A stretch of 64,000 bases of DNA from Subtercola boreus (GTDB lineage: Bacteria > Actinomycetota > Actinomycetes > Actinomycetales > Microbacteriaceae), in NCBI RefSeq assembly GCF_003399625.1, contig NZ_NBXA01000007.1, forward strand, positions 1-64,000. Direction: 5' to 3'. Under the pieces are notes generated by a model, which saw only the letters and a program-made list of their open reading frames with translations, was not told the origin of the DNA and searched no databases. Shown here in pieces: positions 1 to 64,000 of this stretch. The position numbers and the translations under genes were made by a program. Within the stretch, counting starts at the first letter, position 1. Each line of letters opens with the position of its first letter.

Positions 1-91
1 AGTCCTTCGCGATCTGAGACGCGTTGCCGTGGCCCTTCCGGACCACCGCCACGACATCATCGCGGAACTCTTTCGGATATGCCTTTGCCAT
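1..91 (-). mobile_element. IS3-type transposase OrfA, 5' end only
   Basis: The minus strand from 91 to the window edge reads MAKAYPKEFRDDVVAVVRKG and continues to QIAKD, the usual N-terminus of the small helix-turn-helix OrfA of IS3-family elements. The ATG at 91 has a GGAAGG Shine-Dalgarno 9 nt upstream; an ATG at 100 in the same frame lies directly against that SD and is less likely. The rest of OrfA and any OrfB lie outside the window, so intactness cannot be judged. The element's end should lie between 92 and about 240, but I could not define its inverted repeat. Confidence 0.72.
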
Positions 92-307
92 GACTGACAT
101 CCTTCCAGCGAGAATGAAATCTCACAGATCAGATGACAACCGAACTCTGGGCAGACCCCACGAACCCTACGGTTCAAATGCGGCACATACCGGCGAGCCC
201 GCCGAGAATTGGGTGAAAGTTCTCTCCTGAGCACACGACGAAGCGGCCCTGGCGTGTTCAAAGAGGCTGTGTTGTAAGGCTAGGGCAGCTGAGCCATCGG
301 GTGGGCT
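92..307. other. Upstream of the IS transposase, no gene seen
   Basis: This stretch holds the transposase leader and presumably one terminal inverted repeat of the IS. I see no convincing ORF on either strand and cannot place the repeat without the other end of the element. Confidence 0.4.
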
Positions 308-433
308 TCAGTCGTGCACCTCCCGAGCCCGCACCACCCTTCCCAAGAGCAACGCGACCGGTAACGAAATAGCCAACCAACAGCCGACGGCGATCGGAGC
401 CAGCTTCTCAGCATCGTGAACATATTCGTGCAT
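308..433 (-). CDS. Small single-pass membrane protein, 41 aa, hypothetical
   Basis: A short minus-strand ORF begins MHEYVHDAEKLAPIAVGCWL and ends LLLGRVVRAREVHD. Its one hydrophobic segment at about residues 12-31 is followed by a basic tail. The codons look like those of an actinobacterial gene, and the Shine-Dalgarno is weak (AAAGACGGA). I recognise no family. The layout (short polar N-terminus, one helix, Arg-rich end) suggests a single-pass membrane peptide with the basic tail in the cytoplasm. A longer ORF in another frame of the same strand (280-612) lacks this organisation and is probably a shadow. Confidence 0.35.
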   Translation of the reverse strand: MHEYVHDAEKLAPIAVGCWLAISLPVALLLGRVVRAREVHD

Positions 434-650
434 GATTCCGTCTTTCTGTCGAGGTTACTCACTATGCAGGATGATTCTGAGCTGAGACCGAGCCTCGGTG
501 AGAATCTGCCCACGAGAACGCGTGGTCGCGCTAACTTTCGGCGCGCTCGTTTCGCGTCATGGATGCGAAAGCCGGGACGATAGCGAGAGGAACCTCCATT
601 GCCAAATGGCACCCCGCCGCAGTCAAGGTTGGGCTAGTCGCGCGGTTTGG

Positions 651-1346
651 TCAGATTTTCGGGATGGTAACGGATGGGGAAAAGATTCGCGTGTCGAGGT
701 ATCCGGGTTGGTGTGCGGTGATCGAGACATTGATCTTTCGACCTGCGTCCGCCGCGACGGATTTGTAGCGAATAGCGGTTGCTCCCGAGATGATTGACCC
801 GTTGCGGTACCACTGATAGGTGAAGGTTAGATCGATGTGGGTAGTGTTCCACACGACGTTGTTTGCGGTGAGAGCGTTTCGCACTTCCGGGGTCCCGGTG
901 ATGCGGGCCGATCCCATGTATCCCATCGGTGCCAGAGCTGGGAGAACAAGATTGACTGGTCCTGTCTGCGCTGTCGCTCCGTTTGTTGTTGTTGTGGTGA
1001 TGGTGAAGGTGTATGCCACCCCTCGGGTTAGGCTCCAAATGCCCGACGCGGTTGACGTGGCGTAGAAGTAGAAGCACTGGTAAGTCTCGTAGTAGTACTC
1101 CAAGTCGCAGACCTGTCCGCCCGGGTTTGCGACCACCTGATAGGACTTCACCGCTGTCTGTCCAGCAACCGGCCCTTTCCATGACACCACCACACCGTTG
1201 GGGTTGCCGTCTGCGTGGACTTCAGTAAGGACTGGCGGTGGCTTGGGTGTAGACGCGGCGGTGGCTGCGGTCGCGGATGAGAACGTCAGCCCCAGGGCGA
1301 GAATCGCCCCGCAGATGGACAATGTTCGAGCCAACGACTTTCGCAC
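651..1346 (-). CDS. Secreted protein with FN3-like and Ig-like domains
   Basis: The 231-residue product starts at GTG, with GAGGGGAACTC just upstream as Shine-Dalgarno. Residues 1-31 form a signal peptide (RKSLARTL, a hydrophobic core, then ATAATAAS). Residues 35-135 look like a fibronectin type III fold (PPPVLTEVHADGNPNGVVVSW, then YTFTITTTTTNGA). Residues 145-231 form one Ig-like repeat of the type common in actinobacterial surface proteins (FTYQWYRNGSIISGAT, SVAADAG, then PGYLDT). The same repeat type occurs twice at the C-terminus of the beta-helix protein at 14455-16470. It is probably an extracellular binding or adhesion protein. No sortase signal or catalytic motif is visible. Confidence 0.75.
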   Translation of the reverse strand: MRKSLARTLSICGAILALGLTFSSATAATAASTPKPPPVLTEVHADGNPNGVVVSWKGPVAGQTAVKSYQVVANPGGQVCDLEYYYETYQCFYFYATSTASGIWSLTRGVAYTFTITTTTTNGATAQTGPVNLVLPALAPMGYMGSARITGTPEVRNALTANNVVWNTTHIDLTFTYQWYRNGSIISGATAIRYKSVAADAGRKINVSITAHQPGYLDTRIFSPSVTIPKI

Positions 1347-1481
1347 GATGAGTTCCCCTCGTCTGCTGAAAGTATGGGCCCCGACCCGATAGCCGTCAAT
1401 CGCAGATCAATCGAAAGCGAGCTTCGACGATTTGCCACTTTTCGCGAGCACGCTGGGGGCCCGTCTTTGTTTGACTCCGCG

Positions 1482-1955
1482 TCAGCATCTCTGTTCGGAC
1501 TCGATCGGCCAGCGGATGTCGAGGACGTCGCCGGGCTGCACATTCAATGGGTCGGAGCAAGGGAAGTTGACTCGGACGACGTCCGCTACCTGCAGCTGGA
1601 ACCGCGAGGCGATCGAGAGCACCTGGTCTTCTTTCACCACCGTGTAGCGGTACTCGTAATCGTTGACCTTCTTGACCTTTCCGACGGCGTAGGAGTGCGG
1701 GCCGGTGTCGTCGACTTCTGGGGTGGTCGGGGTGTTCCCGCCATCGGTCTGCCCGCCCATAGCGTTCGGTGGGGTCGGGGGTGGCGGTGCGGGTGGCGGC
1801 TCAAGGATGACCTCAGGCGTCGGCGTCGGCGTCGGCGTCGGCGTTGGGGTAGGAGTGGGCGTGGGCGTGACTGTCACGACGATGGTCTGCGTCGGAGCAG
1901 GCGTCAACTTCATCTCCGTGGTGCACCCGGTGACGATGAGGGTAGTACCAATCAC
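1482..1955 (-). CDS. Lipoprotein with Pro/Thr linker and LysM-like domain
   Basis: The frame encodes a lipobox (LIVTGC), a linker of about twelve Thr-Pro pairs, a proline-rich segment, and a C-terminal LysM-like module at about residues 100-157 (YTVVKEDQVLSIASRF, then VQPGDVLDI). It would be a membrane-anchored, cell-wall-binding protein. The start is problematic. The listed GTG leaves no charged n-region, while the codons just upstream in the same frame encode LRRLPFILV, which completes a normal lipoprotein signal. No ATG, GTG or TTG occurs in that frame before a stop at 2031-2033. The true start may therefore be a CTG (2007-2009 or 1968-1970), or the 5' end may be damaged. Confidence 0.65.
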   Translation of the reverse strand: MIGTTLIVTGCTTEMKLTPAPTQTIVVTVTPTPTPTPTPTPTPTPTPEVILEPPPAPPPPTPPNAMGGQTDGGNTPTTPEVDDTGPHSYAVGKVKKVNDYEYRYTVVKEDQVLSIASRFQLQVADVVRVNFPCSDPLNVQPGDVLDIRWPIESEQRC

Positions 1956-2403
1956 GAGGATGAACGGCAGACGCCGGAGGAAGTGGGGTACCCACCCATC
2001 TTGCTGCAGGACACCAGCTAGGGCGAGTCCTCATTTGTTCGGACAGGACGGACCATTGTCAGTTCAAACGTCTACCGTGAAACCGCGTCGGCCGGGACGC
2101 TCGCGAGAGGAACCCGGATTGGTGTGGATGTGGGAGATGACCCGCGATTTTGACAGCAGCACGACTAGGGCTGACGTTGGGCCTGCGGAGAGCGCAGAGC
2201 TGAAGATGGGAGTCATTCCCGGTCATCGGCGGATCTACGACGACGGCGTCGAAGTTTCGCCGGGGATTCATGGAGCAATCCCTGCGGATTGGGATGGTGT
2301 TTACCCGGAGAAGCCGCCGCACCTTTGCCGCTCCAGATCCGGGTGCTCCAGGCGAAGGTGACGTGCGCGCTACGCTCAGCTATCAGCGTGAGGGGACGTA
2401 GAC
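1956..2403. other. Gap with no convincing gene
   Basis: The first 75 bases continue the open frame of the lipoprotein on the minus strand. A plus-strand reading frame from an ATG at about 2138 to a stop at 2361 contains stretches such as VIPGHRRIYDDGVEV, but its codon usage is weak and I recognise no family. I do not call it a gene. Confidence 0.35.
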
Positions 2404-2625
2404 ATGGGACTGTTCAGGGATCTCTTCATTGCATCGATAGTGTTTGCGGTTGAGCTGTTCGGGTTCCTTCGGTGCCTCACGATGAGCCAGTCGTAGGTCT
2501 ATCAGATCGATTCTGAGACGGACCTTCTGCGGGACGAGATGAAGCTCGAGAACCCACCGTGGGTAGAAGACCATATCGGCTATTGGTGGACCCTCAGACC
2601 TCCGCGGATTCCTTTAAACGCCTAG
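2404..2625 (+). pseudogene. Small gene interrupted by an in-frame TAG
   Basis: An ATG at 2404 with a good upstream GAGGGG encodes MGLFRDLFIASIVFAVELFG and ends after 30 codons at a TAG (2494-2496). The same frame then continues for 42 more sense codons with protein-like composition (SETDLLRDEMKLENPPWVED, then GYWWTLRPP) before a stop at 2623-2625. This looks like one 73-codon gene with an N-terminal membrane segment and a soluble tail, broken by a point mutation. The alternative is a 30-residue membrane peptide followed by chance coding. I recognise no family. Confidence 0.35.
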
Positions 2626-2668
2626 GACGCGTGAACGCCGAGCCAACCAGGGCTCACCAGTGTGGGCG

Positions 2669-2905
2669 TCAGTCGCGTGATCTGTTCCGCTTCATACGCG
2701 CCAGTTCATGGACGGTCCGGTATCGCAGGATTGCTCGGACGCCGAAAGAAACTGCGCCCACTAGCAGCACTGTTGATTCAGCCCAGAACGCGTTCGGCTC
2801 GGCCTGCTGCTGGAACGGTCTGAAGACAAAGAAGATGCCGGCTAGCGCGAGAAAAAACGCGGCCCTGGCCGCGAGACCTTTCCAACTTGCGGAACTCATG
2901 GTCAC
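2669..2905 (-). CDS. Hypothetical membrane protein, 78 aa
   Basis: The product has two hydrophobic segments, at about residues 12-28 (AARAAFFLALAGIFFVF) and 44-58 (VLLVGAVSFGVRAIL), then an Arg/Lys-rich tail ending KRNRSRD. It may start at GTG (2905) or at the ATG two codons later. No clear Shine-Dalgarno is seen. It lies alone between the broken gene at 2404-2625 and the transposase remnant, and I recognise no family. The topology is that of a small two-helix inner-membrane protein with both ends in the cytoplasm. Confidence 0.45.
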   Translation of the reverse strand: MTMSSASWKGLAARAAFFLALAGIFFVFRPFQQQAEPNAFWAESTVLLVGAVSFGVRAILRYRTVHELARMKRNRSRD

Positions 2906-3421
2906 AGTATTGCTGACAATCGCTCGCAGGGCGGGTAGTTCGCTTGGCGGCCACCTTGGCTGTTATTCCCAATATCTTTCTCCGGCTGGTATCTAACCCC
3001 TCACCGGTATGTCTGACCGGGAAAGGGCTTGCGATTAGAGAATGCGTTCGGGGTGCTGTTTCAAGATAATCGCTCAAATTTGATGGCGCTCGCATCCGAG
3101 ACGATGTAGATATTGGACTGACGTTCGGGTTTTCCCGTCGCTAACCTCTGAGCCCGGTCATTTCTGCGTGGCTCCGTGGGTGTTGTTCGTGTGGTCAATC
3201 AATGCTCCGATACCGCACTGCGATGCTGGCTGCGCCCGCCCATGATTTCGGCCAGTGCCGGCGTCGTGGATTGAAGGTTTGGTAGGCCGGGATCTTTAGC
3301 CACAGTGACGTATCAGGCGGTCCGCTATAGCGGACCGGGACGGGTCTGGATCAGAGCCCGGTCTGTGTCTTGATCGCACTCATCAGGTATGGGCTGAGTG
3401 TTCGTGCGTATGTTTGGGTGA
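2906..3421. other. Gene-free stretch between a membrane ORF and a transposase remnant
   Basis: No convincing ORF lies here on either strand. The only structured element I see is the 18-bp perfect palindrome at 3319-3336. The stretch is probably decayed mobile-element or accessory DNA. Confidence 0.4.
3319..3336. repeat. 18-bp perfect palindrome
   Basis: GGTCCGCTATAGCGGACC equals its own reverse complement. It lies about 100 bp before the IS481 remnant and could be a dimeric repressor site, an element end or chance. No second copy was noticed in the window. Confidence 0.5.
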
Positions 3422-3580
3422 TGTGGGCGCCTGTGTCGCGTTACACGACAATGTTGCCAAGCACGAGCCGCTACCTATCAGGACTGGCTCCACCGCTACG
3501 ATTACCACAAACCCTCACCCGGCATCGGCGGCCAAACCCCAGCAGAACGCGTTCATGAGCTCACGAGGAACTACACCTAA
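3422..3580 (+). pseudogene. IS481-type transposase remnant, C-terminal part
   Basis: The plus-strand frame ending in TAA at 3578-3580 reads QDWLHRYDYHKPSPGIGGQ followed by TPAERVHELTRNYT. This is the typical C-terminus of IS481-family DDE transposases, in which W-L-HRYN-HRPH-GG-TPAERV follows the last catalytic Glu. The frame is closed by a TGA at 3419-3421 and the catalytic core is absent, so only the last 50 or so codons survive. It marks an old insertion or recombination just upstream of the phosphatase and starter-transferase genes. Confidence 0.72.
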
Positions 3581-3620
3581 TCTGGCTTCCGCCCTGCGGT
3601 ATGCCCAAGGAGTACTCGGA

Positions 3621-3648
3621 TTCGCCAGTGCCAGAATCGTCGTAAACT
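3621..3648 (+). promoter_or_regulatory. Possible promoter for the phosphatase gene
   Basis: TTCGCC and TAAACT are separated by 16 bp. Transcription would begin near 3655, after the ATG at 3650, which favours the internal start at 3701 for the downstream gene. Confidence 0.35.
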
Positions 3649-3700
3649 TATGGCCGCACCTTTTCATTCTGAGAGGAACCCCGCAATCGCCCACTACACA

Positions 3701-4282
3701 ATGCTCACCGTCTGTTCGGGGAACATCTGCCGTTCGCCTCTCGCCCAAGGGCTTTTGATCCATGGCCTTTCTGCACATCCAGGTGTCCTCGTAGGGAGCG
3801 CTGGTGTCGTAGCACGCGACGGCGACGTGGTTACTCCTCAGACGGCTGCCCTGGGGAACAGCCTCGGCGTCGACCTATCCTCACACCGGGCACGCTATCT
3901 CGACGAGATGGTTGTTGCCGAGGCCAACCTCGTGTTGGCGATGACACGGGCGCATCGGCGGTCAATTGTCGAACTCGTCCCGCGCAAAGTAAGTTCGACG
4001 TTCACGCTCCGTGAATTTGCTCGATTGTCTCTACTAGTTGCCGACGAAGAGATCGCGAGACTAGCGCAGGCGGTTCCTTATGCCAGTTCCAAGTTCCCGG
4101 CTGCGGTCGCTCTCGTAGCAGCTCGTCGCGGCCAGTCGGATCCTCCGCTAGATCCGAGAGATGATGACGTCGTAGACCCGTACCGTAGTGACCAAAGGGT
4201 ATACGACCAAATGGCCGAGCAACTTACACCTGCCGTGGCGCAGGTTGTTCGTTTCTTTCAGAAAGTACGCGACTTATGCTGA
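3701..4282 (+). CDS. Low-molecular-weight protein tyrosine phosphatase
   Basis: The enzyme should remove phosphate from tyrosine, classically from the Tyr-rich tails of Wzc-type BY-kinases, and so set the chain length and rate of polysaccharide export. The P-loop is LTVCSGNICRSP with nucleophile Cys5 and Arg11, and the general-acid loop Asp-Pro-Tyr lies near the C-terminus (VVDPYRSD). An ATG at 3650 in the same frame would add 17 residues, but it lies against a -10 hexamer; family members normally begin a few residues before the P-loop. Neither start has a good Shine-Dalgarno. It precedes the starter transferase by 49 bp. Codon use is less GC-rich than downstream. A paralogue lies at 31638-32357. 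Confidence 0.88.
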   Translation: MLTVCSGNICRSPLAQGLLIHGLSAHPGVLVGSAGVVARDGDVVTPQTAALGNSLGVDLSSHRARYLDEMVVAEANLVLAMTRAHRRSIVELVPRKVSSTFTLREFARLSLLVADEEIARLAQAVPYASSKFPAAVALVAARRGQSDPPLDPRDDDVVDPYRSDQRVYDQMAEQLTPAVAQVVRFFQKVRDLC

Positions 4283-4331
4283 TGGTCGGAGCTGGGGAAG
4301 CGCGAGGATGTGCTGTGGGAATTGAGCTACC

Positions 4332-5810
4332 GTGGTGACGGGCTCGTTGACGCTCACCGAAGGGACGGCTACAAGCCGTGAGGACTGGCGTTCTGCCTAC
4401 GCATCCAGGTTGCGTCTGACCGACTTACTCGTGATCGCGGCGGTGGTTATAACCACACAGGTCGTCTGGTTCGGTTTCGACCGCCGGTTGGCCGTCACCT
4501 CGGGCTGGCTGCCCGCCGGGGTGCAAGAGTCGATCTTATCAATAGTAGTAATCGTCGCTTGGTTCTCCATTCTCAGCCTATACAGTTCTCGCGGCGACCG
4601 AATAATTGGAACAGGGAGTTCGGAGTACCGCGTTGTTGTGGACGCGAGCTTCCGGCTCTTCGGTCTTTTTGCGCTCGTCGCTTTTCTCTTCCAAATTGAG
4701 TTCAGCCGGGGCTATTTCGTCATAGCGTTCCCGGCTGGGACCGTTGCTCTCGTGCTCGGTCGCTGGGTTTGGCGGAAATGGCTCAGCGTCCATCGAGCGC
4801 GTGGCGAGTACTCTGCACAAGTTGTTCTCGTAGGCTCCGTCGCTTCAGTTCTGCACACTGCGCGCGAACTCAAGCGCCAGCCTCAGGCGGGTTATCACGT
4901 TATTGGCGCGTGCGTTCCCGACAGTCGGCGGGGTTCTTTGCTCCCTGGCAGCTCCATACCCGTGGTAGGTGGGGTGGAAGAGGTTCTGAAAGCCATGCAG
5001 AGACTATCGGCTGACACTGTCATCATCACAAGTTCCGACGATCTGCCGGCCGACCGCATTCGCGAGCTCAGCTGGTCGCTGGAGCCGGGGCGCCAGCATT
5101 TGGTAGTGGCGCCGAGCCTGACAGATATCGGTGGTCCGCGCATCCACACCAGGCCCGTTTCCGGACTGCCGCTCATTCACGTTGAGATGCCACGTTACGA
5201 AGGATTTAAGCGATATCAAAAGAGGGCTTTCGATATTCTTTCCTCGAGTGCCCTCATCGCAGTGCTTTCGCCTGTGCTGCTTGTTCTCGCTCTTGCAGTG
5301 CGCTTCACAAGCCCGGGTGCGGTGCTTTTCCGCCAGAAGCGGGTCGGGCTAAACGGCTCGTCTTTTTACATGCTCAAATTTCGCTCCATGGTTAACGATG
5401 CTGAAGCGCTCCTTGCGACCCTGGAGCTGAGGGACCGCGCCGAGGGTAACTCGATTCTATTTAAGATGAAGGATGACCCACGAATCACACCAATCGGCAA
5501 GATCCTGCGCCGGTTCAGCCTCGACGAGTTGCCGCAGTTATTCAATGTCTTCATAGGCAACATGTCTCTCGTTGGGCCGCGTCCGCCCCTCCAAAAGGAG
5601 GTCGAGCTATATGAGACGCATGTGCATCGGCGCTTTCTCATGAAGCCCGGCATCACGGGTCTCTGGCAGGTGAGCGGCCGCTCCGATCTGTCGTGGGAGG
5701 ACTCGGTACGTCTGGACCTCTACTACGTGGAAAACTGGTCGATGATCAATGACTTCGTGATCCTTCTGAAGACCGCGAAGGCCGTCGTCTCCTCCAGCGG
5801 GGCTTACTGA
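4332..5810 (+). CDS. Polyprenyl-phosphate sugar-1-phosphate transferase, polysaccharide starter enzyme
   Basis: It should transfer a sugar-1-phosphate from a nucleotide sugar to undecaprenyl phosphate in the cytoplasmic membrane, the first step of repeat-unit assembly. The 492-residue protein has four or five N-terminal membrane helices (about residues 28-150), a Rossmann-like middle domain (160-270), and the C-terminal PglC-like catalytic domain (295-492) with KRAFDIL, FRSM at 350, DEL at 398, VGPRPP at 414 and GLWQVSGRS at 443. The GTG start is one of two consecutive GTG codons. Base composition is lower in GC than the rest of the locus, with codons such as ATA and TTA, suggesting separate acquisition. 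The sugar is not predictable. The gene overlaps the convergent glycosyltransferase by 7 bp. Confidence 0.92.
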   Translation: MVTGSLTLTEGTATSREDWRSAYASRLRLTDLLVIAAVVITTQVVWFGFDRRLAVTSGWLPAGVQESILSIVVIVAWFSILSLYSSRGDRIIGTGSSEYRVVVDASFRLFGLFALVAFLFQIEFSRGYFVIAFPAGTVALVLGRWVWRKWLSVHRARGEYSAQVVLVGSVASVLHTARELKRQPQAGYHVIGACVPDSRRGSLLPGSSIPVVGGVEEVLKAMQRLSADTVIITSSDDLPADRIRELSWSLEPGRQHLVVAPSLTDIGGPRIHTRPVSGLPLIHVEMPRYEGFKRYQKRAFDILSSSALIAVLSPVLLVLALAVRFTSPGAVLFRQKRVGLNGSSFYMLKFRSMVNDAEALLATLELRDRAEGNSILFKMKDDPRITPIGKILRRFSLDELPQLFNVFIGNMSLVGPRPPLQKEVELYETHVHRRFLMKPGITGLWQVSGRSDLSWEDSVRLDLYYVENWSMINDFVILLKTAKAVVSSSGAY

Positions 5811-6694
5811 GCACTTTCGTTCGCCGGAATGAGAAAGAAGTTTTTGTCGTTCTTGTTCGCACGATCTATTCGGTACTGCCGTACGGAGTAGTTTGCTGCC
5901 GTCATCGCGAGATGGTACAGGCGCTGGGTCGGCTTCGGTGACGAGTGCCGCCGGATGCGGTGGATCACGAACGCAAGCTTGCGCCGGTCGGCGAAGCTCA
6001 GGTCGGCGCGATGCTTCTCGAGATACCGCACGGTGTTGTCGGCTCTGGCCTTCGAATGGCCGGTCAGCTGCCCCGACTCGTGCTTGCGCTGGTTGACGAG
6101 CCGCTCGCCGACGACGGCGTAGGTGTTGCCCGCCTTCAGGAACCGGTAGAAGAAGTCGGTGTCGTTCTTCATGCGGAGCTCTGGATCGAACCCGCCCGAA
6201 TGCTCGAAGGCTGAGCGTTCGACGACCATGTTGCTGCCGGTCGTTCCCGCATTGACGGCAACCACATCCCGGGCCGTGAGCCCCGGCGCGATCGCCGGGC
6301 CGAGCTTCGACTGCTCGCCCTTGAACATCGAGATCCAGCTCACGGCGACCGTGGCCGCCGACCCCGCGAGGGCCGCCTCTGAGGCGGCGAGGAAGCCGGG
6401 CGCCCAGGTGTCGTCGTCGTCGAGGAAGGCGAGCAGGTCGCCCGTTGCGCTCGCGGCCCCGCGGTTGCGAGATTCCGAGGCGCCGCCCGCTCCGCTGTAG
6501 GTCTGAAAGGCCATCGGGATTCCGCTCGCCTCACCGAAGGCGGCGACGGCCTGCTCGGCCGCCGCGTCAGGGGTGTCGCTAACCACGATGACCTCGGCGG
6601 GGAGGAGCGTCTGGCGGCCGACGGAGGCGAGGGCCTCCCGCAGGTAGTCGGCCCGGTTGTGGGTCGGAATGACGCAACTGATCGTCGAGGTCAT
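5804..6694 (-). CDS. Family 2 glycosyltransferase
   Basis: This GT-A enzyme should add one sugar to the lipid-linked repeat unit at the inner face of the membrane. Visible features are the N-terminal nucleotide-binding strand ISCVIPTHNRADYL, the GGASESRNRGA segment, and the metal-binding acidic cluster LDDDD at residues 91-95, followed by NDTDFFYRFL as the probable acceptor/base region. It is 296 residues long with a GAAAGGA Shine-Dalgarno. A very similar protein of 297 residues, with its DDDD at the same position, lies at 23534-24427. The two are clear paralogues and may act on related acceptors or make the same linkage. Confidence 0.88.
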   Translation of the reverse strand: MTSTISCVIPTHNRADYLREALASVGRQTLLPAEVIVVSDTPDAAAEQAVAAFGEASGIPMAFQTYSGAGGASESRNRGAASATGDLLAFLDDDDTWAPGFLAASEAALAGSAATVAVSWISMFKGEQSKLGPAIAPGLTARDVVAVNAGTTGSNMVVERSAFEHSGGFDPELRMKNDTDFFYRFLKAGNTYAVVGERLVNQRKHESGQLTGHSKARADNTVRYLEKHRADLSFADRRKLAFVIHRIRRHSSPKPTQRLYHLAMTAANYSVRQYRIDRANKNDKNFFLIPANESAQ

Positions 6695-6754
6695 GGGTTA
6701 TCCTTTCGAAGAAGTGGGTCGCACCGCAGAACGGCACGGAAAGGGTACCGCACC

Positions 6755-6877
6755 ATGAAAACCGAACGTTCCGGCACGGATGGGCCCGACCCCGAAGACC
6801 CGGCCCTCGAGGAGCTGATCCTCGAAGAGGAGCTCTACGCAGAAGAGGGCCTCGACGGCGCGGTCTCTGACGGCTGA
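6755..6877 (+). CDS. Small acidic peptide, 40 aa, unknown function
   Basis: The ORF starts at ATG with AAGGG upstream and encodes MKTERSGTDGPDPEDP, then a Glu/Leu-rich segment (ALEELILEEELYAEEG), and ends LDGAVSDG. It lies between two minus-strand genes, 60 bp after the divergent glycosyltransferase start and 2 bp from the end of the nitroreductase gene. The amphipathic acidic core resembles a peptide leader more than a folded domain, and a serine sits three residues from the end. I recognise no family. It is a candidate precursor for the PqqD/HprK-like module at 31-37 kb, but the two are 25 kb apart and this link is inference. Confidence 0.5.
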   Translation: MKTERSGTDGPDPEDPALEELILEEELYAEEGLDGAVSDG

Positions 6878-6879
6878 CC

Positions 6880-7935
6880 TCAGGCCGGCAGCGAGCGGAA
6901 GGTGCGGATGGCGTCGAGGTCGCGCTTGGCCGAGTAGGGCACCAGACCGGTGGGGTCGGTATACCCGTAGGCCACCAGCATGACGACCCGCTCGTACGAC
7001 TTGAGGCCCAGCAGCTCGGCCATGGCCTTGTCGCGGTCGGGCATGTCGGGCCAGTTGATGCAGCAGCTCCCGACGCCCTGCGTCTCGAGCCCGTAGATCA
7101 GTCCCATCGCCGACAGGCAGCTGTCGATGTAGATCAGGTGGCGGTCGCGCTCGTCGAAGAACGCCGAGAGGTCGCCGATGATGACGACCATGCCGGTCAG
7201 CTGCTGCGCGTAGCCGGCGGTGCCCATCGGGATGGAGGCCACCTTGCCGACACTCTCGGGGTCGTCGAAGATCTCGTAGCGGTAGGGCTGGCGGTTGCAG
7301 GCGGTGGGGGATTCTGCGGCGACGGCGATCGCCCGGTCGACGATCGCCCGCTCGACCGGCTGCTCATTGAACCAGCGCACGGAGCGACGGTTGGTCGCGA
7401 GTGTCTGCAGGTCGTCGATCGAGATGGTCGGCAGAGGCGGCGCCGGATGATGCGGGCCGGTGGCGATCGAGACCTGTACCGGCTCGGCGGCGGGCAGGCC
7501 CCGGAACGTCGCCCTCAGGCGCTCGATCTTGGGGTTGGAGGAGCCGGCGGTGGCCTCGAAGTACTCGGTCAGCACCGCCCGCATCCAGACCGACTCATCG
7601 ACCCCGATGGGGGTGGTCGACCCGGGCTGGTGAACCTTGGCGAACGCTCCGACGGTGGCACCGATGTAGTTCAGCGCGAACTCGTCGCGGCGCGGCCTCA
7701 TCGTGAGGCCCTTCTCCAGCATGTGGGTGTTGCGGCGCAGGGTGAAGAGTTCTCGGCCCGTGCCGAGGGTCGCCTTGTAGGCGGTGATGCCCGCGTCGAC
7801 GGCGGCCTCCTCCCGGCCGAAGGCCTCGCTCACGAAGCGGTAGTAGACGCGCCGACGCACGGGGCCACCCTTGAGGGCCCAGCGGCCGAACACGCGCTGC
7901 GCCTTCGAGACGCCGCGGTTGTAGAGGTTGCTCAT
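6880..7935 (-). CDS. Nitroreductase-family flavoprotein with long N-terminal extension
   Basis: The C-terminal half (about residues 175-351) is a nitroreductase fold: RRSVRWFNEQPVE, AAESPTACNRQPYRYEIFDD and SCLSAMGLIYGLETQGVGSC match the FMN-binding strands and helices of the family. The first 170 residues are an extra domain of unknown function with RRNTHMLEKGL. Proteins of this layout are found in polysaccharide loci, where a redox modification of a sugar or nucleotide sugar is plausible but unproven. The gene starts 10 bp after the flippase gene ends and is probably co-transcribed with it. The substrate cannot be read from the sequence. Confidence 0.8.
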   Translation of the reverse strand: MSNLYNRGVSKAQRVFGRWALKGGPVRRRVYYRFVSEAFGREEAAVDAGITAYKATLGTGRELFTLRRNTHMLEKGLTMRPRRDEFALNYIGATVGAFAKVHQPGSTTPIGVDESVWMRAVLTEYFEATAGSSNPKIERLRATFRGLPAAEPVQVSIATGPHHPAPPLPTISIDDLQTLATNRRSVRWFNEQPVERAIVDRAIAVAAESPTACNRQPYRYEIFDDPESVGKVASIPMGTAGYAQQLTGMVVIIGDLSAFFDERDRHLIYIDSCLSAMGLIYGLETQGVGSCCINWPDMPDRDKAMAELLGLKSYERVVMLVAYGYTDPTGLVPYSAKRDLDAIRTFRSLPA

Positions 7936-7945
7936 GGTCTGCCAA

Positions 7946-9274
7946 TCAGCTCGGGGTCGAGGGGCGGAGGAATCGGTTGCGGAAGAGCCGCACCGGCCAG
8001 GCGACGGCCAGTGTCATCTGCACCCCGGCCTCACGCGAGCGCCGGCCAAGGAAGCTCGCGAAGTATGACGAGGCTACGTAGGAGGTGAGGGTGGCGACGG
8101 CGGCACCCTCGACACCCATGATGGGGATGAGGGCGATGTTCAACAGGATGTTGATGGTCGCCCCAAACGCGTGGCGCACCAGGGAGCTCCACAGGTAGCC
8201 CTCGGCGATGATCCACTTCGAGTAGACGGCGCCCATGAAGACGAAGGGGCAGGCGGCGGCCTGCACGTACAGAATCGGGATGGCCTGGTCATAGTCGGGC
8301 CCGAAGACGAAGGTGATGATGATCGTGCCGAAGATGATGACGCCGACGGCGACGAGAACGCCGACCCAGAAGGCCTGGTCGTACGAGCGCTGCAGCATCG
8401 ACTTGTACTCGGGGCTGTCGGCGCCCTTCTCCTTGCGCACCTTTAGCAGCACCGGGAACGTCGAGTTCATGAACACGACGGGGAGGAAGAACGAGATCTC
8501 GCTGAGCCGCGATGCTGCGGCGTAGATACCGACGGACTTCAAGCCGAGCATGGCCTGGATGATGATGGTGCTCGCCTTGAGGTTCGCCTGGTCGGCGAGG
8601 CTCGACAGCATCAGGGGCCACGACCGCCGCAGCAGCTTCGTCATGGTCGAGAACGACGGTTTGGTGAAGCCGGGGTTCGACTTGTCTCTGAAGTACATGA
8701 CGATGATGATCAGGCTCGAGATGAGCCCCTCGGCCGAGTAGACCACCAGCATGACCCAGATGTTGGGGAAGAAGGCGAGAAGACCCAGCCGCACCACGAA
8801 GAGAACGGCCGTGACAGAGATGCGGGCGATGGCCGGCTTGCTGCTGCGGAGGTGGGAGAGGAACCAGAGTTCGGGGGCGTTCAGGGCGCGGCCGAAGAGG
8901 GCGGTCGACGCCAACAGGGTGGCGGCGATGGTCAGGTTGTTGCCACTGGTGAAGCTGATGCCGCCGATGATGAGAAAACCGACGAGCGCGAAGAACTCGC
9001 GGATCACGGTGAGGGCTGCGACGATCGCCGCGTTGTGCTCGCGGTCGTGCACGAGCTCCCGCACGGCGAGACCGGAGAGGCCCGCCGACATGACGGCGAC
9101 ACCGATCGAGGAGAGGGCGACGGCGTAACTGTAGATGCCGTACTCGTCGACGGGAACGGCGACGACGAGCAGGATTCCGACAACGGCGTTCAGACCGAGC
9201 GACAGTGTCTGCTGACCCGCGTTCCAGAACCCATTGCCCAAAGCGCGGCGGGAATCGCCGGTGATCTTGGCCAC
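7946..9274 (-). CDS. Wzx-like oligosaccharide flippase
   Basis: This MATE/MOP-superfamily membrane protein should move the undecaprenyl-linked repeat unit across the cytoplasmic membrane. The 442 residues contain roughly twelve to fourteen hydrophobic helices. It begins with GDSRRALGNGFWNAGQQTLS, the usual cytoplasmic lead into helix 1, and contains VSAGLSGLAVRELVHDREHN and AASRLSEISFFLPVV, typical of polysaccharide flippases. The start is GTG with an AGAGGAG Shine-Dalgarno, and a TAGACT -10 hexamer lies upstream on the same strand. It is the only flippase in the window, so it probably serves the whole locus. Confidence 0.88.
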   Translation of the reverse strand: MAKITGDSRRALGNGFWNAGQQTLSLGLNAVVGILLVVAVPVDEYGIYSYAVALSSIGVAVMSAGLSGLAVRELVHDREHNAAIVAALTVIREFFALVGFLIIGGISFTSGNNLTIAATLLASTALFGRALNAPELWFLSHLRSSKPAIARISVTAVLFVVRLGLLAFFPNIWVMLVVYSAEGLISSLIIIVMYFRDKSNPGFTKPSFSTMTKLLRRSWPLMLSSLADQANLKASTIIIQAMLGLKSVGIYAAASRLSEISFFLPVVFMNSTFPVLLKVRKEKGADSPEYKSMLQRSYDQAFWVGVLVAVGVIIFGTIIITFVFGPDYDQAIPILYVQAAACPFVFMGAVYSKWIIAEGYLWSSLVRHAFGATINILLNIALIPIMGVEGAAVATLTSYVASSYFASFLGRRSREAGVQMTLAVAWPVRLFRNRFLRPSTPS

Positions 9275-9296
9275 TCGTCTCCTCTTTTTCGCCGCA

Positions 9297-9302
9297 AGTC
9301 TA
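9297..9302 (-). promoter_or_regulatory. -10 hexamer for the flippase gene
   Basis: TAGACT on the minus strand lies 22 nt before the GTG start, with a Shine-Dalgarno between. I see no clear -35 element. Confidence 0.4.
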
Positions 9303-9435
9303 CCAGCGGGGTCTTCAGCCCCCGGTCGCCGGGTGGCACCCGAACGGGGGGTGGGTTGGCGGGGGCCGCCGAAAACTGCTTCTAAGCTAGTTGGACTGGC
9401 ACTGGCAGCATCCGATCGATCCGGGGGACCACACG

Positions 9436-10593
9436 TTGGCCAAAAAGTACATTCTCCTCGTCGGAGTGGAGTTCAACAACCAGGGTGCATATCTGATGCT
9501 CCTGGCCGCGGCGAAGGTGATCCGCGAGCAGTTCGACGCCATTCCCGTCGTCGAGTTCCACAACGGAACCGAGGAGAAGAAGCGGATCGCCGGCGTCTCC
9601 GCACTGGTTCCGCAGCGCACCTACGGCGTCATCACGCGTGCGCGGCGTTTCCGGCCGCTCCGCCGCCTCTGGAAGAAGTTCCCCTACGTGCTCCCGACCG
9701 AGCTGCTCGCCGTCTTCGACGGCTCGGGCTTCCGCTACGGCGACCAGTGGGTGAACTCGAACCTCGACTACACCGCCGGCAAGCTCAGGGACTGGGCCGC
9801 CCGCGGAGTGCCGGTCTACATGCTGCCGCAGGCCTTCGGCCCCTTCGAGAAGACGGCAGGGCCGTCGCTCACCGCGATGAAGGCCTCCCGCATCGTCTTC
9901 CCGCGCGACGCGGAGTCAGAGACGTATGTGCGCGACATCCTCACCGGCCAGACGCCGAAGGTGCACCGCCACCCCGACTTCACGGCGGGGCTCGAGGGCC
10001 GCTTTCCCACGGGGTACGAGGCCTATCGCGGGCGGGTGCCGATCATCCCGAACTACAACATCTACTCGCGGGCCGACGACGGCGACAGCCAGGAACGCTA
10101 CCTGTCGAACCTCACAGCAATCGTCGAGCACCTTCACGGCAAGGGCCTCCAGCCCTACGGTCTCGCTCATGAGGGTCGCAAAGACGTCGAGATTCTCGAG
10201 AAGGTCAAGCAGCGCGTGAAGAGCCAGTCGTCGATCAACCTCGAGCTCGTGGGAGGCCTCTCCGGTCTCGAGCTCAAAGGGCTGATCGGTACGGCGCCGC
10301 TCATCGTGTCGGGCCGGTACCATGCCATCGTGAGCGCCCTCTCGCAGGGCGTGCCCGCGGTCATCCACGGATGGAGTCACAAGTACCGATACGTGGCCGA
10401 CGACTTCGACGCCCGGGAGTTGCAGTGCGACCCCCTCGCTGCAGCCGACGAGTCGATCGCGGTGATCGAGACCATCATCGGCAACACCGAGCTGACCGGG
10501 CGCATCTCGGCCGCGGCCCAGAGGGTGAAGGCCGAGATGAAGGACATGTGGGCCGAGATCGAGGCGGACCTGCGGCCGACGCAGAACCGGTGA
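9436..10593 (+). CDS. Polysaccharide pyruvyl transferase family protein
   Basis: Family members (PF04230) attach a pyruvate ketal from phosphoenolpyruvate to a sugar, or act as related transferases, giving the polymer negative charge. Evidence is the N-terminal motif ILLVGVEFNNQGAYLMLLAA, the MLPQAFGPFEK segment, FPRDAES, and the C-terminal SGRYHAIVSALSQGVPAVIHGWSHKY. I chose TTG at 9436 because GGGGGA lies 7 nt upstream; an in-frame TTG at 9391 would add 15 residues. The gene is followed 11 bp later by the acyltransferase gene, so both polymer decorations are probably made together. Confidence 0.85.
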   Translation: MAKKYILLVGVEFNNQGAYLMLLAAAKVIREQFDAIPVVEFHNGTEEKKRIAGVSALVPQRTYGVITRARRFRPLRRLWKKFPYVLPTELLAVFDGSGFRYGDQWVNSNLDYTAGKLRDWAARGVPVYMLPQAFGPFEKTAGPSLTAMKASRIVFPRDAESETYVRDILTGQTPKVHRHPDFTAGLEGRFPTGYEAYRGRVPIIPNYNIYSRADDGDSQERYLSNLTAIVEHLHGKGLQPYGLAHEGRKDVEILEKVKQRVKSQSSINLELVGGLSGLELKGLIGTAPLIVSGRYHAIVSALSQGVPAVIHGWSHKYRYVADDFDARELQCDPLAAADESIAVIETIIGNTELTGRISAAAQRVKAEMKDMWAEIEADLRPTQNR

Positions 10594-10604
10594 GGGGGGC
10601 GGGC

Positions 10605-12623
10605 GTGACGAGCGAGCGGACCCGCCGCGACTTCCGGCTCGACATTCAGGGGCTCCGGGCCCTCGCCGTCGGCTCCGTGGTGCTCTACCACGCCAGCGTT
10701 CCGTTCGTCACGGGCGGCTACGTCGGAGTAGACATCTTCTTTGTGATCTCTGGCTTTCTCATCACCTCACACCTGCTGCGCTCGCTGCAGAGCAACGGTC
10801 GCATCGGGTTCGCCGACTTCTACGCCCGCCGGGCGAGACGAATCCTTCCCGCGTCGTTCGTCGTGCTGATTCTCACCGTGATCGGTTCGCTGATCTGGCT
10901 GCCGCCCCTGCAGCTGAAGTCGATGCTCCAGGGGGCCATTGCGACAGCCCTCTATGTGCCGAACTACTATTTCGCGGCCATCGGCACGAGCTACCTGAGC
11001 GAGACGACCCCCTCCCTCTTCCAGCACTACTGGTCGCTCGGGGTCGAGGAGCAGTTCTACCTCTTCTGGCCCGCGCTCCTCGCACTCGCCTTCTTCGTGT
11101 TCCGAAAGTCGAGGCGCGGCATCCTCGCCGTGCTGATCGCCACCGTCGTGATCTCGTTCGGGCTCTGTCTGCTGCTGACGACGATCGACCAGCCCTGGGC
11201 GTTCTTTTCCCTGCCCACCCGGGCCTGGGAGCTCGGCGTGGGTGGCCTCGTCGCCTACCTCGTCGCAAGCGATGCGCGGGTGTTCCGCTGGCGCGGCATG
11301 GGGATCGTCGCCTGGGTCGGGCTCGCCGGCCTGGTCGCCATCTGTCTCACCTTCACCTCCGGCACACCGTTCCCCAGCTTCTACGCCGCGTTCCCGGTGG
11401 TCGCGACCGCGCTGGTCATCGCCGGCGGGGTCGCCGATGCACCCTGGGGCCCGGCACGAGCGCTCAGCATCCGGCCGCTGGTCTTCATCGGAACCATCTC
11501 GTACTCCCTCTATCTCGTGCACTGGCCGATCCTGTTGCTCAGTCAGGCCGCGGTGGGCCAGCGCTCCCCGCTGCCACTCTGGGCGACCGTGCTGCTGGCG
11601 GTGGTCTGCGTGCCCGTCGCGTGGGCGCTCTACCGTTTCGTCGAGAACCCGTTCCGGCAGCACCGATTCCTGGCGGGCGCGCGGGCCAGGCGCACCCTGC
11701 TGCTGACCGGTGCCACGAGCCTGGTCGTCGTCGGGCTCTGCGCCGCATCCATCCAGGTCGTGCAGCGCGTGCCGCTCAGCTCCGATCAGGCGGCGGCCGC
11801 CTACACACCCACCATCGATCCGGCCGGCACCGGCTTCGTACCGTCGAACCTGACACCGGCGCTCTCCAAAGCCAGCGACGACAATCCCGAGATCTACGAC
11901 GACGGCTGCCACCTCGATTTCGATTCCACCGACAGTGCCGGATGCCCGTTCGGGCAGACCTCTGCGCCGAGCGTCGTTCTGTTCGGCGACTCGCACGCCG
12001 CGCAGTGGTTCCCGCCGCTTCGGAAGCTGGCCGACGACGGCGAGATCATGCTGGACTCGAACACCAAGAGTTCGTGCAGCTCGATCATCGTCACGAGCCT
12101 TCTGAACAACGAGCCCTACCCGGAGTGCACGGCCTGGCGCACCGGCGTGATCGATCGCCTGAACGCCTCGCCGCCCGCCGTCATCATTCTTGCCAACTAC
12201 GCGAGGGACATCGATGTGGCGAACGGCACGGAGGACTTCAGTACCTACTGGGGCGAAGGGCTCCGGGCGACCATCGAGGCGTTGCCGAAGCAGTCGAAGA
12301 TCATCGTGGTGGGCGAGACCGCGACGATGGGCATCACTCCTGCGATCTGCCTCTCGGCTCATCTGACCGATGCCGACTACTGCGGGCGTTCCCCCGCAGC
12401 GGCGATCGACACCCCGACGTTCGACGCGGAGCGCGCGGTCACCGAGGGTGCCGGCGCGAGCTTCCTCGACATGAACCCCTACCTCTGCAACAACACGCTC
12501 TGCCCCCCGATCATCGGCGACACGCTCGTCTATCGTGACGACCACCACTTGACGGTCACCTTCACCTCGGGCCTGTCCGACGTGCTGCTGCGGGAGATCC
12601 GCACGGCTCTCGCATCGGGTTGA
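10605..12623 (+). CDS. O-acyltransferase, acyltransferase-3 plus SGNH domain
   Basis: It should move acetyl groups through the membrane and onto the polysaccharide outside, as OafA-type proteins do. Residues 8-375 form the ten-helix acyltransferase-3 domain (RLDIQGLRALAV, VVLYHASV with the conserved His29, GVDIFFVISGFLIT, YWSLGVEEQFYLFWP). Residues 450-672 form an SGNH hydrolase-like domain with the FGDSHA nucleophile at Ser463 and a catalytic DDHH at 645-648. The GTG at 10605 with GAGGGGGGC upstream is the start; the open frame extends further back inside the previous gene but without a ribosome site. Confidence 0.9.
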   Translation: MTSERTRRDFRLDIQGLRALAVGSVVLYHASVPFVTGGYVGVDIFFVISGFLITSHLLRSLQSNGRIGFADFYARRARRILPASFVVLILTVIGSLIWLPPLQLKSMLQGAIATALYVPNYYFAAIGTSYLSETTPSLFQHYWSLGVEEQFYLFWPALLALAFFVFRKSRRGILAVLIATVVISFGLCLLLTTIDQPWAFFSLPTRAWELGVGGLVAYLVASDARVFRWRGMGIVAWVGLAGLVAICLTFTSGTPFPSFYAAFPVVATALVIAGGVADAPWGPARALSIRPLVFIGTISYSLYLVHWPILLLSQAAVGQRSPLPLWATVLLAVVCVPVAWALYRFVENPFRQHRFLAGARARRTLLLTGATSLVVVGLCAASIQVVQRVPLSSDQAAAAYTPTIDPAGTGFVPSNLTPALSKASDDNPEIYDDGCHLDFDSTDSAGCPFGQTSAPSVVLFGDSHAAQWFPPLRKLADDGEIMLDSNTKSSCSSIIVTSLLNNEPYPECTAWRTGVIDRLNASPPAVIILANYARDIDVANGTEDFSTYWGEGLRATIEALPKQSKIIVVGETATMGITPAICLSAHLTDADYCGRSPAAAIDTPTFDAERAVTEGAGASFLDMNPYLCNNTLCPPIIGDTLVYRDDHHLTVTFTSGLSDVLLREIRTALASG

Positions 12624-12656
12624 GCCCCGACGGTCGCGCTCGAGGCACGGAGTGTA

Positions 12657-12673
12657 CCCCCCGTAATGGGGGG
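12657..12673. repeat. Six-base C/G inverted repeat, possible weak terminator
   Basis: CCCCCC, a GTAAT loop, and GGGGGG form a short stable hairpin 34 bp after the acyltransferase stop. No T-run follows, so termination is uncertain. Confidence 0.35.
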
Positions 12674-12705
12674 ATGATCGCCGGGTGATGGTATCGGCGT
12701 TTCGG

Positions 12706-12711
12706 TAGACT
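12706..12711 (+). promoter_or_regulatory. -10 hexamer before the HTTM partner gene
   Basis: TAGACT lies 33 nt before the preferred GTG start at 12745 and leaves room for the GAGGGGG Shine-Dalgarno. The -35 region is not convincing. Confidence 0.4.
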
Positions 12712-12744
12712 CGTCGGGACTACGTGAACACCGAGGGGGATCTT

Positions 12745-13266
12745 GTGCTCGATGGCAGAGTGGACCGGCGCCGGTCTCTCGTTCGCCCGACCATGTCGAA
12801 GGGCAGGCGGAATGCGCTGCGGGTGGCCTTCGCGCTGGCGATCCTGCTGCTCCCGGCCGAGATGGTCATCCAGAAACTCGTCGACCAGCCGTACCCCGGC
12901 ATCTACCAGCCGAGTTTCGCCGGTACGCCCGTGGTGAACGACATCCTGACGGCTAAGGTGCCGCTCGTGCACGTCACGTTCGCCGACGCGAGCGTGGTCG
13001 ACGTTCCGTTCGAAGCCGTTCTGCCCGACTCGAAGCTGTTGGATCTCAGCGTGTTCAACTCGGCGTTCCAGAGCCAGATCCGCGCAAACTCGCCGGAGAC
13101 GGTCGCGTGGTTGAAGAACGACCTCGAACAGAAGTTCCCGGGCCGAACCCCCACCACGATGGTCGTCGAGTTCCAGACCCTGAAGATCGATATCACCGAT
13201 CCGAGCAGTCGCACGGCGACCACAACGAAGACCGTGACGGTCGACCTTCAGGAGGGTGCGCGGTGA
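12745..13266 (+). CDS. Membrane-anchored partner of the HTTM protein, unknown function
   Basis: The 173-residue product has a basic N-terminus (DRRRSLVRP, KGRRNALR), one membrane helix at about residues 26-42 (VAFALAILLLPAEMVIQKL), and an extracytoplasmic part with strands such as VPLVHVTFADASVVDVPFEA. The GTG at 12745 has GAGGGGG at the right distance; GTG at 12724 is in frame but has no ribosome site. It overlaps the HTTM gene by 4 bp (GTGA), so the two are translationally coupled and probably act together. I recognise no named family. Confidence 0.7.
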   Translation: MLDGRVDRRRSLVRPTMSKGRRNALRVAFALAILLLPAEMVIQKLVDQPYPGIYQPSFAGTPVVNDILTAKVPLVHVTFADASVVDVPFEAVLPDSKLLDLSVFNSAFQSQIRANSPETVAWLKNDLEQKFPGRTPTTMVVEFQTLKIDITDPSSRTATTTKTVTVDLQEGAR

Positions 13267-14375
13267 AGTACTTCGACAACTGGGTCGTGCGGGGCCCCTT
13301 CCGCTCCGCAGACCTCGGCGTGTACCGCATCATCTTCGGCCTCGCCGCGCTGGCGCTGCTGCCGAACGCGCAGTTCCTCGCCGGCTACCCCTCCTCGTTC
13401 TTCGCCCCGCCGCCCGGCCCGCTGCAGCGGCTGTCGGGCATCCCGCCCCTCGGCGTGCTGATCTCGCTCGAGATCGCGCTCGCCCTGGCGCTCGCGGCCG
13501 TCGTGTTCGGCGTCTTCACCCGCACGGCGTCGGTTGTCGCGGGTGTGCTGATGGTGCTGACCTTCGGCCTCACCTACAGCTTCGGCAAGATCGACCACAC
13601 GATCTTCCTCCCGCTCGCGGCACTGCTCGTCGTCTGGGCCGGCTGGGGTCGGAGCTACTCCATCGACTCGCTCAAGACGCGCGCCGACCCCGACGCTCCG
13701 GTCTCCCAGTGGCCCCTCCGGCTGTTCGCGCTGCTGATCGGCGTGGGTTTCGCCACCGCGGCCATTCCGAAGTTCCTTGGCGGCTGGCTGAAGCCCGGCA
13801 CCCAGGCCACCGAGGGTCACTACTGGTACGAGACGCTCATCGACGACCGCAACCAGGCCTTCGCACCGCTCTTCGGGCACATCACGAGCCCGATCTTCTG
13901 GGAGCCGCTCGACTGGGTGACGGTCGCGCTCGAGGGTGGCATCATCCTCTCGGTGATCAGCTGGCGTTCGTTCCGCATCATGATCGCGCTGGCGTCGGTG
14001 TTCCACGTGGGCGTGCTCGTGATGATGAACATCCTCTTCACCACCAACGTCGTGGCCTACGCCGCATTCGTGCCGTGGGGCCTCGTGCTCGTCTGGCTGA
14101 AGCGGCGAGGTGTGCATGCACCCCGGCTGAGCGCGCGCGCCTGGACGGTCGTCGCGGCCGTCGGTATCCCTGTTCTCGCGATCGTCGCCTGGGCGCTCGC
14201 GGTCGGCCTGCCCATCGAGGCCCGCGACGGCATCAAGATCGTGATCATCGTCATTGCCGGCATCGTGAGTGCTTGCTACCTGGTGTTCGAGATCCTCAAC
14301 CTGGTGCGCTGGATCCGCGGTCGATCGGCCCGGCGAGATTCCCTGAGGCGACGAGAAGTGGCACACGCACGTTAA
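13263..14375 (+). CDS. HTTM-domain integral membrane protein
   Basis: The 370 residues contain eight or more helices. They begin RSADLGVYRIIFGLAALALL, the usual first helix of HTTM (horizontally transferred transmembrane) proteins, a family that includes the membrane part of vitamin K-dependent gamma-carboxylase. Other typical segments are YSFGKIDHTIFLPLAALLVV, FATAAIPKFLGGWL and FHVGVLVMMNILF. The function of bacterial members is unsettled. Its place between an O-acyltransferase and two exported beta-helix proteins suggests a role in modifying the polymer or an exported protein. The C-terminus is Arg-rich and cytoplasmic. Confidence 0.8.
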   Translation: MKYFDNWVVRGPFRSADLGVYRIIFGLAALALLPNAQFLAGYPSSFFAPPPGPLQRLSGIPPLGVLISLEIALALALAAVVFGVFTRTASVVAGVLMVLTFGLTYSFGKIDHTIFLPLAALLVVWAGWGRSYSIDSLKTRADPDAPVSQWPLRLFALLIGVGFATAAIPKFLGGWLKPGTQATEGHYWYETLIDDRNQAFAPLFGHITSPIFWEPLDWVTVALEGGIILSVISWRSFRIMIALASVFHVGVLVMMNILFTTNVVAYAAFVPWGLVLVWLKRRGVHAPRLSARAWTVVAAVGIPVLAIVAWALAVGLPIEARDGIKIVIIVIAGIVSACYLVFEILNLVRWIRGRSARRDSLRRREVAHAR

Positions 14376-14454
14376 ATGCGTGTTACAACCTTGCCTGCCT
14401 GTTCCGCGCGCCCCCATCATGAGAATATCCCCTGTTCGGGGGGTGTCGATGTGA

Positions 14455-16470
14455 GTGGTGGTTGTTGTGCTGTTGTCGCGACGCGGATTTCTGGTTGCTT
14501 CGGGGTCGTCTCTTCTGGCGACCTGGCAGATCGCTGCGACGGCCGGCCCGGCCGGGGCCGTGATGGTGCGGCAGAGTGCGCCCGAGAACGCGGATCTGGC
14601 CCGGCTCTCGGGAACGACGAATGACGCGGCTCCCGCCATCCGTTCGTACCTGTCGGGCGTCTCGGGCAGCGTCACCCTGAGCGGGGACTATGTGCTCGAC
14701 TCGGTGGTCGAGGTGCCGAGGGCCGTGACCTCGCTGCAATTGACCGCCGGCACGAAGCTGAAGGTGCGCGGCGACCACGGAGCGTTGAGCCGCTCGGGCA
14801 CCATTGTGTACCGGGACCAACTCAGCACAGCGATGGAGACCAAGCGCTCGTCGATCACCGTCGACAAGCCGACGAAGTATGTCGCCGGTGAGTATCTGCT
14901 GCTGGCGGGCGACGACGCGATCCCGGCCGCGCGCGACCGCTACGGCTACCTTCGCCGCATCACCTCCGTCTCCGGTTCCACAGTGAACATCGACAAGGCC
15001 CTGCCGCGCGCCATCCGGATCAAACCGCGAACCGCGTTGGTCACCCTTGCGCCGAGTCTGAAGCTCTGGGGGAGCGGGGAGATCTTCCACCTCACCCCGT
15101 CTCTCGGCCGCACGCCTCTCGTCTCCTTCTTCGCCGTCGACAACCCCCGGGTGAGCGGCATCGACATCCACGACAACGGCGCCACCGGCGTGCTTGTCGC
15201 TCACTGCAAGGGTGGCCTGATCGACTGCACGATCCATGACCTCCTCGACGATGGCGAAACCTACTTCGGCTACGGCGTGAACGTGACCGGTTCGACCCGC
15301 GCCGTGGTGGTGCGGGGCACGATGACCCGGGTGCGCCATGCCGTGACGACCAATTCGGGCCCGGGCATCGACGTGATGGGCTCCGCAGGGGAACCCGAGG
15401 ACTGCTGGTTCGAACCGGTTGCCATCAGCTGCAGCGACAAGTCGGTCGACACCCACTGCCTCGGCTGGAACACCACGATCGTTCCGCACATCACGGGCGG
15501 CCACGGCGGTGTGCAGGTGCGCGCCGACAACACCACGATCATCGGCGGCGAGATCACCGGATGCTCGGGGCCGGGCATCTCCGTCAACCCGCTCGTGGCC
15601 ATCGCACCCCGGGTGTCGGGCACGATCATCCGCAATCTCAAACCGTCGGGTACGGCGATCCTGGCCGACTCGGCGATCGTGGCCACCGACATCGTCATTC
15701 AGGACTGCTACGGAACGCACATCGTGCTGCAGTCCGACTCCACCGTCACCTCGGCCTCGATCGTCGCCGGCGGCGCCATCGGGGTGAGCTTTCGCGGCAG
15801 CAACAACACGGTCACGAACATCGCGCTCGGCGCGAACGTCACCACGCCGTTCATCTCCTCGGCCGGGGCGAACAACAACATCTTCACCCGGGCCACCACC
15901 GCCCCCACCCCGCTCCCGGCGTCGGTGAACACCGCGCCGCCCACGATCTCCGGCACCGTGCAGGTCGGCGAGCAGCTCAGCGTGACCGACGGCTCGTGGA
16001 CGGTCGGCCCGATGACCCCGGCGTTCACCTGGCGCCGGAACGGTGTCGCCCTCTCCAACGCGACGGAGCGCACGTACCACACCTACGATGTCGTGAGCGC
16101 GGACGCCGGGGCCGTGCTGACGGTCGAGGTCGTGGTGCGGCGTGCGGGGTACCAGGACGGACGGGCGATGACGGCGGGCACGGTACCGGTGGCGCTCGGC
16201 GCGGCGCTCACCCCCACGACGAAGCCCGTTCTCTCCGGAACGGCGAAGCCGGGCCAGACCCTCACCGTGACCCGCGGGGTGTGGAGCCCGGCGGCGCAGT
16301 CCACGTCGTGCGCCTGGTCGAAGAACGGCGTGCCCTCGGGTGACACGGGCACGACGTACCTCGTCAAGACCTCCGACGTCGGCAAGACGATCACCGCTAC
16401 CGTCACCGCCAAACGAACCGGGTACGCCACGGCCACCTTCGCGCCCACGGGGAAGAAGGTCTCCGCCTGA
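14455..16470 (+). CDS. Tat-exported beta-helix protein with two Ig-like repeats
   Basis: Residues 1-36 form a Tat signal (SRRGFLVASGSS at residue 8, then a hydrophobic stretch ending AGA). Residues 45-480 look like a right-handed parallel beta-helix of the pectate-lyase type, with recurring short strands and turns (HDNGATGVLVAHCKGG, GVQVRADNTTIIGGEI, GTAILADSAIVATDIVIQD). Residues 495-671 hold two Ig-like repeats (TWRRNGVALSNATERTYH; CAWSKNGVPSGD). It is probably an extracellular polysaccharide lyase, hydrolase or epimerase acting on the polymer. No catalytic residues can be assigned with certainty. The neighbouring gene encodes a paralogue lacking the Ig repeats. Confidence 0.82.
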   Translation: MVVVVLLSRRGFLVASGSSLLATWQIAATAGPAGAVMVRQSAPENADLARLSGTTNDAAPAIRSYLSGVSGSVTLSGDYVLDSVVEVPRAVTSLQLTAGTKLKVRGDHGALSRSGTIVYRDQLSTAMETKRSSITVDKPTKYVAGEYLLLAGDDAIPAARDRYGYLRRITSVSGSTVNIDKALPRAIRIKPRTALVTLAPSLKLWGSGEIFHLTPSLGRTPLVSFFAVDNPRVSGIDIHDNGATGVLVAHCKGGLIDCTIHDLLDDGETYFGYGVNVTGSTRAVVVRGTMTRVRHAVTTNSGPGIDVMGSAGEPEDCWFEPVAISCSDKSVDTHCLGWNTTIVPHITGGHGGVQVRADNTTIIGGEITGCSGPGISVNPLVAIAPRVSGTIIRNLKPSGTAILADSAIVATDIVIQDCYGTHIVLQSDSTVTSASIVAGGAIGVSFRGSNNTVTNIALGANVTTPFISSAGANNNIFTRATTAPTPLPASVNTAPPTISGTVQVGEQLSVTDGSWTVGPMTPAFTWRRNGVALSNATERTYHTYDVVSADAGAVLTVEVVVRRAGYQDGRAMTAGTVPVALGAALTPTTKPVLSGTAKPGQTLTVTRGVWSPAAQSTSCAWSKNGVPSGDTGTTYLVKTSDVGKTITATVTAKRTGYATATFAPTGKKVSA

Positions 16471-16555
16471 GACGCTCGATGTACGCCTGATTCACAGGCT
16501 CCCGACCCCCGCGTGCAACACTGTTTCCGGTTGAATGGTGGTGATGGGGGAACGA

Positions 16556-18067
16556 GTGGATGACCAGCCCGGCACGACCGGCGACAGGCGAACGACGAGG
16601 CGCAGCTTCCTGATCGTCTCAGGGACAGCCCTCGCAACGGCCGCTGTGGGCGCGGTGACCGGCCTGACGGTGAATGCGGTCACGGGGGGCGCCCTCTTCC
16701 GTGAGCCGTCGGTGCAGTCCGACGCCGAACCGACCCTCGCGAAGCTCTCCGGCACCGATGACGACGCAGCCGGGGAACTGATCGACTTTCTGAAGTCGGC
16801 GGGCAGAGCGGCCACCATCGATGGGCAGTACTTCATCGACTCGCCGATCATCGTGCCCGACACCCTTCGGCACCTCACCCTCGCCGCGGGCAGCGCACTG
16901 AAAGTGCGGGGAGACCACTCCGGCATCGCCCGCTCCGGTGCGATCAAGCTGCGAGAGAAGACGAAGGGTGCTATGAAGGAGGGCGCCTCCTCCTTCACCG
17001 CCACCGATCCCGGCCTCTACACCGCCGATGAGTGGCTTTTGCTCTCCGGGGCCAACACGGTCAAGAACTCCAAGGACAAGTACGGCTACCTGCGGCGGGT
17101 GACGTCGATCGACGGTCGCACGATCAACATCGACAGGCCCCTGCCCCGCACCATCAACAAGGGCCCGAGAACCTCGGCCGTCACGCTCTCCCCGTCGCTC
17201 GAAATCGATGGTGCGGGGGAGGTGTTCAACGTCGACCCGAAGAACGCGAAGAAGTCGCTGGTCACCCTGTTCGCCGTCGAGAACCCCGTCGTCTCGGGTA
17301 TCGAGGTGCACTCCAACGGCGGAATCGGGGTCACCGTCGCCCACTGTCACGGCGGCCACATCGACTGCACAGTTCGGGACCTACTCGACGACGGTGAGAA
17401 CTACTTCGGCTATGCCGTCAACATCTCCGGGTCGAGCCGTGATGTCGTGGTGAACGGCTTCATGACCCGCGTGCGCCACGCGGTCACCACGAATGCGGGC
17501 GGCCTGATCCAGGGGGTCGGCAACGCCGGCGAGCCGGAGGACTGCACGTTCGCCCCCACGGCCCGGGACTGCTCGAACAAGGCGGTCGACACGCACCGCC
17601 TGGGCTGGGGCATCACGATGATCCCCAACGTGATCGGCGGAAACGGTGCGGTGCAGGTGCGGGCAGACAACGTCTCGGTCGTCGGTGGCAGCGTGTCGGG
17701 TGTCACGGTGTCGGGCATCACCGTCTCGGCCGACGTGGTCGTGCCCGCACGCATCACCGGCGTGAACATCTCCGACGTCACGCAGGGAACCGGCATCCGC
17801 GCCCGTGGCCCTGCGGAGATCACCGACTGCCTCATCTCCGACACCCCGGGCACCGCGGTGGAGCTCGCCAGCGGCTCGAGCATCGACGGGCTGGAGATCC
17901 GCAACGGCGGCTCCATCGGGGTGCGCGTGCTCGGCAACAACAACAGTGTCGCCGGTGTGCGGGCCGGATCGGCGACGACGACAGTCGTACAGCTTGCGCC
18001 GGGTAAGAAGGGCAACTCGGTGGTTCCGAACCAGGGCGTTCCGTTTCTTTTCGCTCCACTGAAGTAG
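16556..18067 (+). CDS. Tat-exported beta-helix protein, paralogue without Ig repeats
   Basis: The N-terminus carries a twin-arginine signal (TTRRSFLIVSGTALA). The beta-helix body aligns closely with the preceding gene product: KVRGDHSGIARSG against KVRGDHGALSRSG, and DDGENYFGYAVNISGSSRDV against DDGETYFGYGVNVTGSTRAV. It ends directly after the helix, so the Ig-like tail is absent. The GTG at 16556 has GGGGG 5 nt upstream; ATG at 16535 or 16544 are alternatives. The pair is a tandem duplication that has diverged, and both probably act on the exported polymer. Confidence 0.82.
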   Translation: MDDQPGTTGDRRTTRRSFLIVSGTALATAAVGAVTGLTVNAVTGGALFREPSVQSDAEPTLAKLSGTDDDAAGELIDFLKSAGRAATIDGQYFIDSPIIVPDTLRHLTLAAGSALKVRGDHSGIARSGAIKLREKTKGAMKEGASSFTATDPGLYTADEWLLLSGANTVKNSKDKYGYLRRVTSIDGRTINIDRPLPRTINKGPRTSAVTLSPSLEIDGAGEVFNVDPKNAKKSLVTLFAVENPVVSGIEVHSNGGIGVTVAHCHGGHIDCTVRDLLDDGENYFGYAVNISGSSRDVVVNGFMTRVRHAVTTNAGGLIQGVGNAGEPEDCTFAPTARDCSNKAVDTHRLGWGITMIPNVIGGNGAVQVRADNVSVVGGSVSGVTVSGITVSADVVVPARITGVNISDVTQGTGIRARGPAEITDCLISDTPGTAVELASGSSIDGLEIRNGGSIGVRVLGNNNSVAGVRAGSATTTVVQLAPGKKGNSVVPNQGVPFLFAPLK

Positions 18068-18074
18068 GTTCGCT

Positions 18075-18080
18075 TACACT
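18075..18080 (+). promoter_or_regulatory. Possible -10 hexamer for the polymerase gene
   Basis: TACACT lies 20 nt before the ATG, with the GAAGGGGGGACC ribosome site between. There is no clear -35 element. Confidence 0.3.
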
Positions 18081-18100
18081 TGTGACCGGAAGGGGGGACC

Positions 18101-19528
18101 ATGCCCAGATCGAGTGTGCGCGAGAAGATGCCCATTCGCGACGTCGGCCTCGCCGCAGCGGCGGTCATCGCCGTGCCGGTCGTCACGATCTTCACGATCT
18201 CTGCGGGCCCCGACGGGCTGGTGACCGTTCTGGTCGTGCTGATGGGTCTCGGTTCCGTTCTGGCCGCCCTCTCCGACAAGCCGGTGCTGATCATCGGTCT
18301 CCTCGTCGGAGCCTCCGCCTGCCAGCGTGCCGTCGGTGCCGTCACGGGGAGTCCGATCGCCCTGTGGCTCGACGACTCCGTTCTGATCGGCATGGCGCTC
18401 TACGTTCTGATCAGGCTCTCGGCCCGAATCAACGGCAAGATCGCGGCGGTGCTGCTGATCTTCGTCGGGTTCCTGCTGTTCGCGTTGGTGCGCTCGACCG
18501 ATTTCTCGGTGGGTCTCTACCAGCTGCGCCAGGTCGCTGTTCCCGCCCTGCTGCTGCTCTTCGGTGTGGTCTTCGACCGCGAGAAGATCAAGAAGGCGTC
18601 TCCGGTCGTTCTCACCTTCATCGCCATCGGTGCTCTCTACGGCGTGCTGGAACTTGCGGGCATCCGTCTGATCGACCCGTCGACCGCCAGTGGGCTGAAC
18701 ACGTTCTCGAGCACGAACATCCGTGAGAACGGTCTTCCTGCGGCCTACCGGTACTTCCTCTCCGACGGCACCGTGCTCTCGCGGGTCGGCGGGCTCATCC
18801 TGAACCCGCCGTCGTTCGGAATCCTCGCGGCGACCGGTTTCATCTGGTTGCGCTTCTCCGACAACCGGCGTGGGCCCGGCTTCGTGATCCTCGGCCTGCT
18901 CTTCGCCGTGATGACCGTCGCCTCCCTGGGTCGCGGCGGCATCGTCGTACTGGGCCTGGCCATCGCCCAGCCGTTCATCACCAAGTACTCCGGCCGACTG
19001 GCCTTCATCCTCGTCGGCGCCGTGATGGGCGTCGTCGCCTACGGCGAGTTCGTGACGCAGGGCCAGAGCGGTCGCCATGCAGAGGGCTTCACCTACGGTC
19101 TGACCTATGCCCTGTCGCATCCGATCGGCGGCGGTTTCGGCCTGGTCGGCAACAGTGTAAACCAGCTCGGTCTCGCGGGCGACGACTCCGGTGCGGGTGA
19201 GAGTCTCGCCGCGATCTTCCTCACCGCCTTCGGCTGGGTGGGCATCCTGTTGCTCGTCTGGCTGCTGCTCCGCGGCATCGGTGCGGGCACGACGATGCCG
19301 GGTGTGGCGCTGACCTCCGCTGTGCTGGTGAGCCTCGTCTCCGAGACGGCCGGTGGTCTGGATGCGGCCGGCCCGCTCTGGATTCTGGGTGGCTTCGCCC
19401 TCGTCGGCGACCAGTCGGTGCGCAAGGTGCTGGCGGGCGTCGTGGGCAGGCGCAAGAAGGAGACCGAGCCGGACGAGCAGTTCCTCGACCCGAAACTCGT
19501 GACTACCAAGGGAAACAGATTCGTATGA
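18101..19528 (+). CDS. Wzy-like polysaccharide polymerase, O-antigen ligase family
   Basis: The 475-residue protein has about eleven hydrophobic helices and one longer extracytoplasmic stretch near residues 200-235 (INPSTASG-like loop followed by GTVLSRVGGLILNPPSFGIL). The later segment ASLGRGGIVVLGLAIAQPF resembles the SRG..L motif of Wzy/WaaL proteins. It should join repeat units outside the membrane using lipid-linked chains. ATG with GAAGGGGGG upstream is a strong start. The last 4 bases overlap the next gene (ATGA), and the C-terminal tail is charged and cytoplasmic. It is the only polymerase candidate in the window. Confidence 0.85.
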   Translation: MPRSSVREKMPIRDVGLAAAAVIAVPVVTIFTISAGPDGLVTVLVVLMGLGSVLAALSDKPVLIIGLLVGASACQRAVGAVTGSPIALWLDDSVLIGMALYVLIRLSARINGKIAAVLLIFVGFLLFALVRSTDFSVGLYQLRQVAVPALLLLFGVVFDREKIKKASPVVLTFIAIGALYGVLELAGIRLIDPSTASGLNTFSSTNIRENGLPAAYRYFLSDGTVLSRVGGLILNPPSFGILAATGFIWLRFSDNRRGPGFVILGLLFAVMTVASLGRGGIVVLGLAIAQPFITKYSGRLAFILVGAVMGVVAYGEFVTQGQSGRHAEGFTYGLTYALSHPIGGGFGLVGNSVNQLGLAGDDSGAGESLAAIFLTAFGWVGILLLVWLLLRGIGAGTTMPGVALTSAVLVSLVSETAGGLDAAGPLWILGGFALVGDQSVRKVLAGVVGRRKKETEPDEQFLDPKLVTTKGNRFV

Positions 19529-20511
19529 ACGCAAACGCTCCTGCCGCCGGGACCAGCCTGACGGAGGCGTTTCGCGGGAAGCGGCTCATCCTGGCCGCCT
19601 CCACCGGTGGTCATCTCGCCCAACTCGACCAGATCAGCCGACTCATCGAGCCGCATCCCGATTCGATCTGGGTGACTTTCGACAAGCCGCAGAGCCGGTC
19701 GCTGCTCGCAGAGCGTCGCCACGAGTTCGTGGACTACATCTCACCGCGCGACTTCCGCAACATGCTGAAGGCCCGGTCGACCTTCCGCCGGCTGCTGGCC
19801 TCCGGCGAGTACGAGGGCATCATGAGCACGGGGGCCGCCATCGCTCTCAGCGCTCTGCCCTTCGCCCGGCGCCAGCGTGTGCCGGCCGTCTACGTCGAGA
19901 GCGTGAGCCGGTTCGACGGCCCGTCGCTCACCGGCCGCATCGTGTCGCGCCTGCCGGGCATCCAGCTCCGCACCCAGCACTCCGAGTGGGCGTCACGCAA
20001 GTGGCCGTACGAGTTCTCGGTGATGGATGCGTTCGAGCCGAGCGGCTCGAACGGCCCGCCGGCGCCGATCCGGCGCATCTTCGTCACTCTCGGCACGATC
20101 GAGCCCTACCGTTTCGACTCGATGGTGGATGCGGTGCTGCGCACAGCGCCGGCGGACGCCGAGATCGTCTGGCAGCTCGGCTGCACGACACGTCGCGACC
20201 TGCCCGGTACCTCCTTCACCGAGATCTCCGCGGCCGACTTCGAGCGCTACTCCGTCGAGAGCGATGTCGTCGTCACCCACTCCGGAGTCGGATCGATCAT
20301 GAACCTGCTGGCCCTCGGCAGCCATGTCGTGGTGATTCCGCGCCGCAAGAGCCGCAACGAGCACGTGGACGACCACCAGGAGCAGGTCGCCCGTGATCTC
20401 GGCGAGCGCGGGCTCTGCGTCGTGGCAGAGGCCCCGGAGCTCACGACGGCCGACCTCGTGCAGGCGAGCGGGCTCAGTGCAGTGCCATTGGGCTCGACCT
20501 CCAGCCTGTAA
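19525..20511 (+). CDS. Fused Alg14/Alg13-type glycosyltransferase
   Basis: In many bacteria this enzyme is made from two proteins (PssD/PssE or CpsF/CpsG types). Here one 328-residue chain carries both parts. Residues 13-165 correspond to the Alg14-like acceptor and membrane-associated domain (LILAASTGGHLAQLDQI, GIMSTGAAIALSALPFARR). Residues 185-325 correspond to the Alg13-like donor domain (RIFVTLGTIEPYRFDSMVDA, VVTHSGVGSIMNLLALG, VVIPRRKSRNEHVDDHQ). It should transfer the second sugar onto the starter sugar-lipid at the cytoplasmic face. It is translationally coupled to the polymerase gene. Confidence 0.88.
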   Translation: MNANAPAAGTSLTEAFRGKRLILAASTGGHLAQLDQISRLIEPHPDSIWVTFDKPQSRSLLAERRHEFVDYISPRDFRNMLKARSTFRRLLASGEYEGIMSTGAAIALSALPFARRQRVPAVYVESVSRFDGPSLTGRIVSRLPGIQLRTQHSEWASRKWPYEFSVMDAFEPSGSNGPPAPIRRIFVTLGTIEPYRFDSMVDAVLRTAPADAEIVWQLGCTTRRDLPGTSFTEISAADFERYSVESDVVVTHSGVGSIMNLLALGSHVVVIPRRKSRNEHVDDHQEQVARDLGERGLCVVAEAPELTTADLVQASGLSAVPLGSTSSL

Positions 20512-20514
20512 AAT
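20488..20514 (+). promoter_or_regulatory. Possible promoter before the GDP-mannose-type dehydrogenase
   Basis: TTGGGC and TAAAAT are separated by 15 bp, with the -10 overlapping the stop codon of the preceding gene. The GTG start lies about 55 bp downstream behind GAGGGGAAC. Confidence 0.35.
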
Positions 20515-20568
20515 GTTCGGCGGCGGGGTGTTCATCCCTGCCTGCGTGTCAACTGTGAGGGGAACATC

Positions 20569-21912
20569 GTGAAGGTTGCTGTGATTGGGCTCGGATATGT
20601 CGGTTGCGTGACGGCCGCGTGCCTAGCCGACCTCGGCAACCAGGTCATCGGAATCGACCCGGTCGATGTGAAGGTCGCTGCGGTCAACGCCGGCCGCACC
20701 CCGATCGTGGAGCCGGGGCTCGACGAACTCGTCGCCGCCAATCACGCTGCCGGCCGGCTGAGTGCGACGACCGCGATCGAGGCCGTCGACGGCGTGGATG
20801 TCGCGATCGTCTGTGTCGGCACCCCCTCCGCCGAGACGGGTGAGCTCGATCTGCGCTTCGTGCGGGCCGTCGCCACGCAGCTCGGCGAGCGGCTGGCCGC
20901 GCGCACGGAGCCCCTCAGCATTGTGCTTCGCAGCACTGTTCTGCCCGGCACGACGCGCGACGTGTTCATCCCCCTCATCCAGGAGGCCTCGGGCCTCACC
21001 GAGGGCCAGGACTTCTTCGTCACCTTCACGCCCGAGTTCCTGCGCGAGTCGTCGGCGATCAGCGACTTCCAGAACCCGCCGATCACCGTCATCGGTGCGG
21101 AGAACCCGCGCTCGGCGGATGCTCCCTCCGAGCTGATGGGCGCTCTCGGCGTTCCCGTGCAGGTCGTCAAGACCGGCGTGGCCGAGGGCCTCAAGTACGC
21201 CTCGAACGCCTTCCACGCCGTGAAGGTCACCTTCGCCAACGAGATCGCGCGCCTGTGCCAGGCGACCGGGGTCGACGGGCGCGAGGTGATGAGCCTGTTC
21301 GTGCAGGATCGCGACCTGAACGTGAGCGCCAAGTACCTGCGCCCCGGCTTCGCCTTCGGCGGCTCGTGCCTGCCGAAGGACGTCAAGGCGCTGCAGCACC
21401 ACGCCCGTTCGCTCGACGAGTCGGTTCCCCTCATCCAGAGCCTGAACGAGTCGAACGAGTATCACATCGCCCGCATCGTCGACACCGTGCGGTCGTACGG
21501 TGCCAAGTCGGTCGCCCAGATCGGGTTGTCGTTCAAGCCCTCGACCGACGATCTGCGGGAGAGCCCGTACGTCAAGGTCGCCGCCGCCCTGCAGGCGGAA
21601 GGAATCAGCGTGAAGGCCTACGACCCCATCGTGGATGTGCACCGCCTGGTTGGTGCGAACGCCTCGTTCGTGCAGGCCACCCTGCCGAACCTTGACCAGA
21701 TGCTCACGGAGTCGGTGGCTGACTGCCTCGAGGGCGCCGACGTGATTCTGCTCGGTACCAACAACGCCGATGTCTGCGCCGAGGTGCTCGAACACGAGGC
21801 TGTGCCCGTCATCGACCTCTCGGGCATGCTCGCCCTGCGCGTCGAGACCGCGCTCCGCGGCCGTGACGTGCAGCCGGCCGGTGCCCTCGCCTACACGGGA
21901 GCCGCCTGGTGA
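20569..21912 (+). CDS. Nucleotide-sugar 6-dehydrogenase, GDP-mannose type
   Basis: It oxidises the C6 hydroxyl of a nucleotide sugar to a carboxylate in two NAD steps. The N-terminal Rossmann motif is VIGLGYVGCVTAACLA. The catalytic cysteine is Cys267 in FGGSCLPKDVKAL, and SFKPSTDDLRESPYV marks the C-terminal domain. The wording FAFGGSCLPKD is closer to AlgD-like GDP-mannose dehydrogenases than to the second dehydrogenase in this window (26008-27321), which has GFGGGCLPKD. The product would be GDP-mannuronate or a related uronate for an acidic polymer, with substrate choice inferred only. The start is GTG with GAGGGGAAC, and the end overlaps the next gene by 4 bp. Confidence 0.85.
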   Translation: MKVAVIGLGYVGCVTAACLADLGNQVIGIDPVDVKVAAVNAGRTPIVEPGLDELVAANHAAGRLSATTAIEAVDGVDVAIVCVGTPSAETGELDLRFVRAVATQLGERLAARTEPLSIVLRSTVLPGTTRDVFIPLIQEASGLTEGQDFFVTFTPEFLRESSAISDFQNPPITVIGAENPRSADAPSELMGALGVPVQVVKTGVAEGLKYASNAFHAVKVTFANEIARLCQATGVDGREVMSLFVQDRDLNVSAKYLRPGFAFGGSCLPKDVKALQHHARSLDESVPLIQSLNESNEYHIARIVDTVRSYGAKSVAQIGLSFKPSTDDLRESPYVKVAAALQAEGISVKAYDPIVDVHRLVGANASFVQATLPNLDQMLTESVADCLEGADVILLGTNNADVCAEVLEHEAVPVIDLSGMLALRVETALRGRDVQPAGALAYTGAAW

Positions 21913-22904
21913 CCGGCGCCAAGCAGTTCGGCCCCGCGGTCTACCTCAGCTGGGTGTCGTGGAACGGCCGGAGCGCCGGCATGGCCGAAGGGCTCGGCAT
22001 CGAGCCGGTCTACATCCACGGCGGCAAGGGCGTCTCCCTCCCGGTGCGCTACTGGCGCCAGTGGAAGCAGACGGGTGCCATGCTCCGCGCGAAGCGGCCG
22101 TCGACGGTGCTCGTCATGCAGCCCCCGTTCTTCTCCTTGTTGCGCGCCTGGATCTACACCCTCACCTCCGGCGCCAAGCTCGCGGCCGACATGCACACGG
22201 GCGCGTTCGACGACCCGCGCTGGAAGTGGGCGACCCCGTGGATCCTCCGGATCGCGCGCTCAGGGAACAACCGGGTGGTGCTGACGAACAAGCCCCTCGC
22301 TCGTCGTGCCGAGGCCAAGGGTGCGACCGTTCTGGTCTGCCACGGGTACCTCCGAACGTTCGTCGCCCCCGCGGATGAGACATTCGAAGACCCGGCCCTT
22401 GCCGCTGCGAGCGAAGGGCAGTTCGTTCTGGTGCCGCTCGCCTGGGCGTACGACGAACCGGTCGACGAGATCCTCGAGGCGGCGCGCCTGACTCCCGAGA
22501 TCCGCTGGGTACTCACCGGCAAGGCGCCGCAGACGGCCCGTGACGCCGCCTCGGGCAACGTGACCTTCACCGGTTTCGCCGCCCGCAGCGACTACGAGAT
22601 CCTCCGGGCACGGGCATCCGTCGTCGGAGCTATCACCACTGCCGAAGACACCATGCAGCGCTCGGGCTATGAGGCTCTCGAAGTGAACACCCCGCTCGTC
22701 ACCAGCCCGATGGTCGTTCTGAAGGAGTACTTCGAAGACCGCGCGGTGTACGCCGAGCCGCGTGCCGCGTCGATCGCCGAGGCCATGCGCACCGCGCTCG
22801 AGAAGGGCGACACGCTCCGCGCCGGCATGGCCGACCTGCTGAAAACGAAGATCGTCGAGCAGGAGGAAGCCCTCTCGGCCATCAGGTCATGGATCAACGA
22901 CTGA
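21909..22904 (+). CDS. Glycosyltransferase, GT-B-like
   Basis: The 331 residues read like a GT-B enzyme without a strong family signature: an N-terminal VYLSWVSWNGRSAGMAEGLG acceptor loop, TVLVMQPPFFSLLRAWIYTL as a membrane-associated stretch, AADMHTGAFDDPRWKWATPW, and a C-terminal donor half with EIRWVLTGKAPQTARD and VGAITTAEDTMQRSGYEALE, where E-x-M-Q-R-S-G-x-E-A-L-E resembles the donor-phosphate site of family 4-like enzymes. It is coupled to the dehydrogenase gene by a 4-bp overlap and overlaps the next gene by 16 bp, so it belongs to the central operon. Confidence 0.8.
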   Translation: MTGAKQFGPAVYLSWVSWNGRSAGMAEGLGIEPVYIHGGKGVSLPVRYWRQWKQTGAMLRAKRPSTVLVMQPPFFSLLRAWIYTLTSGAKLAADMHTGAFDDPRWKWATPWILRIARSGNNRVVLTNKPLARRAEAKGATVLVCHGYLRTFVAPADETFEDPALAAASEGQFVLVPLAWAYDEPVDEILEAARLTPEIRWVLTGKAPQTARDAASGNVTFTGFAARSDYEILRARASVVGAITTAEDTMQRSGYEALEVNTPLVTSPMVVLKEYFEDRAVYAEPRAASIAEAMRTALEKGDTLRAGMADLLKTKIVEQEEALSAIRSWIND

Positions 22905-23500
22905 GCACTGCCTGGCAGTCCCTCCGCAGCCAGCCCCGGGGCGGCACCGCCCATCGGCTGGCGCGGAGGGTGCTCGCGGCGGAGGCGGTCGTCGTCGCAC
23001 TGGTGCTGGTCTTCGTCATCGTCGGGCTGCCGCTCTACGTGTTCCCCCACACCGACGAGCCAACGAAGAAGGCGGATGCCGTCTTCGTTCTCGGCCCGCC
23101 GTCGCAGCCGCGCCTCGAGTTCGCCGAGAAGCTGATGGCCGACGGCTACGCGAAGACCCTCGTGCTCTCCATCAAACCGGAGCGCACCGAGGCCAACCGG
23201 GTGGCGGCGTGCGACGACGACCTCGGTTACAAGGTCAAATGCTTCATCGCCGACCCGAACACCACCCAGGGTGAGGCCGAGACGCTGCAGTCCCTGGCCG
23301 AGGCGAACAACTGGACGCACGTCATCGTCGTCACCTTCGACTCCCACATCACCCGCGCCCGGGTTCTGATGGAACGCTGCTACACAGGGACGCTCCAGAT
23401 GGTGGCGGCTCCGAAGCGCTATCATCCGGTCGAGTGGATCCGCGAATACCTCTACCAGACGGGCGCCTTCGTGAAGGTCGCGCTCGACCCATCGTGCTGA
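22889..23500 (+). CDS. SanA/YdcF-like DUF218 membrane protein
   Basis: The 203 residues have one membrane helix at about 33-53 (VVVALVLVFVIVGLPLYVF) and a DUF218 domain outside it: ADAVFVLGPPSQPRLEFAEKL, TLVLSIKPERTEANR, PNTTQGEAETLQSLAEAN and HVIVVTFDSHITRARVLMER. The T-x-x-E-A and S-x-x-H-x-x-R-A motifs are those of the family. The biochemical role of DUF218 proteins is not settled; they are linked to envelope integrity and polysaccharide loci. ATG lies within the end of the glycosyltransferase gene, pointing to coupled translation. Confidence 0.8.
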   Translation: MDQRLSTAWQSLRSQPRGGTAHRLARRVLAAEAVVVALVLVFVIVGLPLYVFPHTDEPTKKADAVFVLGPPSQPRLEFAEKLMADGYAKTLVLSIKPERTEANRVAACDDDLGYKVKCFIADPNTTQGEAETLQSLAEANNWTHVIVVTFDSHITRARVLMERCYTGTLQMVAAPKRYHPVEWIREYLYQTGAFVKVALDPSC

Positions 23501-23533
23501 GCATCCCGCCAGACGCAGAAAGGTGATCCGCTC

Positions 23534-24427
23534 ATGACCGTGACCGTCAGTTGCATCATCCCCACGCACGCCCGCCCCGACTTTCTTAGCGAGGCGCTCG
23601 AGTCGGTCATCCGGCAGTCCCAGCCGCCGGAGGAGATCATCGTCGTGTCGGATGTCGACGACGATGCCACCGAGCAGCTCTGCCGGAGTATGGCGGAGCA
23701 GGGCTCGGTGCCCGTGTCGTACCTGCGGAACGCCTCTGTGGGTGGCGCCTCCGGCTCCCGCAATGCCGGCGCCGCGAAGGCCACCGGGGAGGTGTTCGCC
23801 TTTCTCGACGACGACGACAAGTGGAAGCCCGACTATCTGGCGACGGCGCTCGGCGAGCTCCGACCGGGTGTCGACGGGGTCGCGACGTGGATCCAGATGT
23901 TCCGCGGCGACCAGGTGGCCGCCGGCCTCGAGATCGCGCCCGGCCTCGAAGCCCGGCGCGCGGCATCCGAGAACCCGGGCGTCACGGGGAGCAACTTCAT
24001 CGTGCGCCGGGCCCCGTTCGAGGCGATCGGCGGCTTCGACGAGAAGCTGCTCGTCAAGAACGACGGCGACTTCTTCTTCCGCTTCCTGCTGGCGGGTTTC
24101 TCGTACGCCGTCAACGCGCGAGCCGATGTGCTGCAGCGCAAGCACTCCTCGGGCCAGCTGACCGGGCGCACCGAGTTCCGCGCCCGCGGGCTCGAGGCCT
24201 ACCTCGCGAAACACCGCGCGGTGTTGACGCTCGCCGACCGCCGGTCGATCCGGCTCTCGGCCAGCCGGATCCGGTTCCACGCGGCGACCAGCCGGCCGGC
24301 GAAGATCAAACAGCTCATGCTCGGCGCCCTCAATTCCTCGCCGGGCTCCCTGCTGTCGTCGGTGCGGGGCCGAAGCACGAAGGACTTCTGGATCACCGAG
24401 GGCTTCGGCACCGGCTCGAAGGGCTGA
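23534..24427 (+). CDS. Family 2 glycosyltransferase, paralogue of 5804-6694
   Basis: The 297-residue enzyme has the same plan as the product at 5804-6694: ISCVIPTHNR there corresponds to VSCIIPTHARP here, GGASGSRNAGAAKATG occupies the same place, LDDDDKW at 91-97 supplies the metal-binding acids, and NDGDFFFRFLLAG and RKHSSGQLTGRTEFRARG match the other enzyme's C-terminal half. It should add a sugar to the lipid-linked intermediate. It is the last gene of the plus-strand run that began at 18101, with AGAAAGGTGATCCGCTC before ATG. Its stop lies inside a hairpin shared with the convergent oxidoreductase gene. Confidence 0.88.
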   Translation: MTVTVSCIIPTHARPDFLSEALESVIRQSQPPEEIIVVSDVDDDATEQLCRSMAEQGSVPVSYLRNASVGGASGSRNAGAAKATGEVFAFLDDDDKWKPDYLATALGELRPGVDGVATWIQMFRGDQVAAGLEIAPGLEARRAASENPGVTGSNFIVRRAPFEAIGGFDEKLLVKNDGDFFFRFLLAGFSYAVNARADVLQRKHSSGQLTGRTEFRARGLEAYLAKHRAVLTLADRRSIRLSASRIRFHAATSRPAKIKQLMLGALNSSPGSLLSSVRGRSTKDFWITEGFGTGSKG

Positions 24428-24457
24428 CCTCCCGGGGGAGCGGCCCCGGTCAGGCCC
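24421..24457. terminator. Hairpin between convergent genes
   Basis: GGGCTGACC pairs with GGTCAGGCCC (one bulge) across a GC-rich loop. It covers the stop codons of both convergent genes and could end transcripts from either side. There is no T-run. Confidence 0.45.
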
Positions 24458-25874
24458 GGATGCCGAACCGCTCGCTGAGCGCCCGGCGGGCGGCGTACCA
24501 CCCCGGCAGTCCGCTCACCGAGGGGCCGGGAGAGGTCGACGACGAGCAGAGGTACACCCCGTCGATCGGGGTGTCCCACGGATGCGGCGAGACCACCGGG
24601 CGCTTGACCAGCTGAGTGAGGGTCACCGCGCCGCCCGAGATGTCGCCGCCCACGAGGTTCGGGTTCGCGCGCTCCATGCCGGCGGCGGTGCTGGTGGTGC
24701 GCGCGAGGATGGTGTCGCGGAAGCCGGGGGCCGATGCCTCGATGGTGTCGATGATCGCCTCGGACATGTCCCGGTCGGAACCCTTCGGCACGTGGGTGTA
24801 GGCCCAGACGGTGTGCTGGCCCTCCGGAGCCCGCGAGGCATCGAAGAGGGTCGGCTGGCTAAGCAGCACATAAGGATGATCGGGGTGCTTCCCCCGGCTC
24901 ACCTCGAGTTCTGAGCGCGCGATGTCGGCCCGCGTGCCGCCGAGGTGCACGGTTCCGGTGCGCCGGAGCCCGGGGTTCGTCCACGGCACTGGGTCTCTCA
25001 GGGCAAGGTCGAGTTTGGCCACGCCGTTGCCGTAGCGGAACCGCGAGACGGCGCTGCGGTACGAGGCGGGCAGCTCGGCCATGTCGGCGAAGGCGCGCGG
25101 GCCGACGTCGAGCAGGGTCACGCGGCTGGCGGGCAGTTCGGCCAGCGACGTGATGCGCCGGCCGGTCTCGACGCTTCCGCCGTGCGCGACCAGGTCGTCG
25201 ACGAGAGCGTCGACGATGCTCTGGCTGCCCCCCACCGGGATGGGCCAGCCGTAGGCGTGCGCGTAGGTCGCGAGGGTCATGCCGGTTCCCGAGGTGGCGA
25301 GCCCGGGCATCCGGCCCACCGAGTGCGCCGCCACTCCGGCGAGCATGGCGGGGGCCACGTCGCGCGAGAACCGCAGATTCCAGGCGGGGGTGCCCTGCTC
25401 GAGAGTACGGAGGCCGAAGCGGAGCGCATCGAGGGGGCTTCTCGGTATGCGCAGCAGGTTCGCGCCCGTGAACGAGGTCAGTGCGTCGACATGCTCGATG
25501 AGCGGGGCAAACAGTTGCCGCCAGGCCCGTCCGTCGGGCCCCAGGGCCTCGACGGCCCGGTCGAGATCGCGGTAGGCGAGCCCGGCGCGGCCGCCGGGCA
25601 GCGGGTGGCCATACGAGACCTCGGGAATCACCATCGGCACCCGTTCGGTGAGCCCGAACTGCTGGAAGAAGGGTGAGGCGAGGGCCATCGGATGCACGGC
25701 GGAACCGACATCGTGGAGGAACCCCGGCAGGGTGAGCTCCCGGGTCGCGGCAGCGCCGCCCACGTAGTCGGCCCCCTCGAAGACGCGCACCGAGAGGCCG
25801 GCGCGGGCCAGCGTGACCGCAGCGGCCAACCCGTTCGGGCCGGATCCGACCACGACGGCATCAACGTCGACCAT
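24450..25874 (-). CDS. CrtI-like FAD-dependent oxidoreductase
   Basis: The N-terminus VDAVVVGSGPNGLAAAVTLA and RVFEGADYVGGAAATREL is the FAD-binding dinucleotide fold of the phytoene-desaturase/NAD(P)-FAD oxidoreductase family, and the C-terminal DGVYLCSSSTSPGPSVSGLPG closes the flavin site. The product is 474 residues. The ATG at 25874 has GGAGTCTC directly upstream; an in-frame ATG at 25946 would add an Arg-rich, poorly conserved leader. No carotenoid genes are nearby, so a pigment role is not supported. It may be a housekeeping gene that happens to lie within the locus. Confidence 0.82.
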   Translation of the reverse strand: MVDVDAVVVGSGPNGLAAAVTLARAGLSVRVFEGADYVGGAAATRELTLPGFLHDVGSAVHPMALASPFFQQFGLTERVPMVIPEVSYGHPLPGGRAGLAYRDLDRAVEALGPDGRAWRQLFAPLIEHVDALTSFTGANLLRIPRSPLDALRFGLRTLEQGTPAWNLRFSRDVAPAMLAGVAAHSVGRMPGLATSGTGMTLATYAHAYGWPIPVGGSQSIVDALVDDLVAHGGSVETGRRITSLAELPASRVTLLDVGPRAFADMAELPASYRSAVSRFRYGNGVAKLDLALRDPVPWTNPGLRRTGTVHLGGTRADIARSELEVSRGKHPDHPYVLLSQPTLFDASRAPEGQHTVWAYTHVPKGSDRDMSEAIIDTIEASAPGFRDTILARTTSTAAGMERANPNLVGGDISGGAVTLTQLVKRPVVSPHPWDTPIDGVYLCSSSTSPGPSVSGLPGWYAARRALSERFGIRA

Positions 25875-26007
25875 GAGACTCCTTCGGGTGGCCCGGGCCC
25901 GGGCGGATCGGGCGCGGCCGGCTCGATGTGCATCGGACTCGTGCACCTGCTAAGAATAGATCGTCGTTCGCTCTGCGGAAGACGCTCACCACTAGGGGAA
26001 TGTGCGA

Positions 26008-27321
26008 ATGAAGCTTTCTGTCATCGGCTGTGGCTACCTCGGCGCCGTGCATGCGGCCGCGATGGCCGAACTGGGCCACGAGGTCGTCGGCATCGACGTC
26101 GACGAAAACAAGGTGCGCGCCCTCGCTGCGGGAACCGCGCCGTTCTTCGAGCCGGGCCTGCCCGAACTGCTGGCCTCGGGCGTCGCCTCGGGTCGCCTCT
26201 CCTTCACCACCGACATGTCGGCCGTCAAGGGCGCCCAGGTGCACTTCATCGCCGTCGGCACGCCGCAGAAGAAGGGTGAGAACGCCGCCGACCTGACCTA
26301 CGTCGACTCCGCCGTCGACGCGATCATCCCCTTCCTCAGCCCGGGCGACCTCGTCGCCGGCAAGTCGACGGTGCCGGTCGGCACCGCTGCCCGCCTCGCC
26401 CAGAAGCTCGACGACGCCGGCTCCGGCGCGATGCTCGCCTGGAACCCCGAGTTTTTGCGTGAGGGCTTCGCCGTGGAAGACACGATCAGCCCCGACCGTC
26501 TCGTCTACGGCCTGCCGGCCGGCGACCAGACCGCGCCTGCTCGCGAGCTGCTCGACACGGTCTACGCCAACGCGCTCTCCCGCGAGACGCCCCTCGTCGT
26601 CACCGACTACGCCACCGCTGAACTCGTCAAGGTCTCGGCCAACGCGTTCCTCGCGACCAAGATCTCCTTCATCAACGCGATGGCCGAGATCGCCGAGGTC
26701 ACGGGCGCCGACGTCACGCAGCTCGCGGACGCGATCGGCTACGACGCCCGCATCGGCCGGCGGTTCCTGAACGCCGGCGTCGGGTTCGGCGGCGGGTGCC
26801 TGCCGAAGGACATCCGCGCGTTCGCGGCTCGTGCAGACGAGCTCGGTCGCGGCGAGTCCGTCGCCTTCCTGAAGGAGGTCGACTCGATCAACCTCCGTCG
26901 CCGCCAGCGCGTCGTCGACCTCGTGGTCGACTCGTTCGGCGGAGCGATCTTCGGCAAGCGCGTCGCCGTTCTCGGTCTGGCCTTCAAGCCCGACTCCGAC
27001 GACATCCGCGACTCGCCCGCTCTCGACGTCGCCGTCACCCTCAAGGGTCTCGGCGCCGACGTGATCGCCACCGACCCGGAGGCGATCGAGAACGCCCGGC
27101 GCGTGCATCCGCAGCTCGCCTATGAGAGCGACCTGCAGACGGCCGTCTCGGGCGCCGACGCGATCGTCGTGCTCACCGAGTGGAAGCAGTTCCGCCAGAT
27201 CGACCCCGTCGCCCTGCTCGGCACGGTAACCACCCCCTACGTGGTCGACGGCCGCAACTGCCTCGACGCCGTCGCCTGGCGCGCAGCGGGTTGGACGTAT
27301 CAGGGCCTCGGGCGCCCCTGA
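26008..27321 (+). CDS. UDP-glucose 6-dehydrogenase family
   Basis: It oxidises UDP-glucose to UDP-glucuronate, a donor for acidic polymers. The Rossmann motif is SVIGCGYLGAVHAAAMAELG, the catalytic cysteine is Cys264 in GFGGGCLPKDIRAF, and LAFKPDSDDIRDSPALDVA marks the C-terminal domain. The ATG at 26008 has AGGGGA 8 nt upstream; the GTG two codons earlier is too close to the ribosome site. It is clearly different in sequence from the GDP-mannose-type enzyme at 20569-21912, so two uronic acid donors are likely made. It is divergent from the CrtI-like gene with about 130 bp between them. Confidence 0.88.
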   Translation: MKLSVIGCGYLGAVHAAAMAELGHEVVGIDVDENKVRALAAGTAPFFEPGLPELLASGVASGRLSFTTDMSAVKGAQVHFIAVGTPQKKGENAADLTYVDSAVDAIIPFLSPGDLVAGKSTVPVGTAARLAQKLDDAGSGAMLAWNPEFLREGFAVEDTISPDRLVYGLPAGDQTAPARELLDTVYANALSRETPLVVTDYATAELVKVSANAFLATKISFINAMAEIAEVTGADVTQLADAIGYDARIGRRFLNAGVGFGGGCLPKDIRAFAARADELGRGESVAFLKEVDSINLRRRQRVVDLVVDSFGGAIFGKRVAVLGLAFKPDSDDIRDSPALDVAVTLKGLGADVIATDPEAIENARRVHPQLAYESDLQTAVSGADAIVVLTEWKQFRQIDPVALLGTVTTPYVVDGRNCLDAVAWRAAGWTYQGLGRP

Positions 27322-27337
27322 CCCCCTTCGCGGCGCG

Positions 27338-27343
27338 TAAACT
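27338..27343 (+). promoter_or_regulatory. -10 hexamer of a leaderless promoter (mqo)
   Basis: TAAACT is followed by six bases and then the GTG start, with no Shine-Dalgarno, so the transcript should begin at or next to the start codon. Confidence 0.5.
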
Positions 27344-27349
27344 TGTGCC

Positions 27350-28831
27350 GTGAGCAATACAACAGAGCCCGTCGACGTCGTTCTCATCGGCGGCGGCATC
27401 ATGAGCGCAACCCTCGGCGCCCTCATCAAACTGCTTCAGCCCGACTGGAGCATCGCGATCTACGAGAAGCTCGGGTCAGTCGCCCTTGAGAGCTCCAACC
27501 CGTGGAACAACGCGGGAACCGGGCACGCGGCGCTCTGCGAGCTCAACTACATGCCCGAGGCGGCCGATGGTTCGGTCGAGACCTCGAAGGCTGTGGCGAT
27601 CAACGAGCAGTTCCAGGTGAGCCGGCAGTTCTGGTCGTTCCTGGTCGAGCAGGGTGTTCTGCCGGCGCCCGACACGTTCATCAATTCCACCCCGCACATG
27701 ACGTTCGTCAAGGGCGAGGCGAACGTGAAGTACCTGCGCAAGCGTTACGAGGCGCTGGTGCACGAGCCGCTCTTCGAGGGCATCGAGTTCAGCGACGACC
27801 CTGCGGAGATCTACAGTTGGGCGCCGCTCCTGATGCGTGACCGTGCGAAGAACGAGGCCGTCGCGGCCACCCGGGTTCCGGTCGGTACCGACGTCGACTT
27901 CGGCTCCCTCACCTCACAGCTCGTCGCCTATCTGAAGGAGAACGGGGCCGAACTGCTGACCGAGCACCGGGTCAGTTCGCTGAAGAAGCAGCGCGACGGC
28001 CTCTGGAAGATCTCGGTGCGCCACCTCGTCGGGGGAACCCCGAGCGTCGTCACGGCCCGGTTCGTGTTCGTCGGCGCGGGCGGCGGTGCCCTGGGCCTGC
28101 TGCAGAAGGCCGGCATCCCCGAGATCAAGGGTTTCGGCGGCTTCCCGATCAGCGGCCAGTTCCTCCGCACCGACAACCCCGACGTCGTGCGTGAGCACCA
28201 GGCCAAGGTCTACGGCAAGGCGTCGGTGGGTGCGCCGCCGATGTCGGTTCCGCACCTCGACAAGCGCGTGGTCGACGGCCAGGAGTCGCTGCTGTTCGGC
28301 CCCTATGCGGGGTTCAGCCCGAAGTTCCTGAAGTCGGGCTCCTGGCTCGACCTGCCCCGATCGATCCGCCCCCACAACATTCTGCCGATGCTTGCCGTCG
28401 CCCGCGACAACCTCGGGCTGATGAAGTACCTGATCGGTGAAGTCTTCGCCAGCACGTCTGCCAAGGTGGATGCCCTGCGGGAGTTCATGCCGACGGCCGA
28501 CCCGAAGGACTGGTACCTGATCACGGCGGGCCAGCGCGTTCAGGTGATGAAGAAGGACGCGAAGAAGGGCGGTGTGCTGCAGTTCGGCACCGAGGTCATC
28601 ACCTCGAAGGACGGCTCGATCGCCGGGCTTCTCGGCGCTTCACCCGGCGCCTCGACCGCCGTGCCGATCATGCTCGACATTCTCTCGAAGTGCTTCCCCG
28701 ACCAGTACGGCTCGTGGAAGAAGTCGCTGAAGAAGATGATCCCCTCGCTCGGCTCGACGCTGAACGACGACAAGCGCCGCGCAGAGGCCGAGATGAAGGC
28801 GACGGCAGCGGCGCTGGGCATCGGCGCTTGA
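27350..28831 (+). CDS. mqo: Malate:quinone oxidoreductase
   Basis: This peripheral membrane flavoprotein oxidises malate to oxaloacetate and passes electrons to quinone, replacing or assisting malate dehydrogenase in the TCA cycle. The FAD motif [20 protein letters not shown] and the signature [20 protein letters not shown] are those of Mqo. The C-terminal part contains [15 protein letters not shown] and GAALG-type segments including [19 protein letters not shown]. The length of 493 residues is normal. The GTG start has a -10 hexamer six bases before it and no ribosome site. The gene is housekeeping and interrupts the polysaccharide locus; a strong palindromic terminator follows. Confidence 0.95.
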
Positions 28832-28860
28832 GCCTGAGCCTGACCTAGGCTCAGGCTCAA
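28828..28860. terminator. 13-bp perfect inverted repeat, bidirectional terminator
   Basis: TTGAGCCTGAGCC and GGCTCAGGCTCAA flank a 7-base loop (TGACCTA). The left arm contains the mqo stop codon. It lies between the convergent mqo and BY-kinase genes. The bases after it repeat the unit CCCAGG/CTCAGG, as if the arm had been partly copied again. Confidence 0.7.
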
Positions 28861-28874
28861 GCCCAGGCCCAGGC

Positions 28875-30305
28875 TCAGGTCGCTTCGCGGAGCTTGCTCT
28901 TGCGGGCCTGCCGGGCCTCTTTCGGCGTCGGCGTGTTGTCGTCGTAGCCGTACTCGTAGCCGTACCCGTACCGGCCATAGCCATACGAGTCGGGCCCGCG
29001 GGTCGGCAGCATCGTGATGATGACGCCGGCCACCCCGGAGCCCACGTTCTTCAGCGCGGCGACGGAGCCGCGCACCTGACCGCGGTGCACCTTGCTCGCA
29101 CCGACTACGAGCAGCGCCCCGGCGGTGTGCTTGGCGAGGATCGCGGCGTCGGTCACCGGCAGCAGCGGCGGGGAGTCGAAGAGCACGAAGTCGAAGCGTT
29201 CTTCGAGGGTCTCGATCAGCTGGATCATCGCCGGAGAGCTGAGCAGCTCGCTCGGGTTCGGGGGAACGCGACCCGCGGGCAGCACGAACAGCCCGTTGGC
29301 GCCCCACGGCTGCAGCACCTCGTCGAGTTCGGCCCGGCCCACGAGCACGTCGGTGAGACCCGCGCCTCCCTCGAGCCCGAGGTACTGGGCGACCCGGGGC
29401 TTCCGCAGGTCGGCATCGATCAGCACCACGCGGCTGCCGGCCGTGGCCGTGACGATAGCGAGGTTCGCGGTCGAGGTGCTCTTGCCCTCACCGGGGATCG
29501 AGGAGGTGATGACGAAGCTCCGCCGAGATTCCGGCGTCACGAGGAACTGCAGGTTCGTGCGCAGCGTGCGGAACGACTCGGCCCGCGGGCTCCGCGGGTC
29601 GTCGTGCACGACCAGCGGATGTTCGGCTGTGGAGGCGTCGTAGATGATGCCGCCCAGGATGGGTGCCTCGGCGACCTGCTCGACGTCGTGCTCGTTGCGC
29701 ACGCGGGTGTCGAGGGTCTGCCGCAGCACCGCCGCGACCAGAGCGACGACGAGTCCCACCAGCGCTCCGAGCTCGATGTTCAGAGCGGTGTTGGGCGTCA
29801 CCGGTGCAAGGGGCACCAGGGCATCCTGCAACACCGTGATCTTCACCGGTGAGGCGCTGCCGGTGCCGCCCGGCACGAGCGCGCCGACGGTCTCCTCGAA
29901 GCTGGTCGCCACCTGGTTCGCGATGGCCGCGGCGGCCTCCGGGGAGGGGTCGGTCACGCCGATGTCGACCACGACGGTGTCGGGCGAGGTCGTCGCCGAG
30001 ACGTGCTTGGCGAGCTCGGCCGCGGTCGTGTTCAGTTTCAGCTCGTCGATGACGGGCTGGAGCACCGCCGGAGTGACCACCACATCGGTGTACGACTTCA
30101 CCTGATTCTGCGTGAAGTTGCTGCCCTGCGTCAGGTCGCTGACGGTGCCGCCCGACTGAACGGAGATGAACACCTTCGTCGTGGCCTGGAACGAGGGCGT
30201 TGTCAGGATCGACACCAGGGAGCCGGCGGCGATGCCCAGCAGGATCAGCGCCAGGATCAGCACCCAGCTCTTCCGAAGGATGCGGAGGTAATCGTGAATG
30301 TCCAC
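28875..30305 (-). CDS. Wzz-BY-kinase fusion (Wzc/CpsCD type), copy 1
   Basis: The protein combines a chain-length domain (helices near residues 16-34 and 175-195 flanking an extracytoplasmic loop) with a cytoplasmic tyrosine autokinase. Kinase motifs are Walker A SSIPGEGKSTSTANLA, Walker A' VVLIDADLRKP and Walker B FVLFDSPPLLPVTDA. The tail SYGYGRYGYGYEYGYDD carries many tyrosines for autophosphorylation. It should control polymerisation and export together with a phosphatase. The start is GTG with GAAAGGG. It is the last gene of a five-gene minus-strand operon that also encodes a second such kinase. Two related kinases lie at 32359-33951 and 39266-40687. Confidence 0.92.
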   Translation of the reverse strand: MDIHDYLRILRKSWVLILALILLGIAAGSLVSILTTPSFQATTKVFISVQSGGTVSDLTQGSNFTQNQVKSYTDVVVTPAVLQPVIDELKLNTTAAELAKHVSATTSPDTVVVDIGVTDPSPEAAAAIANQVATSFEETVGALVPGGTGSASPVKITVLQDALVPLAPVTPNTALNIELGALVGLVVALVAAVLRQTLDTRVRNEHDVEQVAEAPILGGIIYDASTAEHPLVVHDDPRSPRAESFRTLRTNLQFLVTPESRRSFVITSSIPGEGKSTSTANLAIVTATAGSRVVLIDADLRKPRVAQYLGLEGGAGLTDVLVGRAELDEVLQPWGANGLFVLPAGRVPPNPSELLSSPAMIQLIETLEERFDFVLFDSPPLLPVTDAAILAKHTAGALLVVGASKVHRGQVRGSVAALKNVGSGVAGVIITMLPTRGPDSYGYGRYGYGYEYGYDDNTPTPKEARQARKSKLREAT

Positions 30306-30380
30306 GGCGGTACCCTTTCAGGCCTCGGACGCGGGGCGGACCCCGGGTCGGCTCGGTCTGACCATGATGTCACACCCGCT

Positions 30381-31301
30381 TCAGCGGAGGGCCCTGGCGA
30401 ACGACTTCGCCGCTCGGGGGATCTCTCTGAGCCCATGGGCCAGTCGCCGACGCCTGGCACGCGCCAAGGCGCGCCGGCCGGGCGGGATGTCGGGGTGGAG
30501 CCCGCGCATCTCGCGCTCCGACGGCACGACGGCGCGGAGGAGGATGCCCGCCTTCGCCCGCCACGGTGCGCTGCCGAGCGCCAGCAGCCAGGCTTCCGTG
30601 TACCCCGCGGTGCCAGCGTTCAGCCTCCACCGGCGGAGCGCTTCGGGGTGTGAGCCGTCGTGCGGGGCGGCGGGGTCGAGGGCGGTGAGCAGGGGCCGCG
30701 CGGTGTCGAGCGCTCCGAGCTGCCGGGCGCACTCGACCAGCGCGCTTGCATCGGCCCCCGGAAAGAGCGCCCGCGTCGCCTCGATCAGAGCCTGCAGGTC
30801 GCCCGGCCGCCGTTCCTTGCGTGGCCGCCGGAGCGCGTGCAGCGCGAGGATCAGCGCGGAGGGCGCGAGACCGGGGAGGTCGACGGCGATGCCGGCCAGG
30901 CTCCACTCGACACGGCCGTTCCAGAGCTGCTCAAAGACCTCGTTCCGGTCGGCCAGGAAGCCTGGCCAGTAGGTGTGCAGGTCGAGGTCGATCGGCCAGT
31001 CGGGGTGGTAGAGCGTGACCGAGTGCGGCTCGAGGAGATGGGGGCTTTCGGGGGTGAAGCGGGAGACCCAGCCGGACTTCTCTGCCGCGGCCCGCAGCGC
31101 GTCGACTCCGCCGGGCTCGACCAGCACATCGATGTCTGACGAGACCTTCGGGGCGCGGAGTTCGAGGTGAGCGGCGCCCGGGCCCTTCAGCAGCAGCACG
31201 CGCACGCCCATCTGCCGGGCGCGATCGGTGATCCACGCAGAACCGACAGCGACGGCATCCGATTGCGTGAGCGTCGTGCGCGGAATCTCGTCGGGGTGCA
31301 T
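30381..31301 (-). CDS. NTP_transf_5-like nucleotidyltransferase
   Basis: The 306 residues match the uncharacterised nucleotidyltransferase family PF14907: RARQMGVRVLLLKGPGAAHLE, then SSDIDVLVEPGG with the D-x-D metal site, WPIDLDLHTYW with a third acid, and a helical C-terminal half (PSALILALHALRRPRKERR). Relatives occur beside PqqD-like proteins and HprK-like kinases in lasso-peptide and exosortase-type loci. Here it follows the PqqD-like gene by 25 bp. The substrate is unknown; addition of a nucleotide to a phosphate or carboxylate on a peptide, protein or sugar is conceivable. The Arg-rich C-terminus may bind membrane or nucleic acid. Confidence 0.75.
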   Translation of the reverse strand: MHPDEIPRTTLTQSDAVAVGSAWITDRARQMGVRVLLLKGPGAAHLELRAPKVSSDIDVLVEPGGVDALRAAAEKSGWVSRFTPESPHLLEPHSVTLYHPDWPIDLDLHTYWPGFLADRNEVFEQLWNGRVEWSLAGIAVDLPGLAPSALILALHALRRPRKERRPGDLQALIEATRALFPGADASALVECARQLGALDTARPLLTALDPAAPHDGSHPEALRRWRLNAGTAGYTEAWLLALGSAPWRAKAGILLRAVVPSEREMRGLHPDIPPGRRALARARRRRLAHGLREIPRAAKSFARALR

Positions 31302-31326
31302 TCTTCGAGTCTACGAAGGGGTGGGT

Positions 31327-31641
31327 CTAGGCGCCGACGGCGGCCGCGCCCGGGCCGGTACGGCGCACCAGCCCGACGGTGACCAGCGAATCCACGAACG
31401 CCACGACATCCGCCTCCAGCTCCGTGGGTGCCCGCCCGTTCTTCTCGGCGAGACCGGCTACGAGCTCGGTCATCGTACCCGGGCGCTCCGAGATCGCCTC
31501 CCAGATCATCCGCCCGCTGCCGGCCAGCTCGACCGGCCGGCAACCGTCGACCTCGAGCGGCAGCAGCAAAACTCGGTCGGGGTGCTCGATCGAGGCGCTC
31601 CGCAGCGCCTCGACGATCGTGTCGGCCGCCATCTCGCTCAC
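31327..31641 (-). CDS. PqqD-like protein (RiPP recognition element fold)
   Basis: The 104 residues have the PqqD pattern: two or three beta strands (DRVLLLPLEVDGCRPVELAG) followed by a winged-helix-like part (SGRMIWEAISERPGTMTELV, then EADVVAFVDSLVTVGLVRR). In PqqD and related proteins this fold binds the leader of a ribosomal peptide precursor and presents it to an enzyme. No PQQ, mycofactocin or lasso biosynthetic genes are in the window. The start is GTG overlapping the stop of the phosphatase gene by 4 bp, so the two proteins are made together. The peptide or protein partner is unknown. Confidence 0.8.
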   Translation of the reverse strand: MSEMAADTIVEALRSASIEHPDRVLLLPLEVDGCRPVELAGSGRMIWEAISERPGTMTELVAGLAEKNGRAPTELEADVVAFVDSLVTVGLVRRTGPGAAAVGA

Positions 31642-32357
31642 GCGCTCAGGCGCCCGGAGTTCCGCGCTTCGGCGACCCAGCCGACGATGTTCAGGGCGAG
31701 GTGCGAGGTGGCCAGGCTGATCTGCCGGCCCACAGCATCGTGCACCTGCTGGCTCTGCCGGTACGGGTCGGTCACGTCGTCCTCCGGCAGCAACTGCGCC
31801 CTGCTCCGGATGCGCGCCAGCTGCTGCACGTGCGGCCGGAGTGAATCGGCGAGGTCGGCCGCGGCGTCGGCGGGGAGCGCGCCCGGCACCTTTGTCAGGA
31901 GGGCGGCCTCGGCCAGGGCCGCGTCGGTCGCCGTCTCGACGAGCTCCACGCCGCCGCTCACCGAGAGGAGCTTCGAGAACTCGGTCAGGGTGAAGGTGCG
32001 CTGCAGGGCCCGGGGGTTCCGCTTGATCACCTCGTCGCGCTGGGCGCGGGTCATCGTCAGAACAAGATCGGCGTCGGCGACCATCGCCGAGCGGAGCTGC
32101 CGGGCGCGGAATTCGCCCGGCTGGCCACGGAAGTGCAGGGAGACGGCGGCGGCGTGCTCCTCCATCGGGGCACCGACCACGGCGCCGAGGCCCGCGCTCG
32201 ACACGGTCGTCGACGCGTGCAGTCCGGCCTCACCGAGACGCGAGCGAAGCAGCTGTTCCGCCAGGGGGGAGCGGCAGATGTTGCCGGTGCACACCATCAG
32301 AACGGTGAAGGGTCGGGCGGGTTCGGACGATCCCCTGTTCGGCATGTGGTGCTCCAT
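31638..32357 (-). CDS. Low-molecular-weight protein tyrosine phosphatase, copy 2
   Basis: The P-loop is LMVCTGNICRSPLAEQ, with the catalytic Cys and Arg intact, and the acid loop is VTDPYRQS. At 239 residues it is longer than classical enzymes. The extra part lies between the P-loop half and the acid loop (LLSVSGGVELVETATDAALA), as in the paralogue at 3701-4282. ATG lies one base after the stop of the upstream BY-kinase gene, giving a classic kinase-phosphatase pair. It should dephosphorylate the Tyr-rich tail of one or more of the three kinases. Confidence 0.9.
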   Translation of the reverse strand: MEHHMPNRGSSEPARPFTVLMVCTGNICRSPLAEQLLRSRLGEAGLHASTTVSSAGLGAVVGAPMEEHAAAVSLHFRGQPGEFRARQLRSAMVADADLVLTMTRAQRDEVIKRNPRALQRTFTLTEFSKLLSVSGGVELVETATDAALAEAALLTKVPGALPADAAADLADSLRPHVQQLARIRSRAQLLPEDDVTDPYRQSQQVHDAVGRQISLATSHLALNIVGWVAEARNSGRLSA

Positions 32358-32358
32358 C

Positions 32359-33951
32359 TCAGCGGGCGGTCGGCTTCACCGGCTGCTCGTCGGGAACGCT
32401 CTCGGCGGTGTTCGGGGCGCTCTCCCTGACCGGGCGGGCGGCGCGGGCGGCACGGCGGGCGTGCGATTTCGGCAGCTCGGCCGGATCCGGAATCTGGTGC
32501 GGCACGTCGACTCCCTCGGGGTTGCCCGTCGAGGAATAGTAGTCGCCTTTGTAGGTGTAGCCGTAGTAGCCGCCCTCGCCGCCCTTCCGCGGAACGCGGT
32601 TCAGAATGACGCCGAGCGTGCGACCCTTCACCTTCTCGATGTTCTGCAGCGACTTGCCGAGCGCGTCGACCGTCGTCTTGCCGACGGAGGCGACGATGAG
32701 GGCGCCGTCGGTGCGGGCGGTGAGAATGGCGGCGTCGGTGACGGGGATGAGTGGTGGGGCATCCACGAGCACGATGGCGTCACGCGCCAGCTCGTTCAGC
32801 AGCGTGAGCATGGCCTTCGAGCCGAGCAGTTCACTGGGGTTCGGCGGGATCGCACCGGCGCCCATCACCTGCAGGCGCCCGGTGTCGCCCCAGGGCTGCA
32901 GAACGTCGTGGATCTCGGCGCGACCCACGAGAACATCGGTCAGGCCGACGCCCGGCAGCAGGTTGAAGGATGTCGCGACCGTCGGCCGGCGAAGGTCGCC
33001 GTCGACCACGACCACCCGCTGCCCCGAGGCGGCGATGGTGATGGCGAGGTTGGCCGTGATGGTCGACTTGCCGTCGCCGGCGAGCGAGCTCGTGACCACG
33101 ATTATGCGCGGCGGGTTGTCCACATCCATGAACTGGAGGTTCGTGCGGAGCTCCCGCATCGCCTCCGAGACGGCGTCGTCGTCGGTGTGCCGGTCGGCGT
33201 AGTTCGTGCTGCTGGTTTCCTCGACGAGACGGTTCTTGTCGGTGAAGTTGCGGTCGAAGGGCACCGTTCCGACGACCGAGAGGCCGAACTCCTTCTCGAC
33301 GCTCGCGACCGAGCGGATGCGACGGTCGAGGGTGTGCCGCACGAAGGCGTAGATGATGCCGATCAGCAGGCCGGCGAGCACTCCGATGATGATGGCGAGC
33401 TTCGTGTTCGGAAAGATCGGCGTGCTCGGCAGCACGGCCGAGTCGAGCGTCTGCAGGTTCACGATGGACCCGCCACCCGGGGTCGTACCGGGAGCGATGG
33501 AGGCGGCGTCGCCCGAGTTCTCGAGGATCTTCACCTGGGAGACCATGCCGGCGATCCAGGTCTCCGCGAGGGAGCGGGCGCCTTCGGGGGTCGAGCCCTG
33601 CGCGGTGATCTGCAGCACGGCGGTGTCGGTCGGGTTGGTGACCGAGATCTTGCTCACGAGCGCCTCGGGGCTGATCGAGAGGCCGAGCTGCTCGATGGCG
33701 TAGGTCGCGACCGCGCGCGACTTGGCCACGTTCAGATAGGACTTGACCCGCGATTTGGCGTAGTTGTCGCCCACGAGGGCCGAGCCGAGATCCTGGCTGA
33801 CGCCGGTCGTGATGATGCCGCTCGCATCTGCGCTGTACACGCGCTGCTGCACGAGGGACCAGCCCGCAGCCGAACCGGCCCCGAGCGCCATGCAGATCAG
33901 GATGGCGATCCAGTGACCCCGCAGAATCCGTACGTAGCCCGACAGATCCAT
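32359..33951 (-). CDS. Wzz-BY-kinase fusion, copy 2
   Basis: The 530-residue protein has the two flanking helices of a chain-length domain (MDLSGYVRILRGHWIAILI at the start, a second near residue 180) and the autokinase domain with SSLAGDGKSTITANLA, VVVDGDLRRP and IVLVDAPPLIPVTDA. The tyrosine cluster GGYYGYTYKGDYYSS is followed by an extra tail of about 60 basic and Pro-rich residues (SHARRAARAARPVR), absent from the other two copies. I chose ATG at 33951 because AGGGGG precedes it and because it aligns with the other kinases; GTG at 33966 is in frame. It is the first gene of the minus-strand operon. Confidence 0.92.
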   Translation of the reverse strand: MDLSGYVRILRGHWIAILICMALGAGSAAGWSLVQQRVYSADASGIITTGVSQDLGSALVGDNYAKSRVKSYLNVAKSRAVATYAIEQLGLSISPEALVSKISVTNPTDTAVLQITAQGSTPEGARSLAETWIAGMVSQVKILENSGDAASIAPGTTPGGGSIVNLQTLDSAVLPSTPIFPNTKLAIIIGVLAGLLIGIIYAFVRHTLDRRIRSVASVEKEFGLSVVGTVPFDRNFTDKNRLVEETSSTNYADRHTDDDAVSEAMRELRTNLQFMDVDNPPRIIVVTSSLAGDGKSTITANLAITIAASGQRVVVVDGDLRRPTVATSFNLLPGVGLTDVLVGRAEIHDVLQPWGDTGRLQVMGAGAIPPNPSELLGSKAMLTLLNELARDAIVLVDAPPLIPVTDAAILTARTDGALIVASVGKTTVDALGKSLQNIEKVKGRTLGVILNRVPRKGGEGGYYGYTYKGDYYSSTGNPEGVDVPHQIPDPAELPKSHARRAARAARPVRESAPNTAESVPDEQPVKPTAR

Positions 33952-34048
33952 GTTTGCCCCCTGCACCGATCACTCCTCCGGAGCCGCGAGTGTAACACGC
34001 AGGGAGGGGGGCAGAGCCGCGGCCTCCCCTGACGGGGTGGTACATTGG

Positions 34049-34065
34049 CCTCCCTGTGAGGGAGG
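34049..34065 (+). promoter_or_regulatory. Hairpin covering the ribosome site of the LuxR-type gene
   Basis: CCTCCC, TGTGA and GGGAGG form a 6-bp hairpin whose 3' arm is the Shine-Dalgarno of the gene at 34072. It could restrict translation. TACATT at 34041-34046 is a possible -10. Confidence 0.4.
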
Positions 34066-34071
34066 GTCACG

Positions 34072-34743
34072 ATGAGCCATGAGCGCACCAAGAGAACGCC
34101 GCGCCGCATCCGGGTGCATGTGGTGCACGAGAGCCGCATGATGGCGGAGGCCATCAGTGTGAAACTCAAGTCGGCTCTGCCCGGTGCATCGGTCGACGGC
34201 TGGACCAAGTCGTGGCACACCTACCTCAACCGGGCGCAGGGCGTGGCCGATGTGGTGCTGCTCGACAACGAACTGGGTGACGGCGGCCCGACGTCCGTGA
34301 AGGTGCGCACTCTCGCCCGGAGCGGAACCGGCATCGTGGTGCTCGGCGGCTCGGAGTACGCGCCGGCGATCCGCCGTGTGCTGGCCGCCGGAGCGCACTC
34401 CTACATGGTGGCCGACGAGGGTTCGACCTCGATCGCCGCCGCGATCGCTGCCGCCTTCCGGGGCGAGACCTACGAGTCGGAGCTGCTCGGCCGCATCCTC
34501 GGTGCCCACGAAGCCACACCGGTGCCCGAACTCACCGCCCGCGAGCTCGAGATCGTCAGCATGTATCTGTCGGGCCCCGGTGCGTCGGTGCCCGAGACGG
34601 CGGAGCGCTTCGGGCTCTCTGCCGAGACGGTGCGCACCCACATCTCCCACGCCAGGCGCAAGTACGCCGGCGACGACCTGACTGCGGTGTCGAAGATGGA
34701 ACTGCGCCGACGCATGATCCGGGACGGCTGGATTTTGGAATAG
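34072..34743 (+). CDS. LuxR-family response regulator with atypical receiver
   Basis: Residues 14-130 look like a receiver domain: VHVVHESRMMAEAISVKL, then VVLLDNELGDGG with a possible phospho-acceptor Asp, and TGIVVLGGSEY. The usual acidic pair at the first strand is replaced by HE and no conserved Lys is obvious, so phosphorylation by a standard kinase is doubtful. Residues 150-215 form a LuxR helix-turn-helix (LTARELEIVSMYLSGPG, ETAERFGLSAETVRTHISHA). It is divergent from the BY-kinase operon, which it probably controls, with about 120 bp of shared intergenic DNA. The first residues are very basic. Confidence 0.82.
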   Translation: MSHERTKRTPRRIRVHVVHESRMMAEAISVKLKSALPGASVDGWTKSWHTYLNRAQGVADVVLLDNELGDGGPTSVKVRTLARSGTGIVVLGGSEYAPAIRRVLAAGAHSYMVADEGSTSIAAAIAAAFRGETYESELLGRILGAHEATPVPELTARELEIVSMYLSGPGASVPETAERFGLSAETVRTHISHARRKYAGDDLTAVSKMELRRRMIRDGWILE

Positions 34744-34794
34744 AGTGACGCCTGAGATCCCTCATCTGTCAAACCCCTGCGACGTGGAGCACTC

Positions 34795-36096
34795 TTGGGC
34801 ACTGTTCTTCTGGGGCTGAACATCGTCAACGCGCCGCTGATCATCACCCTCTCGGTCATCAGCATCGGGCTGGTCGTCTTTCTGCTCGTGCGAGCGCCCA
34901 CTACGCGCTGGGTGCTGACGGCGAGTCTCGGTGCCGTGGGCGGCGCGCTGGCGGGCACCGTCACCATCCTGGTCGCGGTGAACCTGCTCGACCTCTTCGG
35001 TACGCGCCTGAGCCCGATCGTCGAGATCTGGATCGTGCTGACCTTCACCGCCGTCGCCCTGGCGATCGTGAACCTCTGGCGCTCCCGCTGGCGCCGCAAG
35101 GTCGTCGCCCTCGTCGCCGTGCTCGTCTTCGTGCTCACCGGAACCCTTGGGGTGAACGCCGCGTTCGGTCTCAACAAGACGGTCGCGGCCTTCCTCGGGG
35201 TGACCAATGAGAAGCCGCTCGACCTGGGCGGCCGCACGGCCACGCCGACTCCCCAGCCCGACGACGGCACACCGCTCTACACCCGGTGGAGCCCGCCGGC
35301 CGGCATGCCCCAGACGGGCACCCTCGGCACCATCGACCTGCCGAACGCGGCATCCGGTTTCGTCGCGCGAACCGGCCTGGCGTACGTACCGCCGGCGGGG
35401 CTGGTCGCCGATCCGCCCGTGCTGCCGGTGATCATCCAGTTGAACGGCCAGCCCGGAAGCCCGGGCCTCGACGACCCGAAGGTGATTCTCGACGCGCTGG
35501 CGGCCAAGCACAACGGCCTCGGGCCGATCGTGGTGAACCCCGACCAGCTCGGCGATGACTCGAAGGATCCGCTCTGCCTCGACACCTCGATGGGCAACGT
35601 CGAGACGTACATCATGAAAGACGTCGTGCCGTGGGTGAAGGCGCACTTCGCCGTGTCGGCCGACCCGAAGGACTGGACGATCCTCGGCTTCTCCAACGGC
35701 GGCATGTGCGCCTCGTACTTCGGGGCGAAGTACCCGAACGTGTTCGGCAACTTCGTCGACCTCTCGGGTGACGAGCACCAGGGCGTCGACGACCGGTCGA
35801 CCCTCAGCCGCGTCTTCGGCGGCGACCAGCAGGCCTACGAAGCGGTCTGGCCCACCACGATCATGGCCGAGAGCACCTACCCCGATTCGGTGGGCGTCTT
35901 CACGGTCGGCGAGACGGATGGGGAGGCCCAGCCCGGCGTGAAGAAGAACTACGACGCGGCCGTCGCCGCGGGCATCCACGCCAGCTACACCGAGATCGCG
36001 GGCGGTGGGCACGACAACACGGCGCTCGACGGAGGACTCTCGAAGGCCTACGACACCCTCTTTCCCCGCTGGGGTCTCAGCGCGCCGGCCCCATGA
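34795..36096 (+). CDS. Membrane-anchored esterase, antigen 85/esterase D-like
   Basis: The first 135 residues carry four membrane helices (IVNAPLIITLSVISIGLVVF, LGAVGGALAGTVTILVAVNL and two more). A linker with TPTPQPDDG leads to an extracytoplasmic alpha/beta hydrolase. Its nucleophile elbow is GFSNGGM with Ser300, and GGGHDNTALDGGL holds the likely catalytic His. The enzyme could attach or remove acyl groups on the cell surface or polymer. TTG is the start, with GTGGAG nearby. It overlaps the HprK-like gene by 4 bp and so heads a three-gene operon with a kinase and a signal peptidase. Confidence 0.8.
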   Translation: MGTVLLGLNIVNAPLIITLSVISIGLVVFLLVRAPTTRWVLTASLGAVGGALAGTVTILVAVNLLDLFGTRLSPIVEIWIVLTFTAVALAIVNLWRSRWRRKVVALVAVLVFVLTGTLGVNAAFGLNKTVAAFLGVTNEKPLDLGGRTATPTPQPDDGTPLYTRWSPPAGMPQTGTLGTIDLPNAASGFVARTGLAYVPPAGLVADPPVLPVIIQLNGQPGSPGLDDPKVILDALAAKHNGLGPIVVNPDQLGDDSKDPLCLDTSMGNVETYIMKDVVPWVKAHFAVSADPKDWTILGFSNGGMCASYFGAKYPNVFGNFVDLSGDEHQGVDDRSTLSRVFGGDQQAYEAVWPTTIMAESTYPDSVGVFTVGETDGEAQPGVKKNYDAAVAAGIHASYTEIAGGGHDNTALDGGLSKAYDTLFPRWGLSAPAP

Positions 36097-37271
36097 CCCC
36101 CGGTGAAGAGGCGCGGCCTGAGCCTGGCCCCGTGCTCGTCGAACTCGTCGCTCTCGGGGTGGTGCTGACGGTCCGTTTCACGGGCTGCGCCGGGCACGAG
36201 ATCGACGACTTCGTGCTTGCCTGGCAGCGCTGCGGCGCCCGGCGGTGCGAGACCCGGCAGGCGGGGTCGATCGTCATTGACGCGGTGGTGTGGGCGGCCG
36301 GGAACGCCGGGCACGAGGCGGGCGAGCCTGCGGGCACGGTGCCGCCGGCCGCCGAGCGTCTCGCCGCCGGCTCCTTCCGGGAGCTCAGCCATCACCTCTC
36401 CGGCCTGATCACGCGCTCGGCCATCGGCGCCCGGCGCGGTGAGCTCCTGATGCTGCACGCCGGTGCGGTGAGCAGCCGGGAGACCGGCGGGGTCATCGCC
36501 TTCATCGGCCCGTCGGGGCGGGGCAAGACGACCGCATCGACCGCGCTCGGCCGGCACTTCGGCTACGTCACCGACGAGACGGTGGCGATCGCAGACGGTC
36601 TCGCGGTGATCGCCTACCCGAAGCCGCTCTCGGTCAAACTCCCCGAGCCGGAGCCGTGGAAGAGCCAGGTCGCGCCCGGAGAGCTCGGACTCATCGAGCC
36701 GGGGGAGCCGCCGCTCCGGCTGGTCGGGCTCGTGATGCTCGACCGTCGGCCGAGCGGCTCTGCTGCCGTCGCCCGGGTGGCGCTCGCCGAGGCCGTCGAA
36801 GAGCTCGTGCCGCAGATCAGCTTTCTCGCCGAACGTCGCCGTGCGCTCCAGCACTTGGGCTCGGTTGTGGATGCCTGTGGCGGGCTTCATTCCGTGACCT
36901 ACAGTGAGGCGGTCGACCTGCCGGCCGTCTTCGCCGAACTCTTCGAGCAGGCTTCCGGGCGGGCAGCCCTCGCCGAGCAGCCTGTGGGCCCGCACGACGC
37001 CCGGGCGCGCTACCGCTCCATCGTCGACGATGCCCTGCCCGACGGCTCGTCGCTCATCGTGCTGCAGGGCGGAACGGTGAGTGTTCTCGCCGGCATCGCG
37101 CCGGTGCTGGTGACCGAGGCCGCCGGCACCGGTCGCTTCTTCGGCGAGCTGGTCGAGGCTGTGCGGGCTGCGCACGGCGAGCCGCCCGCGGGTGACGCGG
37201 TCGAGGCGGTGGCGAACGCGATCGACGAGCTCGTCGGTGCCGGCCTGCTCGAACGGTCGGATGCGCTGTGA
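36093..37271 (+). CDS. HprK-like kinase fused to a PqqD-like domain
   Basis: Residues 105-290 resemble the HPr kinase/phosphorylase fold: MLHAGAVSSRETGGVIAFIG, Walker A GPSGRGKT at 139-146, and FGYVTDETVAIADG, the conserved acidic strand. Residues 305-392 form a second domain of PqqD type (DGSSLIVLQGGTVSVLAGIA, then VEAVANAIDELVGAGLLER), matching the small protein at 31327-31641 in pattern. In lasso-peptide clusters HprK-like kinases phosphorylate a serine of the peptide; a kinase carrying its own recognition domain would fit such a role. The target here is unknown. It is translationally coupled to the esterase and signal peptidase genes on both sides. Confidence 0.78.
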   Translation: MTPGEEARPEPGPVLVELVALGVVLTVRFTGCAGHEIDDFVLAWQRCGARRCETRQAGSIVIDAVVWAAGNAGHEAGEPAGTVPPAAERLAAGSFRELSHHLSGLITRSAIGARRGELLMLHAGAVSSRETGGVIAFIGPSGRGKTTASTALGRHFGYVTDETVAIADGLAVIAYPKPLSVKLPEPEPWKSQVAPGELGLIEPGEPPLRLVGLVMLDRRPSGSAAVARVALAEAVEELVPQISFLAERRRALQHLGSVVDACGGLHSVTYSEAVDLPAVFAELFEQASGRAALAEQPVGPHDARARYRSIVDDALPDGSSLIVLQGGTVSVLAGIAPVLVTEAAGTGRFFGELVEAVRAAHGEPPAGDAVEAVANAIDELVGAGLLERSDAL

Positions 37272-37972
37272 CCCGCGGGAACACAGCCCGGCCCGGGCGC
37301 CTGAGACGCATCACCGGCAGCGTCTGGTTCAACCTGCTCGCCGCGATCGTGGTGCTCGCGGTCGTGCAGGCGTTCGTCGTCAAGGTCTATTACGTGCCGT
37401 CGGGCTCGATGCAGAACACCCTCGAGATCGGCGACCGGGTGATCGTCGACCGGTTCGGCAGCCACTTCGGTGACCCGAGCGACGGAGACGTGGTCGTCTT
37501 CACTGCATCGGAGCTCTGGGGAGATGTGCCGGCGGCGCCGTCGAACCCGTTTGTCTACGCCGTCAGATGGCTCGGCGGTGTGGTGGGTGTCGGCCCCGAC
37601 CTGACCCACACTCTCGTCAAGCGGGTCATCGCGGGCCCCGGCCAGACGGTCTCGTGCTGCAGCCCCGACGGGCGGGTGCTCGTCGACGGGGTGCCCCAGA
37701 ACGAACCGTACATCTTCGCGGACTACCCGTTCGAAGCCGGTGCGTTCGACTGCAGCACAACACCGAAGTCCCTGCGCTGCTTCGACGAGGTGGTCGTTCC
37801 GGCCGGGCAGTACTTCGTGCTCGGCGACCACCGTTCGAACTCCAACGACTCGATCTTCGCCTGTCGCGGCGGGGGAGGGCCGCCGGGCTGCCTGAAGATG
37901 GTCGGTCGCGACGACATCGTGGGCCGGGCGTTCGCCATCGTGCTGCCGCCCGGGCGCTGGTCGGGACTCTAG
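37268..37972 (+). CDS. Signal peptidase I, S26 family
   Basis: The 234-residue protein has one N-terminal helix (about residues 20-40) followed by the catalytic PSGSM with Ser47 and the general base Lys118 in LVKRVIAGPGQ; LGDHRSNSNDS is the conserved box E. It cuts signal peptides at the outer face of the membrane. Because it is coupled to the HprK-like gene rather than sitting in the usual rplS/rnhB context, it is probably a dedicated peptidase for a protein of this locus. A cysteine-rich insert (VSCCSPDGR, FDCSTTPKSLRCF) is notable. It overlaps the convergent surface-protein gene by 4 bp. Confidence 0.9.
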   Translation: MTRGNTARPGRLRRITGSVWFNLLAAIVVLAVVQAFVVKVYYVPSGSMQNTLEIGDRVIVDRFGSHFGDPSDGDVVVFTASELWGDVPAAPSNPFVYAVRWLGGVVGVGPDLTHTLVKRVIAGPGQTVSCCSPDGRVLVDGVPQNEPYIFADYPFEAGAFDCSTTPKSLRCFDEVVVPAGQYFVLGDHRSNSNDSIFACRGGGGPPGCLKMVGRDDIVGRAFAIVLPPGRWSGL

Positions 37973-39150
37973 AGGCCGGGCAGGCCGAGGTCGAAGCGCA
38001 GCTGCTTGCCGGCGGTCGGAGCGAGCGGCGGCAGGCTCAGGCCATACTGCGGAGCCGCCGTTTCGTCGGGTGCCCCGTGTTCGAACACCTCGAAGCGGTT
38101 CGCGTCCGGAACGGCATCCGGGGCGCTCGCACGACCGACCAGCGACAGCAGGAAATTTCGCACCGGGCCGACGGCGTGGCTGGACTCTGTGCCGATCGGG
38201 GCCAGGCCGAGCGCGAAGCGGTCTGCCGCGGGGGAATCCGATGCACGCCCACGGGCGGCGAAGGGCAGTGCCAGGGCAGAGCCCGCAGCGGCCTGCGCGG
38301 GAGCCGTGGGGGCGAAGCCGAGCGCCAGTGACGGCGCGTCAGCGTTTTGCTGCGGCGCCCGGTCGCTCCAGGGGAAGGTGACGCCTGCCGAACCGTGGCT
38401 GTGCAGACGGTGCGAACCGAAACCCGCGGAACCGAGGAGGCTCTCGCCGGGCCGGTTCTTCGGGTAGCGGATGCGCCTGACGCGCCACCGGGTGAAGAGA
38501 TAGGCGGCGACCCCGCCCAGCAGGAGCAGAGCGGCAATGACCCCGGCGACGGCGAACGGGAAGGCGTCGCGTGCCGTGCTCGCCGAAGCCGGCGGGTAGA
38601 ACGGGAGGTTGATGACGGGAGCGGGCTCCGCGGTCTGCGTCACGACGGGAACCGGAGCGATGGTCGCGGTCTCCGTCGGCGTGGGGGTCGGTGTGACCTC
38701 CTCCTCTTCGACGTAGTCGTCGTCAGAGGTGTCGGACTCCTCGGGGTCGGGCACGAACGTCTCGACGGGCACGGGTACCGGCTCGGCCGACGGCACCGGA
38801 TCGATCGGGATGACGGGCTCGACGGTCGGCTGCGGGTCGACGGTCGGCACCGGATCAGGGTCAGGCACAGATGTGGTCGGCGGGTCGGTCGGCGTCGGCG
38901 GGTCTGTCGGCGTCGGCGGCTCGGTCGACACAGGCGGCTCGGGCTGGTCGGTCGGCACCGGCACCGGCGCGGGAAGCGCGGTGTCGTCCGTGCGCACACC
39001 GAGCGACGCGACGACGGCCGTGCCACTGGTCGAGCTGCTGTTCGCCGCAGAGGCCGCGACAGCACTTCCGAACGTCAGAACGACAAGCAGAAGCAGGGCG
39101 ACCGCGACGGCTGCGGGTGCGCGGAGACTTCTCTGACGGTGCCGATACAT
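37969..39150 (-). CDS. Pro/Thr-rich membrane protein with repeated tail motif
   Basis: Residues 1-35 form a signal peptide or first helix (RAPAAVAVALLLLVVLTFGS). Residues 50-190 are an extended extracytoplasmic stalk of Pro, Thr, Val, Asp and Glu with units such as PTPTDPPTPTDPPT. A second helix (AFPFAVAGVIAALLLLGGVA) is followed by RWRVRRIRY. The roughly 170-residue cytoplasmic tail repeats a motif of the form aromatic-x-L-G-L-x-P (ALGFAPTAP, FALGLAPIG, YGLSLPPLAP, FDLGLPGL). The ATG at 39150 has GGAGG 8 nt upstream. I recognise no family. It converges on the HprK-like/signal peptidase operon and is a candidate substrate of it. Confidence 0.75.
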   Translation of the reverse strand: MYRHRQRSLRAPAAVAVALLLLVVLTFGSAVAASAANSSSTSGTAVVASLGVRTDDTALPAPVPVPTDQPEPPVSTEPPTPTDPPTPTDPPTTSVPDPDPVPTVDPQPTVEPVIPIDPVPSAEPVPVPVETFVPDPEESDTSDDDYVEEEEVTPTPTPTETATIAPVPVVTQTAEPAPVINLPFYPPASASTARDAFPFAVAGVIAALLLLGGVAAYLFTRWRVRRIRYPKNRPGESLLGSAGFGSHRLHSHGSAGVTFPWSDRAPQQNADAPSLALGFAPTAPAQAAAGSALALPFAARGRASDSPAADRFALGLAPIGTESSHAVGPVRNFLLSLVGRASAPDAVPDANRFEVFEHGAPDETAAPQYGLSLPPLAPTAGKQLRFDLGLPGL

Positions 39151-39265
39151 CTGATCATCCTCCCACATGCTGAGCTGTCAATTGGGTGGATGAGTCTGCT
39201 CGAATGTATAGTTTCAACCGATCGGCGGGGAATCGGCCGGCCTGACTGGGAGAGGGCTCTGGCCT

Positions 39266-40687
39266 GTGACATTAGAAGCGTACATTCGGATCATTCGCAA
39301 GGGATGGATCCTGGTCGTCGTTTGCGCTCTCATCGGCATCGGTGCCGGAGCTGCAGCGGCGATCCTGACGACTCCCCAGTACCAGGCGACCACGACGATG
39401 TACGTTTCCGTGCAGACCTCCGACCAGCCGAGCGTCAACGACCTCAGTTCGGGTAACTCGTACGCACTGGCGAAGGTGAAGTCGTACGTCGACATCATCA
39501 CCAGCGCTTCCGTGCTCGACAACGTGGTCTCCGACCTCGATCTCTCGATCACCAGCCGGCAGCTCGCGTCGAAACTCTCGGCCTCGTCGCCGACCGGAAC
39601 GGTCATCATCGAGCTGACCGCCACCGATCCGAACCCGCAGACGGCCGCCAACATCGCGAACGCCACGGCTGACAGCTTCAGCAACTCGGTCATCAACCAG
39701 CTCGAGACCCCCGAGGGCAGCACGGCCAGCCTGGTCAAGGTGCAGGTCGTCGACAAGGCCCTGCCGGCTGCGGCACCGGCCAGCCCGTCAGTTCCGCTCG
39801 ACCTGCTCTTCGGCTTCATTGTCGGCCTCGTCTTCGGCGTCGCCGCCGCCTTCCTCCGCTCGACGCTCGACACCCGTGTTCGCGGCGTGCACGACGTCGC
39901 CGCGGTCTCCGACGCTCCGCTCATCGGTGGCATCAGCTTCGACCCGGAGTCGAACACCCACCCGCTGCTCGTGCACACGGATCCGCGGAACCCGCGCGCA
40001 GAGGCCTTCCGGGCGCTGCGCACCAACCTGCGCTTCGTGAACGCCGGTTCCGACAACCGTGCGTTCGTGGTCACCTCCTCCATCGCCGGTGAGGGTAAGA
40101 GCACCACCTCCGCCAACCTGGCCCTGGCCCTGGCCGAGACCGGCGTGCGCGTCGTGCTGATCGACGGCGACCTGCGGAAGCCCCGCCTGGCCGAGTACAT
40201 GGGTCTCGAGGGTGCCGTCGGCCTCACCGACGTTCTCGTCGGCAGCGTGCCGCTGGCCGACGTGCTGCAGCGCTGGGGCAACCGGGAGCTCTATGTGCTG
40301 CCGGCCGGCCGCATTCCCCCGAACCCGAGCGAGCTGCTCGGCTCCGACGCGATGCAGAACCTCCTGCAGGCGCTGAACGAGCAGGTCGACTACGTTCTCA
40401 TCGACGCGCCGCCTCTGCTGCCCGTCACCGACGGCGCGATCATCTCCAGCATGACGGCCGGTGCGATTCTGGTCGCCGGTTCCGGCAAGGTGAAGAAGAC
40501 CGAGCTCGCCCGTGCGCTGAACTCCCTGACCAGCATCAACAGCAAGGTTGTGGGCGTCGTGCTGACGATGCTGCCGAACAAAGGCCCCGATTCCTACAAC
40601 AACGAGAAGTACGGCTACTACGGCGCAGGCCCCGTCGAGGAGGAGCCGGAAAACGCCCCGGCCCGCCGTCGTCGCGGTCGCAAGTAG
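39266..40687 (+). CDS. Wzz-BY-kinase fusion, copy 3
   Basis: Layout and motifs match the other two copies: LEAYIRIIRKGWILVVVCAL at the first helix, a second helix near residue 180 (LLFGFIVGLVFGVAAAFL), SSIAGEGKSTTSANLA, VVLIDGDLRKP, YVLIDAPPLLPVTDG, and the tyrosine tail SYNNEKYGYYGAG followed by ARRRRGRK. The 473-residue size is like copy 1. It stands alone, divergent from the Pro/Thr-rich protein, without its own phosphatase. It may form mixed complexes with the other two or act at another stage or on another polymer. The GTG start has GAGAGGG before it. Confidence 0.92.
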   Translation: MTLEAYIRIIRKGWILVVVCALIGIGAGAAAAILTTPQYQATTTMYVSVQTSDQPSVNDLSSGNSYALAKVKSYVDIITSASVLDNVVSDLDLSITSRQLASKLSASSPTGTVIIELTATDPNPQTAANIANATADSFSNSVINQLETPEGSTASLVKVQVVDKALPAAAPASPSVPLDLLFGFIVGLVFGVAAAFLRSTLDTRVRGVHDVAAVSDAPLIGGISFDPESNTHPLLVHTDPRNPRAEAFRALRTNLRFVNAGSDNRAFVVTSSIAGEGKSTTSANLALALAETGVRVVLIDGDLRKPRLAEYMGLEGAVGLTDVLVGSVPLADVLQRWGNRELYVLPAGRIPPNPSELLGSDAMQNLLQALNEQVDYVLIDAPPLLPVTDGAIISSMTAGAILVAGSGKVKKTELARALNSLTSINSKVVGVVLTMLPNKGPDSYNNEKYGYYGAGPVEEEPENAPARRRRGRK

Positions 40688-40704
40688 GCCCTTTCTGCGC
40701 AAAA

Positions 40705-40710
40705 TAGACT
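40705..40710 (+). promoter_or_regulatory. -10 hexamer of a probable leaderless promoter
   Basis: TAGACT ends seven bases before the GTG start of the membrane protein gene, and no Shine-Dalgarno is visible. Confidence 0.45.
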
Positions 40711-40717
40711 GGCTGGT

Positions 40718-41389
40718 GTGAATATACGGCCGGCTCGCGTCCTCCGCGGGCTGGCCTCTGCCTTCATCGCGGTGTTCGTCTCCGTGCTCTCGCATGTCGC
40801 CGGTGGGGGAGGGTCTCCCGGTGCTGTCGGCACCGCGCTGGCCTTCGCGTTCTCCAGCGTCGTCTGCGTGGCCTTCGCCGGCCGGTCGCTCTCCCTGCTG
40901 CGACTCTCGATCTCGGTCATGTCGAGCCAGGTCATCCTGCACACCCTGTTCACCGTCGGTGCGGCAAGCACGGCGACGGTCGCCGTGGGCACGATGCAGC
41001 ACCATGGCGGCGGGTTGCTGATCGTCTCCGACGCCGTTGGCGGTGTATCCGGTGACGCCGGCGGTGCGATGGCGGGTGGCCGGGAACCGATGCTGCTGGG
41101 AGCCCTGACTGCCCAGCTGTGCTCCGGCATGTGCATCGCGCATCTCGCCGCCGCACTCGTCACCATTCTGGCGCTCAGGCGAGGTGAGAGGGCTTTCCGG
41201 GGCCTCGTGGCCCTCGCCGGCCTTCGGTTTCGGCGTCTGCTCCGGCCTCTCTTCGTCGAACCGACTCCCGTCACACGCGTCGACAGAGCAGAGTGGTCGA
41301 TCGTCCGCGATCACCACCGCGACCTGGGCGTGTTCCTGCAGAGCGTGTGGCGGCGTGGTCCTCCCGTGTGTGCGCGTTTCGCCCACTGA
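40718..41389 (+). CDS. Integral membrane protein of the copper pair
   Basis: The 223 residues contain about four helices (AFIAVFVSVLSHVAGG, VGTALAFAFSSVVCVAFAG, ISVMSSQVILHTLFTVG, AHLAAALVTILAL). The middle contains MQHHGGG and QLCSGMCIAH, whose His, Met and Cys residues could bind metal. The C-terminus is Arg-rich and cytoplasmic. Proteins of this type commonly precede CopC-like genes in actinobacteria, as here, where the CopC gene follows 55 bp later. A copper transport or sensing role is inferred from that neighbour only. Confidence 0.65.
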   Translation: MNIRPARVLRGLASAFIAVFVSVLSHVAGGGGSPGAVGTALAFAFSSVVCVAFAGRSLSLLRLSISVMSSQVILHTLFTVGAASTATVAVGTMQHHGGGLLIVSDAVGGVSGDAGGAMAGGREPMLLGALTAQLCSGMCIAHLAAALVTILALRRGERAFRGLVALAGLRFRRLLRPLFVEPTPVTRVDRAEWSIVRDHHRDLGVFLQSVWRRGPPVCARFAH

Positions 41390-41444
41390 TTCCACACACA
41401 GAACATCGGTTGAGCCACGCGTTGCCGAAGAGAAGGAACCACGC

Positions 41445-42074
41445 ATGAAGAAGATCTCCGTCCTGCGCGCAGGAACGGCTGCAGCGGCACTCGCGGTCGC
41501 CGTCGGACTGGCCGTGCTGCCCGCCGGCAGCGCCTCGGCGCACGACTTCCTGGTCAGCAGTTCGCCCGCTGCAGGTTCGACCGTCACGGCGCCGCCCAGC
41601 AACGTGAGCCTGACGTTCAACGACCTCGTGCTCGATCTGTCGGGTGACGGGTCGTCGTCGATCGTCGAAGTCACGGGACCGGATGCCACGACCACTCATT
41701 TCGAAACAGGATGCGCGAGCATCCTGGGCCGGACGGTGAGCGTGCCGGTCGCCCTCGGAGATGCCGGGGTCTATGCGCTGAGTTGGCAGATCGTCTCCTC
41801 CGACGGGCACCCGGTGAGCAATTCGATCACGTTCACGTACGCACCGCCGGCGGGCGCGGTGGCGGCTGCGGGCACGGCTGCGGCGCCGGACTGCGGGCGG
41901 GCGGGCACCAGCACGCTCGGTGCACTTCCGTCGACGACCACCAGTGCCAGTGATGGCGCAGCAGGCTGGTTGATCCTCGCCGTCGCCGGAGGAATCGTGG
42001 TGCTCGCCGTGCTCGCGGTCGGTGTCGTGCTCCTCGTTGCGCGGCGCAGAGGGAAGTCGGAAGAAAAGTCCTGA
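41445..42074 (+). CDS. CopC-domain copper-binding protein
   Basis: A signal peptide of about 30 residues ends AGSASA, so cleavage would leave a mature protein starting HDFLVSSSP. This places a histidine at the N-terminus, as in the copper site of CopC. The beta-barrel domain continues with VSLTFNDLVLDLSG and ends with QIVSSDGHPVSNSITFTY, which has the conserved Asp and His of the same site. A low-complexity linker and a C-terminal helix (AGWLILAVAGGIVVLAVLAV) anchor it outside the membrane. ATG with AGAAGGAACC is the start. It should bind copper(II) in the periplasm-like space. Confidence 0.88.
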   Translation: MKKISVLRAGTAAAALAVAVGLAVLPAGSASAHDFLVSSSPAAGSTVTAPPSNVSLTFNDLVLDLSGDGSSSIVEVTGPDATTTHFETGCASILGRTVSVPVALGDAGVYALSWQIVSSDGHPVSNSITFTYAPPAGAVAAAGTAAAPDCGRAGTSTLGALPSTTTSASDGAAGWLILAVAGGIVVLAVLAVGVVLLVARRRGKSEEKS

Positions 42075-42114
42075 CCGGGGCAATCCGGTCTCACGGATGC
42101 TCCGAATAACGTGT

Positions 42115-42160
42115 TGTAGGGCATCCGGTGACCAACTGCGATGGGAACCATCGCCCTACA
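42115..42160. repeat. Long intergenic stem-loop
   Basis: TGTAGGGC (42115-42122) pairs with GCCCTACA (42153-42160), and inside it GATGG pairs with CCATC around a GAA loop. A second hairpin (CTCTGCGG, 13 bases, CCGCAGAG) lies at 42180-42208. They may be a terminator for the CopC gene or a regulatory RNA structure. Confidence 0.45.
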
Positions 42161-42258
42161 TGTTCAGAGGCTGAGCGTTCTCTGCGGTTGACACCCCTCA
42201 CCGCAGAGGGCGCTTGGTTTCGTTAACGGCTGCCGTGGTTCTGCAGCTTGCCAAACAT

Positions 42259-42274
42259 TCGAATGTATGTTCGA
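42259..42274. promoter_or_regulatory. LexA (SOS) box, near-consensus
   Basis: TCGAATGTATGTTCGA differs at one base from the actinobacterial LexA consensus TCGAAC-N4-GTTCGA. It lies 8 bp before the ATG of the radical SAM gene, where bound LexA would block transcription or initiation. Confidence 0.75.
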
Positions 42275-42282
42275 CTGGCTCC

Positions 42283-43389
42283 ATGAGATGGAGCGGCCAG
42301 CAACTCGGTGTGGAGAGCACTTCTGCGCTGCCCGGTCTCGCCCAGCTCGACAACCTGGTGCGCTCCGTGACGACGCCCGAGTTCGCAGGCATCACGTTCC
42401 ATGAGGTGCTGGCGAAGACGGCGCTGAACCAGGTTCCCGGCCAGAGCCGCATGCCATTCAGCTACACCATCAACCCGTACCGGGGCTGTACCCACGCGTG
42501 CACGTACTGCTTTGCGCGGCCCACCCACACCTACCTCGATCTCGATTCCGGGCAGGATTTCGACAACCAGATCGTCGTGAAGGTGAACGTCGCCGAGGTG
42601 CTGGCCCGGGAGCTCGCGAAACCGTCGTGGGGGCGACACCCCGTGGCGCTCGGTACGAACACAGACCCCTACCAGCGGGCGGAGGGGCGGTACCGGCTGA
42701 TGCTTGGCATCATCCGTGCCCTCGCAGAATCGGGTACGCCGTTCTCCATCCTGACCAAGGGCACGTTGCTCCGGCGAGACCTCCCGCTGCTGGTCGAGGC
42801 CCAGCGCTCGGTGAGCGTCGACGTGGCGATGTCGATCGCCGTGTACGACGATGAGCTCCAGCAGTCCGTCGAGCCCGGCACGCCGTCGGCGAAGGCTCGG
42901 CTGGCGACCGTCCGCGCGGTTCGCGACGCCGGCATCGACTGCTCGGTCTTCGTGATGCCGGTGCTGCCTCACCTGACCGACACGACGACGCACCTCGACG
43001 GTGCGCTGGCGCTGGTGAAGGAGGCGGGCGCGACGAGCGTGCTCCACTCTGCCCTGCACCTCCGGCCGGGGGTGAAGCCGTGGTTCCTCGAATGGCTGGG
43101 GCGCGAGCATCCGGAGCTCATCGATTCCTACCGGTCGTTGTACCCCGGCACGAGCGCGTACGCGCCCAAGGAGTACCGCCAGTGGCTCGGGCGACGGATC
43201 GCCCCGCTGGTGGCACGCCACGGGCTGGCACGGGGCGTGGAGGATCCGGCGACCGGGGGAGTGCGTTCCAGGGCGCTCGGGCTGCTGCCGCAGATGGATG
43301 ACGAGCGCACGTTCACTCCCCGCCGTCCGGGCGTCCCGGCAGCGGGCGGCACCGGTGCAGGTGGGGCGTCCGCCCCGACCCTGTTCTGA
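42283..43389 (+). CDS. Radical SAM protein, SplB/Rv2578c-like
   Basis: The 4Fe-4S motif is CTHACTYC, a C-x3-C-x2-C (Cys69, Cys73, Cys76). It is followed by VKVNVAEVLARELAKPSWG and LGTNTDPYQRAEGRYRLMLG, typical of the family related to spore photoproduct lyase and Rv2578c of mycobacteria. The reaction is unknown; a role in DNA repair or in modifying another molecule is possible. The LexA box directly upstream points to induction by DNA damage. An open frame extends upstream to 42214, but the ATG at 42283 is preferred because earlier codons run through the LexA site. Confidence 0.88.
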   Translation: MRWSGQQLGVESTSALPGLAQLDNLVRSVTTPEFAGITFHEVLAKTALNQVPGQSRMPFSYTINPYRGCTHACTYCFARPTHTYLDLDSGQDFDNQIVVKVNVAEVLARELAKPSWGRHPVALGTNTDPYQRAEGRYRLMLGIIRALAESGTPFSILTKGTLLRRDLPLLVEAQRSVSVDVAMSIAVYDDELQQSVEPGTPSAKARLATVRAVRDAGIDCSVFVMPVLPHLTDTTTHLDGALALVKEAGATSVLHSALHLRPGVKPWFLEWLGREHPELIDSYRSLYPGTSAYAPKEYRQWLGRRIAPLVARHGLARGVEDPATGGVRSRALGLLPQMDDERTFTPRRPGVPAAGGTGAGGASAPTLF

Positions 43390-43396
43390 CGACGCC

Positions 43397-43402
43397 TAAG
43401 GT
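43397..43402 (+). promoter_or_regulatory. -10 hexamer of a leaderless promoter (thymidine kinase)
   Basis: TAAGGT ends six bases before the GTG start of the thymidine kinase gene and no Shine-Dalgarno is present. Confidence 0.45.
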
Positions 43403-43408
43403 TGTCTG

Positions 43409-44017
43409 GTGGCAAAACTCTATTTTCGGTACGGCGCGATGAACAGCGGCAAGAGCACGGCGCTGCTCCAGGCCGCCTACAACTACGAGGAGCGCGGGCA
43501 CCGCGTGCTCATCGCGAAACCGGCGACCGACACGAAGGGCGACCGCTCGATCGTCTCGCGCCTGGGTGTCGTTCGCGATGTCGACTTCCTGGTGGCACCG
43601 CAGCAGGGTCTGCGTGATGTGTTCCTCGCGGAACGGGAGCGTTTCCGCGAGGCTGGCGCGGGCGACGTCAGCTGCCTGCTGGTCGACGAGGCGCAGTTCC
43701 TCACGGCGGGGCAGGTCGACGACGCTCTCCGCATCGCCCTCATCGACGATGTGCCGGTATTGGCATACGGGATCCGCACCGACTTTCTGACGGCCGCCTT
43801 CCCCGGCAGCGGACGGCTGCTCGAGGTCGCGCACAGCCTCGAAGAACTGAAGACGATCTGCCGCTGCGGCCGCAAAGCGATCTTCAACCCGCGGAAGGTC
43901 AATGGCCACTTCGTCTTCGACGGCGACCAGGTGGCGATCGACGGCGACGAGGTCACCTATGAGGCCCTCTGCGGCGTCTGCTACCTCGAGGAGAGCGACG
44001 GCCGTCTCTCGGCCTGA
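43409..44017 (+). CDS. tdk: Thymidine kinase
   Basis: It phosphorylates thymidine to dTMP for salvage. The P-loop is GAMNSGKST at residues 9-17, the second motif LLVDEAQFL holds the catalytic acid, and the zinc-binding cysteines occur as CRCGRKAIF and CGVCY, as in type II thymidine kinases. The 202-residue length is normal. The GTG start is 19 bp after the radical SAM gene and has its own leaderless-type -10. A strong terminator follows. Confidence 0.94.
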   Translation: MAKLYFRYGAMNSGKSTALLQAAYNYEERGHRVLIAKPATDTKGDRSIVSRLGVVRDVDFLVAPQQGLRDVFLAERERFREAGAGDVSCLLVDEAQFLTAGQVDDALRIALIDDVPVLAYGIRTDFLTAAFPGSGRLLEVAHSLEELKTICRCGRKAIFNPRKVNGHFVFDGDQVAIDGDEVTYEALCGVCYLEESDGRLSA

Positions 44018-44064
44018 CCAGCCCCCGTCGGCCTGACGGTCCGCTCAGACACCGCCCACAACCG

Positions 44065-44100
44065 AAAAGAGGAAGGCCCCCGCAGGGGACTTCCTCTTTT
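44065..44100 (+). terminator. Rho-independent terminator after tdk
   Basis: AAAAGAGGAAGGCCCC pairs with GGGGACTTCCTCTTTT (one bulge) around a four-base loop and ends in TTTT. It also reads as a terminator on the other strand for tRNA-Pro. Confidence 0.85.
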
Positions 44101-44119
44101 CATTCTTTAGCAAACACGG

Positions 44120-44193
44120 TCGGGGTAACAGGATTTGAACCTGCGACCTCGTCGTCCCGAACGACGCGCGCTACCAAGCTGCGCCATACCCCG
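44120..44193 (-). tRNA. tRNA-Pro (anticodon CGG)
   Basis: The minus strand folds as a full cloverleaf: CGGGGTA at 5' pairs with TACCCCG near 3', the D-arm contains GGCGCAGCTTGGTAGCGC, the anticodon arm is CGTCG-TTCGGGA-CGACG with anticodon CGG, and the T-arm is CAGGTTCAAATCCTG. The discriminator is A. CCA is not encoded. Confidence 0.95.
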
Positions 44194-44271
44194 ATCGTCA
44201 CACTCACCGGCGCGAACCGGCTCGAACAACCTACTTAGAATAGCCGACTTTTTGAGGGTCCGCGACCGCCG

Positions 44272-45207
44272 TCAGCTGTCGGTGGCCGGCACCAGCGTCA
44301 GAAGGGTGGCTTCGGGCAGGCAGGCGAAACGAACGGGGGCGAAGATCGAGGTTCCGAGACCCGCGGAGACGTTCAGGAAAGCGGATCGGGCTCCGCGCCG
44401 CCAGACGCTCAACCCCTTCACCTGTCTGCGTGGGATGTCGCAGTTCGTGACCAGGGCGCCGAACCCCGGCACGCAGACCTGGCCGCCGTGGGTGTGTCCG
44501 GCGAAGACCAGCTGGGCCCCGTTCGTCACGAATGAGTTGAGGATGCGCTGGTAGGGCGCGTGAGCGACGCCGACGGTGAGCGTGAAAGATCCGGTGGGCG
44601 CGTCGTCGTCGCTCTCACGCAGACCCTCCAGCGAAGCCGAGGCGGCCTCGAGCTTGTCATACCCACGATGCGGGTCGTCGACTCCGAAGAACTCGATCCG
44701 GGTGCCGTTGACCGTGAGCGTCGAGGCGCTGTTGTCGAGATCGGCCCAGCCCAGCGAGGCGAACAGGGCGTGCTCGCGATCGATGTCGAGCCTCTGCACC
44801 TTCTCGGGGCTCTTCGACGGGCCCATGAAGTAGCGGAGCGGATTCTTGAACGACGGCGCCCAGTAGTCGTTCGAGCCGTTGACGAAGACGCCGGGGATGC
44901 CGCGGAAGGGCTCCAGGGTGCTCGCCAGAGCGTCGTAGGCGTCGATGTGGCCCAGGTTGTCGCCCGTGTCGACGATCAGGTCTGGCGTCAGCCTCGCGAG
45001 GGCTCTCACCCACCGCTGCTTCCGGTGCTGGAACGGGGCGAGGTGCAGGTCTGACAGGTGCAGCACCCGGATCGGGTCGGCACCCGGTGCGAGAACCGGC
45101 ACGCTCACCCGTCGCAGGGTGAAGAGCTTCCGCTCGACCAGTGCGCCCCAGGCGAAGGCGCCGAGGCCCGCGGCCGCTCCCAGGCCAAGGACGGACTTTA
45201 CGGACAT
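44272..45207 (-). CDS. Metallophosphoesterase, membrane-anchored
   Basis: One N-terminal helix (VLGLGAAAGLGAFAWGALVE) is followed by a calcineurin-like domain with LHLSDLHLAPFQ, VDTGDNLGHIDA, NGSNDYW, VGVAHAPYQ and FAGHTHGGQVC, the five metal-binding blocks of the family. The substrate may be a lipid or cell-wall precursor; UDP-diacylglucosamine hydrolases of this type are known, but the substrate here is inferred. The ATG at 45207 lies inside the last codons of the PBP gene (10-bp overlap), so the two are translated together. The 311-residue length is typical. Confidence 0.9.
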   Translation of the reverse strand: MSVKSVLGLGAAAGLGAFAWGALVERKLFTLRRVSVPVLAPGADPIRVLHLSDLHLAPFQHRKQRWVRALARLTPDLIVDTGDNLGHIDAYDALASTLEPFRGIPGVFVNGSNDYWAPSFKNPLRYFMGPSKSPEKVQRLDIDREHALFASLGWADLDNSASTLTVNGTRIEFFGVDDPHRGYDKLEAASASLEGLRESDDDAPTGSFTLTVGVAHAPYQRILNSFVTNGAQLVFAGHTHGGQVCVPGFGALVTNCDIPRRQVKGLSVWRRGARSAFLNVSAGLGTSIFAPVRFACLPEATLLTLVPATDS

Positions 45208-47717
45208 GCCACCAGCGTCACGTTCGTCGTGGACTGGTTGTACGAACCCGCTCCCGGAGACTGGCTCACCACCGTGTTGGGCTTGCACGACGCGTCGGTG
45301 CTCGCCTGCACGGTGACGTTCCAGCCCTGCCCCTTCAACGCATTCGCTGCGGCTGCGGGGGCCTGGCCCGAGACGTCGGACAACGGCTTCTGCTTGCCGT
45401 TGCTCGTGAACACATCGATGTCGGAGTTCTTCGGGGCGCTGCTGCCGGCCGCCGGATCAGTGCCGGAGACCTGCCCGGCCGTCTTGTCGGAGTCCTGCTG
45501 CCCTGCGTCGCTCGCGCTGAAGCCGGCGTTCTCGAGCTTCGAGATCGCTGCGTCGATGGAGAGGCCCGAGACATCCGGAACTGTCACCGTCTGCGCGGTG
45601 CTGAGGATGCGGGACGGTGCCGGGAAGGAGTCTCCGCCATAGGAATCACCGATCTGCTTGTAGAAGTCCTTCCACATGTACAGGCGCGACAGCCCGCTGC
45701 CGACGTTGCCGCTGCCGGATCCTGCCACCGTCGTCTTCCGGATGGACACGTCCCCGGTGACGTTGCCGACCCACGATGCCGAGACCAGCTTCGTCGTTCC
45801 GCCGACGAGCCAGACATCCTTCTCGTTGTCACTGGTTCCGGTCTTGCCGAAGTGCGGGGTACCGTCATACGGGTTCGCGGGAGTCGCGGTGCCGCTCTGG
45901 ATGACTCCCTGCATCGCGTAGAGCGCCGCCTGCGCGATGCTCGGGTCGATGGCCTGGGTGCAGGTCGTCTGCGGGGCGGGAACGTCGGCGCCGTTCGCAT
46001 CGATGATGCTCGTGATGGCGACAGGCGAGCAGTAGGCGCCCTTGTTGGCGACACCCGCGTAGGCGGCGGCCATGGTGAGGGGAGCGATCTCGTTTCCACC
46101 CAGCACGATTCCGTAGGGACCGTTCGCCAGGTCGTTCCCGTCGGCGCGGTGCACACCGAGCGACTTCGCAACGTTGGTGATGTCACAGAGGTCGAGTTTC
46201 GAGGCCATCACCATGAAGGCGTTGTTGACGGACTCCTCGAACTGCGTGAGCACGGGTGCGCGGCCGCCGGACTCTCCAGCGTCGTTACCTGCGACGTACT
46301 TGGCCGGTCCCGAGTCGCCGCAACTGTTGGTGAAGCGCCCGAAGGTCTGGTTGTTCGCTCCGTTCACGATGTCGCCGAGCGAATGGCCGGTCTGGAGCCA
46401 GTTGATGATCGTGAAGAGCTTGAACGAGGATCCGGGCTGGAATCCTGTCGAACCACCGTATTTGTAGTCGGTGTTGTAGTTGATCGCCGTCGACGTGGCC
46501 GGGTCGGAGTTCGGGTCTTCGCTGTAGGTCTTGTTCTGGGCCATGGCGAGCACCTTGCCGGTGCCGGGCTCGACCGTCGTGAAGGTTCCGCCGATGTCGA
46601 GCTTGTCGCTCGAGTACGGCACGTAGTTGTTCACCACGTCGAATGCCTTCGACTGCAGCTGCATGTCGAGGGTGGTGTAGATCTTGTAGCCGCCGGTGTT
46701 GAGGTTGTGTGCGCGCTCCTCGTCGGAGGCGCCGAAGGTCGGATCCTGCTCGATGATGCGCTTCACGTAGTCGCAGAAGAACCCGGCGCCGTAGACGGCG
46801 GTCTGGCAGCCGGTCGAGGGCTGCGTGATGTTCGGGGTCACAGCGGTGGCGACGGCCTCGTCGAACTGAGCCTGGGTGATGGTGTGCTCTTTGAGCATCG
46901 ACGGCAGGATGTCCTTGTCGCGTCGCGCCTTGTTGTCTGCGGTGTGTGCGTCGTCGATGTCGATGCGGAGCGCCTCGGGCTCGTTCACGATCGCGATGAG
47001 ACTCGCGGCCTGCGGAAGCGTGAGGGCGTCGGCATTGACCCCGAAGTAGTACTGCGACGCGGCCTGGATCCCGTACACCCGACCGCCGAACAGCGCGATG
47101 TTCATGTACCCGAGGAGGATGTCGTCCTTGCTGTACTCCTTCTCGAGACCGATGGCGAGCTTGGCTTCCTTCAGCTTGCGGTCGGTCGTCTGGGCGGTGG
47201 CCTCTGCATAGGCGGCAGCCTGGGCGGCCGGATCCTGGATCGCCTCTGCCCGCTGCACGAGGATGTTCTTCACGTACTGCTGCGAGATCGTCGAGGCGCC
47301 GGAGCTGATGCCGCCGGACACGAAGTTGCCGACCAGGGCGCGGAAGGTGGACTGCACATCCACGCCGCCGTGCACATAGAACCGCGGATCCTCTGTCGAG
47401 ACGAGGGCATCCTTCGCGAACTGGGAGATCTGGTTCCAGCCGACGGTCTGCCGGTTCTGCTCGTAGAACGAGGCGAGGAGCACATCGGAGCCGTCGGGGT
47501 TCTTCGCGTAGACACTGGAGGTCTGCGAGAGAGCATCGGGCTTGATGTAGCTGGGGAGGTTCTCGAACACGCCGATAGAGTTGTTCGCGGCAAGACCGGT
47601 GATCGCGAGGGCCGGAGTGACCATGGCTGTGACGAGTACGCCGACCAGCGCGCTCATGCCCACAAGGCCAAGGAAGGCTCCGACCGCGCCGCTAACCTTA
47701 CGTTTTGGGGCAGACAT
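45198..47717 (-). CDS. Bifunctional class A penicillin-binding protein with two PASTA domains
   Basis: It polymerises and cross-links peptidoglycan at the outer membrane face. After one helix (residues 13-36), the transglycosylase domain shows STEDPRFYVHGGVD with the catalytic Glu and GASTISQQYVKN. The transpeptidase domain has the nucleophile in PGSSFKLFT, SVNNAF, and HFGKTGTSDN. Two C-terminal PASTA repeats (VPDVSGLSIDAAISKLENAG and SDVSGQAPAAAANALKGQG) probably bind uncross-linked muropeptides. The ATG start is preceded by a TAGGCT -10 seven bases upstream, indicating a leaderless message. 839 residues. Confidence 0.95.
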   Translation of the reverse strand: MSAPKRKVSGAVGAFLGLVGMSALVGVLVTAMVTPALAITGLAANNSIGVFENLPSYIKPDALSQTSSVYAKNPDGSDVLLASFYEQNRQTVGWNQISQFAKDALVSTEDPRFYVHGGVDVQSTFRALVGNFVSGGISSGASTISQQYVKNILVQRAEAIQDPAAQAAAYAEATAQTTDRKLKEAKLAIGLEKEYSKDDILLGYMNIALFGGRVYGIQAASQYYFGVNADALTLPQAASLIAIVNEPEALRIDIDDAHTADNKARRDKDILPSMLKEHTITQAQFDEAVATAVTPNITQPSTGCQTAVYGAGFFCDYVKRIIEQDPTFGASDEERAHNLNTGGYKIYTTLDMQLQSKAFDVVNNYVPYSSDKLDIGGTFTTVEPGTGKVLAMAQNKTYSEDPNSDPATSTAINYNTDYKYGGSTGFQPGSSFKLFTIINWLQTGHSLGDIVNGANNQTFGRFTNSCGDSGPAKYVAGNDAGESGGRAPVLTQFEESVNNAFMVMASKLDLCDITNVAKSLGVHRADGNDLANGPYGIVLGGNEIAPLTMAAAYAGVANKGAYCSPVAITSIIDANGADVPAPQTTCTQAIDPSIAQAALYAMQGVIQSGTATPANPYDGTPHFGKTGTSDNEKDVWLVGGTTKLVSASWVGNVTGDVSIRKTTVAGSGSGNVGSGLSRLYMWKDFYKQIGDSYGGDSFPAPSRILSTAQTVTVPDVSGLSIDAAISKLENAGFSASDAGQQDSDKTAGQVSGTDPAAGSSAPKNSDIDVFTSNGKQKPLSDVSGQAPAAAANALKGQGWNVTVQASTDASCKPNTVVSQSPGAGSYNQSTTNVTLVACP

Positions 47718-47724
47718 AGAGCGA

Positions 47725-47730
47725 AGCCTA
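47725..47730 (-). promoter_or_regulatory. -10 hexamer of a leaderless promoter (class A PBP)
   Basis: TAGGCT on the minus strand ends seven bases before the ATG of the PBP gene. Confidence 0.45.
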
Positions 47731-47770
47731 AGTCACAAACCTGAGAAATTCGATATTGAGGAGATGCCCC

Positions 47771-48070
47771 GTGACCACATGGGAGTACGTGACCACCCCG
47801 CTGATGATCCACAACACAGCGGCCATTCTGAACAACTGGGGCTCTGACGGCTGGGAGCTCGTTCAGATCGTGACGAACGAACAGGGCGGCATCGTGGCGT
47901 ACCTGAAGCGTCCGCTGCAGGGTTCGGAGCCCGCCGCCGCCGCCGCGTCGGCTGCCGCTGCAGCCGGATCGTGGAACGACGGCGCGGCATCCGGGCCCGA
48001 CGGAACCGGCATCCCGGCCGCGCCCGGCCAGGACGAGACGGGTGCCGTTGCCTCGGGGGATGCCCGATGA
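47771..48070 (+). CDS. Small DUF4177-like protein
   Basis: The first 40 residues (WEYVTTPLMIHNTAAIL, then GWELVQIVTNEQGG) match the short DUF4177-type fold, in which an aromatic-rich strand is followed by an amphipathic helix. The rest is an Ala/Gly-rich, disordered tail. GTG with GAGGAG is the start. The end overlaps the RidA gene by 4 bp, so both are one unit divergent from the PBP gene. The molecular role is unknown. Confidence 0.75.
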   Translation: MTTWEYVTTPLMIHNTAAILNNWGSDGWELVQIVTNEQGGIVAYLKRPLQGSEPAAAAASAAAAAGSWNDGAASGPDGTGIPAAPGQDETGAVASGDAR

Positions 48071-48537
48071 GCGCGATCGCGGAACGGCTGGCCGAGCTCG
48101 GCATCGAACTCCCCGCCGTGTCGCCGCCCGCGGGCGCCTACGTGCCGGCGGTCGTCCACGGCGACCTCGTCTTCACGGCGGGCCAGCTGCCGTTCGTCGA
48201 CGGAGCGCTCGCTGTGACCGGCAAGGTCGGCGACGGCTCGTCGCTGGTGGCACCGGATGTCGCCAAGGGGCTCGCCCGCACGGCGGCCATCAACGCGCTG
48301 GCGGCGGTGCAGAGCGTGCTCGGGTCGCTCGACCGGGTCACGCAGGTGGTGAAGGTGACCGGTTTCGTGTCGTCGGATCCGTCGTTCAGCGGCCAGCCCG
48401 GCGTGATCAACGGCGCGTCGGAGCTGTTCGGCGAGGTCTTCGGTGAGGCGGGCCTGCACGCGCGCTCCGCCGTGGGCGTTGCGGTGCTGCCGCTCGACTC
48501 GCCCGTCGAGGTGGAGCTGATCGTCGCGTTCGCGTAG
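48067..48537 (+). CDS. RidA/YjgF family protein
   Basis: RidA proteins hydrolyse reactive enamines and imines made by PLP enzymes, although not all homologues are active. The 156 residues contain LVFTAGQLPFVDG, INALAAVQSVLGSLDRVTQV, KVTGFVSSDPSF and LHARSAVGVAVLPLDSPVEV. The last has the conserved Arg of the family, so deaminase activity is possible. ATG overlaps the previous gene. A long bidirectional terminator follows. Confidence 0.9.
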   Translation: MSAIAERLAELGIELPAVSPPAGAYVPAVVHGDLVFTAGQLPFVDGALAVTGKVGDGSSLVAPDVAKGLARTAAINALAAVQSVLGSLDRVTQVVKVTGFVSSDPSFSGQPGVINGASELFGEVFGEAGLHARSAVGVAVLPLDSPVEVELIVAFA

Positions 48538-48604
48538 CGCGCGCCCCCTGCCCCCTGTCCCCTCCCCCTCGCGCGCGCCCCCGGCCGCGCCGCGTCCCGC
48601 GCAA

Positions 48605-48662
48605 AAGAGGATGGCAGCCCCGATACGTCGCCCAGCGACGCCACCGGGGCTGCCATCCTCTT
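48605..48662. terminator. Bidirectional terminator between ridA-like and acs genes
   Basis: AAGAGGATGGCAGCCCCG pairs perfectly over 18 bp with CGGGGCTGCCATCCTCTT. The loop contains its own small stem (CGTCG and CGACG). It separates two convergent genes. Confidence 0.85.
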
Positions 48663-48693
48663 CAGGGGTTGCCCGCGCGGGCGGCGAGGCCGG

Positions 48694-50661
<1,968 letters not shown>

Positions 50662-50774
50662 GGTGCTCCTTTGCTCCGGGTACTCCTCGATTCTGTCGGA
50701 AAACGCGGATCGCGTCGCACCTGATCCGTCTCGGAACGAATTTCGGCGTATTGCTGGGAATCGACTGAAACGGT

Positions 50775-50802
50775 TTGCGGCCATGTTTCGGTCGGGTAAA
50801 CT
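50775..50802 (+). promoter_or_regulatory. Possible promoter with no gene immediately downstream
   Basis: TTGCGG and TAAACT are separated by 16 bp. Transcription would start near 50809, well before the Tad genes. Confidence 0.4.
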
Positions 50803-50871
50803 TTTGCCTACCAAGCCGATTCTGACTTGGATGCAGCGCCATCATGATTCCCCCCAATCAGGCGCTGCTAC

Positions 50872-50902
50872 GGCGGCACCTTTTCCCCCAATAGGTGCCG
50901 CC
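50872..50902 (+). repeat. Hairpin in the acs-tadA intergenic region
   Basis: GGCGGCACCT and AGGTGCCGCC form a 10-bp perfect stem with an 11-base loop. No uracil run follows in either direction, so it is not a classical terminator. Confidence 0.45.
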
Positions 50903-51052
50903 CCCTTCATTTAACCCCCCTGTTTCATCTGACCTGCAGGTTCGGAGCCGTTCGCGGTGCCGGATGTCGTGCACGATCCCTCCACAGTGCGGTGGCGGGG
51001 GCAGTTGTCCACAGATCGCTCTGAGGGACGACCTGCCGGTTGCCGGTCTTTC

Positions 51053-51058
51053 TAGGAT
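51053..51058 (+). promoter_or_regulatory. -10 hexamer of a leaderless promoter (tadA)
   Basis: TAGGAT ends six bases before the ATG, with no Shine-Dalgarno between. Confidence 0.45.
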
Positions 51059-51064
51059 CGGCGC

Positions 51065-52330
51065 ATGACAGTTACGACTGGGCGCTACGTCGCCACGAGA
51101 AGGGTGCCCCGCGGCGAGCGTGCGGCGCCGGGCACGGGTGGGCGGGCGGTTCCGGATGTCGCGGCCTGGTCGTCCCTGCGGGCACCGTCTGCGGCTCCGG
51201 CGGTTCCGCATGCCCGGGATTCCGCGGATCTCGCGGGGCCGGGTGGGATCGCTGAGCCTGCCGGGGCGGCCGACTCGCCGACTGGGTCCGGCACGACGGA
51301 CATCGCCTTGCCGTCGCTTGCCCGGGTCACAGAGGGCCTCGGCCCGCTGGAGAAGTTCGTGCGCGATCCCGAGGTGACCGACGTCTTCGTGAACGGTCCC
51401 GACGACCTCTGGATCGACAGGGGTGGAGGGCTTATCAAGGTCGGCGGGTGGTCGTGCCCGGGCGAATCCGAACTTCGCGAACTCGCCGTGCGCCTCGTAG
51501 CGCTCGGCGGTCGCCACATCGACGAGGCTTCGCCGTGCGTCGACGTGCGCCTCCACGATGGATTGCGGCTGCACGCCGTGCTGCCGCCGGTCTCCCCGCG
51601 CGGCACGCTCATCTCCCTGCGCATCCCTCGCGCAGGTCTCCTGCATCTCGACGACCTCGCCGGAGCGGGATTCTTCACCCCCAACGGGGGTGCCGGCCCC
51701 GACTACCGGTGGATCGTCGACACCGCAGTCTGTGAACGCTCCAATGTTCTGGTGACCGGCGCGGGTGGTTCGGGCAAGACCACATTCCTCTCGTCCCTGC
51801 TCGCTTCGGCACCTCCCGGAGAACGGATCGTCGCCATCGAAGACGTCGCCGAGCTGAGGGTCGACCACCCTCACTTCGTGTCTCTCGAAGCGCGCCAGCC
51901 GAACCTCGAGGGAGCGGGCGGCATCAGTCTCGGGCGACTGCTCCGAGAGGCGCTCCGCATGCGGCCCGACCGGCTCGTGCTCGGGGAGTGCCGGGGGAGC
52001 GAGATCCGCGAACTCCTGTCGGCGCTGAACACCGGGCACGATGGCGGTGCCGGAACGCTTCACGCGAACTCCCTGGCCGACGTGCCGGCCCGGCTCGAGG
52101 CGCTCGGCGCGCTTGCGGGGCTCACCCCGGAAGCGATGGCTCGCCAAGCGGTGAGCGCCATCGACCTGGTGCTGCACCTCGAACGAACGGGGGGTTACAG
52201 GCGCCTGGCAGAGGTTGGCGCCTTCATGCTCGACGACCGGGCTCGCCTCCAGGTGCGCCCCCTGGGCGGGGAGTCGCTCGAGCGCTCGGAGCCACTCGAA
52301 GCGGCGGGGAACGGAGGCCGGCATGCCTGA
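51065..52330 (+). CDS. tadA: TadA/CpaF-family secretion ATPase
   Basis: This cytoplasmic ATPase powers assembly of Flp/Tad pili or related secretion. After a disordered Arg/Ala-rich N-terminus of about 80 residues come the GSPE domain segments EKFVRDPEVTDVFVNGPDDL, Walker A GAGGSGKT (residue 232 onward), the Asp box AIEDVAELRVDHPHFVSLEA, and Walker B DRLVLGECRGSEIRELLSAL with the His box DGGAGTLHANS. It ends overlapping the next Tad gene by 8 bp. The locus lacks a TadZ/CpaE partner in this window. Confidence 0.92.
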   Translation: MTVTTGRYVATRRVPRGERAAPGTGGRAVPDVAAWSSLRAPSAAPAVPHARDSADLAGPGGIAEPAGAADSPTGSGTTDIALPSLARVTEGLGPLEKFVRDPEVTDVFVNGPDDLWIDRGGGLIKVGGWSCPGESELRELAVRLVALGGRHIDEASPCVDVRLHDGLRLHAVLPPVSPRGTLISLRIPRAGLLHLDDLAGAGFFTPNGGAGPDYRWIVDTAVCERSNVLVTGAGGSGKTTFLSSLLASAPPGERIVAIEDVAELRVDHPHFVSLEARQPNLEGAGGISLGRLLREALRMRPDRLVLGECRGSEIRELLSALNTGHDGGAGTLHANSLADVPARLEALGALAGLTPEAMARQAVSAIDLVLHLERTGGYRRLAEVGAFMLDDRARLQVRPLGGESLERSEPLEAAGNGGRHA

Positions 52331-53453
52331 GAGCTTTCGCCGGGCGCGATCCGCTGGCCGAGCCCGGTCCGAGGAGGAGGCTCGGGATGCTGGGCCCGCG
52401 CGGCCCGAGCGAGTTGCCCGTCGCGACCGGCCTGCGCAGATTGGCCGTGGCGACCGGCCCGCGCGGCCTGCCCGGCGATTCCGGTCAGCCGGTGCGGGCC
52501 ACGTCGACGCAGTGGCCGCCGTCGTGCAGCGGCTGGCCGTGCTCCTCGAGGCGGGAGTCGCCCCGCCGAGTGCCTGGGGGTACCTTGTCGCCGACGCGGG
52601 GTCGTCGCACAGCAGACCGGCGCCGGATCGCGCGAAGCGTGGCGAGCGGCACGCGATGGTGGTCGAGACGATCGCGCGGGCGGTGGCCCGTGGTGTGCCG
52701 GCTGACAGCGCGATCGCCGCGGCGGCCCGTGCAACGGATTCCCGCACCGCCCAGGCCTGGCTGGCAGTGGCTGCGGTCTGGCAGGTGGCGGCGGTATCGG
52801 GTGCGCCCATTGCACCCTGTCTTCGCGAGGTCGCATCAGCGCTCCGGGAGATCGGTGACAACCAGCGATCCATCGAGGTCGCGCTCGCTGCTCCCGTGGC
52901 GACAGCGAGGCTCATGGGTGTGCTGCCGCTCGTCGCGCTCGGCCTCGGCGCTCTGCTCGGGTTCGACAGCCTCCGGATTCTCACCACGACCGTTCCCGGC
53001 CAGGTCTGTCTTGTCGCAGGCGTCGGCCTTCTTGCGATCTCCCGTGCCTGGAATGCCCAGCTCGTCCGGGTCGCGTCGGCGAGACCTGTCGTGACCGGCC
53101 TCGCCGCGGAACTCACCGCCGTCGCCATGAGCGGAGGTGTGTCGGTCGACCACGCTCAGCAGAACGCAGGCGAATCGCTCCAAGCGCATCGCCTGCTCGA
53201 ACCCGGGGGGATGACCGCCGTCGGCCAGGTGATCGAGCTCTCCCGGAGGGCTGGGGTGCCCGCGGCCGAGCTTCTGCGAAGCGAAGCGCGGCACCAGAGG
53301 CGGGAGGCGCTGGCTCGAAGCCAGAAGGTCTCCGCCCGGTTGTCCGTGCGGCTCATGATCCCCCTGGGGCTGTGCGTGCTCCCCGCGTTCATGTTGCTCG
53401 GGGTCGCACCGCTTCTGCTCGCCGTCGTCACCTCGACGTTCGGTTCGTGGTGA
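52323..53453 (+). CDS. TadB/TadC-like inner-membrane platform protein
   Basis: The 376-residue protein carries one type II secretion F-type layout: a helical cytoplasmic part (AAVVQRLAVLLEAGVAPPSA), two central helices (GVLPLVALGLGALLGF and VCLVAGVGLLAISRAW), a second cytoplasmic stretch (AELTAVAMSGGVSVDHAQQN) and a C-terminal helix pair. The first 50 residues are unusually Arg/Pro/Ala-rich. Actinobacterial Tad loci normally encode TadB and TadC separately; here only one gene is present, so one protein may serve both roles. The ATG at 52323 overlaps the ATPase gene. Confidence 0.82.
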   Translation: MPESFRRARSAGRARSEEEARDAGPARPERVARRDRPAQIGRGDRPARPARRFRSAGAGHVDAVAAVVQRLAVLLEAGVAPPSAWGYLVADAGSSHSRPAPDRAKRGERHAMVVETIARAVARGVPADSAIAAAARATDSRTAQAWLAVAAVWQVAAVSGAPIAPCLREVASALREIGDNQRSIEVALAAPVATARLMGVLPLVALGLGALLGFDSLRILTTTVPGQVCLVAGVGLLAISRAWNAQLVRVASARPVVTGLAAELTAVAMSGGVSVDHAQQNAGESLQAHRLLEPGGMTAVGQVIELSRRAGVPAAELLRSEARHQRREALARSQKVSARLSVRLMIPLGLCVLPAFMLLGVAPLLLAVVTSTFGSW

Positions 53454-53529
53454 GCGTCATGACACGGCGACCCCGATCTCGCCCCACCTGCTTTTCCCGA
53501 CCCACTCCACACCAAGAAAGAGGTACCCC

Positions 53530-53769
53530 ATGCGACACACCACGATCCGCGAACCGCGTCCCGGAGCCAGCTCGGTAGAGGCGGGGGGCGAGTGGCGCCG
53601 ACGACTTCGGCCGGTGCTCGACGACAGAGGATCGGCGACGGCCGAGTACGCCATCGCCACGATGGCGGCTGTGGGATTCGCCGGCCTTCTGGTCGTCATC
53701 CTGCGGGGCGACGAGGTGCGGTCGGCGCTCGCCGACATCATCCACCGTGCCCTCACGGTGGGGTCCTGA
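53530..53769 (+). CDS. DUF4244 Flp pilin-like protein
   Basis: The 79-residue product has a basic N-terminal part and the pilin-like segment DDRGSATAEYAIATMAAVGF with Glu at the position typical for Flp prepilins, then FAGLLVVILRGDEVRSALAD. DUF4244 proteins are the small pilin candidates of actinobacterial Tad loci. ATG with AAGAAAGAGG is the start. It probably forms or initiates the fibre. Confidence 0.88.
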   Translation: MRHTTIREPRPGASSVEAGGEWRRRLRPVLDDRGSATAEYAIATMAAVGFAGLLVVILRGDEVRSALADIIHRALTVGS

Positions 53770-53770
53770 C

Positions 53771-54172
53771 GTGCGCGTGGTTCATGATGTGGGCGTGATT
53801 CCCGGGATGCGCGGGCTCCGTGCAGTGCACTGGCTCCGGGACGACCGGGGAACGGTCACCGCGGAGTTCGCGGTGGCGCTGCCCGCTGTGATCCTCGTGC
53901 TGATGCTCGCCGTTGCTGCGCTCCAGGGTGCAGCCCTCCAGGTGCGCGTTGTCGATGCGGCGGCGGTCGCCGCTCGCACTCTGGCCCGGGGTGAAGCTGG
54001 AGGCGACGTCGGGGGCCGTTTGCACCAGCTGCTGGGGGAGTACTCCCTCGGCACCGCGAACGAGGGGGACTTCCTCTGCGCCACGGTCTCGGCGCCGATC
54101 CGGTTCGGCGCATTCGGGAGCGCCGGCTTCGACGCGAGCGCCCGATCCTGCGCACTGGCGGGTGGCCGGTGA
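53771..54172 (+). CDS. TadE-like pseudopilin
   Basis: The segment RDDRGTVTAEFAVALPAVIL is the TadE/TadG-like processing and membrane motif, followed by a helix (VLMLAVAALQGAALQVRVVDA) and a soluble part with two or three cysteines (DFLCATV, ARSCALAGG). It starts at GTG one base after the preceding gene; ATG at 53807 is an alternative. It overlaps the next gene by 4 bp. Confidence 0.82.
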   Translation: MRVVHDVGVIPGMRGLRAVHWLRDDRGTVTAEFAVALPAVILVLMLAVAALQGAALQVRVVDAAAVAARTLARGEAGGDVGGRLHQLLGEYSLGTANEGDFLCATVSAPIRFGAFGSAGFDASARSCALAGGR

Positions 54173-54549
54173 GGGCCGCGACCAGACGCCTGGTGGTCGA
54201 CGACCGCGGGGCCGGGTCGGCCCTGGCCCTCGCCGTCGTCGCCGCAGTGCTCGTGGTGACGGCGGGACTGATGGCCCTCGTGATCGCTTTCGCGGCCAGG
54301 CACCAGGCCCAGTCGGATGCCGATGCGTCGGCTCTTGCTGCGGCGGATGTCGCGTCGGGACTGGTGGGCGGGGTGCCGTGTGAAGCTGCGGCGCGCGCTG
54401 CGGGCCTCGGGGGAAGCAGCCTTGTCGAATGTGCGCTCGCGGGCGGTGTCGCGACGGTCGAAGTCGGAAGGACAGTTCTGGGAGCGGAGGTGCGGGTGAC
54501 GTCACGTGCGGGGCCTGGCCCGCTGCCTGCCGAGACCCGGCCCCCGTGA
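54169..54549 (+). CDS. Rv3654c-like Tad-associated protein
   Basis: The 126 residues begin VVDDRGAGSALALAVVAAVL, a TadE/Flp-like N-terminal segment, then ARHQAQSDADASALAAADVA and VPCEAAARAAG, as in the Rv3654c family found at the end of mycobacterial Tad loci. GTG overlaps the TadE stop. It is likely an exported pseudopilin. Transcription of the Tad operon probably ends near here, although I see no clear terminator. Confidence 0.82.
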   Translation: MRAATRRLVVDDRGAGSALALAVVAAVLVVTAGLMALVIAFAARHQAQSDADASALAAADVASGLVGGVPCEAAARAAGLGGSSLVECALAGGVATVEVGRTVLGAEVRVTSRAGPGPLPAETRPP

Positions 54550-54563
54550 CGCCGAAAGACGGT

Positions 54564-54809
54564 CTAGGCGAAGACCGCCTGCACGAACCGGTACTCGACC
54601 GCGCTCGGGCGGCGGGTGGCTTCCGGGCCCTCGCCGAACTCGATTCCGCTGCCCCGGATATAGAGGTAGTGCTTCGAGGGAGAATCCGTCGGGATCTCGA
54701 TCCTCGGTTGGGCCTCACCTCCCGGACTGAATTCCGTACTGATGGTCTTGCCTTCGAGCGGCCCGTCCACGAGCTTCGCTGTATAGGTTCCGAATTGGGT
54801 TGCAGACAC
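54564..54809 (-). CDS. Conserved small protein, 81 aa, unknown function
   Basis: The product begins SATQFGTYTAKLVDGPLEGK and contains SKHYLYIRGSGIEFGEGP and EYRFVQAVFA. It looks like a small all-beta cytoplasmic protein without signal or membrane segment. A GTG start with GGAGAGGAG is well placed. It converges on the last Tad gene, and its promoter region is shared with topA on the other side. I recall similar small proteins in related genomes but know no function. Confidence 0.7.
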   Translation of the reverse strand: MSATQFGTYTAKLVDGPLEGKTISTEFSPGGEAQPRIEIPTDSPSKHYLYIRGSGIEFGEGPEATRRPSAVEYRFVQAVFA

Positions 54810-55047
54810 GATGGTCTACTCCTCTCCTTTGAGTTTCACCCTCCATACTCCTCCGCCGGGGCGCGGCCGCAAGGGGCAAGCTCACAGTCCCGTGCGCCAT
54901 GAGCCCGGAAGGCAATTAGGTGAACACCGTCAGAGGGTGTGTATGGTGTGCCTGACGGGCCTCGTGTGCCCGTCGGCCACACGCTTCCCCTCAGCAGAGA
55001 CCCCGAAGCGTTGTCGGCAATCAGTTTCCAGTGTTCAGGGAGTGCCC

Positions 55048-57921
55048 GTGCCAGGCCCGAGAAAGCTCGTCATCGTCGAGTCGCCGACCAAAGTGAAGTC
55101 CATCGCCCAGTACCTCGGCGAGGGCTATGAGGTGCAGGCCTCCGTCGGTCACATCCGCGACCTCGTCGAGCCGAAGAACCTGCCGCCGGAGCTGAAGAAG
55201 GGCTCGCTCGGCAAGTTCTCGGTCGACGTCGAGAACGGTTTCGCCCCGTACTACGTGGTCTCCGCCGAGAAGAAGAAGACGGTCGCCGAGCTGAAGAAAG
55301 CCTTGGCCAACGCCGACGAGCTCTACCTCGCAACTGATGAGGACCGCGAGGGCGAGGCCATCGCGTGGCACCTGCTCGAGGTGCTGAAGCCGAAGGTCCC
55401 CGTGCGGCGAATGGTGTTCCACGAGATCACCAAAGAGGCGATCGAGCACGCCCGCGACAACACGCGTGACATCGACGAGGCCCTCGTCGACGCGCAGGAG
55501 ACCCGACGCATCCTCGACCGTCTCTACGGCTACGAGATCTCGCCCGTGCTCTGGCGGAAGGTCGGCCCGGGTCTCTCCGCGGGCCGTGTGCAGTCCGCCG
55601 CCACCCGACTTGTCGTCGAGCGTGAGCGTGAGCGCCTGGCTTTCACCGCCGCGAGCTACTGGGACCTCAACGCCACCCTCGCCGACGCGGCATCCGGAGC
55701 AGGCGCGCAGTCGTTCGCCGCCCGGCTCGTGCGCGTCAACGGCGATCGCATCGCCACGGGCCGCGACTTCGACGAGTCCGGCCAGCTGAAGAGCAAGGCG
55801 ACCATGCTGGGCGAGCCGCAGGCCCACGCTCTGGCAGCGGCTCTGAAAGACCCGAGTGTGGTCATCCAGGTCGCCACCGTTGAGTCGAAGCCGTACACGC
55901 GCCGCCCCGCCGCGCCGTTCACGACCTCGACGCTGCAGCAGGAGGCCGCGCGAAAGCTGCGCTTCTCCGCACGGCAGACCATGAGCGTTGCGCAGTCGCT
56001 CTACGAGAACGGCTACATCACCTACATGCGAACCGACTCGCCGTCGCTCTCACAGCAGGCGTTGAATGCGGCACGCACGCAGGCGACGGCGCTGTACGGC
56101 GCTGAGACGGTTCCCGACAAGCCCCGGCTCTATTCCGGGAAGGGCAAGAACGCGCAGGAGGCCCACGAGGCCATCCGCCCGGCTGGCGAGACGTTCCGAA
56201 CCCCCTCGCAGGTCGCGTCCACGCTTCGCGGCAACGACTTCAAGCTCTACGAACTCATCTGGAAGCGCACCGTCGCCTCGCAGATGGCAGACGCCAAGGG
56301 CTCGACCGCTTCCGTGACCATCACGGCCGGTCCGACGCCAGTCGAAGGCATCACCGCCTCGACGATCGCCGAATTCTCGGCCAGCGGCACCGTCATCACG
56401 TTCCGCGGCTTCATGCTCGCCTACGAGGAGAGCGTCGACGAGGAGCGGAACGCCTCCAACGAACCGACCGAGTCGAAGCTGCCGCCCCTCACCAAGGGAC
56501 AGGCGCTGCGTGCGGTCGACGTCGAAGCCGCCGGGCATGAGACAAGCCCGCCCCCGCGCTACACGGAGGCAAGCCTCGTGAAGACGCTCGACGAGCTCGG
56601 CATCGGCCGCCCCTCGACCTATGCGTCGATCATCTCGACCATCATCGACCGTGGCTACGTGACCCCGCGCGGCCAGGCGCTTGTTCCGAACTGGATCGCG
56701 TTCTCGGTCATCCGTCTGCTCGAGGAGTTCTTCTCCGAACTGGTGAACTACGAGTTCACGGCCGAACTCGAGAACGACCTCGACAAGATCGCGGGCGGCG
56801 AGGAAGACAGGGTCGACTGGCTCAACGGGTTCTACTTCGGCAACGACGACCACCGCGGCCTCCGCGACGTGATCGACAATCTGGGCGACATCGACGCCAA
56901 GGCGATCAACTCGATCGCCCTCTCCGACGAGATCACCCTGCGAATCGGAAAGTACGGCCCCTACCTCGAAGTCGCAGAAGATGACGGCGTCGACCTGGCC
57001 ACCGGCGAGCTCAAGACGCCGCGTCGTGTCAACATCCCGCCGGAGCTGGCCCCCGACGAGCTCACCCTCGACAAGGCCGAAGAACTCATCAACGCCCCCG
57101 TGGTGGTGGATCGTGTCATCGGCGTGAACCCCGAGAACGGCAAGAACGTCGTGGCGAAGGACGGCCGCTTCGGCCCCTACATCACGGAGGTCGACCCCGA
57201 ACTGACCGCCGAGCAGGAGGCTGCGGCCGCTGCGGAGTTGCTCGCTGCCGCCGCGCTCCTGGTGGAGCCCCCGGCGGCGAACGCATCGACGGCCAAGGCG
57301 ACCGCCGGCACGGCGGCCAGGAAGACTGCCGCCAAGAAGCCTGCCGCAAAGAAGGCTCCGGCCAAGGCCGCTGCGGTGAAACCCCGCACGGCCTCGCTCT
57401 TCAAGTCGATGGACCTCGCGGCGATCGACATCGACACCGCCCTGAAGCTTCTGAGCCTGCCCCGCACGGTGGGCGCGGATCCGGAGTCCTCCGAACCGAT
57501 CCTGGCCCAGAACGGCAAGTTCGGCCCCTACCTGAAGAAGGGCGTCGACACCCGCTCGCTCGACAACGAGGATCTGATCTTCGAGATCGACCTGCCCGGT
57601 GCGCTCGAGCTCTTCGCCCAGCCCAAATACGGGGCCAGGCGGGCATCCAGTGCCCTGAAGGACTTCGACGAGCCCGATCCTGAGAGCGGCAAGGCCATCA
57701 AGATCAAGGACGGCCGCTTCGGTGCCTACGTGACCGATGGGGTCACGAACGCCACCATCCCGAAGGCCGAGTCCATCGAGGAGATCGATTTCGACCGCGC
57801 CGTGCAACTGCTCGCCGACAAGCGTGCGAAGGGGCCGGCGAAGCCGCGCACCACCACCAAGCGAGCGGCCAGCACGACCACCCGGAAGGCCCCCGCCCGA
57901 AAGGCTGCTCCCAAAAAGTGA
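55048..57921 (+). CDS. topA: DNA topoisomerase I
   Basis: It relaxes negative supercoils by passing one strand through a transient break. The Toprim domain shows LVIVESPTKVKSIAQYLG and YLATDEDREGEAIAWHL. The catalytic tyrosine lies in ENGYITYMRTDSPSLS, and GIGRPSTYASIISTI is the conserved downstream motif. The 957-residue protein has several C-terminal repeats (NGKFGPYLKKG, KDGRFGAYVTDG) and two Lys/Ala-rich stretches, as usual in actinobacteria. GTG at 55048 has AGGGAG 5 nt before it; an upstream open frame has no support. It overlaps tmk by 4 bp. Confidence 0.96.
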   Translation: MPGPRKLVIVESPTKVKSIAQYLGEGYEVQASVGHIRDLVEPKNLPPELKKGSLGKFSVDVENGFAPYYVVSAEKKKTVAELKKALANADELYLATDEDREGEAIAWHLLEVLKPKVPVRRMVFHEITKEAIEHARDNTRDIDEALVDAQETRRILDRLYGYEISPVLWRKVGPGLSAGRVQSAATRLVVERERERLAFTAASYWDLNATLADAASGAGAQSFAARLVRVNGDRIATGRDFDESGQLKSKATMLGEPQAHALAAALKDPSVVIQVATVESKPYTRRPAAPFTTSTLQQEAARKLRFSARQTMSVAQSLYENGYITYMRTDSPSLSQQALNAARTQATALYGAETVPDKPRLYSGKGKNAQEAHEAIRPAGETFRTPSQVASTLRGNDFKLYELIWKRTVASQMADAKGSTASVTITAGPTPVEGITASTIAEFSASGTVITFRGFMLAYEESVDEERNASNEPTESKLPPLTKGQALRAVDVEAAGHETSPPPRYTEASLVKTLDELGIGRPSTYASIISTIIDRGYVTPRGQALVPNWIAFSVIRLLEEFFSELVNYEFTAELENDLDKIAGGEEDRVDWLNGFYFGNDDHRGLRDVIDNLGDIDAKAINSIALSDEITLRIGKYGPYLEVAEDDGVDLATGELKTPRRVNIPPELAPDELTLDKAEELINAPVVVDRVIGVNPENGKNVVAKDGRFGPYITEVDPELTAEQEAAAAAELLAAAALLVEPPAANASTAKATAGTAARKTAAKKPAAKKAPAKAAAVKPRTASLFKSMDLAAIDIDTALKLLSLPRTVGADPESSEPILAQNGKFGPYLKKGVDTRSLDNEDLIFEIDLPGALELFAQPKYGARRASSALKDFDEPDPESGKAIKIKDGRFGAYVTDGVTNATIPKAESIEEIDFDRAVQLLADKRAKGPAKPRTTTKRAASTTTRKAPARKAAPKK

Positions 57922-58565
57922 CCGATCTCGCCAAGCGCGGCCTCTTCGTCACCATCGAGGGTGGCGATGGGGCCGGCAAGTCCACTCAGGCGGCCCTCCT
58001 CGAGGAATGGATGATCGCCGAAGGTCGGACGGTGCTCCGCACCCGCGAACCCGGTGGCACCGACTTCGGGCTCGAGGTGCGGGAGATCGTGCTGCACAGC
58101 CGCGGGCACATCACCGATCGCGCGGAGGCCCTGCTCTACGCCGCCGACCGGGCCCAGCACATCGCCACGAAGGTGCGGCCGGCGATCGAGCGGGGTGAGG
58201 TGGTCATCCAGGATCGCTACATCGACTCGTCGGTCGCCTACCAGGGAGCCGGCCGCGTGCTCGACGGCTCCGAGATAAGGCGGCTCTCCGAGTGGGCGAC
58301 CGAGGGCCTGGCGCCCGATCTCACGATTCTCGTCGATCTCGACGAAGATCTGGCACGCGATCGACTGAACAGTGCGCAGAAGCGATTCGACAGGCTCGAA
58401 GCGGAGAAGGGCGCGTTCCATGGGCGCGTCCGGGAGTCGTTCCTGTCGATCGCCAGGGAGGAGCCCGAACGGTTTCTCGTTGTCGACGGCGCCCTGCCCC
58501 CGCTCGAGATCTCAGCGTTGATCAGGGCCCGTCTTGCACCGCTTCTCTCCAGCCCCGGCAGGTAA
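57918..58565 (+). CDS. tmk: Thymidylate kinase
   Basis: It phosphorylates dTMP to dTDP. The P-loop FVTIEGGDGAGKSTQ, the DRYIDSSVAYQGAG lid and donor region, and LRTREPGGTDFGLEVREI are those of Tmk. The 215-residue length is normal. GTG overlaps the topA stop by 4 bp. The stop codon is part of the -10 hexamer used by the next gene. Confidence 0.96.
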   Translation: MTDLAKRGLFVTIEGGDGAGKSTQAALLEEWMIAEGRTVLRTREPGGTDFGLEVREIVLHSRGHITDRAEALLYAADRAQHIATKVRPAIERGEVVIQDRYIDSSVAYQGAGRVLDGSEIRRLSEWATEGLAPDLTILVDLDEDLARDRLNSAQKRFDRLEAEKGAFHGRVRESFLSIAREEPERFLVVDGALPPLEISALIRARLAPLLSSPGR

Positions 58566-58568
58566 GTT
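58563..58568 (+). promoter_or_regulatory. -10 hexamer of a leaderless promoter (holB)
   Basis: TAAGTT overlaps the tmk stop codon and ends six bases before the ATG of the polymerase subunit gene. Confidence 0.4.
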
Positions 58569-58574
58569 GTCTCT

Positions 58575-59738
58575 ATGAGCGTGTGGGACGAACTGACCGG
58601 CCAGTCCGAGGCCATCGATGTGTTCCGCGATGCCGCCGGGAACGTGGGCGGCGCGATGACGCACTCCTGGCTCATCACCGGCCCACCCGGTTCCGGCCGA
58701 TCGAACCTCGCCTATGCCTTCGCCTCTGCGCTCCTCTGCCGCGACGGCGGCTGCGGCCACTGCCGCGACTGCCGGCAGGTCGCCGCGCGAACCCATCCCG
58801 ACCTCGCAGTGCTCAGCACCGATCGCGTCATCATCTCGATCGAGGAGGTTCGCACCCTCGTGGCGAGTTCCCAGTTCTCGCCGTCGGTGTCGAGGTACCG
58901 GGTGATGGTGATCGAAGACGCCGACAGGATGGTCGAACGCACGTCGAACGTGCTGCTGAAGGCGCTCGAGGAACCGCCCGAGCGCACGGTGTGGATTCTC
59001 TGCGCGCCGAGCGAGGCGGATCTGCTGCCGACCATCCGATCGCGGGTGCGTTCGGTTCGGTTGCGGGTGCCGAGCACCGAGGATGTCGCGGCTCTTCTCG
59101 AACGGCGCGACGGCGTCACCCCGGAGACGGCGCACCGCGCTGCCCGGGAGGCCCAGAGCCACATCGGGATGGCCCATCGTCTCGCCACGAATGCAGACGC
59201 CCGCGCCAGGCGTGACGAGACGCTGTCGGTGGCCCTCGGCATTCAGAGCGTGCCGCAGGCGGTCATGGCGGCTGCTCGGTTGCTCGAGCTCGCGAAAGAC
59301 GATGCGCTGGCCATCACGGACGAACGGGACGCCGAAGAACGTGAGAGCACCCTCCGGAGCCTCGGGGTCGAGCCGGGCCAGGCCGTTCCGTCTGGGCTCC
59401 GCTCGCAGGTCAAACAGCTCGAAGACGACCAGAAGCGGCGTGCGACGAGAAGCCTCCGAGACGGGATCGACCGCATCCTGGTCGACCTGCTCTCGCTCTA
59501 CCGCGACGTTCTGCTGCAGCAGCTGGAGGCGCGGCTCGAGCCGATCAACGCGGCCATCCAGCGGGACATCGACGCGCTTGCGGCCCGCACCGAACCCGCC
59601 GACACGCTCGCCGTGATGGACTCCATCGCCGATGCGCGACGCCGTATCGCCCAGAACGTCACCCCAGCCCTCTCGCTCGAAGCGATGCTCATCACGGTCG
59701 CCCTGCCGGGCGCCGCACCACGAAAGGCCCACCCGTGA
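58575..59738 (+). CDS. holB: DNA polymerase III subunit delta'
   Basis: This clamp-loader subunit has the AAA+ layout: TGPPGSGRSNLAYAFASALL (P-loop), a zinc module with CRDGGCGHCRDC, VMVIEDADRMVERTSNVLLK, LEEPPERTVWILCAPSEADL and TIRSRVRSVRL with the sensor arginine region. The 387-residue length suits the family. ATG starts right after tmk with its own possible -10. It overlaps the lipoprotein gene by 4 bp. Confidence 0.93.
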   Translation: MSVWDELTGQSEAIDVFRDAAGNVGGAMTHSWLITGPPGSGRSNLAYAFASALLCRDGGCGHCRDCRQVAARTHPDLAVLSTDRVIISIEEVRTLVASSQFSPSVSRYRVMVIEDADRMVERTSNVLLKALEEPPERTVWILCAPSEADLLPTIRSRVRSVRLRVPSTEDVAALLERRDGVTPETAHRAAREAQSHIGMAHRLATNADARARRDETLSVALGIQSVPQAVMAAARLLELAKDDALAITDERDAEERESTLRSLGVEPGQAVPSGLRSQVKQLEDDQKRRATRSLRDGIDRILVDLLSLYRDVLLQQLEARLEPINAAIQRDIDALAARTEPADTLAVMDSIADARRRIAQNVTPALSLEAMLITVALPGAAPRKAHP

Positions 59739-61321
59739 CCGTTCCTCCCCGCAGAAGACTGGTCGGCGTCGTCGCTGTCGCCGCCGCTGCCGCCCTCGCT
59801 CTGTCGGGCTGCACCACGTGGTTCGCCGGCTCCGCAGACACTGCAGGCGGCGGCTCCGGCTTCTCGACCGGCGGTGCAGCGGCCGGTTCGTCGACACCGA
59901 CCGGTGAGCAGGTCGATGCCGACCTGAAGCCCTTCTACGACCAGGCCCTGGCCTGGAAATCGTGCGCCAGCGGATTCGAGTGCGCCACGGCGAGTGTTCC
60001 GATCGACTGGAGCAACCCGACCGGCGACACGATCGAGCTCGCCCTCATCAAACAGCCCGCCAAGAGCAGCACGCGCCAGGGCACCCTGTTCGTGAACCCG
60101 GGCGGCCCCGGCGTCTCCGCGCTCGACTTCGTGAAGGACAGCGTCGACTTCGCCGTCGACCCCGAAGTGCAGCAGCAGTACGACATCGTCGGATTCGATC
60201 CTCGCGGCGTCGGCGCTTCGAGCGCGGTGAAGTGCGTCACACCCGCCCAGATGGACTCGTACCTCTACGACATCGTGCCCGGAAAGCGCGGTTCTGCGGA
60301 ATGGCTCTCCGGCGCGGCAGCGGTCGCCAAGAGCTTCGGATCGGGTTGCGCGTCGGGTACCGGCGCACTCCTCGGGCACATCGACACGGAGAGCACCGTT
60401 CGCGATCTGGACGCGCTGCGCGCCTCGGTCGGCGACACCGGACTGAACTATCTCGGCTACTCCTACGGAACCTTCATCGGCAGTGAGTACGCGACGCTCT
60501 TCCCGGACAAGGTGCGTCGCATGACGATCGACGGGGTCGTCGACCCGACATCGACAGGTTTCGCCTCGAGTATCGGCCAGGCCAAGGGTTTCGAGGGCGC
60601 GCTCCGGGCGTACCTCGCCGACTGCCTGGGCGGCTCGAACTGTCCGTTCTCGGGATCGGTCGACAACGCGTCCAAGCAGGTGCAGACCCTGCTCACCGCG
60701 GTCGACACCACGCCCATCACGTCATCTGACGGACGAAAGCTCGGTTCGGCATCCCTGCTGACGGCCATCTTCTACCCGCTCTACACTCAGGACAGCTGGC
60801 CCTACCTCTCGCAGATGATCGCGCAGGTGAAACAGGGGGATGCGACGCTCGCCTTCCAGCTTGCCGACGCCTACAACGGTCGGAACCCCGATGGCAGCTA
60901 TCAGAACAACCAGACCGAAGCGTTCACGGCTATCAACTGCCTCGACTACCCGGCGGTGACGGATGCTGACACCATCGCCTCGCAGAATGCCCAGCTCATC
61001 GCGGCCGCACCGACCTTCGGCCCCTGGTGGACCTATGGCGACATCGGCTGCGCCAACTGGCCGGAGGCTGCGACCCGCACGCCCGGCCCGGTGAGCTACA
61101 ACGGATCCGCGACGATCCTCGTCGTCGGAACGACCGATGACCCCGCAACGCCCTACGCGGATGCGGTCGACGTGTCGAAGCAACTCGCGAAGTCGCAGCT
61201 CATCACCTACAAGGGTGAGGGTCACACCGCTTACGGGACATCCTCGTGCGTGCACGCGCTCGTCGACGCGTACTTCCTGACCGGCACCGCGCCGACCAGC
61301 GACCCGCAGTGCACCACCTGA
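59735..61321 (+). CDS. Secreted lipoprotein alpha/beta hydrolase, TAP-like
   Basis: A lipoprotein signal (LALSGC, Cys26) is followed by a Gly/Ser-rich linker and an alpha/beta hydrolase of the tripeptidyl aminopeptidase type: GTLFVNPGGPGVSALDF (oxyanion region), VGFDPRGVGASSAV, and the nucleophile elbow YLGYSYGTFIG. The C-terminal TAP-like domain contains ILVVGTTDDPATPYADA and GEGHTAYGTSSCV, with the catalytic Asp and His. It probably removes tripeptides or cleaves esters outside the cell. It is coupled to holB by overlap, a common arrangement in this group of bacteria. Confidence 0.92.
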   Translation: MTVPPRRRLVGVVAVAAAAALALSGCTTWFAGSADTAGGGSGFSTGGAAAGSSTPTGEQVDADLKPFYDQALAWKSCASGFECATASVPIDWSNPTGDTIELALIKQPAKSSTRQGTLFVNPGGPGVSALDFVKDSVDFAVDPEVQQQYDIVGFDPRGVGASSAVKCVTPAQMDSYLYDIVPGKRGSAEWLSGAAAVAKSFGSGCASGTGALLGHIDTESTVRDLDALRASVGDTGLNYLGYSYGTFIGSEYATLFPDKVRRMTIDGVVDPTSTGFASSIGQAKGFEGALRAYLADCLGGSNCPFSGSVDNASKQVQTLLTAVDTTPITSSDGRKLGSASLLTAIFYPLYTQDSWPYLSQMIAQVKQGDATLAFQLADAYNGRNPDGSYQNNQTEAFTAINCLDYPAVTDADTIASQNAQLIAAAPTFGPWWTYGDIGCANWPEAATRTPGPVSYNGSATILVVGTTDDPATPYADAVDVSKQLAKSQLITYKGEGHTAYGTSSCVHALVDAYFLTGTAPTSDPQCTT

Positions 61322-61337
61322 CCCGGCAGAGAAGTTG

Positions 61338-61351
61338 CATTGTCTGCAATG
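61338..61351. promoter_or_regulatory. Possible TetR operator over its own start codon
   Basis: CATTG, TCTG and CAATG form an inverted repeat that covers the ATG of the TetR-type gene. It would suit autorepression. Confidence 0.4.
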
Positions 61352-62020
61352 ATTGACGGCGTGAGCGCAGTGACGAGTACAACGGAGGAGCCGGTCGGGC
61401 TGGGTCTTCGCGAGCGCAAGAGGATCGCCACGAGCCGCAGCATCCAGCAGGCCGTTCTCGAACTCAGCCGCGACAAGGGCCTCGACAACGTGACCGTCGA
61501 CGAGATCAGCAGGCGTGCCGACATCTCACCGCGCACGTTCTTCAACTACTTCTCGTCGAAGGAGGCTGCGGTTCTCGGAGAATCTCCGTTCTCGCTCCCG
61601 TCGGCTGAGGTCGAGGCGTTCGTGCACGCCGGCCCCGAGGCGCCGATCTTCGACGGCCTGCTGGCCATCATGCGTGCCATCGCGGACATCGACAGCCAGG
61701 ACTTCGACATGCACCAGCTTCGAAAGCTGGTCATCCGGGACTATCCGCACCTGCTTGTACAGCGGATCACCAGCATGCGCGAATTCGAGATCGATCTCAC
61801 GTCGGTGGTGGAACGTCGACTGATCGAGGATGACCGGGTGACTGCCGCATCCGGTGAAATCCCTGATCAGCAGGCGGAGGGTGAGCGTGCTCGGTTGATC
61901 GCCCTCGTGGCGATCGCCGCGATGCGGCATGCCTGGGCGTGGTGGGCGGAGAGCCCCGACGGGCAGACGATGTCGAGTCTGTTGAGTCGCTCGTTTCGCG
62001 AGTTGCGAACACTCCTATAA
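61349..62020 (+). CDS. TetR-family transcriptional regulator
   Basis: The N-terminal helix-turn-helix (RERKRIATSRSIQQAVLELS, then VTVDEISRRADISPRTFFNY) is clear, and the rest is an all-helical ligand and dimer domain. An in-frame TTG at 61340 and GTG at 61361 are alternative starts; none has a good Shine-Dalgarno. It follows the hydrolase gene at short distance and may control it or its own gene. The ligand cannot be predicted. Confidence 0.9.
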   Translation: MIDGVSAVTSTTEEPVGLGLRERKRIATSRSIQQAVLELSRDKGLDNVTVDEISRRADISPRTFFNYFSSKEAAVLGESPFSLPSAEVEAFVHAGPEAPIFDGLLAIMRAIADIDSQDFDMHQLRKLVIRDYPHLLVQRITSMREFEIDLTSVVERRLIEDDRVTAASGEIPDQQAEGERARLIALVAIAAMRHAWAWWAESPDGQTMSSLLSRSFRELRTLL

Positions 62021-62055
62021 GCTTGCTTGCTGTGCCGGTGGAATCCACAGGCCAG

Positions 62056-62131
62056 GCCGCCTTAGCTCAGTCGGTAGAGCGATTCACTCGTAATGAATAG
62101 GTCATCAGTTCGATTCTGATAGGCGGCCCCA
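62056..62131 (+). tRNA. tRNA-Thr (anticodon CGT)
   Basis: GCCGCCT pairs with AGGCGGC, the D-arm is GCTCAGTCGGTAGAGC, the anticodon arm ATTCA-CTCGTAA-TGAAT carries CGT, and the T-arm is ATCAGTTCGATTCTGAT. The terminal CCA is encoded, with C as the discriminator base. A terminator hairpin follows. Confidence 0.95.
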
Positions 62132-62138
62132 CGACGGA

Positions 62139-62160
62139 AGGCCCGGGAAACCGGGCCTTT
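62139..62160 (+). terminator. Rho-independent terminator after tRNA-Thr
   Basis: AGGCCCGG and CCGGGCCT form a stem with a GAAA loop followed by TT. The flanking GACGGA and TCCGTC extend the stem with a small mismatch. Confidence 0.75.
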
Positions 62161-62206
62161 CTCCGTCTGTGTGGATGTCGTCGCCGAAGATGAGGGAGAA
62201 TGTGTG

Positions 62207-63190
62207 ATGTCGAGCGGACTGCGCTGGGGAATTCTTGCCACCGGGGGGATCGCTTCATCGTTCGCCACCGACCTTCTGGCGAACGGGTTCCAATTGACGG
62301 CGGTGGGCTCGCGCTCCCAGCAGTCGGCGGATGAGTTCGCGGGCCGCTTCGGCGGAATCACGGCTCACGCGAGTTACGAGCAGCTCGTGGCCGACCCCGA
62401 AGTCGACGTGGTCTACGTGGCGACACCGCATCCGTTCCACGAGCAGAACGCATTGATGGCCATCGCCGCAGGCAAGCATGTGCTCGTCGAGAAGGCCTTC
62501 ACCGTGAACGAACGGCAGGCCGAGCGTATCGTCGAGGCCGCGCGCGAAGCAGGCGTCGTCGTGCTCGAAGCCATGTGGACCAGGTTCCTGCCGCACATGG
62601 TGCGCATCCGCGAGATCATCGCGGCGGGCACGCTCGGCGATGTGCGCACGGTGATCGCCGACCACAACCAGAAACTCCCGTCTGACCCGCACCACCGCCT
62701 GAACGCCCCGGAACTCGGCGGCGGGGCGCTGCTGGACCTCGCGATCTACCCGGTCTCGTTCGCCGTCGACGTGCTGGGTGTGCCGACCGGGGTTCGGGCG
62801 AGCGCGAGCATGACGGCAACCGGGGTCGATCGACAGACGGCGATCATCCTCGAGCACGAAGGTGGGCGGCAGTCCGTGCTGCATGCCGCGCTCGACACGG
62901 CCGGACCGAACGTGGCCGCCGTGTTGGGAACCCAGGCCAGGATCGAGATCGACCGTACGTGGTACATGGCGACGACCTTCCGCGTGATCGACCCCGAGCA
63001 GAACGTGCTCGAAGAGTTCGATCATCCTGTCACCAGCCGGGGCATGCAGTACCAGGCCTGGGAACTCGAGCGGGTGGTCGCCGCCGGTGAATTCTCGAGC
63101 CCGCTTCTGCCGGGGTCGGAGAGTGTGGCGATCATGGGTGTGCTCGACGAGGTGCGGCGCCAGATCGGGCTGGAGTTCCCCGGGGAGTAG
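62207..63190 (+). CDS. Gfo/Idh/MocA-family oxidoreductase
   Basis: The N-terminal Rossmann fold (LRWGILATGGIASSFATDLL) and the motif AGKHVLVEKAFTVNERQAER with the conserved Lys place it in this NAD(P)-dependent family, which acts on sugars, inositols or related polyols. LGGGALLDLAIYPVSFAVDV holds the catalytic region, with Tyr where many members have His or Tyr. ATG at 62207 has GAGGGAG before it; an earlier in-frame GTG at 62171 is less likely. The substrate is unknown. Confidence 0.9.
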   Translation: MSSGLRWGILATGGIASSFATDLLANGFQLTAVGSRSQQSADEFAGRFGGITAHASYEQLVADPEVDVVYVATPHPFHEQNALMAIAAGKHVLVEKAFTVNERQAERIVEAAREAGVVVLEAMWTRFLPHMVRIREIIAAGTLGDVRTVIADHNQKLPSDPHHRLNAPELGGGALLDLAIYPVSFAVDVLGVPTGVRASASMTATGVDRQTAIILEHEGGRQSVLHAALDTAGPNVAAVLGTQARIEIDRTWYMATTFRVIDPEQNVLEEFDHPVTSRGMQYQAWELERVVAAGEFSSPLLPGSESVAIMGVLDEVRRQIGLEFPGE

Positions 63191-63208
63191 CCCCGCGGGG
63201 CGCGCTGG

Positions 63209-63214
63209 TACAGT
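63209..63214 (+). promoter_or_regulatory. -10 hexamer of a leaderless promoter (carboxypeptidase)
   Basis: TACAGT ends six bases before the ATG of the D-Ala-D-Ala carboxypeptidase gene. Confidence 0.45.
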
Positions 63215-63220
63215 GACCGG

Positions 63221-64000
63221 ATGCCCGGCCATTCCGCTTCGGAGAATCCGCGTCGGCGGCGGTGGCGTGTCGCCGGAGCGTGGGGCGCCCTCGTGGTGCT
63301 GTGCGTCGCCTCGTTCGCGGGCGGAGCCGTCTTTGCTTCCGGCCGTGCCGACGTGTCCATGGATGCTCCCGCCCTCGCTGGTGCGCCGACGCCGGCGCTC
63401 GACCCGGTTCCCACGGCGACCGGGCCTGCCGTCGAGCGCCGACCCCAGCCGACGGCCGCTGCGGCCCCGGCCGTCGTGCGCACGTGTTCCGTGGACGCTC
63501 TGGCTTCGGCCGGCGGCCTCGGCACGTTCCAGGGAACTGTTCGTGACGCATCGACCGGGAGCATTCTGTTCGACCGTGGTGGGGAGCAGTTCTCGCGCAC
63601 TGCGAGCGTGATGAAGGTGCTGACCTCTGCGGCCGCGCTCGCCGTTCTCGGGCCGGATCATCGAGTCACGACCCGCGTGGTGCGGGGGGCCGCGGCCGGC
63701 GAAGTCGTGCTGGTGGGCGGTGGCGACGTGACCCTCGCGAGCGGGGCCTCGAACATCTACAACGACAGCGCGTCGATGGATGACCTCGCGGCCCAGGTGA
63801 AGACGGCCTGGTCGGACGACCCGTCGTCGGGTGGCAGTTCCATCTCCACGATCACCCTCGATGCCTCGCTGTTCACCGGCGACACGTGGCAGCCGTCGTG
63901 GAACCGTGTCGAGCAGACGGAGGGCTCCACCGCAGAAGTCACCGCCCTCATGGTCGACGGTGACCGGGCCAACCCGTCGGCGGACACCTCGCCGCGGAGC
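63221..64000 (+). CDS. dacB: D-alanyl-D-alanine carboxypeptidase, PBP4 type, N-terminal part
   Basis: The frame is open from ATG to the window end (260 codons), so the gene is cut by the edge. A basic N-terminus and one helix (GAWGALVVLCVASFAGGAVF) are followed by a Pro/Ala linker. The domain start (GTFQGTVRDASTGSILFDRG) leads to SVMK, the S-x-x-K of PBP4-type enzymes, and VVLVGGGDVTLAS. It trims or cleaves peptidoglycan stem peptides outside the membrane. It has a leaderless-type promoter and no ribosome site. Confidence 0.88.
   Translation, partial: MPGHSASENPRRRRWRVAGAWGALVVLCVASFAGGAVFASGRADVSMDAPALAGAPTPALDPVPTATGPAVERRPQPTAAAAPAVVRTCSVDALASAGGLGTFQGTVRDASTGSILFDRGGEQFSRTASVMKVLTSAAALAVLGPDHRVTTRVVRGAAAGEVVLVGGGDVTLASGASNIYNDSASMDDLAAQVKTAWSDDPSSGGSSISTITLDASLFTGDTWQPSWNRVEQTEGSTAEVTALMVDGDRANPSADTSPRS

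Follow-up and report, generated by a model that had tools for sequence, protein, structure and literature searches.

A 64,000-nucleotide stretch of Subtercola boreus DNA (the window) holds a Wzx/Wzy-type exopolysaccharide locus that also encodes a PqqD/RRE protein, a PF14907 nucleotidyltransferase, a kinase of the HprK/PEPCK fold with a C-terminal PqqD domain and, adjoining it, a signal peptidase. We put at about 0.5 the probability that the first three proteins (the trio) form an actinobacterial, exopolysaccharide-linked cousin of the enzymes that tailor linear polyphosphorylated peptides (LPPs) and paeninodin, acting on secreted proteins and not on small peptides. What is new is that, in relatives of the window, secreted proteins encoded close to the trio share a Tat-like leader. 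That the trio adjoins, in these relatives, secreted proteins with one shared start sequence suggests that it decorates secreted proteins.

The locus and its enzymes

The genes discussed here are the following.

4332..5810, plus strand: initiating sugar-phosphate transferase (PGT), start codon uncertain; PF02397, 228.3 bits
7946..9274, minus strand: Wzx-type flippase; PF01943, 85.3 bits
20569..21912, plus strand: UDP-glucose/GDP-mannose dehydrogenase; PF03721, 174.4 bits
28875..30305, minus strand: BYK2, a BY-kinase with Wzz domain and Tyr-rich C-terminal tail; PF02706, 42.8 bits, and TIGR01007, 170.8 bits, over cut-off
30381..31301, minus strand: NTP5, the PF14907 nucleotidyltransferase; 37.4 bits, cut-off 31.2
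31327..31641, minus strand: stand-alone PqqD/RRE protein; PF05402, 38.6 bits, cut-off 23.4
31638..32357, minus strand: low-molecular-weight tyrosine phosphatase (PTP); PF01451, 83.5 bits
32359..33966, minus strand: BYK1, a BY-kinase with Wzz domain; PF02706, 28.0 bits, and PF13807, 28.8 bits, over cut-off; TIGR01007, 155.4 bits
34072..34743, plus strand: LuxR/NarL-type response regulator; PF00196, 27.0 bits, and PF04545, 30.8 bits, over cut-off
34795..36096, plus strand: membrane-anchored esterase; PF00756, 29.9 bits
36093..37271, plus strand: HprK/PEPCK-fold kinase with C-terminal PqqD/RRE domain at about residues 306-392; motif, modelled fold and profile comparison
37268..37972, plus strand: bacterial-type signal peptidase I (Ser-Lys dyad); PF10502, 120.7 bits; TIGR02227, 105.1 bits; Ser and Lys motifs
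37969..39168, minus strand: Pro-rich membrane protein with the tail end FDLGLPGL; aligned with loci L026 and L027
39266..40687, plus strand: BYK3, a third BY-kinase; PF02706, 47.4 bits

The initial annotation had described a divergent pair of operons with overlapping genes, and the arrangement is as it said: the operons lie 105 bp apart, four-base overlaps occur at three junctions (PqqD/phosphatase, esterase/kinase and kinase/signal peptidase), and NTP5 and the PqqD gene are spaced by 25 bp. Its PqqD, NTP_transf_5 and signal peptidase I calls are borne out by the Pfam scores above. An initiating PGT (the single PF02397 match in the whole genome), a flippase, BY-kinase/PCP proteins and a PTP are all present, which fits a BY-kinase (Wzx/Wzy-type) exopolysaccharide locus. 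In the search for a Wzy polymerase, positions 18101-19528 had a membrane-like look and gave no Pfam match. The esterase groups with genes of L026, L027 and L028 only and is thus genus-restricted among the loci compared. The Pro-rich membrane protein was rejected as a general substrate: by alignment, and by a regular expression run over the other loci, it is confined to the genus among those compared. Searches for a phage or defence link gave no match, and there were no plasmids.

The kinase is, on its modelled structure, of the HprK/PEPCK fold despite weak single-sequence support. As a single protein it scores 17.4 bits against TIGR04352, whose cut-off is 200, and no Pfam kinase family exceeds its cut-off. 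The structure model of the family (pLDDT 87.3, pTM 0.84) matches the PEPCK fold with Z of about 15, and H122, K145, D161 and E162 are invariant in all 20 alignment rows; HprK itself is not among the 50 VIA-align entries listed for the model, which is uninformative either way. Pfam leaves the C-terminal PqqD domain of the window kinase undetected. Profile comparison finds it (96.5%, E = 7e-10), and homologues pass the Pfam cut-off, so the HprK-like/PqqD fusion of the initial annotation is upheld.

The His-Lys-Asp-Glu motif of these 20 rows differs from the Asp-Asp of six lasso-like kinases in the same bacterial family (B2- and cyclase-like genes were checked in the cluster of one, L104). In distant classes, the motif is Asp-Glu in eight of the ten kinases read (L083-L090), Glu-Glu in L081 and Asp-Asp in L082. 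Read with a looser Walker pattern, the kinases of L048, L079, L084 and L087-L091 all show SDE or TDE after a GK[ST] loop, with the exception of L091.

The closest relative of the stand-alone PqqD family profile is the lasso RRE TbiB1 (E = 2.8e-10). In NTP5 the active-site motif KG..S.D-x-D..D-x-D-x-H is intact, with K39, G40, D56, D58, D107 and H109 invariant throughout the 19 alignment rows. Its model (pLDDT 91) shares a fold with MenT1, ANT(2'') and FKRP; among PDB sequences there was no relative below E 0.4. The signal peptidase scores 105.1 bits with the bacterial model TIGR02227 against 18.6 with the archaeal TIGR02228, and Ser-Lys motifs are present in all eight signal peptidases compared.

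Conservation across Microbacteriaceae

Strong kinase matches occur in 18 of 199 genomes of the window's family, the Microbacteriaceae, in 11 genera (the weak matches of G025 and G135 are left out of the 18). The association of the genes is beyond chance and is conserved across these genera. Every one of the 18 has a PF14907 match, 15 of them above the Pfam cut-off; a broad, less sensitive PF14907 scan was positive in 16 of the 18 and in 12 of the other 181 (Fisher 2.6e-14). PF05402 matches in 17 of 18. In the regions fetched, 15 of the 18 genomes have an NTP5 gene no more than 20 kb from the kinase, and the count is the same for PqqD, for BY-kinase and for PTP genes; BY-kinase matches are found in 18 of 18 against 101 of 181 others (Fisher 5e-5). 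The refuting condition of the initial annotation, rare co-occurrence of the genes, is not borne out, and its link to polymer export is supported. The signal peptidase is a looser companion: in only seven of the 18 genomes do 0.6 kb or less separate its gene from that of the kinase.

Fusions tie the parts together. One genome (G060) encodes a kinase-PqqD-PqqD protein, its second PqqD domain scoring 45.4 bits, and another (G019) an NTP5-PqqD protein (36.2 and 33.8 bits); for the NTP5 of G070, a C-terminal PqqD domain was considered and found no support (hhalign 2%). There are usually two PqqD/RRE domains per system, in places fused to either enzyme. A profile search of genome contigs gave at least three related loci. 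Across the phylum, the kinase profile hit 337 of 396 genomes, mostly in short P-loop stretches, so this figure is not taken as a count; the best matches outside the family were read.

A leader shared by secreted proteins near the trio

What might such a trio act on? In 10 of the 18 kinase genomes, secreted proteins encoded near the trio have in common a Tat-like signal, RR-x7-WxxPx[IVM]; the other eight have no such protein in the regions read. Of 27 trio-locus regions, 11 contain matches to a leader profile, 22 proteins in all; the motif was spotted on inspection of these same loci, 19 of the 22 matches are the profile's own seeds and the other three all lie in L037. The same profile finds none in 1.82 Mb of controls (39 random kinase-positive, 40 kinase-negative and 12 PF14907-only regions): 11 of 27 against 0 of 91 (Fisher 1.4e-8). 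The controls being random and PF14907-only regions, the link could be to exopolysaccharide loci in general. L095 counts against this: it has the kinase and a leader protein, yet no BY-kinase, PGT, PTP, LCP or UGD match.

Both arginines, the tryptophan and the proline are present in 22 of 22 proteins, and a serine stands 17 residues after the tryptophan (W+17) in 20. Straight after this serine the proteins diverge, their mature parts being similar in five pairs only. None of ten leader proteins exceeds the cut-off of an NCBIfam Tat model. Leader proteins are absent from the 64-kb window and from the 304 kb read from its genus, window included.

A looser regular expression gave two matches among the 39 random kinase-positive regions (on inspection neither resembled a leader), none in the kinase-negative and PF14907-only regions, and six in 16 regions of other families and classes, of which four look real and those of L048 and L083 do not. 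One still looser gave three matches in kinase-negative random regions and none in the window's genus. Outside the family, too, proteins with AWxxPxI are encoded beside the kinase or PqqD: one such locus (L080) comes from a different family of the same order, and four (L081, L082, L084 and L089) come from other classes.

The WxxPx[IV] portion fits the RRE-binding motif, and the serine sits at about the position of the one phosphorylated by the LPP kinase. As in the initial annotation, our best guess is that a peptide or protein receives phosphate or a nucleotide from the module. The annotation's notion of a recognized tail probably picked the wrong end: the sequences of relatives suggest that the element recognized is WxxPx[IV], in the export signal at the N-terminus, and that the serine after it is the residue modified.

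From gene content, modelled folds, active-site residues, fusions, co-occurrence and the leaders of relatives, we infer the binding and catalytic steps of a pathway. A cytoplasmic PqqD/RRE domain would bind WxxPx[IV] within the Tat-like signal peptide; the kinase would phosphorylate the serine after the AAA site (W+17); NTP5 would cap the phosphate with a nucleotide or sugar; the protein would be exported and would lose its leader to a signal peptidase, which in some genera would be the bacterial-type enzyme of the adjoining gene; and the modified N-terminus may then join the protein to, or match it with, the polymer of the same locus. Tentatively, this would amount to a new system of protein modification and sorting in several classes of Actinobacteriota, in which serine modification before export would link full-size secreted proteins, whether by a covalent bond or in function, with the exopolysaccharide of their locus.

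Related systems and competing explanations

The closest known kind of trio system is that of the LPPs, which the initial annotation did not name. The LPP report (PMC13381572), on the lpp cluster of Paenibacillus alginolyticus, limits these peptides to Bacillota and also places their clusters in capsular loci. Precursors carry [Y/W]xxP, a serine that lies 18 residues past the tyrosine and is phosphorylated by LppK, and variable C termini; in the published expression experiment the transferase LppN made no difference. The window shares with LPP clusters a discrete RRE, an HprK-like kinase, an NTP transferase, an adjoining signal peptidase I, the lack of a cyclase and the polysaccharide-locus setting; its relatives share the [Y/W]xxP leader, the serine 17-18 residues on and the variable C termini.

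The two differ in several respects. The signal peptidase is of the bacterial Ser-Lys type here and of the archaeal SipW type (S-H-D) there. The LPP exporter is MsbA-like, whereas neither the window nor the family's trio-locus regions fetched gave a full-length match, the sole one being in L084, of another class. The window kinase, unlike that of LPP, is fused to an RRE. LPP kinases and RREs work on small precursors of 35-200 residues in all, not on Tat substrates (PMC13381572), whereas the leader in relatives looks Tat-like and precedes mature parts of about 90-513 residues. Finally, the trio is found in Actinobacteriota.

The relation to paeninodin-type tailoring proposed initially is likewise supported. 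Paeninodin and pseudomycoidin tailoring (PadeK, PsmK, PsmN; PMC9266682) uses an HprK-like kinase with a His-Lys-Asp-acid motif, an RRE and a nucleotidyltransferase, the last needed for hexoses on phospho-Ser in pseudomycoidin; the window has the same three parts. It differs in its Asp-Glu kinase motif, where the lasso type has His-Lys-Asp-Asp, and in lacking, as annotated, a cyclase. At E 0.001 the whole genome has no match to PF00733 (macrolactam synthetase; 11 of 14 control genomes positive) or PF13471 (B2 peptidase; 2 of 14), and a lasso peptide was therefore rejected.

Two further systems bear comparison. The titles of the NCBIfam HPr-rel-A models, TIGR04352 and TIGR04353, likewise name an HprK-related kinase and a PqqD protein as partners; both models score far under cut-off in the window (17.4 bits for a cut-off of 200, and 22 bits for one of 35), and the name was not found in the literature searched. 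In the PEP-CTERM/exosortase system, secreted proteins with one common sorting signal are coupled to exopolysaccharide genes; in the leader proteins near the trio the signal is N-terminal, and the enzymes are unrelated.

Could the trio instead regulate polymer synthesis? RREs might dock on cytosolic tails of BY-kinases or the PGT, which the kinase and NTP5 would phosphorylate or nucleotidylate, setting polymer length or amount. The interleaved operon of the window, the proximity of BY-kinase and PTP genes in 15 of 18 genomes and the enrichment of BY-kinases all speak for this. We consider it unlikely: 101 family genomes have BY-kinases without a strong kinase match, the leader family is left unexplained, and these targets were rejected by eye, BY-kinase tails sharing Tyr clusters and no RRE-like motif, and PGT N-termini sharing none. 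An unlikelier alternative still is a small-peptide RiPP, similar to LPPs or lasso peptides, with a precursor gene that escaped detection and polymer genes that serve just as a source of sugar nucleotides. The enzyme families are those of LPP and paeninodin (PMC13381572, PMC9266682), and LPP clusters lie in capsular loci too. Against it stand the missing cyclase, B2 and exporter genes, and the lack of a clear precursor. The LPP motif YxxPxVLxHQxIxFETxxS fits nothing in the window (relatives have WxxPx[IVM]...Ser), and the two ORFs among 7569 that fit an LPP-like motif both lie outside it. When small intergenic frames were compared between different genomes, the pairs with E below 1e-4 numbered 9, 14, 0 and 2 in four of six sets; there were 0 and 1 rows in the sets L043/L094 and L046/L048; by eye the matched frames were tRNA, TatA-like, metallophosphatase-like and CopC-like stretches and antisense or low-complexity frames, with no clear precursor.

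Least probable of these is decoration of the glycan itself, with the kinase acting on a small molecule, NTP5 adding a phospho-substituent to the polymer as FKRP/LicD do, and the PqqD domains as scaffolds. The genes do sit in a polymer locus, and the NTP5 model does match FKRP (Z 8.9); its best matches, however, are the nucleotidyltransferases MenT1 (Z 14.0) and ANT(2'') (Z 12.1), and neither the usual two PqqD/RRE domains, fused in places to both enzymes, nor the leader family is accounted for.

What LPPs and paeninodins do, and why they are linked to capsule loci, is left unexplained by the LPP report (PMC13381572). If the trio does modify secreted proteins by way of an export signal that also serves as the leader for an RRE, ordinary secreted proteins would come within reach of RiPP-type modification. 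The capsule link would then have a testable basis, either a junction of protein and polysaccharide through phosphate or a sorting code. The leader motif supplies candidate substrates and a single testable residue.

The trio and its locus

The window lies in a genome of 4.12 Mb that is 98.7% complete and, judging by its named relatives (Nocardioides, Kocuria), actinobacterial. It contains an exopolysaccharide (EPS) locus with the following gene:

4332-5810, initiating sugar-phosphate transferase (PF02397, the sole match in the genome)

The locus further encodes glycosyltransferases, a flippase, a pyruvyl transferase, an acyltransferase and UDP-sugar dehydrogenases, along with three BY-kinases and a tyrosine phosphatase. 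Between or beside the BY-kinases are the genes of a nucleotidyltransferase (NTP5, PF14907), a PqqD protein and an HprK-like kinase that ends in a PqqD domain, which we call the trio, and that of a signal peptidase I. Gene coordinates give four-base overlaps for PqqD and phosphatase, esterase and kinase, and kinase and peptidase. By eye, a frame upstream of the initiating transferase (3581-4282) carries a second low-molecular-weight phosphatase motif, CSGNICRSPLA. A Pro-rich membrane protein (37969-39168) has a C-terminal tail, (F/Y)DLGLP(A/G), that is kept in divergent homologues.

The domain calls of the initial annotation hold. The PqqD protein (38.6 bits) and NTP5 (37.4 bits) both score above their Pfam cut-offs. 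Single-sequence HMMs give weak support for the HprK-like kinase; its His122, Lys145, Asp161 and Glu162 are invariant across 20 homologues. The predicted kinase structure (pLDDT 87.3, pTM 0.84) aligns with PEPCK, of the superfamily to which HprK belongs, over 256 residues at 4.2 Å (Z 15.1), covering residues 9-331. In a profile comparison the C-terminal domain of the kinase matches PqqD at 96.5%, and the best solved relative of the PqqD profile is the lasso RRE TbiB1 (E 2.8e-10). The NTP5 model (pLDDT 91.0) matches the nucleotidyltransferases MenT1 (Z 14.0) and ANT(2'') (Z 12.1) and also the ribitol-phosphate transferase FKRP (Z 8.9). All 19 aligned rows share its Asp56, Asp58 and Asp107.

Conservation in the family and phylum

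The module is real and conserved. A kinase match occurs in 20 of 199 family genomes; 18, spread over 11 genera, were kept, and two weak matches (G025 and G135, E about 6e-4) were left out. All 18 kinase-positive genomes have a PF14907 match, 15 of them over the cut-off, and 17 have PF05402, the exception being G070. Within the regions compared, 15 of the 18 have NTP5 no more than 20 kb from the kinase, and the same count holds for PqqD, for a BY-kinase and for the tyrosine phosphatase; it is 11 for the initiating transferase and eight for a signal peptidase. In seven the peptidase is at most 0.6 kb away. In G171 and G116 the kinase is on different contigs from NTP5 and PqqD. Gene fusions join kinase-PqqD-PqqD (G060) and NTP5-PqqD (G019). 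In G188 (L044, 8148-9914) kinase and NTP5 are both interrupted, with PqqD and signal peptidase still open, reflecting either joint decay or sequencing errors. BY-kinases are found in 119 of the 199 genomes, including all 18 with the kinase; the trio is therefore an optional addition to EPS loci.

A broad PF14907 scan, less sensitive in that it missed G090 and G171, found 28 of 199 genomes: 16 of the 18 kinase-positive ones and 12 others. Eight of the 12 are strong (at least 99 bits), and at six of these loci (L100-L105) an HprK-like gene adjoins, with Asp-Asp instead of Asp-Glu. These kinases are another HprK-like type, with HGSAV or HASAV, a Walker motif, and TDD or ADD. In three of the six loci an initiating sugar transferase lies about 6 kb away or closer. 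At L104 the pair is accompanied by the genes of a lasso cluster: B2-like, cyclase-like, PqqD and ABC. In other classes of the phylum, the kinase is near an initiating transferase, BY-kinase or UDP-sugar dehydrogenase at six of 11 loci (L082, L083, L086-L089), two of the remaining five being on contigs under 6 kb. Judged by length, these kinases lack the C-terminal PqqD.

Secreted proteins with a shared leader

What might the trio modify? In other genera, the neighbours of the signal peptidase gene include genes for secreted proteins whose N-terminus reads RRxxxxxxAWxxPxIxxAxAxPxAAAS. A regular expression found 23 in the compared loci, and a profile built from 20 of them (threshold 20 bits) found 22 in 27 trio-locus regions (539 kb), in 11 regions and 10 of the 18 genomes. 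Of the 22, 19 are the profile's own seeds and the three new ones all come from L037; the informative part is the zeros in the controls, which were random regions and PF14907-only loci. The profile had no hit in 780 kb drawn at random from kinase-positive genomes (39 regions), in 800 kb drawn likewise from kinase-negative ones (40 regions) or in 240 kb from 12 loci that carry PF14907 without such a kinase.

All 22 proteins keep R, R, W and P, with I, V or M at W+5. Ser stands at W+17 in 20, and conservation stops immediately there; the mature parts are similar in five pairs only. Together with four proteins from other families or classes they number 26, and for 18 of these a trio or peptidase gene is no more than 2.5 kb away. 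By eye the signal appears Tat-like; none of 10 leader proteins passed the cut-off of NCBIfam Tat models. At L030 (12897-14913), adjoining the trio, there is a signal peptidase gene with a TatA-like and probably a TatC-like gene after it (by eye), and two leader proteins flank this stretch. One leader protein (L039, 6927-8588) belongs to the choice-of-anchor G family (129.5 bits, cut-off 45). L037 (1-16400) holds seven different ones, one weak (21.7 bits).

The profile found none in the window. Counting against the leader proteins as substrates, 304 kb from the window's genus, window included, contains no such leader. Two proteins inside the window's EPS locus (14455-18067) match the beta-helix family PF13229, one over and one below the cut-off; by eye they have twin-arginine signals without WxxP.

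Relation to peptide tailoring systems

A 2026 paper (PMC13381572) describes linear polyphosphorylated peptides (LPPs), stated to be restricted to Bacillota and of unknown role. Their gene clusters, inside capsular loci, encode an RRE, an HprK-like kinase, an NTP transferase, a SipW-like signal peptidase and an MsbA-like exporter. The RRE binds [Y/W]xxP in the leader and presents the leader to the signal peptidase, and the kinase phosphorylates core Ser3. For pseudomycoidin, PMC9266682 reports that the kinase phosphorylates the C-terminal Ser and that PsmN is needed for hexoses on that Ser. Our searches of open-access papers turned up none on the actinobacterial system.

WxxPx[IV] of the actinobacterial leaders fits the RRE motif [Y/W]xxPx[L/V/I/F/A], and in the LPP precursor the phosphorylated Ser lies 18 residues after Tyr (Y-16 to S3), compared with mostly W+17 here. 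The leader proteins match the RiPP precursor layout of conserved leader, Ser and variable rest, but with a Tat-like signal. The window's module falls outside the LPPs in peptidase type, exporter and precursor, and outside the lasso clusters in cyclase and B2. It is a variant of the LPP/lasso tailoring machinery.

The initial annotation had the module adding phosphate or a nucleotide to a peptide or protein tail, linked to polymer export. The links between trio and leader proteins are genomic; we infer binding, phosphorylation, capping and coupling to polymer. We propose that the trio would modify the leader proteins before export. In the most far-reaching reading, whose only support is from position and motif statistics, the RRE may direct this modification by way of the export signal that the secreted proteins carry.
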